Below are positions 1-36,993 of a stretch of 36,993 nucleotides of DNA, piece by piece (position 1 is the first letter of the stretch; the number at the start of each line of letters is the position of its first letter). Source of the DNA: Tabrizicola sp. GTDB taxonomy: Bacteria; Pseudomonadota; Alphaproteobacteria; Rhodobacterales; Rhodobacteraceae. The stretch covers positions 1 through 36,993 of the forward strand of contig NZ_JAEULP010000029.1 in NCBI RefSeq assembly GCF_016792905.1. The letters run 5' to 3'. Below the pieces are notes generated by a model. That model was not told the origin of the DNA, ran no database searches, and was given only the letters and a program-made list of their open reading frames with translations. The translations under genes and the position numbers were made by a program.

Positions 1-479
<479 letters not shown>

Positions 480-610
480 TTATTGAGCGGCGGCGCAATG
501 CGAATCGTCACTGGCCCGACTTCGCATTCCGGCGAATCCGGTCTATTGTCGCCGCCAAACGGGCTGGAACCGGCCCCCACCGACAACGTGTCACGAGTGG
601 CAGAGCAGGC

Positions 611-2923
611 ATGGCAGCGAAAGACCGGGGGCGCGGCCCCCTTGTGGCGGACAGACGGTATCCTTCCTTGCGCGCTGGTGCGCCCGCTGGTGGGCCCAGG
701 AAGCCTGCACCGCCGAAAGAGCCGCGCGCGCCCCGCAGGCGAACACGCGCGGCGAAGCCCCGGCGACAGCATGGCCTGGTCGTGGGGCTGATCGTGGCGA
801 TCTGGCGGGTGGTCTGGGGCATCGCCTGGCGCGGGGCGGCCATCGGCGCCTTGGTGCTGGCGGGCGTGATCTGGTATTTCTACGCCCAGCTTCCCGAAGT
901 CACCGACCTGATCGACGGCCGCGCGCGGGGGTCGGTCACGATGCTCGACCGCAATGGCGAGGTCTTCGCCTGGCGGGGGGAAACCTTCGGCGGCATGGTG
1001 ACGGCGGACAGCGTCTCGCCCTATCTGCACGATGCGGTGGTGGCGACCGAGGACAAGCGGTTCTACTGGCATTTCGGGATTTCTCCGCGCGGGATTGCAT
1101 CGGCGATCCGGATCAACCTGTCGGAAGGCCGGGGGGCGTTCGAGGGCAACGGCGGGTCGACGATCACCCAGCAGACGGCCAAGCTTCTGTGCCTTGGGGT
1201 GGAGTGGGACCCGAAGGTCTGGAAATCGGAGGCCGACTACGAAAAGGACTGCCGTCAGGGCGGGATGTGGCGGAAGATCAAGGAAGTGCCCTTCGCCATG
1301 GCGATGGAGGCGAAGTATTCCAAGGAAGAGATCCTGACGATCTATTTCAACCGGGCCTATCTGGGCGCGGGGGCACGGGGCTTCGAGGCGGCGGCGCAGC
1401 GCTATTTCGGCAAGTCGGCCAAGGATGTGACCCTGCCCGAGGCCGCGATGCTGGCGGGGCTCTTGAAGGCGCCCTCCACCTATGCGCCCACGGCCAGCAT
1501 GGAACGCGCACGGAACCGGGCGGCGGTGGTGATCGGGCTGATGCTGGAACAGGGCTACATCACCAAGGCCGAGGCCGAGGATGCGCTGGCCAATCCGGCG
1601 GTGCTGTCGAAGGCGGCGAAGCAGAAGTCGGGCGGCTATTTCGCCGACTGGGTGATGGAGACAACCCCAGACTATCTGGCGCGCGACACGACGGAAGACG
1701 TGATCATCGAGACGACGCTGGACCAGGACATCCAGAAGAAGGCCGAGGAGGCGCTGGCCTGGATCTTCGAGAACAAGGTCAAGGCAGGCTCCAAGTCGCA
1801 GGCCGCCATCGTGGTGATGAGCGCGGACGGCGCTGTGCGCGCCATGGTCGGCGGACGTGACGTGCCGAACGCGGGCGACTTCAACCGCGCAACACAGGCG
1901 CTGCGGCAGACGGGGTCCACCTTCAAGCCCTTCATCTATGCGGCGGCGATGGATCTGGGCATGAGCCCGATGGACCTGGTCGAGGACACGCCCCTATGCA
2001 TCTACACGGCAGGTTCGGGCGACTGGTGCCCGCAGAATTACGACAAGCAGTTCAAGGGCCAGATCACCCTGACTCAAGCGCTGGCCGAAAGCCGCAACAT
2101 CCCGGCGGTGCGGGTGTCGGAAGCGGTGGGCCGCGACCTGGTGAAGCAGGTCGCGACCGACTTCGGCCTGGCGCAGAACTTCGCCGATGGTCCCGCATTG
2201 GCGCTTGGTGTGTCGGAATCCACGCTGATCGACATGACCGGCGCCTTCGCGGGCATCCTGAACGGCGGCTCGTCGGTCACGCCCTATGGCCTGAACGCGC
2301 TGAAGCTGAAGGGGATGGATGAACCCCTGTTCGGCGCGGGCGGTGGCATCGGCGAGCGGGTGATCAGCGAGAAGGCCGCCCACGCCCTGACCTACATGAT
2401 GACCGAAGTGCTGAACTCCGGCACCGGGGGCCGGGCGCGACTGGACGACCGCGAGGCCGCGGGCAAGACCGGCACGACGACCAGCGCAAGGGATGCCTGG
2501 TTCGTCGGCTTCACGGCGGATTATGTGGTTGGCGTGTGGATGGGCTATGACGACAACCGCCCCTTGACCGGCGTCACCGGCGGGGGCCTGCCGGCTGAAA
2601 TCTGGCACGAGGTCATGGTGCGGATCAACGAGGGCCTGCCCGCCAAGCCGCTGGTCAAGGAGATCCCCGATTCCACCTATGCCCCGGTCGGCACCGGCAC
2701 CGGCGAAGGCGCCATCGCGGCCGAGGACGTCCCCTATTTCGACGATCCGAACGCGCCGACCTACGATGATGTCTACATTGACCCGGAGACAGGCGAATCC
2801 ATCCCGGTGTATGACGGCCCCCCGCCGCCCGGCGCAGTGCCGGAAGGGCGGGTGACGGACGCGCCCGGCAAGGGCGATCTCGTCGATCAATTGCTGGACG
2901 GTATGCTGGGCGGGAACAACTGA
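611..2923 (+). CDS. Class A penicillin-binding protein (PBP1A family), bifunctional glycosyltransferase/transpeptidase
   Basis: This inner-membrane enzyme polymerises lipid II into glycan strands and cross-links peptides in the periplasm. The 770-aa product has a very basic, Pro/Arg-rich cytoplasmic N-terminus (residues 1-55), a transmembrane segment at about 72-92, and a GT51 domain with EDKRFYWHFG (catalytic Glu147) and GGSTITQQ (from 181). A transpeptidase domain follows, with the nucleophile motif STFK (Ser436), SRN (Ser494) and KTGT (Lys619). The tail is acidic and Pro/Gly-rich, probably disordered. The reading frame is open back to 344, but the ATG at 611 gives a family-like N-terminus. 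The 89 extra residues upstream look non-coding and cover the divergent promoter region. All catalytic motifs are present. The gene stands alone. Confidence 0.93.
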   Translation: MAAKDRGRGPLVADRRYPSLRAGAPAGGPRKPAPPKEPRAPRRRTRAAKPRRQHGLVVGLIVAIWRVVWGIAWRGAAIGALVLAGVIWYFYAQLPEVTDLIDGRARGSVTMLDRNGEVFAWRGETFGGMVTADSVSPYLHDAVVATEDKRFYWHFGISPRGIASAIRINLSEGRGAFEGNGGSTITQQTAKLLCLGVEWDPKVWKSEADYEKDCRQGGMWRKIKEVPFAMAMEAKYSKEEILTIYFNRAYLGAGARGFEAAAQRYFGKSAKDVTLPEAAMLAGLLKAPSTYAPTASMERARNRAAVVIGLMLEQGYITKAEAEDALANPAVLSKAAKQKSGGYFADWVMETTPDYLARDTTEDVIIETTLDQDIQKKAEEALAWIFENKVKAGSKSQAAIVVMSADGAVRAMVGGRDVPNAGDFNRATQALRQTGSTFKPFIYAAAMDLGMSPMDLVEDTPLCIYTAGSGDWCPQNYDKQFKGQITLTQALAESRNIPAVRVSEAVGRDLVKQVATDFGLAQNFADGPALALGVSESTLIDMTGAFAGILNGGSSVTPYGLNALKLKGMDEPLFGAGGGIGERVISEKAAHALTYMMTEVLNSGTGGRARLDDREAAGKTGTTTSARDAWFVGFTADYVVGVWMGYDDNRPLTGVTGGGLPAEIWHEVMVRINEGLPAKPLVKEIPDSTYAPVGTGTGEGAIAAEDVPYFDDPNAPTYDDVYIDPETGESIPVYDGPPPPGAVPEGRVTDAPGKGDLVDQLLDGMLGGNN

Positions 2924-2995
2924 CGCCGCGCTTGCCGGACTGCCGCATCAGGCATAGCCTTCCACCCAGGGTTTCGTCCTTCGGCGGAGAGTGCC

Positions 2996-3616
2996 ATGCG
3001 CGTTGTGGAACAAACCTCTGACCGGCTTGTGCTGGAAATCCGGCCCGTCGCGCTGATGGTGATGTGCGTCGGCCTGTTTCTTCTGTTCTTCGGTCTCGGC
3101 TTCGGGATGCGGTTGTTTCTTCCGGCCATCACCAGCTTGATGGGAGTGCCCGCGATGCCGGGCCTGTCGGCGGTTCCGAAGGCACCGGGGATGAACGTGC
3201 TTGGCTATGCCTCGGTCATTCCGCTTCTGGTTGCGGTGTTCCTGATCAAGACGCGGCGACTGACCTTTGACCGGCCTTCGGGGAAGGTGACGGTGGCCAG
3301 TCGGGGGATACTTGGCCGGGGCGAAACCAGCTACCCGCTTGCCGATCTTCAAGGAGCGAGCCTTGCCGCCGGCCGGTCGAACAATTCCGGCACCACCTAT
3401 CGGGCGATCATGCAGTTCGCCGGAGCGACCGGGCAGGTGCCGGTCACGCCCTATTCGACCAGTGGCTCGGGCCCGGCCCGGACGGTGGAGGCGATCAACA
3501 GCTGGCTAGGTCCGCGCGTCAGCTTCGGCGGTGGGCAATCCGTGAACCTGTCCGGTGCCCAGGCGCAGGAGGCGCTTGCGGCACTGGAGAAGCTGGGGAT
3601 CAGGGTGCCTCGCTAG
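2996..3616 (+). CDS. Membrane protein of unknown function with a C-terminal PH-like segment
   Basis: I do not recognise this 206-aa protein as a named family. It has two hydrophobic segments near the N-terminus (about residues 20-46 and 62-83, separated by a Gly/Pro/Met-rich loop). A mostly beta-strand-like region follows, with LTFDRPSGKVTVASRGILGR and later TPYSTSGSGP and INSWLG. The layout of two TM helices followed by a sheet in which residues alternate recalls bacterial PH-like/DUF membrane proteins, but this is only an impression. The start ATG has GGAGAG about 8 bases upstream. It lies 72 bp after the PBP gene in the same direction, so co-transcription is possible. Coding is supported by length and codon pattern. 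Confidence 0.7.
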   Translation: MRVVEQTSDRLVLEIRPVALMVMCVGLFLLFFGLGFGMRLFLPAITSLMGVPAMPGLSAVPKAPGMNVLGYASVIPLLVAVFLIKTRRLTFDRPSGKVTVASRGILGRGETSYPLADLQGASLAAGRSNNSGTTYRAIMQFAGATGQVPVTPYSTSGSGPARTVEAINSWLGPRVSFGGGQSVNLSGAQAQEALAALEKLGIRVPR

Positions 3617-3710
3617 ACAGCGGCTTCAGGAAAACTTTACTCTGCGGGACACAGGGATCATATTCAGGAAGAGTGATTTTCAACTGTAACTTGAACAGAA
3701 GGAGCTTGCC

Positions 3711-4376
3711 TTGCGAATTCTTGCAGCAGCATTCGCCCTTTGCCTGGTCGCGGGCTTGGCCTCGGCACAGGGCCTGACGGCAACGGACTGGACCGGAACC
3801 TACGGCGGCGTCACTCTCGGTCTTGCCAACGGGGAGTCAGCCCATCTCAACAATGGCGCTGATACGGGCGGGCCGGGGATTTCGGGGGGGTCATTCGGGC
3901 TGACTCTGGGCCACAACTTCGCCCCGGGCGCGGGGGACTTCGTCTATGGGGTCGAAGGCGATGTATCGGCGACAGACATCTCCGGCGACCAGGCGATCGG
4001 TTTCCACAACGGATTCAACTGTGTTCCCGGACCCTGCCGGACGAGCCTCACCTGGCTTGCCACCTTGCGGGGCCGGGTCGGGATCACTCGCGGCAATATG
4101 CTGATCTATGGCACTGCCGGGCTGGCCGCGGGTGGGGTCGAGGCCTCGATCCCGGGCGCGGCGTTTCTGGATATCGGCACACAGGCGGAGACTGGCTGGA
4201 CCGCCGGGGTCGGGGCCGAGTTCCAGATCAATGAACGGACCAGCCTGAAAGCCGATGTGATTTACGTCGACCTTGGCCGGACGCGCTATGACGATGGCGC
4301 TCTGCCTGCCGCGAACGGGTTCTACGTCGACACCAGCTTCACGCAGCTTCGGCTGGGCATGAACTTCCGCTTCTGA
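3711..4376 (+). CDS. Outer-membrane beta-barrel protein (OmpA-like/opacity porin family)
   Basis: The 221-aa product starts with a clear signal peptide (MRILAAAFALCLVAGLASAQ, cleavage after ASA) and then shows alternating aromatic and glycine-rich strands typical of small eight-stranded barrels. Examples are WTGTYGGVTLGLANG, GVEGDVSA, GRVGITRGNMLIYGTAGLA and the last strand LRLGMNFRF. The protein ends in phenylalanine, the C-terminal signal recognised by the Bam complex. The start codon is TTG at 3711, chosen because AAGGAG lies 8 bases upstream and the signal peptide begins exactly there. Such proteins are common in Rhodobacteraceae and Rhizobiales as surface or porin-like proteins with no fixed substrate. 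It converges with mlaC with only 14 bp between stops. Confidence 0.85.
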   Translation: MRILAAAFALCLVAGLASAQGLTATDWTGTYGGVTLGLANGESAHLNNGADTGGPGISGGSFGLTLGHNFAPGAGDFVYGVEGDVSATDISGDQAIGFHNGFNCVPGPCRTSLTWLATLRGRVGITRGNMLIYGTAGLAAGGVEASIPGAAFLDIGTQAETGWTAGVGAEFQINERTSLKADVIYVDLGRTRYDDGALPAANGFYVDTSFTQLRLGMNFRF

Positions 4377-4390
4377 TCGCGCGCCCGCTG

Positions 4391-4987
4391 TCAGAGCGTC
4401 TTCAGGTCGGCGATCAGCCGGTCAAGGTCGCCGCCGCGCTGGTCGAGGAGCGCGCCCATTTCGGTGCGTTCCGAAGCCAGCATGTTCACGCCCTCGATGA
4501 TGATGTTGAAGAACAGGCTCTTGCCCGACTTGTCGGACACATGCCAGCGCACCTCGAACGGGCTCTCGCCGGTCATGTAGGCGGTCGAGATCACCTCGAA
4601 GTAGCTCTTCAGCGCGTGGGCATCCGACACCTCGATCCGCCCGCCGATGAATTCGCGGAAGCGGCGGCCGTACTTGCGGCTGATGTAGCCCTGGAAGGCC
4701 TTGGTATAGGCCGAAAGCTGCGCCTTGGAGGCGGAGCGTGCCGCCGTGCCGAGGACCGACCGCGCGATGGCGGGGACGTCGGCATAGCGGGCGAAGAGCT
4801 TTTCGAAATCCTTCAGCATCGCGCCTTCGGACCTGCCCGAGTTGATGATCGAATTGATGTCGCCGACCGTCTTGTCGACCAGTGACTTCGCGGCATCCGC
4901 CGTCAGCGCGGCAGCGGCCTGCGGCAACGCCGCCAACGCGGTCGCGGTTGCGAGGCCAGCCATCAGGGCGCGGCGGGAAAGGATCAT
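4391..4987 (-). CDS. mlaC: MlaC-like phospholipid-binding periplasmic protein (Ttg2D/toluene-tolerance family)
   Basis: MlaC shuttles phospholipids across the periplasm between MlaA in the outer membrane and the inner-membrane Mla ABC complex. The 198-aa product begins MILSRRALMAGLATATALAA, a cleavable signal sequence ending near AAA-LTA and possibly Tat-like (SRRALMAG). The mature part carries family-typical stretches: FARYADVPAIARSVLG, the tract around YTKAFQGYISRKYGRRF, then VRWHVSDKSG and FFNIIIEGVNML. The start is ATG at 4987-4985, one base after the mlaA stop (TGA-C-ATG), so the two are translationally coupled. A longer upstream frame exists but only reads through mlaA. No mlaD/E/F genes are present in the window. 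Confidence 0.9.
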   Translation of the reverse strand: MILSRRALMAGLATATALAALPQAAAALTADAAKSLVDKTVGDINSIINSGRSEGAMLKDFEKLFARYADVPAIARSVLGTAARSASKAQLSAYTKAFQGYISRKYGRRFREFIGGRIEVSDAHALKSYFEVISTAYMTGESPFEVRWHVSDKSGKSLFFNIIIEGVNMLASERTEMGALLDQRGGDLDRLIADLKTL

Positions 4988-4988
4988 G

Positions 4989-5819
4989 TCACTGGGCATA
5001 GGGGTCCTCGTAGGGGTCGATGAAGCCGTCGTCGCTTGGGGCATCCGCGCTTGCGGCGTCGGCATAGGGATCGATGAAACCGTCGTCCCTGGTGTCGGCT
5101 CCGCCCGGCGACTGTCCCAGCTCGAACCGGCGGTTCTGCAGGTACAGGAGCCGCGCCTGAGCATAGCTGTCCGCGCTTTCATATAGGATTGAATCCACCG
5201 TCTCCGAGAAGCGGTCGCGATCACCAAGCCGTGAGAACAGCTGGATGATCGTCGCGGCATTCGCCTCTTTCGTCGGCAGGGCCAGCCGGACCGGATTCAG
5301 CGCGATGTCGGCGAGCATGCCGACCGTGTCGCGCGCGGTCGACGGACCGGCCAGCGGCAATTCCATGTAGGGACCTTCGCCGATGCCCCAGACATGCAGC
5401 GTCTCGCCGAAATCGGTGGGTTTGCCGTGAAGCCCGGTATCCCCAGCGATGTCGAACAGGCCACCCATTCCGGCCGTCACGTTCACAAACAGGCGCAGCG
5501 AGTTCTGGCCGGCGTCCCTGAGACGCAACTGCAGGAGATTGTTGACGATATCGCCGGGCAGGTCGAGCGTGTCGGCCACGTTGCCGACCGCAAGCTTCAG
5601 CGGCTCGGGCACCACGCCGTAGCCTTTCGAGGCCGGGCCGACGAACATCCGGTCCACGCCCTTGTTGAAGCCGTGGATCTTGCGGTTGGTGGGTTCGAAC
5701 GGGTCGTTGATCCCGTTGGCGTCGGGGGTGCCCGCGCAGGCCGCGACGAAACCCGCCGCCAGCACGACTGCCGGAATTCGCGCTCCCTGCCCGGAAATCA
5801 ATGGAATCTTCAGACCCAT
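4989..5819 (-). CDS. mlaA: MlaA/VacJ family outer-membrane lipoprotein
   Basis: MlaA extracts misplaced phospholipids from the outer leaflet and hands them to MlaC. The 276-aa protein has a lipoprotein signal with lipobox VAAC (lipidated Cys28). The diagnostic VacJ region follows: NDPFEPTNRKIHGFNKGVDR, then KGYGVVPEPLK, LRDAGQNSLRLFVNVTAG, and GKPTDFGETLHVWGIGEGPY. The C-terminus extends past the conserved domain with an acidic Asp/Ala/Pro tail holding two copies of DDGFIDPY about 24 residues apart. That tail is absent from the core family. The gene is first in a two-gene unit with mlaC and divergent from the type I secretion genes. Confidence 0.93.
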   Translation of the reverse strand: MGLKIPLISGQGARIPAVVLAAGFVAACAGTPDANGINDPFEPTNRKIHGFNKGVDRMFVGPASKGYGVVPEPLKLAVGNVADTLDLPGDIVNNLLQLRLRDAGQNSLRLFVNVTAGMGGLFDIAGDTGLHGKPTDFGETLHVWGIGEGPYMELPLAGPSTARDTVGMLADIALNPVRLALPTKEANAATIIQLFSRLGDRDRFSETVDSILYESADSYAQARLLYLQNRRFELGQSPGGADTRDDGFIDPYADAASADAPSDDGFIDPYEDPYAQ

Positions 5820-5890
5820 GTCCCTACTGTCCGCCCACTACGCCGCTTACGATAGTCTTGCACGGGCGTTGGCAAGGCATAGAACCCCGA

Positions 5891-5912
5891 CTTGCCCAAC
5901 ACAACGGGCAAG
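5891..5912. promoter_or_regulatory. Inverted repeat in mlaA / type I secretion divergent spacer
   Basis: A perfect 7-bp inverted repeat, CTTGCCC-N8-GGGCAAG, lies 48 bp before the exporter start codon and 72 bp before mlaA on the other strand. It could be an operator for either gene. No T-tract follows, so a terminator is unlikely. The structure is seen; the role is inferred. Confidence 0.35.
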
Positions 5913-5959
5913 CGTGGCAGATGCGCCGCGCATGGCAGGAAGACGCCAAGGAAGGACCG

Positions 5960-7711
5960 ATGGCCGAACCCGCGACGAAAACTGCCGACAGCCGCGCCGG
6001 CCTGTCCGAACTTGCCGCCGCGCGGGGGGCCTCGCGCCAGGCCGTTGCGGTGGCCTTCGTCTTCTCTGCCTTCGTCAATCTGCTGACGCTGACCGCACCC
6101 CTGTACATGCTCCAGGTCTATGACCGGGTGCTGGTGTCGCGCTCGGAAGAGACCCTCCTCGCGCTGACCCTGCTGATGGCATTCATGTTCCTGGTCATGG
6201 GCGTGCTGGACCATGCAAGGGGCCGGATCATGGCCCGCGTCGGGGCACGGTTGCAGGAAAAGCTGGATGCACGGGTGCTGTCCGCAGCCTTCCGGCGCCT
6301 GACCGTCGCGCCGCAGGACATGCCCGCGCTGGCCGCACAGAAGGACCTGGACGCGATTGCAAGGTTCTGGGCCTCGCCGGTGCTTCTGGCGATCTTTGAC
6401 GCGCCCTGGGCGCCGTTCTTCGCGGCAGCGATCTTCATATTCCACCCCTGGCTCGGCTATCTGGCGCTGGGGGGCGGGCTCGTGATCGTCGGACTGAGCT
6501 GGCTGAACCAGACCAGCACCGATAGACCCTTGCAGACCGCCAACCTTGCCGCGTTGGCCGCGGACCGGCAGGCCGAAAACCTGAAATCGGAATCCGAGCT
6601 GATCCAGGCCCTGGGAATGACCGGTGCCGCCTTCACCCGGCTGAAACTGCGGCGGGACACGTCGATCGAGGCGGGGCTGATCGCGTCGGATGCGTCCGGG
6701 CGCTATTCGGTGATGATCAAGACGTTCCGGCTGTTCCTGCAGTCGGCGATGCTGGGCCTGGCCGCCTGGCTGGTGCTGCGGCAGGAGTTGTCGGCGGGGG
6801 CGATGATCGCCGCCTCGATCCTGATGGGCCGCGCGCTGCAACCGGTCGAGCAGGCCGTGGGGCAATGGCCCGTGGTGACGCGCGCGCGCCAGGCCAGGGT
6901 GCGGCTGGCCGAGCTTCTGACCAGCTCTCCCCGGCCCGCCGTGCGCACCGAACTGCCGCGACCGAAGGCGCTGCTGGACGTGCAGGGCCTGACCGTCGTG
7001 CCGCCGGGCGGGGCCGCGCCGGTCTTGCGCGGGCTGTCGTTCAGCCTGCCACCGGGGCAGGCCATGGGCGTGATCGGGCCGTCGGGGTCGGGCAAGTCTT
7101 CGCTGGCGCGCGCGTTGACCGGCGTCTGGCGCCCCGCGGCGGGAAGCATCCGGCTGGATGGGGCCACGCTCGACCAGTACGATCCCGATGTCCTGGGCGG
7201 GTACATCGGCTATCTGCCACAGCGCGTCAGCCTGTTCGACGGTACCATTGCCGAGAACATAGCCCGCCTGCAGGCTGGTGCAGACCCGGGGCGGATCGTG
7301 GCAGCGGCAAAGGCGGCGGCAGCGCATGAGATGATCCTGCGCCTGCCCGCTGGCTATGACACCCCGGTCGCCACCATGGGCAACCGTCTGTCCGGTGGGC
7401 AGATCCAGCGCATCGGCCTGGCGCGCGCGCTGTTCGGCGACCCGGTGATCCTGATCCTGGACGAGCCGAACTCGAACCTCGACAACGACGGATCGGCGGC
7501 GCTGAACCAGGCGATCCGCACGGCCAAGGCGCGCGGGGCCTCGGTCCTGATCATGGCGCACCGGCCGGCGGCGATCCAGGAATGCGATCTCCTCCTCGTG
7601 ATGAACGAGGGGGCTACCGCAGCTTTCGGTCCGCGCGACAGCGTGCTGCGCGAAACGGTCCGCAACGCGGGCGACATCACCCGTTCCGCGGCCCCGGGAG
7701 GCGTGGCATGA
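5960..7711 (+). CDS. Type I secretion system permease/ATPase (PrtD/HlyB-like, no C39 domain)
   Basis: This inner-membrane ABC exporter drives one-step secretion of proteins, usually RTX repeats with a C-terminal signal, through an adaptor and a TolC-like channel. The 583-aa protein has transmembrane helices from about residues 30-55 and 65-83 and further helices to about 310. Its nucleotide-binding domain has Walker A GPSGSGKSS (Lys379), signature LSGGQIQRIGLARAL (from 477) and Walker B ILILDEPNSNLD (Asp501-Glu502). It lacks an N-terminal peptidase domain, as in the PrtD subgroup (~570-580 aa). The start ATG at 5960 is preceded by AAGGAAGGA; an upstream in-frame extension exists but lies in the promoter region. 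The stop overlaps the start of the HlyD gene by 4 bases (ATGA). No substrate or outer-membrane channel gene is nearby. Confidence 0.92.
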   Translation: MAEPATKTADSRAGLSELAAARGASRQAVAVAFVFSAFVNLLTLTAPLYMLQVYDRVLVSRSEETLLALTLLMAFMFLVMGVLDHARGRIMARVGARLQEKLDARVLSAAFRRLTVAPQDMPALAAQKDLDAIARFWASPVLLAIFDAPWAPFFAAAIFIFHPWLGYLALGGGLVIVGLSWLNQTSTDRPLQTANLAALAADRQAENLKSESELIQALGMTGAAFTRLKLRRDTSIEAGLIASDASGRYSVMIKTFRLFLQSAMLGLAAWLVLRQELSAGAMIAASILMGRALQPVEQAVGQWPVVTRARQARVRLAELLTSSPRPAVRTELPRPKALLDVQGLTVVPPGGAAPVLRGLSFSLPPGQAMGVIGPSGSGKSSLARALTGVWRPAAGSIRLDGATLDQYDPDVLGGYIGYLPQRVSLFDGTIAENIARLQAGADPGRIVAAAKAAAAHEMILRLPAGYDTPVATMGNRLSGGQIQRIGLARALFGDPVILILDEPNSNLDNDGSAALNQAIRTAKARGASVLIMAHRPAAIQECDLLLVMNEGATAAFGPRDSVLRETVRNAGDITRSAAPGGVA

Positions 7712-9006
7712 GCGGCCCCGTGCTGTCGATCCGCAGGCCTGTCGCGCTGGGCGTGCTTGCCACCCTGGCGCTTGTCCTCGGTTTCGGCCTCTGGGCGACG
7801 CTGACCCGGATTTCGGGCGCCATCGTTGCGCAGGGCCAGATCGAGGTCGAGCGTGACCGCCAGGTCGTCCAGCACCCGGACGGCGGGGTGGTCGCCGAAA
7901 TCCTGGTCAGCGAGGGCGAGAGCGTCGCCGCCGGGCAGCCGCTCCTGCGGCTGGACGGGTCGGCCCTGCGCTCGGAACTGACCATCGTCGAGGGGCAGCT
8001 TTCCGAAATGACTGCGCGATCGGCGCGGCTCACGGCAGAGCGCGATGGCCTCACGACGCTGGACTTCCCGCCGGACATCCTTGCCAGCGCCGGGACATGG
8101 TCCGAAGTGGCCGCCCAGCTTGACGGTCAGCGTCGCCTGTTCGCGGCCCGCGCGGCAACACTTGCCGAACAGCGGGACCTGTTGTCGCAACGCATCGACC
8201 AGATCACCGCACAATCGAACGGAATCGCCGCACAGAGGAGCGCGCTTGGTACGCAGCTTGATCTTATCGAACAAGAGCTTGCGTCGCAGCAAAGCCTTCT
8301 GGACAAGGGGCTTGCCCAGGCAGGCACCGTCCTTTCGCTGCAACGGGAACAGGCCCGGCTGCAGGGCCAGATCGGTGAGCTTGAAGCGGAATTCGCCCGG
8401 ACCGAAGGCCAGGTCACCGAGATCGAGATCGAGATTTCCAGCCTGGAAACCCGTCGCCGCGAAGAGGCGACGACCGAGCTTCGCCAGATCGGTCCGACCA
8501 TCCTGGAACTGGCCGAGCGGCGGCGGGCCTTGCAGGAGCGCATCCAGCGGCTGGAAATCCGCGCCCCGGTCGCCGGGATCGTACTTGGCCTGCAAGTCAC
8601 CACGCCGCAATCCGTCCTCCGTCCGGCCGAGCCCGTGCTTTACGTCATCCCGCAGGACCGCCCCCTGGTCATCACCGCCCGGATCGCGCCGATCCATATC
8701 GACGAGGTGGAGGTCGGCCAGCCGGCCGAACTGGTGCTGTCCGCTTTCTCGGCGCGCGACACGCCGCATCTGATGGGTCGTGTCACCCGGGTGTCGGCGG
8801 ACGCGCTGAGCGACCCGCAGACCGGCGCGACCTATTACACCGCGGAAGTGGAACTGACCGACGGCGAACGCGCCCGCCTTGGCGACCGCTCGCTCTTGCC
8901 CGGCATGCCGGTCGAGGTGTTTCTGCAGACGGGACGGCGCTCGCCTCTCGCCTATCTGGTCAAGCCCTTCACCGACTACTTCACCCGCGCGTTCCGCGAA
9001 AGCTGA
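7708..9006 (+). CDS. HlyD/PrtE-family periplasmic adaptor of type I secretion
   Basis: The 432-aa membrane-fusion protein links the ABC exporter to the outer-membrane channel. It has a short cytoplasmic N-terminus and one transmembrane helix (about residues 12-31). A lipoyl/barrel-sandwich half (QVVQHPDGGVVAEILVSEGE) follows, then a long coiled coil rich in Gln, Leu and Glu (about 90-285). The second lipoyl half begins LEIRAPVAGIVLGL, and the C-terminal domain includes PVLYVIPQDRPLVITARI and DRSLLPGMPVEVFLQTG, the family signature. Start ATG at 7708 overlaps the exporter stop, so the two are coupled. Length matches PrtE-type adaptors. Confidence 0.92.
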   Translation: MSGPVLSIRRPVALGVLATLALVLGFGLWATLTRISGAIVAQGQIEVERDRQVVQHPDGGVVAEILVSEGESVAAGQPLLRLDGSALRSELTIVEGQLSEMTARSARLTAERDGLTTLDFPPDILASAGTWSEVAAQLDGQRRLFAARAATLAEQRDLLSQRIDQITAQSNGIAAQRSALGTQLDLIEQELASQQSLLDKGLAQAGTVLSLQREQARLQGQIGELEAEFARTEGQVTEIEIEISSLETRRREEATTELRQIGPTILELAERRRALQERIQRLEIRAPVAGIVLGLQVTTPQSVLRPAEPVLYVIPQDRPLVITARIAPIHIDEVEVGQPAELVLSAFSARDTPHLMGRVTRVSADALSDPQTGATYYTAEVELTDGERARLGDRSLLPGMPVEVFLQTGRRSPLAYLVKPFTDYFTRAFRES

Positions 9007-9082
9007 CGCGTCGGGGGCGAAGGCCTTGGATTGTGCGGAGATTCTGCACGACGCCGCCCATTCGGCCAAGACTGACCCTCAA

Positions 9083-10114
9083 ATGGCCACAAAGCTTCGG
9101 CTAGATAAGCACAACCTGAGAGAGATTACTGGAATCGGTGCGGAATTGGGCGGAATTGTGGCAAACGGAACCGCATGGATCGAGGCACTGCGCAGCAAGT
9201 TGCGGCTGACAGCGGTAATCTCGACCGACGGCTGGGCACGGACCTGGCTGTCGCGGGCGATGGCGGCGGCGGTGCGCGCCTTCCTGGTGATGATCCTGAT
9301 CGTGGCTCCCTCGGTGATCCTGCCCGGGATCGGCACCGACACCAAGCAGATCGTCGCCCTTCTGGCGCTGTTCGGCGGGGCGCTGGTGTTCTTCGAATAC
9401 AATGCCGTCTACCCCAGCCTGATCGAGTTTCGCGACGGGGCGCCCTACAACCGCATTCGCTACCTGATGATGCTGACCATCGTGGTGGTTCTGTCCTCGA
9501 TCGTCGCCGATCTTGAGGCATCGACGACGGTTTCGCGCTTCTTCCACGCGATCGGGCTCGTGATCGGCGCCTCGCTCGACTTCCCCTACTCGCCGGTGCG
9601 GCTGGCCAGCTACATGCTGGATGACAGCGCCACCGCCGCGCAGATCGTCCAGGTCAAGATCGCCGCGGCGACGGCTTACCTGATCTCGCTCTTCTCGCTG
9701 GCGCTGTTCGTCATCGTGCTGAAGCTGGTGGGCTGGCCTTCGACGAAAAGCGCGTTCAACGTCTGGGTGAACCTGCCGACCTTCGAGCCGACGGCAGGGG
9801 GCGACGTGGTCGACCGGCTGGTCCGCGATTCGCACATGAACCTTGCGGTCGGGTTCCTCTTGCCCTTCGTCATCCCGGCTGCCGTGGCGCTCTTGACCTC
9901 GGGCGTCCCGGCCGAAACGCTGACCTCGCCGCAGACGCTGATCTGGGCGATGGCGCTTTGGGCCTACATGCCGGCGGCGCTGATCATGCGGGCGGTCGCC
10001 ATGGCGCGGATCGCGGACATGATCCGCATCAAGCGTGCGGCAAAGCTGGCCGTCCTTGGCGCGATCGAGCCGTCGAAGCTGGATCACGACGATGACGAGG
10101 ACGACGATCTCTGA
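9083..10114 (+). CDS. Multi-spanning inner-membrane protein of unknown function
   Basis: This 343-aa protein is not a family I can name. It has about seven to eight hydrophobic segments, for example AFLVMILIVAPSVILPGIG, IVALLALFGGALVFFEYNAVY, YLMMLTIVVVLSSIVADL, ATAYLISLFSLALFVIVLKL, NLAVGFLLPFVIPAAVALL and ALWAYMPAALIMRAVAM. It ends in a strongly acidic tail of Asp/Glu residues (HDDDEDDDL). ATG 9083 is chosen as the first in-frame ATG after the hlyD stop, but no good ribosome binding site precedes it. GTG at 9158 (after GGAATT) is an alternative. The next gene starts inside its 3' end (23-bp overlap at 10092-10114), so they are probably co-translated and functionally linked. Confidence 0.75.
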   Translation: MATKLRLDKHNLREITGIGAELGGIVANGTAWIEALRSKLRLTAVISTDGWARTWLSRAMAAAVRAFLVMILIVAPSVILPGIGTDTKQIVALLALFGGALVFFEYNAVYPSLIEFRDGAPYNRIRYLMMLTIVVVLSSIVADLEASTTVSRFFHAIGLVIGASLDFPYSPVRLASYMLDDSATAAQIVQVKIAAATAYLISLFSLALFVIVLKLVGWPSTKSAFNVWVNLPTFEPTAGGDVVDRLVRDSHMNLAVGFLLPFVIPAAVALLTSGVPAETLTSPQTLIWAMALWAYMPAALIMRAVAMARIADMIRIKRAAKLAVLGAIEPSKLDHDDDEDDDL

Positions 10115-11162
10115 CCTCGCGCGCCTTCTCGCTCCGGTCCTCCTTGCCGCGACGCCGACCTGCGCCGATACCCTGCGCATTGCCACCTGGAACGCCGGGC
10201 TGGACCGCAGCGGGCCCGGCCTTCTGGTCCGCGACCTGGCCGAAGGCACCGATCCGCAAACCCTCGCGGTCTTGCGGGTCCTGGCTGCGCTCGACGCCGA
10301 TGTGATTCTCCTGACCGCGGTCGACTATGACCGGGGCGGGGTGGCGCTGGAGCTTCTGGCCGACAGGCTGGCGGCTGCGGGGCTGGACTATCCGCATCGC
10401 TTCGCTTTCCGTCCGAACACCGGGATGCAGACCGGCTTCGACGTCGACGGCAACGGGCGCCGCGGCGATCCGCGCGACGCCCAGGGATTCGGACTGTTCT
10501 CGGGCAATGGCGGAATGGCGATCCTGTCGCGCCTGCCGCTGGACGAGGCCGGAGCGCGGGACTTCTCGGGCTTTCTCTGGCGCGACCTGCCGGGAGGGCT
10601 TGGCAGCGACCCGCCCGACCTTGCTGCCGTGCAACGGCTGGCCACGACCGGATTTTGGGATGTGCCGTTGCTGACAGAGGGCGGCCCGCTGCACCTTCTG
10701 GCCTGGCACGCAACGCCCCCGGTGTTCGACGGGCCGGAGGACCGCAACGGGCGCCGCAACCATGACGAGGCGGCGTTCTGGCGCCTGTTCCTCGACGGCG
10801 CGCTGCCGATTCCCCCGCCGGAGGGGCCCTTCGTGCTTTTGGGCGACGGCAATCTCGATCCTGCCGATGGCGACGGGTTGCGCGACGGGATAGCGGCCCT
10901 CCTGTCGCATCCCGGCGTGCAGGATCCCGCACCGATGGGCGGGCAAGATCGGTCCGACCCCGGCCAGATCGGCGACCCACGCCTTGATACCGTGCTTTAC
11001 CCCGACCTCGGCGGGTTGCGGCTGGACTATGTGCTGCCCTCGACCGGGCTTGAGGTCGCCGGTGCGGGCGTCCTCTGGCCCGCAGAAGCCGACCCGCTGT
11101 TGCCCGACCTCAGGGCCGCCTCGCATCACTTTCCGGTCTGGGTCGACGTTACCCTGCCCTGA
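10092..11162 (+). CDS. Exported endonuclease/exonuclease/phosphatase-fold protein
   Basis: The 356-aa product starts with a signal-like sequence (MTRTTISDLARLLAPVLLAA) with likely cleavage at TCA-DT, pointing to the periplasm or outside. The mature part has the EEP (PF03372-type) landmarks: RIATWNAGL at the first strand, LDADVILLTAVDYD, VLLGDGNLDPADGDG (metal/phosphate-binding Gly-Asp-x-Asn-type motif), LRLDYVLPS and the terminal SHHFPVWVDV. Activity could be nuclease or phosphodiesterase; the substrate cannot be told from sequence. It overlaps the preceding membrane protein by 23 bp and converges with the epimerase-like gene, overlapping it by 37 bp at the 3' ends. Confidence 0.85.
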   Translation: MTRTTISDLARLLAPVLLAATPTCADTLRIATWNAGLDRSGPGLLVRDLAEGTDPQTLAVLRVLAALDADVILLTAVDYDRGGVALELLADRLAAAGLDYPHRFAFRPNTGMQTGFDVDGNGRRGDPRDAQGFGLFSGNGGMAILSRLPLDEAGARDFSGFLWRDLPGGLGSDPPDLAAVQRLATTGFWDVPLLTEGGPLHLLAWHATPPVFDGPEDRNGRRNHDEAAFWRLFLDGALPIPPPEGPFVLLGDGNLDPADGDGLRDGIAALLSHPGVQDPAPMGGQDRSDPGQIGDPRLDTVLYPDLGGLRLDYVLPSTGLEVAGAGVLWPAEADPLLPDLRAASHHFPVWVDVTLP

Positions 11163-12031
11163 AGCCCCAGCATCTGAAGGTGCCGCAGGATCACCTCGTC
11201 CAATGGCGTATCCTGCCAGCCGGGCAGCCAGTGGTGCAGCGGGCCGGGGTCAAGACTGTGCGGAAAGCTTGAAAGATACAGCATCTCGCGCAGTTCCCGG
11301 GCCAGTTCCCAGAACGGGCTGGTGACAGTGAAAATCCAGAGCGGGAAGCGCTTCACCCGCATCGACCGCCCGGACAGGCGCTCGACCCGTGCCGCCAGAT
11401 CGGCAATCGAAAAGGCGTGACCGGCAAAGGGAATGTCCGCGTAGGGTGGCAGCGCATCACCCAGGGAGGCCAACGCCACCGCCGCCCGCGCCATGTCGGG
11501 CAGGTAGGCGTAGGCGTGCAGCGCATCGGGATCGCCCAGCGCGGTGATCCTGCCTTTGGCGACCTTGGACAGGATCACCCGGTTCATCAGCATCTGTGGC
11601 GCCCCCGGCAACAGGAAATCCCCGCCGCGCAGCAGGATCGTGCGCTGGCCATGCCCGGCGGCCTCGCGATACTGCGCCTCCATCTCGGCCCGGATGCGGC
11701 CCTTGCGGCTGACCGGGCGATGCGGCGTGTCGGGGCCCCAGGGGGCGGGTTCCATGCCGTAGGGGTAGACGTTGCCGGGAACCAGGAGCGTCGCCCCGCT
11801 GGCCCGGCCCGCGGCAAGGACGGAGGTGGTGATCTCGGGGATCAGTTGCGCCCAGTTGTGATAGCCGGGCGGGTTCAGCCCGTTGACGATCAGGTCCGCC
11901 CCCTTGGCCGCCGCGGCCATGTCCGACCCGCGCCGATAGCGGTTCACCCGCCATCCCGCCGCTTGCAGGGCCTGCGCCACCTGCCCGCCGAACCCGCCCG
12001 AGGCGCCAAGGACCAGTGCTGTCTGTGCCAT
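11126..12031 (-). CDS. NAD(P)-binding epimerase/SDR-like oxidoreductase
   Basis: The 301-aa protein begins with a Rossmann dinucleotide-binding motif (ALVLGASGGFGGQVAQAL, GxxGxxG) and continues as an atypical extended SDR. It has LIVNGLNPPGYHNW, LLVPGNVYPYG in the place of the catalytic Tyr region, then LLRGGDFLLPGA and YAYLPDMARA. It resembles NAD-dependent epimerase/dehydratases acting on nucleotide sugars or unknown small molecules; the substrate is not predictable. The start at 12031 is chosen because AAGGAG lies about seven bases upstream; a longer frame beginning at 12046 would contain that site within the coding region. It is divergent from a LysR gene with an 84-bp shared spacer, so it is the likely target of that regulator. 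Confidence 0.82.
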   Translation of the reverse strand: MAQTALVLGASGGFGGQVAQALQAAGWRVNRYRRGSDMAAAAKGADLIVNGLNPPGYHNWAQLIPEITTSVLAAGRASGATLLVPGNVYPYGMEPAPWGPDTPHRPVSRKGRIRAEMEAQYREAAGHGQRTILLRGGDFLLPGAPQMLMNRVILSKVAKGRITALGDPDALHAYAYLPDMARAAVALASLGDALPPYADIPFAGHAFSIADLAARVERLSGRSMRVKRFPLWIFTVTSPFWELARELREMLYLSSFPHSLDPGPLHHWLPGWQDTPLDEVILRHLQMLGLQGRVTSTQTGK

Positions 12032-12115
12032 GATGATCTCCTTCATCCCGACATATCGACCCTGTCAGGCACAAAGGGAATTGCATGAAATCACGCACCA
12101 CCTATTCATTACCGA

Positions 12116-12991
12116 ATGGAGATGCCTGACTGGGCCCTGATCCGTTCCTTCCTTGCCGTGGCCGAGGCCGGGTCGCTGTCGGGCGCGGCGCGGGCGACCG
12201 GGATCAGCCAGCCGACGCTCGGTCGCCATGTCCACGCCATCGAGGCCGCGCTTCAGGTTGCACTCTTTACCCGCACCGCGCAGGGCCAGGCGCTGACCGA
12301 GGCGGGACAGGCGCTGCTGCCCACCGCCCGCGCCATGCAGGCCGCCGCCACCGAGCTGGTTCTGGCGGCAAGGGCGCGCGCGACCGGCATCGAGGGCAGC
12401 ATCCGCCTGACTGCAAGCCGCGCCGTCTCGCATGCGATCCTTCCGCCGATCCTTGCGCGCCTGCGGGTCGAGGAGCCGGGCATCCAGATCGACCTCGTGC
12501 CGTCGGACACCTCCGAGAACCTCCTGTTCGGCGAGGCGGACATTGCGCTGCGCATGTACCGGCCCACGCAGGGCGACCTCGTGGCCCGGCACATCGCCGA
12601 CCTGCCGCTGGGCCTCTACGCCGCGAAGGCCTATCTCGACCGCAAGGGCCGCCCGGCCACCCTTGATGACCTCCTGCGGCTCGACTTTGTCGGTCAGGAC
12701 CGGATGGACCAGGTGATCCGCGTGATGGCCGGCTTGGGCGTGACCGTCGACCGCAGCTTCTTCCCCGTGCGCTGCGACGATCCGCTGACCTATGTCGAAC
12801 TGGTCCGGGCGGGGTGCGGGCTTGGCGGCCTGTTACGCCGGACTGGCGACGCGGACCCGGTGCTGGAACGGATCGACCTGATCACCGACCTGCCCAGCCT
12901 TCCCGTCTGGCTGACCGCGGCCCCGCAGCTGCGCCAGTCGCCCCGACTGCGCAGGGTCTGGGATGCCCTCGCCGCCGCCTTCGCCGCTTGA
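12116..12991 (+). CDS. LysR-family transcriptional regulator
   Basis: The 291-aa protein has an N-terminal winged helix-turn-helix (FLAVAEAGSLSGAARATGIS, then QPTLGRHVHAIEAAL, residues 12-45) and a C-terminal periplasmic-binding-like effector domain starting about residue 90 (GSIRLTASRAVSHAILPPIL). It probably controls the divergent epimerase-like gene and itself from the 84-bp spacer, the usual LysR arrangement. There is no clear ribosome binding site; a second ATG two codons downstream is equally possible. The effector is unknown. Confidence 0.9.
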   Translation: MEMPDWALIRSFLAVAEAGSLSGAARATGISQPTLGRHVHAIEAALQVALFTRTAQGQALTEAGQALLPTARAMQAAATELVLAARARATGIEGSIRLTASRAVSHAILPPILARLRVEEPGIQIDLVPSDTSENLLFGEADIALRMYRPTQGDLVARHIADLPLGLYAAKAYLDRKGRPATLDDLLRLDFVGQDRMDQVIRVMAGLGVTVDRSFFPVRCDDPLTYVELVRAGCGLGGLLRRTGDADPVLERIDLITDLPSLPVWLTAAPQLRQSPRLRRVWDALAAAFAA

Positions 12992-13045
12992 AGTTTTCGG
13001 GCCGAAGGGCTAGGGCCACCACGACCCATTTCAGCGGAGAATCCC

Positions 13046-14152
13046 ATGGCGAACCCGTCCCTCCTGATCCTTGCCGGCGACGGCATCGGCCCCGAAGTCA
13101 TGGCCGAGGTGAAGAAGATCATCGGCTGGATGGGGGCCAGGCGCGGCGTCCGGTTCGACGTGTCGGAGGACCTCGTCGGCGGCTGCGCCTATGACGCGCA
13201 CGGCACGCCCCTGACCGATGCCACCATGGCCAAGGCGCAGGAGGTGGACGCCGTGCTGCTGGGCGCCGTGGGTGGCCCGAAATACGACAAGCTGGACTTT
13301 TCCGTCAAACCGGAACGGGGCCTCCTGCGTCTGCGCAAGGAGATGGACCTGTTTTCGAACCTGCGCCCGGCGCAGTGCTTCGACGCGCTGGCCGACTTCT
13401 CCAGCCTGAAGCGCGAGGTGGTGGCGGGCCTTGACATCGTCATCGTCCGGGAACTGACGAGCGGCGTCTACTTCGGCGAACCGCGCGGGATCTTCAAGGA
13501 AGGCAACGAGCGGGTGGGGATCAACACCCAGCGCTACACCGAATCCGAGATCGCCCGCGTGGCGAAGTCGGCCTTCGAGCTGGCCCGGAAGCGCAGCAAC
13601 AAGGTCTGCTCGATGGAGAAGGCCAACGTCATGGAATCGGGCATCTTGTGGCGCGAGGTGGTGCAGGAAGTGCACGACCGCGACTATCCGGATGTGGAGC
13701 TTAGCCACATGTACGCCGATGCGGGCGCGATGCAGCTTTGCCGCTGGCCCAAGCAGTTCGACGTGATCGTGACCGACAACCTGTTCGGCGACCTTCTGTC
13801 CGATGCGGCCGCCATGCTGACCGGCTCGCTGGGCATGTTGCCCTCGGCGAGCCTCGGCGCCCCGATGGCCAATGGCCGTCCGAAGGCGCTGTATGAACCC
13901 GTGCACGGCTCGGCCCCCGACATCGCGGGGCAGGGCAAGGCCAACCCGATCGCCTGCATCCTGAGCTTCGCCATGGCGCTGCGCTACTCGTTCGACATGG
14001 GCGAGGACGCAACGCGGGTCGAGAAGGCGGTCGAGAAGGTGCTGGCCGATGGCGTCCGCACCGCCGACCTGATGGGCCCCGAAGGCGGCACCCCGGTTTC
14101 CACCAGCCAGATGGGCGACGCGGTCATCGCCGCGCTGGACGCGAGCCTCTGA
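13046..14152 (+). CDS. leuB: 3-isopropylmalate dehydrogenase
   Basis: LeuB oxidatively decarboxylates 3-isopropylmalate with NAD+ in leucine biosynthesis, in the cytoplasm. The 368-aa sequence matches the family over its length: [12 protein letters not shown] at the N-terminus, [18 protein letters not shown] (substrate-binding arginines), [25 protein letters not shown], the signature [20 protein letters not shown] and the NAD-binding loop [20 protein letters not shown]. The start has GCGGAG 9 bases upstream. leuC/leuD are not adjacent in this window; a hairpin follows the gene. Confidence 0.97.
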
Positions 14153-14161
14153 TCCCAAGGC

Positions 14162-14182
14162 GCCGGGGCATCCCGCCCCGGC
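14162..14182 (+). terminator. Hairpin after leuB
   Basis: A perfect 8-bp stem, GCCGGGGC-ATCCC-GCCCCGGC, starts 9 bases after the leuB stop. It is followed by CTCCTTCC rather than a clean T-run, so it may be an intrinsic terminator of weak efficiency or an attenuating stem before the DMT genes. Confidence 0.45.
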
Positions 14183-14206
14183 CTCCTTCCCCGGCAGGAG
14201 CCGCCG

Positions 14207-15070
14207 ATGTCCTCTCCCCTGAAAGGCGTGCTTCTCGGACTGGCGGGGTTTGGCCTCTTCTCGATGGCGGATGCCACGATCAAGTTCCTGGGTGGCAGTT
14301 ACAACCCGGTGCAGATCATGGCCTTCGCGGGACTCTTCACCCTGCCGCTGATCGGGCTCCTCTGGCTGAAGGCTCCGGTGACGCTGCGCCCGGTGCATCC
14401 CTGGCTGATGGCGATCCGGACCCTGGCGCTGATCGGCAACGGGCTTCTGGTCACTTACGCCTTCACCGCCATGCCGCTGGCCGAGGCCTATGCGATCTTC
14501 TTCACCCTGCCCCTGATCCTGACGCTCATGGCCTGGCCCGTGCTGGGCGACCGGGTCGATCTGACCGGCGGGGCAGCCGTGCTGATCGGCCTGATCGGCG
14601 TGATCGTCGCGCTGAATCCTGGCCGGGTCGCTTTCGATCTGGCCCATCTTGCGGCGGTGGGCGGGGTGGTGCTGGCCGCCGTGCATTACCTGATCGTCCG
14701 CAAGGTCGGCGGCGCGGAATCCTCGGTCCCCATGCTGCTCTATCCGGTGCTGGGCCAGACGGCGGCAGCCTTCCTTCTGTTGCCGGGGCGCTATGTGCCG
14801 ATGCCGGTCCACGACCTTGCCACCTTGGGCATCCTCTCGCTCGGAGGCTTCGGTGGCACGCTTCTCATGTTCGCGGCGTACCGCGCGGCACCGCCCGTCG
14901 TCGTGGCCCCGACCCAATATTCGCAAATCGCCTGGGCCGCCCTCTTCGGCGCGCTGTTCTTCGCCGAGCCGATGACCCTGGCCACGGCCATCGGCATGGT
15001 GATCATCGCGGCAGCCGGACTTCTGGTCGTCCTGCGGCAAGACCGGGCCCGGCCGACCGCCGCCGAATGA
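14207..15070 (+). CDS. EamA/DMT-superfamily permease
   Basis: This 287-aa protein has ten hydrophobic segments arranged as two EamA repeats (about residues 5-135 and 145-280). Family features are FGLFSMADATIKFLGG in the first helix, YAFTAMPLAEAYAIFFTLPL in helix 4 and the repeat-2 equivalent YRAAPPVVVAPTQYSQIAWA. Members export or import amino acids, purines or other small metabolites; the substrate is not predictable. GGCAGGAG precedes the ATG. The next gene is a clear paralogue, so the pair probably arose by tandem duplication. Confidence 0.88.
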   Translation: MSSPLKGVLLGLAGFGLFSMADATIKFLGGSYNPVQIMAFAGLFTLPLIGLLWLKAPVTLRPVHPWLMAIRTLALIGNGLLVTYAFTAMPLAEAYAIFFTLPLILTLMAWPVLGDRVDLTGGAAVLIGLIGVIVALNPGRVAFDLAHLAAVGGVVLAAVHYLIVRKVGGAESSVPMLLYPVLGQTAAAFLLLPGRYVPMPVHDLATLGILSLGGFGGTLLMFAAYRAAPPVVVAPTQYSQIAWAALFGALFFAEPMTLATAIGMVIIAAAGLLVVLRQDRARPTAAE

Positions 15071-15179
15071 CTGCGGCAAACCTGTCCTGCGGGCCTTGCA
15101 CCTTCCGGCATTTCGCGCGACATTGTTGCCGCTAACAGGGTGCTTCTATTGGGCACCCCCAGCCCCCGGAACCTGACGA

Positions 15180-16145
15180 ATGTCCCCCACCCTGCGCGGC
15201 GCCCTTCTTTCGCTTGCCGCTTTTGCCGCCTATGCCACGCATGACGTCGTGGTGAAATTTCTTGGCGGTCACTATTCCTCGTTCCAGACCATGTTCTTCG
15301 CCGGGCTGATGGGCTTTCCGCTGGTCACGATCCTTCTCCTCAGCGACCGCCGCGATGGCACGCTCATCCCGCGCCATCCCTGGTGGACCGCGATCCGCAC
15401 TGTCAGCGCGGTCGTGACCGGCGCGATGGGCTTCTACGCCTTTTCCGTCCTGCCGATGGCCACCTGCTACGCGATCTTCTTTGCGATGCCGCTTTTCATC
15501 ACCCTGATGGCCATTCCCATGCTGGGCGAGAAGGTCGGCCTCCGCCGCGGCATCGCGGTCATCGTCGGGCTTCTGGGCGTGCTGATCGTATTGCGGCCCG
15601 GCAGCGGCGACAGCTTCTCGCTGGGCCACCTTGCAGCACTTGGCGCCGCCACCACCGGCTCGCTCTCCTCGATCATCGTGCGCAAGATCGGGCGCGACGA
15701 GCGCTCGGTGGTGCTGATGCTCTACCCGATGGTGCTGACCTTCGTCGCCACCGGGGCGCTGATGCCCTTCGTCTACCAGCCCATGCCCGTGACGCATCTG
15801 GCGCTTACCGCCGTGATGGCCTTCCTCGGCACCCTGGGCGCGCTTGGCAGCATCGCCGCCTATCGCACCGCCCCTGCCGTCATCGTGGCCCCGATGCAGT
15901 ACTCCCAGATCATCTGGGCCGCGATCTACGGCTGGCTATTTTTCAGCGAAAGCGTGGATTTCTACACAGCCGTCGGCTCGGCCGTGATCATCGCCTCGGG
16001 CATCTACATCGTCCTGCGCGAGGGCACGCCCTCGGTCAGCCAGAACCGCCCCGTGCTGGAAAACCGCTCCCGGTGGGAGATCGGCACCTTCCCCCGTATC
16101 TCAAGCTGGCTGAAGCGTTTCGAAAGGGGCGGCGATCAGGCCTGA
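15180..16145 (+). CDS. EamA/DMT-superfamily permease (paralogue of the preceding gene)
   Basis: The 321-aa protein has the same ten-helix, two-EamA-repeat plan and shares many motifs with its neighbour. FAAYATHDVVVKFLGGHYSS matches the first helix, YAFSVLPMATCYAIFFAMPL helix 4, and YRTAPAVIVAPMQYSQIIWA helix 9. It differs by a longer hydrophilic C-terminal tail of about 35 residues (from REGTPSVSQNRPV on) with several basic residues. The start ATG at 15180 follows a 109-bp spacer, so it may have its own promoter. The substrate is unknown. Confidence 0.88.
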   Translation: MSPTLRGALLSLAAFAAYATHDVVVKFLGGHYSSFQTMFFAGLMGFPLVTILLLSDRRDGTLIPRHPWWTAIRTVSAVVTGAMGFYAFSVLPMATCYAIFFAMPLFITLMAIPMLGEKVGLRRGIAVIVGLLGVLIVLRPGSGDSFSLGHLAALGAATTGSLSSIIVRKIGRDERSVVLMLYPMVLTFVATGALMPFVYQPMPVTHLALTAVMAFLGTLGALGSIAAYRTAPAVIVAPMQYSQIIWAAIYGWLFFSESVDFYTAVGSAVIIASGIYIVLREGTPSVSQNRPVLENRSRWEIGTFPRISSWLKRFERGGDQA

Positions 16146-16204
16146 GGCCCGCCGTTTCGCCCCTTGCCAAACCCCACGGGACGGGATAACCCCCCGCCCA
16201 AGGT

Positions 16205-16281
16205 CGGAGCGTAGCGCAGTCTGGTAGCGCACCTGCTTCGGGAGCAGGGGGTCGGAGGTTCGAATCCTCTCGCTCCGACCA
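16205..16281 (+). tRNA. tRNA-Pro (anticodon CGG)
   Basis: The 77-nt gene folds as a complete cloverleaf. The acceptor stem is CGGAGCG/CGCTCCG, D stem GCGC/GCGC, anticodon stem CCTGC/GCAGG with loop TTCGGGA (anticodon CGG, reading CCG), variable loop GGGTC, T stem GGAGG/CCTCT with loop TTCGAAT, discriminator A and encoded CCA (16279-16281). The C1-G72 pair is typical of bacterial proline tRNAs. Confidence 0.97.
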
Positions 16282-16764
16282 AATTCAGAAAATCCCGAAA
16301 AATCCGTATGCTGACATCGGGGCCGTCGCGACTCCGGAACAGTTTTCTGGCCGTGCGGACCGGACCACCGTGCCACGCATGGGCGAGGTTCCAATCCATC
16401 CCTTCGACTTGGCGACACATGGTGTTGCGTGACACAGGCGTGATTCCCTTCCGTGAACCAGCATGGTGCCGCTGTTCCTGGGGAGCGCATTTAAACGCTG
16501 CATCTCTGCCAACCTCGCCGCTACCGTCATGCTCTGGCTCTGACGATCAACGAGCCTGGAGCCTGGACAGGCATTTCCCGCGGCTTCCATGGCGGGTATC
16601 CTGCATCTAGGTTCAATCCGGTGCCGCCCGATTATTGGGCGGATCGACTTATTTTCAGTCAGATGTTCCGGCGGCCCCGCATCAAGTTTCGCCCGGCGTG
16701 CCAAGACAGAGGCCTTCGCAGCGGCAGCGCGCTATGCAGGCGGGGCAATTCAACGCAGGCATGC
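16282..16764. other. 483-bp gene-poor spacer between tRNA-Pro and ureD
   Basis: I see no convincing gene here. Open frames on both strands are short and look like no family. One structural element stands out: CCGCCC-N7-GGGCGG at 16624-16642, a perfect 6-bp inverted repeat around GATTATT. The stretch 16480-16660 is less GC-rich than its surroundings and probably carries the promoter and regulatory sites of the urease operon. It also includes the upstream in-frame extension of ureD (back to 16621), which I did not accept. Confidence 0.5.
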
Positions 16765-17577
16765 ATGTCTACCGCCCCGCTCGAGACCTTCGAACGCAGC
16801 CACGGCGTCGCGCGCCTGGAGTTCCGGCGCGCGGGGCAATGGACCCGGCTGGCCAACCTGCATCAGTCGGGTTCGGCCAAGGCGTTCGTCCATCCGGCGT
16901 CGCGGGGGCCGGATGTGGTGTTGCTGAACACCTCGGGCGGGATGACGGGGGGCGACCGGCTTTCATACGCCCTGACCCTGGGAGAAGGCTGCCGGGTGGC
17001 GGCCACCACCCAGACCGCCGAACGCGCCTATCGCAGCACCGAAGGTGTGGCAGAAGTCGAGGTGCGCCACGATCTTGGCCCGGGCGCCCATCTGGACTGG
17101 CTGCCGCAGGAAACGATCCTGTTCGATCGCTCCGCCCTTGCCCGGACGACCGAGGTCCATCTGGCCGCCGGGGCTTCCTGCCTGCTTCTGGAGGCGGTGG
17201 TGCTGGGCCGGGCGGCGATGGGCGAGGTTGTGCGGACGTTGTCCTTTACCGACCGGCGCAAGGTCACGCGGGACGGAGTGCCGGTGCTGTTCGACCCACT
17301 GATGCTGACGACCCCAGCGTTGCTGGCCGGGATCGGGGTTCTTCAGGGTGCGCGGGCCTTTGCCAGCCTTGCGCTGGTGGCCGAGGGTGCAGAGGCCCGG
17401 CTTCCGGCGCTGCGGGCGGTGCTGGACGAGCCGGGCGTCAGTGCTGGCGCCTCGGGTTTCGACGGCAAGCTGACGCTGCGGCTGATGGCGGCGGATGGCT
17501 GGCCGCTCAGACGGCAGATCCTGCGGGTGCTTGGGGTGCTGCGCGACGACCCCCTGCCCCGCGTCTGGCAGATGTAA
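16765..17577 (+). CDS. ureD: Urease accessory protein UreD
   Basis: UreD binds apo-urease and, with UreF and UreG, forms the complex that loads nickel. The 270-aa sequence shows the family stretches GSAKAFVHPASRGPDVVLLN, TSGGMTGGDRL, ATTQTAERAYRS and LDWLPQETILFDRS. The start is taken at ATG 16765 (MSTAPLETFERSHG), with GCAGG five bases before it. The frame is open further upstream (ATG 16663, 34 residues longer), but those residues are Cys/Arg-rich and unlike the family. First gene of ureDAJB-orf-CEFG; the gap to ureA is 9 bp. Confidence 0.92.
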   Translation: MSTAPLETFERSHGVARLEFRRAGQWTRLANLHQSGSAKAFVHPASRGPDVVLLNTSGGMTGGDRLSYALTLGEGCRVAATTQTAERAYRSTEGVAEVEVRHDLGPGAHLDWLPQETILFDRSALARTTEVHLAAGASCLLLEAVVLGRAAMGEVVRTLSFTDRRKVTRDGVPVLFDPLMLTTPALLAGIGVLQGARAFASLALVAEGAEARLPALRAVLDEPGVSAGASGFDGKLTLRLMAADGWPLRRQILRVLGVLRDDPLPRVWQM

Positions 17578-17586
17578 GGACATGCG

Positions 17587-17889
17587 ATGAACCTGACCCC
17601 TCGTGAGCGCGAAAAGCTTCTGGTCAGCGTGGCGGCGATGGTTGCCCGGGGCCGCCTTCGGCGCGGCGTCAAGCTGAACCACCCCGAGGCGGTGGCGCTG
17701 ATCACCGACTTCGTCGTGGAAGGCGCGCGGGACGGCCGCACCGTCGCCGACCTGATGGAGGCCGGGGCGCATGTCATAACCGCCGCGCAGTGCATGGAAG
17801 GCATCCCGGAGATGATCCATTCCGTCCAGGTCGAGGCGACCTTTCCCGACGGCACCAAGCTTGTCACCGTCCACCACCCGATCCGCTGA
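17587..17889 (+). CDS. ureA: Urease gamma subunit
   Basis: This is the smallest structural subunit of bacterial urease (urea + H2O to ammonia and carbamate). The 100-aa sequence is standard: [60 protein letters not shown] and the ending [15 protein letters not shown]. An AAGGA ribosome site precedes the ATG. UreA, UreB and UreC assemble as (alpha-beta-gamma)3. Confidence 0.97.
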
Positions 17890-17899
17890 GAGGTTCCCG

Positions 17900-18451
17900 A
17901 TGAAACGCATCCTGATCGCCGCGCTGAGCCTTTGCCCGCTTCCGGCGATGGCACATGGCCTGCACGACAGCGGCACGTTCCTTGCGGGCGCATTGCATCC
18001 GGTGGGCGGTCTGGACCATGTCCTTGCCATGATCGCCGTCGGCCTTCTGGCGGCGCAGCTGACCGGGCGGGCGCTTTGGGCGCTGCCCGTGACCTTCGTG
18101 ACGGCGATGCTTCTGGGCGGTGCAGTCGGCGCGGCGGGACTTCCGTTCCCGTTGGTGGAGCCGATGATCCTTGCCTCGATCGTCATTCTGGGCGTGCTGG
18201 TGGCGCTGGCCTGCCCGCTGCCGCTGCCCGCACTGGTGGCGATGGTGGCGCTCTTCGGCGGGGCGCATGGCTGGGCGCATGGGGCCGAGGGGCCTGCGAC
18301 GGGGTTGGCCCTCTATGCGCTCGGCTTCGCCGGGGCGACGGCGGCGTTGCATCTGGTCGGGATCGCGCTTGGTCGCGGGCTGCCAGCGCTGGCGCTGCGC
18401 GGGCTTGGCGCAGGGGCGGCGGTCGCGGGTCTGGCCCTAGTGGTGGTGTGA
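17900..18451 (+). CDS. ureJ: HupE/UreJ-family nickel permease
   Basis: HupE/UreJ proteins are membrane proteins thought to take up Ni2+ for urease or hydrogenase. The 183-aa product has a signal sequence (MKRILIAALSLCPLPAMA) followed by the characteristic His-rich start HGLHDSGTFLAGALHPVGGL and DHVLAM, about five more helices, and a second His motif GGAHGWAHGAEG. The insertion of ureJ between ureA and ureB is common in Rhodobacteraceae urease operons and ties its role to nickel supply here. The start at 17900 follows GAGAGG; a longer frame upstream runs into ureA. Confidence 0.92.
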   Translation: MKRILIAALSLCPLPAMAHGLHDSGTFLAGALHPVGGLDHVLAMIAVGLLAAQLTGRALWALPVTFVTAMLLGGAVGAAGLPFPLVEPMILASIVILGVLVALACPLPLPALVAMVALFGGAHGWAHGAEGPATGLALYALGFAGATAALHLVGIALGRGLPALALRGLGAGAAVAGLALVVV

Positions 18452-18454
18452 CCG

Positions 18455-18763
18455 ATGATCCCCGGTGAAATCATCCCTGCCGAGGGCGAGATTGAGCTGA
18501 ACGCGGGCCTGCCCGTCACCCTGCTGATGGTGGCAAACACCGGCGACCGCCCGGTGCAGGTCGGCAGCCACTACCATTTCGCCGAGACGAACGCGGCGCT
18601 GTCCTTCGACCGGACAGCGGCGCGGGGGCAGCGGCTGGACATCCCGGCGGGAACGGCGGTGCGCTTCGAGCCCGGCCAGACGCGCGAGGTGCGGCTGGTG
18701 CCCTATGGCGGGGCGCGGGTGGTGCATGGCTTCAACCAGCAGGTCATGGGGGCGCTGGAATGA
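18455..18763 (+). CDS. ureB: Urease beta subunit
   Basis: The 102-aa structural subunit has the family features [40 protein letters not shown] and the end [20 protein letters not shown]. It starts three bases after the ureJ stop, and its own stop overlaps the next ATG by 4 bases, so translation is coupled through this part of the operon. Confidence 0.97.
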
Positions 18764-19074
18764 GCCGGTTTTCGACCCCCGCCGACCTGATGCGCCTGTC
18801 GATGCAGACCGGCTTCATGCTGATGCAGGCGCAGATGGTGATCGGGATGCGGATGATGGGAATGTGGGGGCTCTGGAACGTGCACCGTTCCGAGACTGCG
18901 CGGATGTCCTCGGAGAAGGTCTCGGCGCTGGCGGAGGCGGCACTGGCGTCGTCCCGGGCGGCCCTGTCCGGCAAGCCCCCGGCCCTGATCGCCGAGGCGG
19001 CGCTGAAGCCGATCCGCCGCCGCACCGCGTCCAACGTCAAGCGCCTGGTCCGTCGCGGCCCCGGCAAGCCCTGA
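18760..19074 (+). CDS. Small Met-rich urease-operon protein of unknown function
   Basis: A 104-aa protein lies between ureB and ureC. The first 40 residues contain ten methionines in an amphipathic or hydrophobic stretch ([20 protein letters not shown] then [10 protein letters not shown]). A helical Ala/Ser/Glu middle and a very basic tail ([20 protein letters not shown]) follow. It has no recognised domain. Similar proteins in Rhodobacteraceae urease operons have been labelled antifreeze protein, which I regard as a misnomer from helix composition. The 4-nt overlap with ureB and the 9-bp gap to ureC argue that it is a real, co-expressed part of the operon. Membrane association or metal handling through methionines are possible but unproven. 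Confidence 0.85.
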
Positions 19075-19083
19075 GAGGTTCCG

Positions 19084-20823
19084 ATGCCCGCCACCATCAG
19101 CCGCCAGGCCTATGCCAGCATGTATGGCCCGACCACGGGCGACCGGCTGCGCCTGGGCGATACCGACCTGATCGTCGAGGTCGAGCGCGACCTGATCGCC
19201 GAACGCTCCTCGGGCCGGGCCAATGCGCTGCGCTATGGCGAGGAGGTCAAGTTCGGCGGCGGCAAGGTGATCCGCGACGGGATGGGGCAAAGCCAGCTGA
19301 CCCGGGCGCAAGGCGCGATGGACACGGTGATCACCAATGCGCTGATCATCGACCATACCGGCATCTACAAGGCCGACGTGGGCCTCTGCGACGGGCGGAT
19401 CGCGGTGATCGGCAAGGCGGGAAACCCGGATACGCAAGCAGGGGTGGACGCGATCATCGGACCGGGGACCGAGATCATCGCGGGCGAAGGGCGCATCCTG
19501 ACCGCCGGGGGGATGGATAGCCATATCCACTTCATCTGCCCGCAACAGGTGGAGGATGCGCTGCACTCCGGCATCACCACGATGCTGGGGGGCGGGACCG
19601 GCCCGGCGCATGGGACGCTGGCCACCACCTGCACGCCGGGGCCGTGGCATCTGGGGCGGATGATCCAGGCGGCGGACAGCCTGCCGATGAACCTGGCCTT
19701 TGCCGGGAAGGGGAATGCGTCCTTGCCGGAGGGGCTGGTGGAGCAGGTGCGCGGCGGGGCGGCTGCGTTGAAGCTGCATGAGGACTGGGGGACCACCCCC
19801 GGCGCCATCGACTGCTGTCTGGGCGTGGCGGACCAGATGGACGTGCAGGTGATGATCCACACCGACACGCTGAACGAGAGCGGGTTCGTCGAGAACACTC
19901 TGGCGGCGTTCAAGGGCCGCACGATCCATGCGTTCCATACGGAGGGCGCGGGGGGCGGCCATGCGCCGGACATCATGAAGGTGGTGGGCTGGCAGAACGT
20001 GCTGCCCTCCTCCACCAACCCGACGATGCCCTACACGGTGAACACGGTGGAAGAGCATCTCGACATGCTGATGGTCTGCCACCACCTCGACAAGCGCATC
20101 CCCGAGGACGTGGCCTTCGCCGAAAGCCGCATCCGGCGCGAGACGATCGCGGCGGAGGATGTGCTGCACGACATGGGGGCCTTCTCGGTCATCTCGTCGG
20201 ACAGCCAGGCGATGGGACGGGTGGGCGAGGTGATCACCCGGACCTGGCAGACGGCGCACAAGATGAAGCAGCAGCGCGGGCGGCTGGCGGGGGAAGTCGG
20301 GCAGAACGACAACCTGCGGGTCCGCCGCTACATTGCCAAGTACACGATCAACCCCGCCATCGTGCATGGGATCAGCCGGCACATCGGCAGCGTCGAGGTG
20401 GGCAAGCGTGCGGACCTCGTGCTGTGGAACCCTGCCTTTTTTGGCACCAAGCCCGAGATGGTGCTGATCGGCGGGATGATCACCGTGGCGCAGATGGGGG
20501 ACCCGAACGGGTCGATCCCGGTGCAGCCGATGTATTCGCGACCGATGTTCGGGGCGCTGGGGCGGGCGGTCGAACGCTCGGCGGTGGTGTTTGTTTCAAA
20601 GGCTGCGCAGGAGGATGATCTGCGGGGCCGCCTGGGAATCGCGAAGGACACCGTCGCTGTGGCAGGCACGCGGGGGATCGGCAAGCGCGACATGGTGCTG
20701 AACGATGCGACACCGAAGGTCGAGGTCGACCCCGAGACCTACGAGGTGCGGGCGGATGGCGAGGTCATCACCTGCGCCCCCGCGCAAGAGCTGCCGCTGG
20801 CCCAGCGGTATTTCCTGTTCTGA
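19084..20823 (+). CDS. ureC: Urease alpha subunit (catalytic)
   Basis: The 579-aa catalytic subunit holds the di-nickel site. By alignment to the Klebsiella enzyme (offset +13) all active residues are present: His147 and His149 ([10 protein letters not shown]), carbamylated Lys230 ([10 protein letters not shown]), His259 ([11 protein letters not shown]), His285 ([15 protein letters not shown]), catalytic-flap His333 (MVCHHLD) and Asp373 ([13 protein letters not shown]). The length is slightly above the usual 566-572. The start has GAGAGG 5 bases upstream. This indicates a functional enzyme. Confidence 0.98.
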
Positions 20824-20832
20824 AGGCGTGTC

Positions 20833-21381
20833 ATGACCGTTCGGCTGATCAAGCACGCCCCTCCCGTCGCCCATGACCGGGTCGTGCTGGACTACGACCA
20901 GCGGCTCATGCGGCGGAAACTGCTGACCAGCGACGGCGGGCGGTCGTTTCTGGTGGACTTGGCCAGCGTCACCAACCTGGACGATTACTGGGGGTTCGAG
21001 GCCGATGGAATGACCATCGAGATCATCCCCGCGCCCGAGGCTGTGCTGGTGATCACCGGCGACCTTACCCGCCTTGCCTGGCATGTCGGCAACCGGCACA
21101 CGCCCTGCCAGATCCTGCCCGACCGCCTGGTCATCCGCGAGGATCATGTGCTGGAGCGGATGCTTCTGGGCCTTGGCGCCGCGATCCGGCGGGAAAACCT
21201 GCCGTTCAGGCCCGAGGGCGGCGCCTATGGCCATGGCCGGACGATGGGGCATTCGCATGGCGGCGATGATGGGGTGGCGCCCCCCCACCAGACACCGAAG
21301 CCCGAGGAATTCGGCTGGCACCATCACGGCGACGGCAAGCTGCATTTCCACGCACCCCGGCCGCCCAAGGGCGCAAGGTGA
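20833..21381 (+). CDS. ureE: Urease nickel metallochaperone UreE
   Basis: UreE delivers Ni2+ to the UreDFG-urease complex. The 182-aa protein has the N-terminal UreE domain (VVLDYDQRLMRRKLLTSDGG, then FLVDLASVTNLDDYWGFEAD) and the metal-binding C-terminal domain with LAWHVGNRHTPCQIL and DHVLERMLLGLGA. It ends with a His-rich tail (YGHGRTMGHSHGGDDG, WHHHGDGKLHFHA; ten histidines in the last ~55 residues). It follows ureC by 9 bp and overlaps ureF by four bases. Confidence 0.96.
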   Translation: MTVRLIKHAPPVAHDRVVLDYDQRLMRRKLLTSDGGRSFLVDLASVTNLDDYWGFEADGMTIEIIPAPEAVLVITGDLTRLAWHVGNRHTPCQILPDRLVIREDHVLERMLLGLGAAIRRENLPFRPEGGAYGHGRTMGHSHGGDDGVAPPHQTPKPEEFGWHHHGDGKLHFHAPRPPKGAR

Positions 21382-22010
21382 CAGCGCTCCTGACCCTCGT
21401 GCAATGGCTCTCTCCCGCCTTTCCGACCGGGGCCTTCGCATACAGTCACGGGCTTGAACGTGTTATCGCGGCAGGGGACGTGACCAATGCGGCCAGTTTC
21501 GAGGCCTGGCTGCGCAACATCCTGCACCATGGCGCGGGTTGGCAGGATGCGGTGCTCCTGCGCGCCGCCTTGCAGCCTGACGCGGACCACGATGCGCTCG
21601 ATGCCCTGGCGCGGGCGCTCCAACCCTCTTCCGAACGCTTGCAGGAAAGCGCCGAACAGGGCGCGGCTTTGGCCCGAACGGTCGGGGCGCTGACCCGGCG
21701 ACCCCTGCCCCAGCGCCTGCTGCCCGTCGCGGCAGGAGAGGCGGCGACCCCGCTGGGCCTGCCGCCCGCGCAAGTGGCGCAACTTTACCTGCACAGCTTT
21801 GCGGGAAACCTCTGCACCATCGCCACGCGCCACGTCCCCCTTGGCCAGACCGAGGGGCAAGGCAGCCTTTCCCGCCTCTTGCCCGACATCGAAACGCTTG
21901 GCAGCCGCGCGGCAACCTCCACCCTGGATGACCTGGGGAGTTGCGCACTTGCAGCCGACCTTGCCGCCTTCCAGCATGAAACCATAGATGTAAGGATCTT
22001 CCGCACATGA
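21378..22010 (+). CDS. ureF: Urease accessory protein UreF
   Basis: UreF bridges UreD and UreG and acts in GTPase gating during urease activation. The 210-aa sequence has the family start [20 protein letters not shown] and [11 protein letters not shown], then [20 protein letters not shown] and [11 protein letters not shown]. The start codon is GTG at 21378, overlapping the ureE stop as GTGA. The 3' end overlaps ureG as ATGA. Confidence 0.95.
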
Positions 22011-22636
22011 CAACGCATGGCCCCCTCCGCGTCGGCATCGGCGGACCTGTCGGCGCGGGCAAGACCACCCTGACCGAGAAACTCGCCCGTGCCCTTGGCC
22101 CCCGCCTGTCGATGGCGGTGATCACCAACGACATCTACACCCGCGAGGATGCCGAAGCGCTGGTCCGGGCGCAGGTCCTGCCCGCGGCGCGCATCCGGGG
22201 GGTGGAGACCGGCGGCTGCCCGCATACCGCGATCCGCGAGGATGCCAGCATCAACCTCGCCGCCGTCGCCGATCTGAACACAGCCTTCCCCGACCTGGAC
22301 CTGATCCTGATCGAAAGCGGGGGCGACAACCTTGCCGCCACCTTCTCTCCCGAACTCGCCGACCTGACGATCTACGTCATCGACACCGCCGCCGGGCAGG
22401 ACATTCCCCGGAAGCGCGGACCGGGAGTGACGAAGTCTGACTTGCTGGTGGTGAACAAGACCGACCTCGCCCCGCATGTCGGCGTCGACCCGGTGCTTCT
22501 GGAAGCCGACACCGCCCGGGCGCGCGGTACCCGTCCCTATGTCATGGCGCAACTTCGCCACGGCAAGGGCGTGCAGGAGGTGGTGGACTTCATCGTGAAG
22601 CACGGCGGCCTGCGCCTGCGGCCTGACGCGGCCTGA
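22007..22636 (+). CDS. ureG: Urease accessory GTPase UreG
   Basis: UreG is a SIMIBI-class GTPase that carries nickel and powers its insertion. The 209-aa protein has P-loop [11 protein letters not shown] (residues 12-22), the CPH nickel motif in [17 protein letters not shown], the switch-like [17 protein letters not shown] and base-recognition [10 protein letters not shown]. It is the last gene of the urease operon; a strong hairpin follows 22 bases after the stop. Confidence 0.98.
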
Positions 22637-22658
22637 CCTCCGACTCACGGCAAATCCG

Positions 22659-22689
22659 GCGGGCGGAGGGGCAGGACCCTTCCGCCCGC
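22659..22689 (+). terminator. Hairpin after ureG
   Basis: Arms GCGGGCGGA-GGG and CCC-TTCCGCCCGC pair over 12 bp with one bulge, around GGCAGGA. The hairpin lies just downstream of ureG, at the start of the 304-bp ureG-urtA spacer. There is no long T-run. It probably terminates the urease transcript or stabilises its 3' end. I see no other clear element in the remainder of the spacer (22690-22940), which must hold the urtA promoter. Confidence 0.5.
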
Positions 22690-22940
22690 TGCCTTCTCTG
22701 CGGGTCGCTGCCAAGCATCGCAAGCTCCTTTGCATCCGCAGAATGCCCGTTTTCTGCGTCGCAGCAATCAACGCCGCCCAAATTTCAGCCGAAGGAGCGC
22801 AATGGCGTAGACGAGGGCACCGTCGCGCTATGCGCCCCGATGCCGCGCGGCTTTCCTGTTCCATGCCAAGGCCGCTGCCAAGGCCCAAACAGCCAACCAT
22901 GCCCGGGCCAGCCGTGGCCATGACACAGGGGATAGACCAG

Positions 22941-24233
22941 ATGAAACTCACCAGACGCACGCTGCTGACCAGTGCCGCCGCCGCTGCCGCGATGACCCTG
23001 CCGCGCTTCGCCTTCGCCGAAGGCGAGACGATCAAGGTCGGCGTGCTGCATTCGCTGTCGGGAACCATGGCGATTTCCGAGACCACGCTGAAAGACACGA
23101 TGCTGATGCTGATCGAACAGCAGAACGCCAAGGGCGGGCTTCTGGGCAAGCAGCTGGAAGCCGTGGTCGTCGACCCTGCCTCGGACTGGCCGCTCTTCGC
23201 GGAAAAGGCGCGGGAACTGCTGACGGTGGACAAGGTGGACGTGATGTTCGGCTGCTGGACTTCGGTCTCCCGCAAGTCTGTCCTGCCGGTGATCGAGGAG
23301 CTGAACGGGCTTCTGTTCTACCCGGTGCAGTACGAAGGCGAGGAATCGTCGAAGAACGTCTTCTACACCGGCGCCGCGCCGAACCAGCAGGCGATCCCGG
23401 CGGTGGACTATTACCTGGAAGAGCTTGGCGTGCAGAAATTCGCGCTTCTGGGCACCGACTATGTCTATCCGCGCACCACGAACAACATCCTGGAGGCTTA
23501 CCTCATCTCGAAGGGCATTCCGAAGGAAGACATCTTCGTCAACTACACCCCGTTCGGCCATTCCGACTGGTCGAAGATCGTGGGCGACGTGGTGGCGCTT
23601 GGGGCAGACGGCAAGAAGGTCGGCGTCATCTCGACCATCAACGGCGATGCCAACATCGGCTTCTACAAGGAACTGGCGGCTGCTGGCGTCACGGCGGACA
23701 AGCTGCCGGTCGTCGCCTTCTCGGTCGGCGAGGAGGAACTGTCGGGGCTCGACACCTCGAACCTTGTCGGGCACCTGGCGGCGTGGAACTACTTCATGTC
23801 GGCCGATACCCCGGAAAACGCCGCCTTCATCGCCGCCTGGAAAGCCTTCATCAAGGACGACAAGCGCGTCACCAACGACCCGATGGAAGCGCATTACATC
23901 GGCTTCAACATGTGGGTGAACGCGGTCACCGCCGCTGGAACCACCGAGGTTGACGCGGTTTCCGATGCGATGATCGGGCAGAAATTCCCCAACCTCACCG
24001 GCGGCACGGCGGAAATGCTGGCGAACCACCACCTTACGAAGCCTGTCCTGATCGGCGAGATCCGCGCCGACGGCCAGTTCGACATCATCAGCCAGACGGA
24101 ACCCGTGCCCGGCGACGCCTGGACCGACTTCCTTCCGGAATCGGCGGTGCTGGAAGCCGACTGGAAGGACCTGAAATGCGGGATGTACAACAAAGAGACG
24201 AAGACCTGCGTCCAGCTGACCTCGAACTACTGA
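22941..24233 (+). CDS. urtA: Urea ABC transporter substrate-binding protein UrtA
   Basis: This periplasmic binding protein delivers urea to UrtBC. The 430-aa product has a twin-arginine-like signal (MKLTRRTLLTSAAAAAAMTL, cleavage near AFA-EG) and the family sequence: IKVGVLHSLSGTMAISE, FGCWTSVSRKSVLPVIEELN, LLFYPVQYEGEESS, FYTGAAPNQQAIPA and GDANIGFYKEL. The start at ATG 22941 has AGGGGA upstream; the open frame further upstream (from 22743) lacks family similarity. It lies directly after the urease operon, so the uptake and hydrolysis genes are neighbours. Confidence 0.97.
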   Translation: MKLTRRTLLTSAAAAAAMTLPRFAFAEGETIKVGVLHSLSGTMAISETTLKDTMLMLIEQQNAKGGLLGKQLEAVVVDPASDWPLFAEKARELLTVDKVDVMFGCWTSVSRKSVLPVIEELNGLLFYPVQYEGEESSKNVFYTGAAPNQQAIPAVDYYLEELGVQKFALLGTDYVYPRTTNNILEAYLISKGIPKEDIFVNYTPFGHSDWSKIVGDVVALGADGKKVGVISTINGDANIGFYKELAAAGVTADKLPVVAFSVGEEELSGLDTSNLVGHLAAWNYFMSADTPENAAFIAAWKAFIKDDKRVTNDPMEAHYIGFNMWVNAVTAAGTTEVDAVSDAMIGQKFPNLTGGTAEMLANHHLTKPVLIGEIRADGQFDIISQTEPVPGDAWTDFLPESAVLEADWKDLKCGMYNKETKTCVQLTSNY

Positions 24234-24241
24234 CGTGACCG

Positions 24242-24265
24242 GAGGGAGGGGCAACCCCCTCCCTC
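24242..24265 (+). repeat. Stem-loop between urtA and urtB
   Basis: A perfect 10-bp stem, GAGGGAGGGG-CAAC-CCCCTCCCTC, is followed by a pyrimidine-only tract. It starts 8 bases after the urtA stop. Stem-loops here are typical of binding-protein genes that need more product than their permeases: they stabilise the upstream mRNA or partly terminate. The composition resembles the longer palindrome at 26268-26383. Confidence 0.6.
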
Positions 24266-24293
24266 ACCCCCCCCCCTTTCCCCCGGATCATCC

Positions 24294-26231
24294 ATGCGCC
24301 TGACCGCCCTTCTTGTCGCGGCCCTTTGCTGGCTTGCGCCCCTTCCGAGTCTTGCGCAGGAGGCGGCGCGGATCGTGGCCGAACATCGCGACCAGATCGA
24401 AAAGCCCTCGCGCCAGACCATCGGCCCGGTGATCGCCGCGCTGGCGGCCAGTGGCGACCCGATGGCCGACGACATCCTTTCCGCCTGGGAAGACAAGCGG
24501 CTGGTGATCCGCAAGACGGACGGGGCGATGTTCATTGCCGCGCCCGACGGCGACGGTTTCGCCCTGACCGCCCTTGACGGGACAGCCGCCGGACGCGCCG
24601 CCAAGGCCGACCTCACCGAGTTGAAACCCAACGCCGGGGTGCGCGCGTTGATCGCGACCGCGCTGGTGCAGTTCACCTTGTCGGACCCCGATCCCGAAAA
24701 GCGACGGGCCGCGCTCGCCTCCATCGCGCAGGACCCGACCGCCGAGGCGCTGGAGCCCCTGCGCGCGGCGATTGCCACCGAGGATGATCCCGCCCTGAAG
24801 GCCCAGAAGCAGCGGCTGGAGCGCCTGCTGACCCTGCGCTTCGATCCCGACAGCGCGGCGCGCGTGGCCGCCATCGACAGCTTCGGTGCCGACCTTGGCC
24901 TTGACCTGCGCGGGGCGCTGAACCCGCTGGTGGCAACGACGCGCGTCGCTTCGGCCACACCGCCAGAGGCCAACATCGCCCGCGAGTTGCGCCTTGGCAC
25001 CGACATCCCCGAGGACGAGGCCTATGGTCTTCTGGTCGCGGCGAAGCTTGCCCCTGCGCGCCTGACGCTTGAGGAACAGCGGGCGGCCCTGCTGGCGAAC
25101 CTGAAGGACGGGGCCGTGGGCGGCGTGCCGGTCGTCGAACTGGGAAGCCAGGATGCCCGCGACCGCGCCTATACCGCGCTGGAGGCCAGCGGAGCCGTCC
25201 CCGCCGCCGCCACGGATGACGAGGCCAAGGCGGCGCTGGCTTCGGCCAAGTTCTACGAAATCTACGCCGAACCCGCCCCCGCCGTGACCGACGCCGCCGA
25301 GGCCGCGCTGGCGCGGATCGACACCAAGGTCGGCGCGATGCAGGCTGCGGACCTTGGGCTCGATGCCCTCTCGCTCGCCTCGATCTACTTCCTTGCCGCC
25401 ATCGGCCTTGCCATCACCTTTGGCGTCATGGGCGTGATCAACATGGCGCATGGCGAGTTCATCACCATGGGCGCCTATACCGGCTATGTCGTCCAGCTCT
25501 ACGTTCCGGACTACACCGCCTCGATCCTGATCGCGCTGCCGCTGGCCTTTGCCGTCACCTTCGCCGCCGGCGTGGCGCTGGAGCGGCTGGTGATCCGCCA
25601 CCTCTACAAACGCCCGCTGGAAACGCTGCTGGCAACGTTCGGCATCTCCATCGCCTTGCAACAACTCTTGAAGAACATCTTCGGCACCCAGGCCCGGCCC
25701 CTGACCGCACCGGGCTGGCTCGACGGGGCACTTGCCATCAACGACGTGGTCTCGATCAGCTACATCCGCATCGCGATCTTCGTGCTGGCGCTTCTGTTCC
25801 TGGGCGTCTTCTTCTGGCTGATGAAGCGCACGCGCCTTGGCCTTGAAGTCCGTGCCGTGACCCAGAACCCGGCGATGGCGGCCAGCATGGGGATCAACCC
25901 CGACCGGATCAACATGCTGACCTTCGGCATCGGGTCGGGCATCGCCGGGATCGCCGGGGTCGCCATCGGGCTTTTCGCCAAGGTCACGTCCGAGCTGGGC
26001 ACCGACTACATCGTGCAAAGCTTCATGACCGTGGTCGTGGGCGGGGTCGGCAACATCTGGGGCACGCTGGCCGGGGCGACGATGATCGGCGGGCTGCAAA
26101 AGGTGATCGAGTTCTTCAACCCCTCGAACACGCTGGCAGCCCAGACCTACATGATCCTGTTCATCATCCTGTTCATCCAGTTCCGGCCAAGGGGCATCAT
26201 TGCCCTGCGTGGCCGCGCGGCGGGGGATTGA
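24294..26231 (+). CDS. urtB: Urea ABC transporter permease UrtB
   Basis: This LivH-like inner-membrane permease of the urea importer has 645 aa. It has a signal peptide (MRLTALLVAALCWLAPLPSL, cleavage after LAQ), then about 320 residues of helical, Ala/Leu/Glu-rich sequence (residues 25-345) likely in the periplasm. The membrane part starts near residue 355: LASIYFLAAIGLAITFGVMG, VINMAHGEFITMGAYTGY, VRAVTQNPAMAASMGI, VVVGGVGNIWGTLAGA. UrtB proteins typically carry a signal peptide and such an extension; this one is on the long side. There is no good ribosome site before the ATG. The stop at 26231 precedes a palindromic element. Confidence 0.95.
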   Translation: MRLTALLVAALCWLAPLPSLAQEAARIVAEHRDQIEKPSRQTIGPVIAALAASGDPMADDILSAWEDKRLVIRKTDGAMFIAAPDGDGFALTALDGTAAGRAAKADLTELKPNAGVRALIATALVQFTLSDPDPEKRRAALASIAQDPTAEALEPLRAAIATEDDPALKAQKQRLERLLTLRFDPDSAARVAAIDSFGADLGLDLRGALNPLVATTRVASATPPEANIARELRLGTDIPEDEAYGLLVAAKLAPARLTLEEQRAALLANLKDGAVGGVPVVELGSQDARDRAYTALEASGAVPAAATDDEAKAALASAKFYEIYAEPAPAVTDAAEAALARIDTKVGAMQAADLGLDALSLASIYFLAAIGLAITFGVMGVINMAHGEFITMGAYTGYVVQLYVPDYTASILIALPLAFAVTFAAGVALERLVIRHLYKRPLETLLATFGISIALQQLLKNIFGTQARPLTAPGWLDGALAINDVVSISYIRIAIFVLALLFLGVFFWLMKRTRLGLEVRAVTQNPAMAASMGINPDRINMLTFGIGSGIAGIAGVAIGLFAKVTSELGTDYIVQSFMTVVVGGVGNIWGTLAGATMIGGLQKVIEFFNPSNTLAAQTYMILFIILFIQFRPRGIIALRGRAAGD

Positions 26232-26267
26232 GGGCATGGTCACGATCACGACGTTCGGTAGTGGGCA

Positions 26268-26383
26268 CCTCCCCTCCCCCGCGTGGGGATGGGATGGGGG
26301 CGGGGGGACCGCCGCTTGCAAAGCGCCCAACACCCCGTCCGGGAGCCCCCCCACCCCATCCCTCCCCCACAGGGAGGGGAGGG
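26268..26383. repeat. Long imperfect palindromic element between urtB and urtC
   Basis: The left arm (26268-26307) and right arm (about 26347-26383) pair as two blocks. Outer CCTCCCCTCCCC pairs with GGGAGGGGAGG, and inner GTGGGGATGGGATGGGG with CCCCATCCCTCCCCCAC, with few mismatches. The ~40-bp central part holds a small hairpin CGCTT-GCA-AAGCG. Such GC-rich intergenic palindromes are dispersed in Rhodobacteraceae genomes, so this may be a copy of a REP-like family. It fills most of the 201-bp urtB-urtC gap. Confidence 0.7.
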
Positions 26384-26432
26384 ACGCTCTCGGTTCGTCG
26401 CAGTCGCTATCGTCAATCAGCCGGGTGGCGCG

Positions 26433-27650
26433 ATGACCATTTTGCACCCCCGCCACCGCTCCGCCCTCGTCTTCCTCGCCTGCCTCGCGCTCTTCACCAT
26501 CGGCGTGACTGTCGCCGCGCATTTCGGCCTTGTCTCCACGTCCTTCGTGAAGACTCTGGGCAAGACGCTCTGCCTCTGCCTCGCCGCGCTGGCGATGGAC
26601 CTGATCTGGGGCTACGCAGGTATCCTCTCTCTCGGCCACATGGCCTTCTTCGCGCTTGGTGGCTACATGATCGGCATGTGGCTGATGTATGCCCGGACCG
26701 AGGAGATCGTCATCGCTTCCCTCGCGAATGGCGGTCTGCCCGCAACGCCCGAGGAGATCAGCCAGGGCATCGCCACCCAGATCTTCGGCGTCGTCGGCGC
26801 CTCGTACCTGCCCGCGATCTGGTCCTTTGCCTACAGCCTGCCCCTGCAACTGGCTCTGGTCGTCGCCGTCCCCGGCCTCCTCGCCCTTGTGTTCGGCTGG
26901 CTCGCTTTCCGCAGCCGCGTCACCGGGGTCTACCTGTCGATCCTGACCCAGGCGATGACCCTCGCCCTCGCGCTCTACCTCTTCCAGAATGATTCCGGCC
27001 TGCGCGGGAACAACGGACTGTCCGGGCTTCAGAACCTGCCAGGCATCACGGCCGGGCAGGATACGGTCAGCCTGTGGTTCTTCTGGGCTTCGGCGCTTGC
27101 CCTTGCGCTGGCCTATGTCGCGCTCCACGCCATCGTCTCGGGCAAGTTCGGCTCGGTCATCCGCGCGATCCGGGATGACGAGGCGCGCGTGCGGTTCCTT
27201 GGATACTCGGTCGAGGGCTACAAGCTTTTCGTCTTCACCCTGACCGCCGTGATCTGCGCGTTGGCCGGGGCGCTGTATTACCCGCAAGCCGGGATCATCA
27301 ACCCTGCGGAACTCGCCCCCATCGCAAGCATCTACCTTGCCGTCTGGGTCGCCATCGGCGGACGCGGCAGGTTGTACGGAGCGGTCATCGGCGCGGCCCT
27401 CGTCTCGCTTCTGTCCAGCTGGTTCACCGGCGGGCGGGTGCCGTCCATTCCCCTCGGCTTCGCCACGATCAACTGGGTCGACTGGTGGCAGGTGCTGCTG
27501 GGCCTCACCTTCGTCGGCGTGACGCTGTTCGCTCCAAAGGGCATCGGCGGATTGTTCGACCACTTCACCGGATCGCACCCTCCCGATCGCAAGGGCGCGC
27601 CGCTCGGCCCTGATGACGGATCGCTGCGGGAGAGGGAGGCCGAGGCATGA
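26433..27650 (+). CDS. urtC: Urea ABC transporter permease UrtC
   Basis: This is the second, LivM-like permease of the urea importer (405 aa). Markers are ALAMDLIWGYAGILSLGHMA, FFALGGYMIGMWLMY, the EAA-like loop AIRDDEARVRFLGYSVEGYK, and ALYYPQAGIINPAELAPIAS. The start is taken at ATG 26433 (MTILHPRHRSALVFL), after a weak GGGTGG; the frame is open farther upstream through the palindromic element but that part is not protein-like. The end overlaps urtD by four bases. Confidence 0.96.
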   Translation: MTILHPRHRSALVFLACLALFTIGVTVAAHFGLVSTSFVKTLGKTLCLCLAALAMDLIWGYAGILSLGHMAFFALGGYMIGMWLMYARTEEIVIASLANGGLPATPEEISQGIATQIFGVVGASYLPAIWSFAYSLPLQLALVVAVPGLLALVFGWLAFRSRVTGVYLSILTQAMTLALALYLFQNDSGLRGNNGLSGLQNLPGITAGQDTVSLWFFWASALALALAYVALHAIVSGKFGSVIRAIRDDEARVRFLGYSVEGYKLFVFTLTAVICALAGALYYPQAGIINPAELAPIASIYLAVWVAIGGRGRLYGAVIGAALVSLLSSWFTGGRVPSIPLGFATINWVDWWQVLLGLTFVGVTLFAPKGIGGLFDHFTGSHPPDRKGAPLGPDDGSLREREAEA

Positions 27651-28390
27651 GCGCGCTTCTGGAGGTTTCCGGCGTAACGGTCAGCTTCGACGGCTTCCGC
27701 GCGATCAACAACCTGACCTTCGCCATCGGGGCGGCGGAGCTGCGCGCGATCATCGGACCGAACGGGGCGGGGAAAAGCACGTTCATGGACATCGTCACCG
27801 GCAAGACGAGGCCCGACAGCGGGTCGGTGACTTTCGGCGAACGCCCCGTATCGCTGCTGAAACTCTCCGAGGCACAGATTGCCCGCGCCGGGATCGGACG
27901 CAAGTTCCAGCGCCCCACGGTGTTCGAGGACCAGACCGTGCAGGAAAACCTGACGCTTGCCCTGAAGGCCGGGCGTGGCCCCCTCGCGGTGCTGCGCTGG
28001 CGCAAGTCGGCCGCGGACGAGGCGCGGGTCGCGGAGCTTGCCGGGCAGGTCGGCCTTGGCGACAGCCTGACGAAAAAGGCCGGCATCCTCAGCCACGGGC
28101 AGAAGCAATGGCTGGAAATCGCGATGCTCCTGGCGCAGGAGCCCCGCCTGCTGCTGGTCGACGAACCGGCGGCCGGGATGACGCTGGCAGAACGGGAAAA
28201 GACGACTGAGCTGCTGGTCGAGATTGCGAAGACCCGGGCCGTTGTCGTGGTGGAACACGACATGGACTTTGTCCGCCGCCTGAGCTGCAAGGTCACGGTG
28301 CTGCACGAAGGCGCTGTGCTGGCCGAAGGCAGCCTCGACCATGTCACCAGGAACCAGTCGGTGATCGACGTCTATCTGGGGCGCGGATGA
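27647..28390 (+). CDS. urtD: Urea ABC transporter ATP-binding protein UrtD
   Basis: A LivG-like ATPase of 247 aa. Walker [10 protein letters not shown] (Lys43), signature [13 protein letters not shown] (from 148, the UrtD variant of LSGGQ), Walker [12 protein letters not shown] (Asp172-Glu173) and the switch His in [11 protein letters not shown] are all present. The start overlaps the urtC stop (ATGA) and its own stop overlaps urtE, so urtCDE form a coupled block. Confidence 0.96.
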
Positions 28391-29085
28391 TGCTGAGGAC
28401 GGAAGGCCTGACGCTGCACTACGGCGGATCGCAGATCCTGCATGGCATTGAATTCGAGGCGAAGGCGGGAGAGGTCACCGTCATCATGGGAACGAACGGC
28501 GTGGGCAAGACCAGTTTCCTGAAGGCGCTGGCGGGCACGCATCCCCGGTCGGGCGGGACGGTCACGCTCGACGGCGAGAGCCTGGGCCGCCTGCCCGCGC
28601 AGGACATGGCGCGGCGCGGGCTGGCAGTGGTGCCGCAGGGGCGGATGATCTTTCCGCTCCTGACCGTGCGCGAGAACCTTGAGACGGGCTTTTCCCTGCT
28701 TCCGAAGTCGCAGCGCAGGGTGCCGGACGGCATCTACGACCTGTTCCCGGTCCTGAAGGACATGACCAACCGTCGCGGGGGCGACCTGTCGGGCGGGCAG
28801 CAGCAGCAGCTTGCCATCGCCCGGGCGATGATCATGAAGCCCAAGGTCCTGCTGCTGGACGAACCGACCGAAGGCATCCAGCCTAGCATCATCCAGCAGA
28901 TCGGCCGGGTGATTGCCTGGCTCAAGAGTGAGGGCGGAATGGCAATCGTGCTGGTTGAACAATATTTCGACTTCGCCCACGGTCTTGCCGATCAGGTCTA
29001 TGTCTTCCGGCGCGGCGCCGTGTCTGCGCATGGCACGAAGGACAGCTTCGACAAGGCCACCCTGCGGGCCGAGGTTTCTGTCTGA
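28387..29085 (+). CDS. urtE: Urea ABC transporter ATP-binding protein UrtE
   Basis: A LivF-like ATPase of 232 aa that pairs with UrtD. It has Walker [10 protein letters not shown] (Lys41), the family stretch [20 protein letters not shown], signature [15 protein letters not shown], Walker [15 protein letters not shown] and switch [10 protein letters not shown]. Two ATGs are adjacent (28387, 28390); the first overlaps the urtD stop. It ends the urea transport operon; downstream sequence is largely degraded. Confidence 0.96.
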
Positions 29086-29363
29086 GAGCGGCCCGGTCGC
29101 GCAAATCGGCTGACGTCGTCGATGTCGCACAGCATGCGGAACCGTCGGCCCCAGGCCCGGCTGCCGGAGACGGAGCCGAGCGACCAGCGCTGGTCCACCC
29201 CTGAAGGATCGCCATCGGCGCACGGATCCCAAGCGCCCGCTTGCGACCGCCGCGTCTCTAGACCGTCGGCCGCTCTTCGCGATAAATGCGGTAACGCTTT
29301 TCCGTTTCGCGCCCCGAGCAGCTCGCGCAGGGTCGCGAACCTGCGACCGCAGCCGCGCATGCG
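29086..29363. other. Non-coding stretch after urtE
   Basis: 278 bp with no gene I can support. Small frames on both strands resemble no family. It joins the decayed transporter region that follows, so it may be relic DNA beyond recognition. No clear terminator after urtE was found. Confidence 0.4.
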
Positions 29364-30030
29364 TCAACCTGGGTTGCGGTCGCGGTTCTGACCTCTTGCC
29401 ATCCTGGTGAGCAAGTGGTCGGCAATAGGCCCCATGAAGGCCACCGCCAGACCCAGCACCAACCCCTTTCCGACATCCGTCGAAGACAGCGCGCGCTGCA
29501 TTTCCTGGCCGAGGTCCCGGGTGCCGACGAAGGCTGCGACGATGACCATGAACAACGAGAACATGATCGACTGGTTGGCCCCCACGACCAGCGTCGGCAC
29601 GGCCAGGGGCAGCTTCACATGCCAGAGCGGCGGCGCCGGGCCTGCCCCCGACATCTGCGCCGATTCCACCATCTCGGGCGGAATGTTGCGCAGGCCCAGA
29701 AGCGTCATGCAGATCACTGGCGGAACCGAGAAGATCAGCGTCACGACGGCGCCCGTCTTGGAGCCGACGCCGATGAAGACCACGACCGGGATCAAATAGG
29801 CGAAATGCGGCAGCGACTGCGCGATGTTCAGGATCGGGTTCAGGATGCGTTCGCCAAGGCGCGAGCGCCAGGCGAGCGTGACGAGAGCGAGGCCCGGGGC
29901 AACGGAAAGGGGGCGGCCACGACGATGACCGACAGCGTCTCCATCGCCCATTTCCACTGGCCCATGACGGCGATCCAGACGAAGGTCCCGGCAGATAGCG
30001 CCGCCGCCATCATGCCGCAGGCCCAAGCAG
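29364..30030 (-). pseudogene. ProW-like betaine/proline ABC permease remnant, 5'-truncated and frameshifted
   Basis: The long downstream part is a good ProW-type permease: LAWRSRLGERILNPILNIAQ, SLPHFAYLIPVVVFIGVG, ICMTLLGLRNIPPEMVESAQ, GANQSIMFSLFMVIVAAFVG, then a normal-looking end at 29364. The upstream part (ACGMMAAALSAGTFVWIAVM, GQWKWAMETLSVIVVAA) is also ProW-like but lies in a different frame. The two frames differ by two bases (compare ATG at 30010-30008 with the stop at 29366-29364). The shift falls near 29905-29915 in a C/T-run. The true N-terminus is missing because an upstream deletion fuses it to the ProV remnant. It is unlikely to be functional. Confidence 0.85.
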
Positions 30031-30381
30031 AAGGTCGAGCGCCGCCTTGCGGTCAAGAAGCCCGACAAGCTCCAGCACCTCCCGCGCCCGGGCGATGCGC
30101 GCAGCGCGATCCTGGCCGCGCATTTCCAGCGGGAAGGCCTTGATGTCGAGCAGCCGCGCCAGGCAGCGGACCAGGGTCGACTTGCCCGACCCCGACAGCC
30201 CCATGACCACCAGCATCTCGCCGCGCCGGATGTCGAGCGATACGTCCCGGACGGCAGCGATGTGACTGGTGGCGCGCAAGTCCTCCATCGTCGTCGCCGA
30301 AGAAAGGCGCAAGCGTTCGGGATGGTCGCCGAATACCTTCCAGACAATCCCGCACGACATCGCCACGTCGCTCGGGGTCAA
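30031..30381 (-). pseudogene. ProV-like ABC ATPase remnant with internal deletion and lost 3' half
   Basis: The N-terminal part is clearly ProV-like (GIVWKVFGDHPERL, VRDVSLDIRRGEMLVVMGLS and GSGKSTLVRCLARLLDI, including Walker A). It then jumps in frame, near 30135-30150, from LLDIKA straight to FPLEMRGQDRAARIARAREV, omitting the ~60-70 residues with the Q-loop that normally lie between. After ELVGLLDRKA the sequence leaves the family and runs into the permease remnant. So the signature, Walker B and any CBS domains are missing. Two deletions plus the neighbours' frameshifts mark it as dead. Confidence 0.85.
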
Positions 30382-30447
30382 GGCAGCCTCGTGATCGGAA
30401 AGAGCCGCCCGGGCGCGAAGGCCCCGTATGACCAGGGGGAACCGTCA

Positions 30448-30831
<384 letters not shown>

Positions 30832-30849
30832 GACGCCCCGCGCGCCATC

Positions 30850-30985
30850 CTGGTTGACGGGGTGATCCTCGACCACCAGCACCTTCAGGGGTGGCAGATC
30901 GGGCGCAGCACCGATCCGCGGACAAGGGGAAGCTGCAAGGTGAATGTCGTGCCGCACTCCGGCTGGCTTTCCGCCGTCACGCAGA
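30850..30985 (-). pseudogene. Hybrid histidine kinase fragment (minus strand)
   Basis: The minus strand reads VTAESQPECGTTFTLQLPL, the typical end of a kinase HATPase_c domain (usually ES.PG.GTTFTL.LPL). After a frame change it reads LPPLKVLVVEDHPVNQ (to 30850), the start of a receiver domain with its acidic pair. It stops where the opposite-strand receiver fragment begins. Its 5' end runs into the 3' end of the LysR gene. It is a relic of a two-component system. Confidence 0.7.
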
Positions 30986-31888
30986 GACGGGAGCGTGTTC
31001 CGCTTGAATTTGCGCGCTTATCCAGTGCCACAGGGCGGCGACAGGCGGGCGGGAAAAATTCCGCGTCCAACAGGACATGTAGAGCGGGATTGACCGATCA
31101 AGCGACGGTCGTGCGGCATGGACCAGTTTTCCTTCCCTCAAGGCATGCTCGGCCTGGCGCGCCGAGGCAAGGCAGATCCCGTACCCAAGCATTGCCGCCT
31201 GCAACATCTGACCGGTGTCGGAAAAGTTGAAGCCGCGGGAAAGCTCCGACCGGGTCGAGCCGACCTGCGCGAACCACGACTGCCAGTCGTTCAGCGTTTC
31301 ATCGTGCAGAAGCGGAGCCTCGTCCAGCCGGGCGCTGTCAGGCAGATCGGGCAGGCTTGCGGCCAGGCCTGGGGCGCAGAGCGGCATCAGCCGGTCACTT
31401 GCCAGCAGGACTGATCGTGCGCCAGCATCGGCCCAGGGTCGTGGACCGAGGACGATATCGATCTCGGCTTCCTCCGGGACATGGGTGTCGTCACTGGTAT
31501 GCACCCAGGGGTCAACCCAGGGATGGGCTGCACGCAGATCCGCAAGGCGCGGCAGGAACCAGCCCGAGGCCAGCGCGGCGGGCATCAGGATGATCACCGA
31601 TCCCGGCTTGGAGTAGGCGTTCAGGCGGCGGACGCCGTGGCGCAGCTCTTCCAGTGCCGCATGGACCGTGATCAGGAAATCACGGCCCGCGTCTACCAGC
31701 TCGATCCGGCGTCCGATCCGGCGAAAGAGCGGCTGGCCAAGGTGGTCTTCCAGCACCCGCACCTGATGGCTGATCGCAGACTGGGTGATGTTCATCTCTT
31801 CCGCCGCACGCGAAAAGCTTTGCAGCCGTGCGGCGGCTTCAAAGCCGATAAGGGTGCTGAGTGGTGGAAGGTTGCGATAGGTATTCAT
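30977..31888 (-). CDS. LysR-family regulator (GcvA-like)
   Basis: The 303-aa protein has the GcvA-type N-terminus NLPPLSTLIGFEAAARLQSF, winged HTH FSRAAEEMNITQSAISHQVR and VLEDHLGQPLFRR (residues 5-60), then an effector domain from about residue 90. It starts 93 bp from aguA on the opposite strand, so it is the best candidate regulator of the agmatine genes. An imperfectly centred dyad CTTTC-GATT-GAAAG lies in the spacer. The gene is intact although its 3' end abuts the decayed kinase fragment. The effector could be agmatine or a related amine; that is inference. Confidence 0.9.
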   Translation of the reverse strand: MNTYRNLPPLSTLIGFEAAARLQSFSRAAEEMNITQSAISHQVRVLEDHLGQPLFRRIGRRIELVDAGRDFLITVHAALEELRHGVRRLNAYSKPGSVIILMPAALASGWFLPRLADLRAAHPWVDPWVHTSDDTHVPEEAEIDIVLGPRPWADAGARSVLLASDRLMPLCAPGLAASLPDLPDSARLDEAPLLHDETLNDWQSWFAQVGSTRSELSRGFNFSDTGQMLQAAMLGYGICLASARQAEHALREGKLVHAARPSLDRSIPLYMSCWTRNFSRPPVAALWHWISAQIQAEHAPVSA

Positions 31889-31893
31889 GAGAG

Positions 31894-31907
31894 CTTTCGA
31901 TTGAAAG
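31894..31907. promoter_or_regulatory. Dyad in LysR-aguA divergent spacer
   Basis: CTTTC-GATT-GAAAG is a perfect 5-bp inverted repeat, six bases upstream of the LysR start codon and 75 bp upstream of aguA. It sits where a LysR autoregulatory site would be expected. Its binding by the adjacent regulator is inference. Confidence 0.35.
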
Positions 31908-31981
31908 GATCAGAAATCGGCGCTTTGACCCCAGTATTTCTTATCATACCCTGCCACCCGATCCAAGCTACGGAGGATAGG

Positions 31982-33016
31982 ATGACCCGCCACGACCCCG
32001 CCCGCTTCGCCGCCAGCCCCAGATCGCTTGGCTACCGGATGCCCGCCGAATATGCTCCTCACAAGCGGACCTGGATGATGTGGCCGACCCGCGCCGAGGT
32101 CTGGCCGGACATGTCGGCCACCAAGCGGGACTATGTGAAGGTGGCGCGGGCGATCGCCGAGTTCGAACCCTTGTGCATGGCGGTCTGCCCGGAAGACGCC
32201 GCCGAGGCGCGGGCGATGCTGGGCAACGGGATCGAGCTTTTCGAAGTGCCGCTGGACGACAGCTGGGCACGCGATGCCGGACCGAATTTCGTGGTGGATG
32301 GCAAGGGCGGCAAGGCGGCGAGCCTGTTCACCTTCTCGGCCTGGGGGCACAAATATGCGCCTTTCGACAAGGACGCAGCCTTTGGTGCGGCGGTGGCGGC
32401 GCGCGAAAGGATGCCGGTGTTCAAGTCGCCGCTGCTGGCTGAAGGCGGCGGGGTGACGGTCGATGGCGAGGGTACGATCATCACCACCGACACCTGTTTC
32501 CTGAACAAGAACCGCAACCCGTCCTGGACGCGGGAGGAAGTCACCCGCGAGCTACTGGAAACCCTGGGCGGCGAAAAGGTGATCTGGCTGCCGGGGAACG
32601 CGGATGAAACCGAGACCGATGGCCATGTCGATGGCATCGCCGTCTTCGTGGCCCCCGGCGTGGTGCTGATCGAGGGCGCGGATGACCCGGCCGATCCGTG
32701 GCGCCACATCAAGCAAGCCAACATCGACGCGCTTCGTGGCCAAACCGATGCGAAGGGGCGCGAAATCCGCATGGCGACGATCCCCGAGGCCGAGGAAAGC
32801 TGCGTCATCGGCGACAGGTTCTGCCGGTCCTATGTCAACTGCTACTTCGTCAACGGCGGGGTGATCATGCCCGAATACGGTACGCCGAACGACTCCGTCG
32901 CGCGGCAGGTCTTTCAGGACCTGTTCCCGACCTGCCGCATCCGCGGCGTGCATATCCCCAACATCTGCCTTGGCGGCGGCGGCATCCACTGCATCACCCA
33001 GCAGGAACCGGCATGA
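31982..33016 (+). CDS. aguA: Agmatine deiminase
   Basis: AguA converts agmatine to N-carbamoylputrescine and ammonia. The 344-aa protein has the family hallmarks: MPAEYAPHKRTWMMWPTR, DDSWARDAGPNFVVDGKG, LAEGGGVTVDGEGT, ETDGHVDGIAVF (His215, Asp217) and the nucleophile in CLGGGGIHCITQQEPA (Cys337). The start at ATG 31982 has GGAGGA eight bases upstream; the open frame upstream overlaps the LysR promoter and is not coding. Its stop overlaps the next gene (ATGA). AguB is encoded nearby on the other strand. Confidence 0.96.
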   Translation: MTRHDPARFAASPRSLGYRMPAEYAPHKRTWMMWPTRAEVWPDMSATKRDYVKVARAIAEFEPLCMAVCPEDAAEARAMLGNGIELFEVPLDDSWARDAGPNFVVDGKGGKAASLFTFSAWGHKYAPFDKDAAFGAAVAARERMPVFKSPLLAEGGGVTVDGEGTIITTDTCFLNKNRNPSWTREEVTRELLETLGGEKVIWLPGNADETETDGHVDGIAVFVAPGVVLIEGADDPADPWRHIKQANIDALRGQTDAKGREIRMATIPEAEESCVIGDRFCRSYVNCYFVNGGVIMPEYGTPNDSVARQVFQDLFPTCRIRGVHIPNICLGGGGIHCITQQEPA

Positions 33017-33345
33017 CCGCGCTGCCGCCCGCGGCCTTTGCCGTGACGGGGGCCATGGGTCGGCACGTCACGGCCACAATGGAGCATTTCGGGACCTCCT
33101 GCCTGTCGGACCGCGAGGCAGAAGTGGCCCGGCTGATCCTGCGTGGCCATTCCTCGAAGGTGATCGCGCGGATGCTGGGCAACAGTCCCGAAACGGTGAA
33201 GGTGTTCCGCAAGCGCATCCACACCAAACTGGGGCTTGCCTCTTCGGCAGAGTTGTTCACGCTGTTTCTTGCGGCGCTCTGTGCCGCACCCCACGGCACC
33301 ACTGACGACCCGCTGATCCACCTGTCCTGGGGATTTGTGGAATGA
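33013..33345 (+). CDS. Solo LuxR/GerE-type helix-turn-helix protein
   Basis: The 110-aa protein consists of about 30 non-conserved residues and one LuxR-type HTH (residues 31-87: LSDREAEVARLILRGHSSKV, IARMLGNSPETVKVFRKRIH, TKLGLASSAELF). There is no receiver or autoinducer domain. The HTH carries the standard core (LSxRExEV, G.S.K.IA, TVK..R..I..KLG). It lies between two deiminase genes with 4-nt overlaps on both sides, so it is translated with them. It may regulate the agmatine cluster, with its signal unknown. It could also be the surviving C-terminal part of a larger regulator, but the tight junctions argue against recent truncation. Confidence 0.85.
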   Translation: MTALPPAAFAVTGAMGRHVTATMEHFGTSCLSDREAEVARLILRGHSSKVIARMLGNSPETVKVFRKRIHTKLGLASSAELFTLFLAALCAAPHGTTDDPLIHLSWGFVE

Positions 33346-34442
33346 TGACTCGTCGGTCCCTTTTCCGGTCTGCTGCCGCTGCCGGCGGCGCTTCCCTGTT
33401 GCCACGCCGGGCCTTCGCCGCCACCTCTGCCCGCGCCGCCGGTTTCCGGTATCCCGAAGAGACCGATCCACACGAGCGGACCTTCATGCAATGGCCGGTC
33501 AATCACAGGGTCCATGACGACGCCGATTTCCTGCATGACCTGCAAGGCACGATCTCCGAGATCGCCAACACGATCGCCGGGTTCGAACCCGTGGTGGTGC
33601 TGGCTGCCGCCGAGCATCACAAGGCGATCCGCAAGCGGGTCTCGGGTCAGGTCGAATTGTGGGACATCCCGACCGACGACCTGTGGTGCCGCGATTCCGG
33701 GCCGTCCTTCGTGGTTGACGGCAAGGGTGGTCTTGCGGTGACCCAGTTCAACTTCAACGGCTGGGGCGGCAAGCAGGTCCACGGCAATGACGGCAGGATT
33801 GCCGCGCGGCTGGCCGAACGGCTGGGCCTGACCGTCTTCGATGCCGGGCTGGTGGGCGAGGCTGGCGGCGTCGAGACCGACGGCCACGGCACGCTGATCG
33901 CCCACGAAAGCACCTTCATCAACCCCAACCGCAACAAGGGGTCAAAGGAGGATATCACGGCGATGCTTCTTGAAACCATGGGGGCGCAGCAGATGATCTG
34001 GGCGCCGGGGATCAAGGGCGCCGACATCACCGACTATCACATCGACGCACTGGCCCGTTTCGTGAAGCCGGGGCAGGTGCTGATCCAGATGGGCGCGGAG
34101 ATCGACCCCGAGGACCCCTGGTCGGTCGCGGCGTTTGAAACCCACGACATCCTCTCTGCGGCCACCGATGCCGAGGGCCGCACGCTCGACCTGGTGATCC
34201 TGCCCGAACCCTGGGACATCCGTGTCGACAGCCCGGATTTCGTGTCGTCCTACGTCAATTACTATGTCTGCAATGGCGGCGTGATCGCGGCCCAGTTCGG
34301 CGACGAGGAAGCCGATTCCGAGGCCGCGGCGATCCTTGGCGCGCTTTACCCGGGCCGCGAAATCGTCATGCTGAACATCGATACTGTGGGCGAAGTGGGG
34401 GGCGGCATCCACTGCGCTACCCATGAGCAACCGAAAGTGTAA
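33342..34442 (+). CDS. Agmatine/peptidylarginine deiminase paralogue with Tat-like signal
   Basis: This 366-aa deiminase-fold protein begins MMTRRSLFRSAAAAGGASLL and PRRAFAATS, a twin-arginine-like export signal with cleavage near AFA. The mature part has DDLWCRDSGPSFVVDGKG, GEAGGVETDGHGTLIAHEST, ITDYHIDALARFV (His233, Asp235) and EVGGGIHCATHEQPKV (Cys358). The catalytic Cys/His/Asp set is therefore conserved. It differs from AguA in much of the rest, e.g. GGKQVHGNDGRIAARLAERL. It probably acts in the periplasm on agmatine, another guanidino compound or peptidyl-arginine; the substrate is open. The start overlaps the HTH gene by four bases. Confidence 0.88.
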   Translation: MMTRRSLFRSAAAAGGASLLPRRAFAATSARAAGFRYPEETDPHERTFMQWPVNHRVHDDADFLHDLQGTISEIANTIAGFEPVVVLAAAEHHKAIRKRVSGQVELWDIPTDDLWCRDSGPSFVVDGKGGLAVTQFNFNGWGGKQVHGNDGRIAARLAERLGLTVFDAGLVGEAGGVETDGHGTLIAHESTFINPNRNKGSKEDITAMLLETMGAQQMIWAPGIKGADITDYHIDALARFVKPGQVLIQMGAEIDPEDPWSVAAFETHDILSAATDAEGRTLDLVILPEPWDIRVDSPDFVSSYVNYYVCNGGVIAAQFGDEEADSEAAAILGALYPGREIVMLNIDTVGEVGGGIHCATHEQPKV

Positions 34443-34445
34443 GGC

Positions 34446-34889
34446 TTGCGCGACTGGCTGATCCGGAACTCCGAACCCCTGCAGGCCGTAGGCGCCATCG
34501 CCACGGCCTTCGCCGCTTTGACCGCGCTGGTGGTGATCCCCTATCAGGTGGGGCAGGCCGACCGGATCCAGCGCGACCAGACCGCGCGCGAGATCTACCG
34601 GGAATTCCTGAACCTGACCGTGCAGAAGCCGGAACTGGCGACGGCGGATTACTGCACCCTGACCGATCCCAAAAGCCTGGCCGCCTATTCGGCCTATGCC
34701 GATTACCTGCTTTATACCGCCGACCAGATGGTCGACACCTCGCCGACCTGGCGCGGAACCATGGCGAGCTATCTCAAATCCCACATGGCCTATCTATGCA
34801 GCCCTGAACTCCGCGAGGCCAATGATGATGTGGAAGGCCTGATCGCGGACCTCGGGCTGACCTGTAAACCCGAGAACCAGTGCCAGTAG
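34446..34889 (+). CDS. Small membrane-anchored protein of unknown function
   Basis: A 147-aa protein starts TTG three bases after the deiminase stop. One hydrophobic helix (about residues 12-36, AVGAIATAFAALTALVVIPY) is followed by a predicted helical, soluble part with QRDQTAREIYREFLNLTVQK and YADYLLYTADQMVDTSPTWR and two cysteines near the end (TCKPENQCQ). I do not recognise a family; similar one-helix proteins occur beside unrelated genes in proteobacteria. No strong ribosome site is seen, so translation is probably coupled to the deiminase. Confidence 0.72.
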   Translation: MRDWLIRNSEPLQAVGAIATAFAALTALVVIPYQVGQADRIQRDQTAREIYREFLNLTVQKPELATADYCTLTDPKSLAAYSAYADYLLYTADQMVDTSPTWRGTMASYLKSHMAYLCSPELREANDDVEGLIADLGLTCKPENQCQ

Positions 34890-34908
34890 GGGCGACTTTC
34901 GCCGCCCC
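34889..34908. terminator. Hairpin at convergent gene ends
   Basis: GGGGCG-N8-CGCCCC forms a 6-bp stem in the 27-bp gap between the convergent membrane protein and aguB stops; its first base is the last base of the upstream stop codon. It could serve both strands. There is no clear T-run on either side. Confidence 0.4.
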
Positions 34909-34916
34909 GTTCCGCT

Positions 34917-35783
34917 TCACGCCGCCTCGTGGCGGGCGATCAGCCCATAGGCCTCCGGCCGCCGGTCGCGCCAGGTGCCCCAGCTTTGGCGATAGGCGCG
35001 GGTGGCGTCGAGGTCGATCCTTGCCGTCAAGTAGGTCTCATCCACCCGGTTCGCCTCGGCCAGCATCGCGCCGGTATGATCCGCGATGAAGGAGGAGCCG
35101 TAGAAGGTCATCTCCAGGTTCGGCCCCTTCTCCAGCCCCACCCGGTTCGACGCGACGACCGGCACCATGTTGGCTGCCGCATGACCCTGCATGGTGCGCT
35201 GCCAGTGCCCCGCGCTGTCGAAGTCGGGCTGGCCCGGTTCCGACCCGATCGCGGTCGGGAACAGCAGTACCTCGGCCCCCAGAATGGCCAGCGAGCGGGC
35301 GGTTTCCGGGAACCACTGGTCCCAGCAGATGCCGCAGCCGACCCGGGCGAACCGGGTGTCGAAGACCTTGAAGCCGGTATCGCCGGGGGTGAAGTAGTAT
35401 TTCTCCTCATAGCCCGTCGCGTGCGGGATATGGGTCTTGCGGTAGCTGCCGAGGACCGTGCCATCCGCGTCGATCATCGCCAGCGAGTTGAAGAAGGTGT
35501 TCCCCGCCGCCTCGTAGTAGCTGATCGGCAGCACCACCCCCAGCTTGCGTGCCAAGACCGCGAAATGCTGCACGGCGCGGTCGGCGGCCAGCGGCTTGGC
35601 ATATTGCTGAAAGCCGCTGTCCTTCTCGATGCAGAAATAGGGGGTCTGGAACAGTTCCTGCAACAGGATGACCTGCGCCCCGTCCTCGGCCGCCGCCGTC
35701 ACCTGTTCCTCGGCCTTCTGGATGTTCTCGTCCAGATCCCAGGAACAGGCCATCTGGGTGGCGGCCACAGTCACGAATGCCAT
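34917..35783 (-). CDS. aguB: N-carbamoylputrescine amidase
   Basis: AguB, a nitrilase-superfamily enzyme, hydrolyses N-carbamoylputrescine to putrescine, CO2 and ammonia, the step after AguA. The 288-aa protein has the Glu-Lys-Cys triad: LLQELF (Glu43), YRKTHIP (Lys116), GCGICWDQWFPE (Cys153), and the family stretch HATGYEEKYYFTPGDTGF. It is preceded by a polyamine-binding protein with an 11-bp gap, so uptake and conversion are probably co-transcribed. It converges with the aguA operon. Confidence 0.96.
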   Translation of the reverse strand: MAFVTVAATQMACSWDLDENIQKAEEQVTAAAEDGAQVILLQELFQTPYFCIEKDSGFQQYAKPLAADRAVQHFAVLARKLGVVLPISYYEAAGNTFFNSLAMIDADGTVLGSYRKTHIPHATGYEEKYYFTPGDTGFKVFDTRFARVGCGICWDQWFPETARSLAILGAEVLLFPTAIGSEPGQPDFDSAGHWQRTMQGHAAANMVPVVASNRVGLEKGPNLEMTFYGSSFIADHTGAMLAEANRVDETYLTARIDLDATRAYRQSWGTWRDRRPEAYGLIARHEAA

Positions 35784-35794
35784 GGATTGTCCTT

Positions 35795-36805
35795 TCAGTT
35801 CATCAGCTTGGTCCAGACCTTGTCCACCAGGGCCGTGGCCTCGGGCGAGCAGGTCGGGATAAATTCGGGCGCCGGCGCGTCGGCAGGCGGGGTGATTTCA
35901 GGGGCATTGGCAAGGGCCGGGTCGATGAAGGCTTCGGACCCTTTGATCCCGTTGCCATAGCGGGCATAGGTCGTGACCATCGCCGCGTTTTCCGGTGCCA
36001 TCATGAAGTTGAGGAAAGCCTTGGCATTGTCGAGGTTCGGCGCGCCCTTGGCGACGGCCAGATTGTCCATCCAGCCGGTGTAGCCTTCCTTGGGGTAGAC
36101 GTATTGCAGCGTCGGGCGTTCCTCGCGGGCGCGCATCGCATAGCCGTTCCAGCCCATCGAGACGACGGCTTCGCCCGAAACCAGCGGCTCCTTGAATTCG
36201 GAATCGTAGCTTTTGACCCAGTCCTTCTGGGTCTCCAGCAGCTCCAGCACGCGCTTCATGTCCTCGGGATTTTCATTGCAGCGCGGGACGCCCAGATAGC
36301 GCTCGGCCATGTTGATGACATCGTTCATGTCGCGCAGCATGTTGATGCGGCCCTTCACCTCGTCGCCGGGCGCGAAGAGGACCGCCAGCGAGCTGTAGTC
36401 GCCCTTGACGACGGCGGTATCGACCACCACGCCGGTCGACCCCCAGGCCCAGGGCGCGGAGTATTCGCGCTTGGGGTCCCAATAGACCCCGCGCCAGCGT
36501 TCATCGACATTGGCGAAGTTCGGCATGGCGAAGACGTCGACCTTTTCCAGCATGCCTTCGGCGATCAGCACCTGCATCGTGGCGTCGCCCACGACCAGAA
36601 TGTCATAGCCGGTGGCACCGGACCGCAGCTTGGCGATCATCGTCTCCATGCTGTCGAACGTGTCGATGTTGATCCTCGTCCCGGTCTCGGCCTCGAACTT
36701 CGCCACCAGGTCGGGTGGGGTGTATTCGCCCCAGGTGTAGATGTTCAGATCACCTTCGGCCAGGGCGGGTGTGACGGTGAGAAGCAGGACGGCAAGCGCG
36801 CGCAT
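35795..36805 (-). CDS. Polyamine ABC transporter substrate-binding protein (PotD/PotF family)
   Basis: The 336-aa periplasmic binding protein has a signal peptide (MRALAVLLLTVTPALA) and the PotD/F start DLNIYTWGEYTPPDLVAKFE, the hinge GYDILVVGDATMQVLI, the inner strands WAWGSTGVVVDTAVV and GEAVVSMGWNGYAMRA, and a late DNLAVAKGAPNLDNAKAFLN. The substrate may be putrescine, spermidine or agmatine; the context (aguB downstream, aguA nearby) suggests agmatine or putrescine, by inference. It follows an ABC permease gene by 11 bp. Confidence 0.92.
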   Translation of the reverse strand: MRALAVLLLTVTPALAEGDLNIYTWGEYTPPDLVAKFEAETGTRINIDTFDSMETMIAKLRSGATGYDILVVGDATMQVLIAEGMLEKVDVFAMPNFANVDERWRGVYWDPKREYSAPWAWGSTGVVVDTAVVKGDYSSLAVLFAPGDEVKGRINMLRDMNDVINMAERYLGVPRCNENPEDMKRVLELLETQKDWVKSYDSEFKEPLVSGEAVVSMGWNGYAMRAREERPTLQYVYPKEGYTGWMDNLAVAKGAPNLDNAKAFLNFMMAPENAAMVTTYARYGNGIKGSEAFIDPALANAPEITPPADAPAPEFIPTCSPEATALVDKVWTKLMN

Positions 36806-36816
36806 GGGACTTCCTT

Positions 36817-36993
36817 TCAGCGTTTGTTGCGGGCGATGAGGGCAGAGGTGATGACGACAAGCGCCGAGGCCGCGACCATCAGCGAGGACACCGCGTTGAC
36901 CTCGGGCGTGATGCCAAGGCGCAGCATCGAATAGATATGGACCGGCAGCGTGGTCGATCCGGGGCCGGAGAGCATGGACGAGATGATGAAATC
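36817..36993 (-). CDS. ABC transporter permease (PotC-like), only the C-terminus in the window
   Basis: The last 58 residues of a permease run up to the window edge. DFIISSMLSGPGSTTLPVHI and YSMLRLGITPEVNAVSSLMV match the end of PotC/PotI-type permeases (usual DFxISxFxxGPGSTTLP). A final hydrophobic helix and a basic tail (ARNKR) follow. It lies upstream of the binding-protein gene in the same operon; the rest of the transporter must lie beyond the window. Confidence 0.9.
   Translation of the reverse strand, partial: DFIISSMLSGPGSTTLPVHIYSMLRLGITPEVNAVSSLMVAASALVVITSALIARNKR

Follow-up and report, generated by a model that had tools for sequence, protein, structure and literature searches.

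The window analysed here, a stretch of 36,993 nt from Tabrizicola sp. (contig NZ_JAEULP010000029.1), carries the following features:

30977..31888, minus strand: LysR-type regulator, divergent from aguA (Pfam LysR_substrate and HTH_1)
31982..33016, plus strand: aguA, agmatine deiminase without an export signal (PAD_porph, 353 bits; AguA-like group in the tree)
33013..33345, plus strand: 110-aa GerE (LuxR-type) DNA-binding protein without a sensor domain (Pfam GerE)
33342..34442, plus strand: PAD_porph deiminase with a Tat-like N-terminus, Agu2A'-like (Pfam, catalytic residues, tree)
34446..34889, plus strand: predicted membrane protein with a single helix and four conserved cysteines, deiminase partner (TTG start)
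34889..34908, no strand: small G+C-rich hairpin between convergent genes, a possible shared terminator with no T run
34917..35783, minus strand: aguB, N-carbamoylputrescine amidase (TIGR03381, 448.3 bits against a cut-off of 410.25)
35795..36805, minus strand: PotD/PotF-type polyamine-binding protein of an ABC transporter (SBP_bac_8)
36817..36993, minus strand: probable ABC transporter permease, of which only the 3' end lies in the window (from the gene order at locus L053)

On balance we favour reading this arrangement as an agmatine-use locus, composed of a LysR regulator, AguA, AguB and a PotD-type ABC transporter, a judgement made jointly with the explanation developed below as a whole. 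The window AguA scores 324.9 bits against TIGR03380, under the equivalog cut-off of 381.8, and the polyamine-binding protein matches the PotD model at E 3.8e-45, also under its equivalog cut-off; at L053, potD is followed by two BPD_transp_1 permeases. A LysR gene occupies the equivalent position in L052, L053, L054, L073, L076 and L081. The first-pass annotation had described three tightly packed genes after aguA, and coordinates, Pfam assignments and substitution rates bear this out: aguA overlaps the HTH gene by 4 nt, the HTH gene overlaps the deiminase gene by 4 nt, and a gap of 3 nt leads to the one-helix gene. Among five close orthologues, dN/dS is 0.12-0.20 for the HTH protein, 0.11-0.13 for the deiminase and 0.07-0.28 for the one-helix protein, which indicates that all three frames are real genes and not chance. 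The hairpin is weak (fold of -13.1 kcal/mol, z of -1.93, with 11 of 200 shuffles equally good).

The second deiminase matches PAD_porph (PF04371) with 314.7 bits against a cut-off of 25, over model positions 1-321 of 321, and scores 225.6 bits against TIGR03380, the AguA equivalog model, whose cut-off of 381.8 it does not reach. As annotated earlier, the catalytic Cys, His and Asp are intact in the alignment, together with the Trp/Asp motif of the substrate channel (GGIHC, TDYHID, DDLWCRD and NGWGG; residue roles from PMC6447857). Its N-terminus, MMTRRSLFRSAAAAGGASLLPRRAFA, looks by eye like a Tat signal, with RR at residues 4-5, then an Ala-rich stretch and AFA, and the twin arginine is retained in relatives from other genera. 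The general features of Tat signals are textbook knowledge, and a crude test for RR plus a hydrophobic stretch is passed by 47 of 50 Tat-group relatives (four fragments excluded) and by none of 19 AguA-like proteins. The window deiminase itself fails this test, its hydrophobic stretch being under the threshold, and scores 10 bits against Pfam TAT_signal, under the cut-off of 22.7. Of the Tat-like signal proposed at first pass, then, the twin-arginine N-terminus stands, as does its retention among relatives, while the window protein is missed by both the TAT_signal model and the crude test; judged from sequence, the enzyme is probably exported by Tat.

The agu2ABCA' operon of Pseudomonas aeruginosa, for which the original paper is said to be Williams et al. 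2010 (Mol Microbiol 76:104), runs lysR-aguA-aguB-SBP-deiminase, with the LysR gene first, and is made of nearly the same parts as the window. Both contain LysR, AguA, AguB, an extracellular solute-binding protein and a PAD_porph deiminase of the Tat-signal type, in different order and on different strands. Unlike agu2ABCA', the window has aguB and potD on the other strand and includes the HTH gene and the one-helix partner, and its relatives have permease genes after the binding protein. The window deiminase is 42.6% identical over residues 38-366 to the annotated plasmid copy; by tblastn, the deiminase occurs in 68 of 72,556 plasmid records, at less than 60% identity. An unrooted tree of 66 of the 73 deiminases (leaving out two distant rows and five that are fragments or broken), in which some branches are long, resolves three supported groups, namely AguA-like, Pseudomonas-type Tat and window-type Tat proteins. 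The window's own two deiminases share about 41% identity and belong to different groups, and we therefore reject a plain duplication of AguA. Agu2A' itself (PA14_48450) is listed as an experimentally identified Tat substrate (PMC4287709). Thus the earlier suggestion of an undescribed functional unit yields to a published precedent: the exported deiminase is of a known kind, and the interesting part is its membrane partner.

AguA and AguB give the agmatine deiminase route its name. Both are present in the window, with AguB over the NCBIfam cut-off, and the window adds a second deiminase that is predicted to be exported. It had been proposed at the outset that such an enzyme is probably not a plain part of this route, and the carrier genomes agree. 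Among 14 examined carriers, 11 encode no other PAD_porph protein, and ten have neither another PAD_porph gene nor an AguB over the NCBIfam cut-off, a count that leaves alternative amidases such as AguY outside. The exported deiminase is therefore not simply a helper of AguA and AguB. The 14 carriers were hand-picked as near-full-length matches of at least 48% identity plus four further genomes, a sample that excludes the G105 fragment and more distant matches, and the background frequency of AguB in the family is 13 of 120. A scan for short exact patterns of the window protein favours close relatives.

We considered whether the exported enzyme might instead act on a guanidine other than agmatine, such as arginine, guanidinobutyrate or peptidyl-arginine, so that its place beside aguA in this clade would be secondary. 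In searches of solved structures, the best named matches are agmatine deiminases (E 1e-45 to 1e-39), which speaks against this reading; the top match, 1xkn (E 3e-47), is a peptidyl-arginine deiminase only by its 'putative' name, and the P. gingivalis peptidylarginine deiminase matches at E 6e-4, for which reason we rejected peptidylarginine deiminase as a first choice. The residues beside the catalytic His point the other way, and their alteration could mean a different substrate. In the plant enzyme MtAIH, Asp220, four residues before the catalytic His, binds the amine of agmatine (PMC6447857). At this His-4 position the window AguA has Glu and the window Tat deiminase Ile, and all 51 Tat rows have Ile or Val; 9 of the 19 AguA-like rows, however, also lack an acid there, or have Gly or Met, or are uncertainly aligned. 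An Asp one position before the His-4 site of the Tat deiminase may serve instead, and the Pseudomonas cytoplasmic enzyme, with Met at His-4, has the same pattern. At His-1, the 45 window-type rows have Tyr (41), Asp (3) or Phe (1) and the six Pseudomonas-type rows Ala, in contrast to Gly in 19 of 19 AguA-like rows, the window AguA included. A non-agmatine substrate would also fit the ten carriers described above, although the AguB count there does not extend to AguY, another N-carbamoylputrescine amidase (PMC12283126), and it would fit the little effect that agu2ABCA' has on agmatine levels (PMC6085387). Taken together, we consider a substrate other than agmatine unlikely, if still worth keeping in view.

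The one-helix protein lies immediately 3' of the deiminase gene in 17 of the 41 deiminase loci, in both Rhodobacterales and Rhizobiales and among differing neighbours. The spacing is -4 to +3 nt in 17 of 19 measured pairs (L034 and L052 being one genome), and the two exceptions, L060 and L089, have broken frames. The partner is absent from 24 loci (in five of these the sequence ends less than 450 nt downstream), and eight gains or losses on the deiminase tree are needed to explain the pairing, so it is not strictly required. Evolutionary distances of the two proteins correlate (r of 0.96 for 19 pairs and 0.80 for the 15 closer ones, with none of 2000 permutations as high), as is also expected from shared species history. 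Four cysteines are kept by all but one of the 27 aligned members, and that one, the distant L118, lacks three of them; the alignment excludes duplicates and the broken or cut copies L060, L089, L120 and L066. In the structure model (mean pLDDT 83.6), about eight residues precede the long helix, and the charges beside the helix do not decide the topology. The model had no match to solved structures with E of 0.001 or less, and the profile of the protein matched none of them under E 0.28. Weak matches to DUF6082 (PF19560) occur in 4 of 17 members (best E 0.021, not significant), and the window protein has no match to it in Pfam.

Elsewhere, the one-helix protein is paired with an FAD amine oxidase that has a Tat signal (four genomes) or adjoins a DUF4344 metallopeptidase, so that its enzyme neighbours belong to three unrelated families with N-termini resembling export signals; in G779 and G145 it has no such neighbour. 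A class-wide search of 385 genomes recovered the window's own copy and two weak partial matches, in G075 and G207. No copy was found on 72,556 plasmid records (tblastn, E 1e-5), yet the decayed G075 copy is apparently on one. The literature used here comprises PMC6085387, PMC4287709, PMC4211729, PMC6447857 and PMC12283126, and literature searches, mostly outside subscription journals, returned no description of a membrane partner of the exported deiminase. We tentatively suggest, in a case that is nearly balanced, that this protein is the first to be described from a family of membrane-anchored partners, an exchangeable periplasmic adaptor docking onto exported polyamine- or guanidine-degrading enzymes (the Tat deiminase and the Tat amine oxidase) and perhaps onto the exported metallopeptidase. 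A small protein with four conserved cysteines, encoded one-to-one with enzymes of three kinds and often overlapping their genes or lying within a few nt of them, could also act as an inhibitor or protector, and not as a tether, by restraining the exported enzyme or shielding the cell's own membrane from it. That role seems improbable to us, since absence from 24 of the 41 loci would be unexpected for a needed protector, and we presume that a deiminase releasing ammonia has no obvious toxicity to guard against.

The small HTH protein matches GerE with 50.4 bits against a cut-off of 23.5, at residues 30-83 only, and corresponds to the C-terminal end of longer LuxR-type regulators, whose frames span about 290-316 aa (frames of eight search matches inspected). 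It shares the DNA-binding domain with the Rhodobacterales LuxR-type regulators L129, L130 and L131 (48-54% identity) but lacks their N-terminal sensor part, the domain typical of ligand-sensing LuxR-type proteins. It accompanies the deiminase and one-helix pair in the window and in 5 of the 41 loci, always with aguA; the other carriers have no HTH match, and at the Ruegeria locus the pair persists while all that remains at the HTH site is a broken N-terminal piece of a LuxR-type regulator. The trio therefore does not hold up as the general conserved block that the first-pass annotation had envisaged. The same annotation had linked the deiminase product, or a signal, to the HTH protein, for which we find no sequence basis. 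A sensing unit, in which the HTH protein switches genes on a signal from the deiminase product or from the membrane protein, would gain from the purifying selection on the HTH frame and from its place within the operon, seen in the window and at five loci. We nevertheless regard it as very improbable, given an HTH protein without any sensor domain, its relatives' HTH at the C-terminal end of longer frames, the Ruegeria pair and other carriers without an intact HTH gene, and a one-helix protein with so few residues before its helix.

Our preferred explanation for the window is that a periplasmic two-gene module has been built into the agmatine-use locus, pairing an Agu2A'-like guanidine deiminase exported by Tat with a partner anchored in the membrane, and we hold this to be somewhat the better-founded view. 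The deiminase would fold inside the cell before export by Tat, and would then, in the periplasm, turn agmatine or a similar guanidine compound into its ureido product and ammonia. The one-helix protein is predicted to consist of a short tail at the N-terminus, a single membrane helix and a helical domain that lies in the periplasm and is probably disulfide-bonded; it may serve to hold the exported enzyme at the membrane or to stabilise it there. In the window, the product could be imported by the PotD-type transporter and its conversion completed by AguB; in most other examined carriers, where no AguB was found, the pair, or the enzyme alone, presumably works without it. The small HTH protein may be a LuxR-type regulator of which only the DNA-binding domain is left, and LysR is the likelier agmatine-responsive switch.

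The features that are new here are the pairing with the one-helix partner, the carriers without AguA and AguB, and a sensor-less LuxR-type HTH protein that joins the pair only at loci with aguA. Relatives of an exported agmatine-type deiminase about which little is known, and which has so far been linked to P. aeruginosa biofilms, are thus found in many alphaproteobacteria, and most examined alphaproteobacterial carriers are without the rest of the agmatine route. The exported deiminase also gains a conserved membrane partner, which makes the association directly testable. If this partner indeed serves exported polyamine enzymes in general as an adaptor, it would provide a handle on bacterial polyamine degradation outside the cytoplasm.

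Three genes lie directly 3' of aguA, as the first-pass annotation had reported, with 4-nt overlaps at 33013-33016 and 33342-33345 and a gap of 3 nt before the last gene, which begins with a TTG codon at 34446. The locus and its surroundings comprise:

16765-29085: urease genes, then a urea-type ABC transporter (UreD, 16765-17577; Peripla_BP_5 protein, 22941-24233)
29364-30381, minus strand: ABC transporter remains (permease domain and partial ATPase), overlapping in different frames, with the urea-type transporter genes on one side and lysR on the other
31982-33016, plus strand: aguA
33013-33345, plus strand: small HTH protein, 110 aa
33342-34442, plus strand: second deiminase, with a Tat-like N-terminus
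34446-34889, plus strand: one-helix membrane protein

Both deiminases match PAD_porph (353 bits for aguA, 315 bits for the second enzyme), the small HTH protein belongs to the GerE family, and Pfam and NCBIfam profile searches returned no family match for the one-helix protein. The lysR gene is divergent from aguA, and aguB, which scores over its NCBIfam cut-off, is convergent to the aguA cluster together with a gene for a PotD-type binding protein. In the related locus L053 two permease genes follow the PotD-type gene, and in L034 an ABC ATPase gene lies further along. The transporter remains are probably pseudogenes, and the segment from 16765 to 29085, in which the profile scan covered UreD and the Peripla_BP_5 protein, is a nitrogen-scavenging neighbourhood adjoining the agmatine locus. 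In the window's genome (assembly about 93% complete) no PAD_porph gene was found beyond these two; a further AguB that exceeds the curated cut-off lies at G000:C14:45978-46811, and genomes G165 and G658 also have two.

The proposal that these genes form an undescribed functional unit is not supported for the exported deiminase, which is already known in kind. Agu2A' of P. aeruginosa (PA14_48450) appears among the experimentally identified Tat substrates in PMC6085387. An annotated P. aeruginosa plasmid copy of the operon reads LysR, agmatine deiminase, aguB, extracellular solute-binding protein and second agmatine deiminase, the last opening with the signal peptide that this paper gives for Agu2A', and five Pseudomonas loci (L083, L084, L087, L088 and L091) share this gene order. 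The window locus has the same components, differently arranged, and its exported deiminase is therefore Agu2A'-like; it is only possibly an orthologue, since AguA-like, Pseudomonas-type and window-type enzymes fall into three supported groups in a tree that is unrooted and has some long branches. Relatives of the deiminase are also plasmid-borne, in Phaeobacter porticola (pP97_b, L156) and in P. aeruginosa (NZ_CP131792.1, L157, inside a whole agu2-type operon); typing classes these plasmids as mobilizable and conjugative, so these genes can move.

One scan of genome contigs placed the exported deiminase at 41 loci with widely varying neighbours, mostly in Rhodobacterales and Rhizobiales, with others in, for example, Diaphorobacter, Asaia, Pseudomonas and Luteibacter. 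A deiminase match of any kind, AguA included, was found in 21 of 149 family genomes and in 5 of 32 from the window's own genus, where only the window and G165 (86%) match closely. Among 14 hand-picked carrier genomes it is the sole PAD_porph protein in 11; AguB, counted by matches over its own curated cut-off, occurs in four, among them the three genomes that also have aguA in the cluster (background rate 13/120 genomes). Ten of the 14 have neither another PAD_porph protein nor such an AguB, so outside the window's clade the enzyme seems to work mostly without AguA and AguB.

The catalytic Cys, His and Asp noted earlier in the second deiminase are indeed kept, as are the substrate-channel Trp and Asp, with the plant enzyme as guide (PMC6447857). 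Directly ahead of the catalytic His, 19/19 AguA-like rows have Gly, 6/6 Pseudomonas-type rows have Ala, and the 45 window-type rows have Tyr (41), Asp (3) or Phe (1). Four residues before that His, where an acidic residue of the plant enzyme binds the amine of agmatine, all 51 window-type and Pseudomonas-type Tat rows have Ile or Val; L092, a Pasteurellaceae protein with a twin-arginine N-terminus, combines Ile there with Gly before the His. These differences leave room for a substrate other than agmatine. Counting against that reading, cytoplasmic Pseudomonas enzymes share the pattern, with Met at the same position and Asp one position earlier, as in the Tat enzymes.

Judged by sequence, the small HTH represents the C-terminal DNA-binding part of a LuxR-type regulator. 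Among the relatives whose reading frames were examined, the domain closes longer proteins: L129 to L132 measure about 290-316 aa, while L128 is an interrupted frame of 161 aa and L133 is cut by a contig edge. Between aguA and the deiminase, Ruegeria L076 carries instead of the HTH a broken N-terminal piece of such a regulator (against L130, E 1e-11 and 48.5 bits, where 200 shuffles reached 25 bits at best). The simplest history would be an ancestral full-length regulator at this site, from which the window's clade has lost the sensor part and Ruegeria the DNA-binding end. The HTH of the window is under purifying selection and therefore not decaying. The suggested link between a deiminase product or signal and this protein is improbable, since by itself the HTH has no part to sense with; the LysR gene is also conserved, and LysR would be the likelier agmatine-responsive regulator.

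The one-helix gene lies directly 3' of the deiminase at 17 of the 41 loci (L060 and L089 broken, L066 ending at a contig edge); in five of the 24 loci lacking it, less than 450 nt of sequence is available beyond the deiminase. Of 19 measured pairs, 17 are spaced -4 to +3 nt apart; two pairs come from one genome, and the two outliers have broken frames. Pairing requires 8 gains or losses on the deiminase tree, and a decayed partner adjoins the deiminase in G075. Distances of the two proteins correlate (r 0.96 for 19 pairs, 0.80 for the 15 closer; 0/2000 permutations as high), which also fits common descent alone. Outside the window's family, locus L124 of G207 holds the end of a window-type deiminase (residues 316-366, 57% identity) followed at once by a decayed one-helix gene, a remnant of the pair.

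The one-helix profile matched 15 of 394 family genomes, with exported-deiminase context in G000, G658, G123, G599, G801 and G682 and, for the decayed copy, in G075; G599 also carries a distant relative (L118). In G097, G775, G797 and G778 (L049, L113, L114 and L116), none with a PAD_porph gene, it lies directly upstream of a twin-arginine FAD amine oxidase (spacing 2, 9, -4 and -4 nt), called by Pfam Amino_oxidase in two and identified by similarity in two. The nearest solved structures to the G097 enzyme are LSD1, spermine oxidase and polyamine oxidases, and these enzymes are possibly periplasmic polyamine oxidases. In G615 (L119, L120) the protein twice adjoins a putative metallopeptidase of the DUF4344 family whose N-terminus resembles a signal, the second one-helix copy being broken; G779 and G145 have no such enzyme neighbour, and the G568 match is a fragment.

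The predicted one-helix structure (mean pLDDT 83.6) consists of one long helix spanning residues 9-60 plus a helical domain, with no significant match among solved structures. Four cysteines occur in 26 of 27 aligned members, L118 being the exception. Charges flanking the helix do not decide topology; from the cysteines and partners we infer a periplasmic domain, and a metal site may be present. Most probably the deiminase is exported by Tat, fastened by its partner to the periplasmic side of the inner membrane, and acts in the periplasm on agmatine or a similar compound; in the window its product could enter via the PotD-type transporter, and AguB would finish the conversion. The scheme as a whole is modestly probable, and within it we infer export, substrate, tethering and regulation. 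Searches of open-licence papers yielded no description of the partner family or its exchange between enzyme types, nor of the AguA/AguB-independent deiminase distribution or the sensor-less HTH. The interest of the locus thus lies mainly in the membrane partner.
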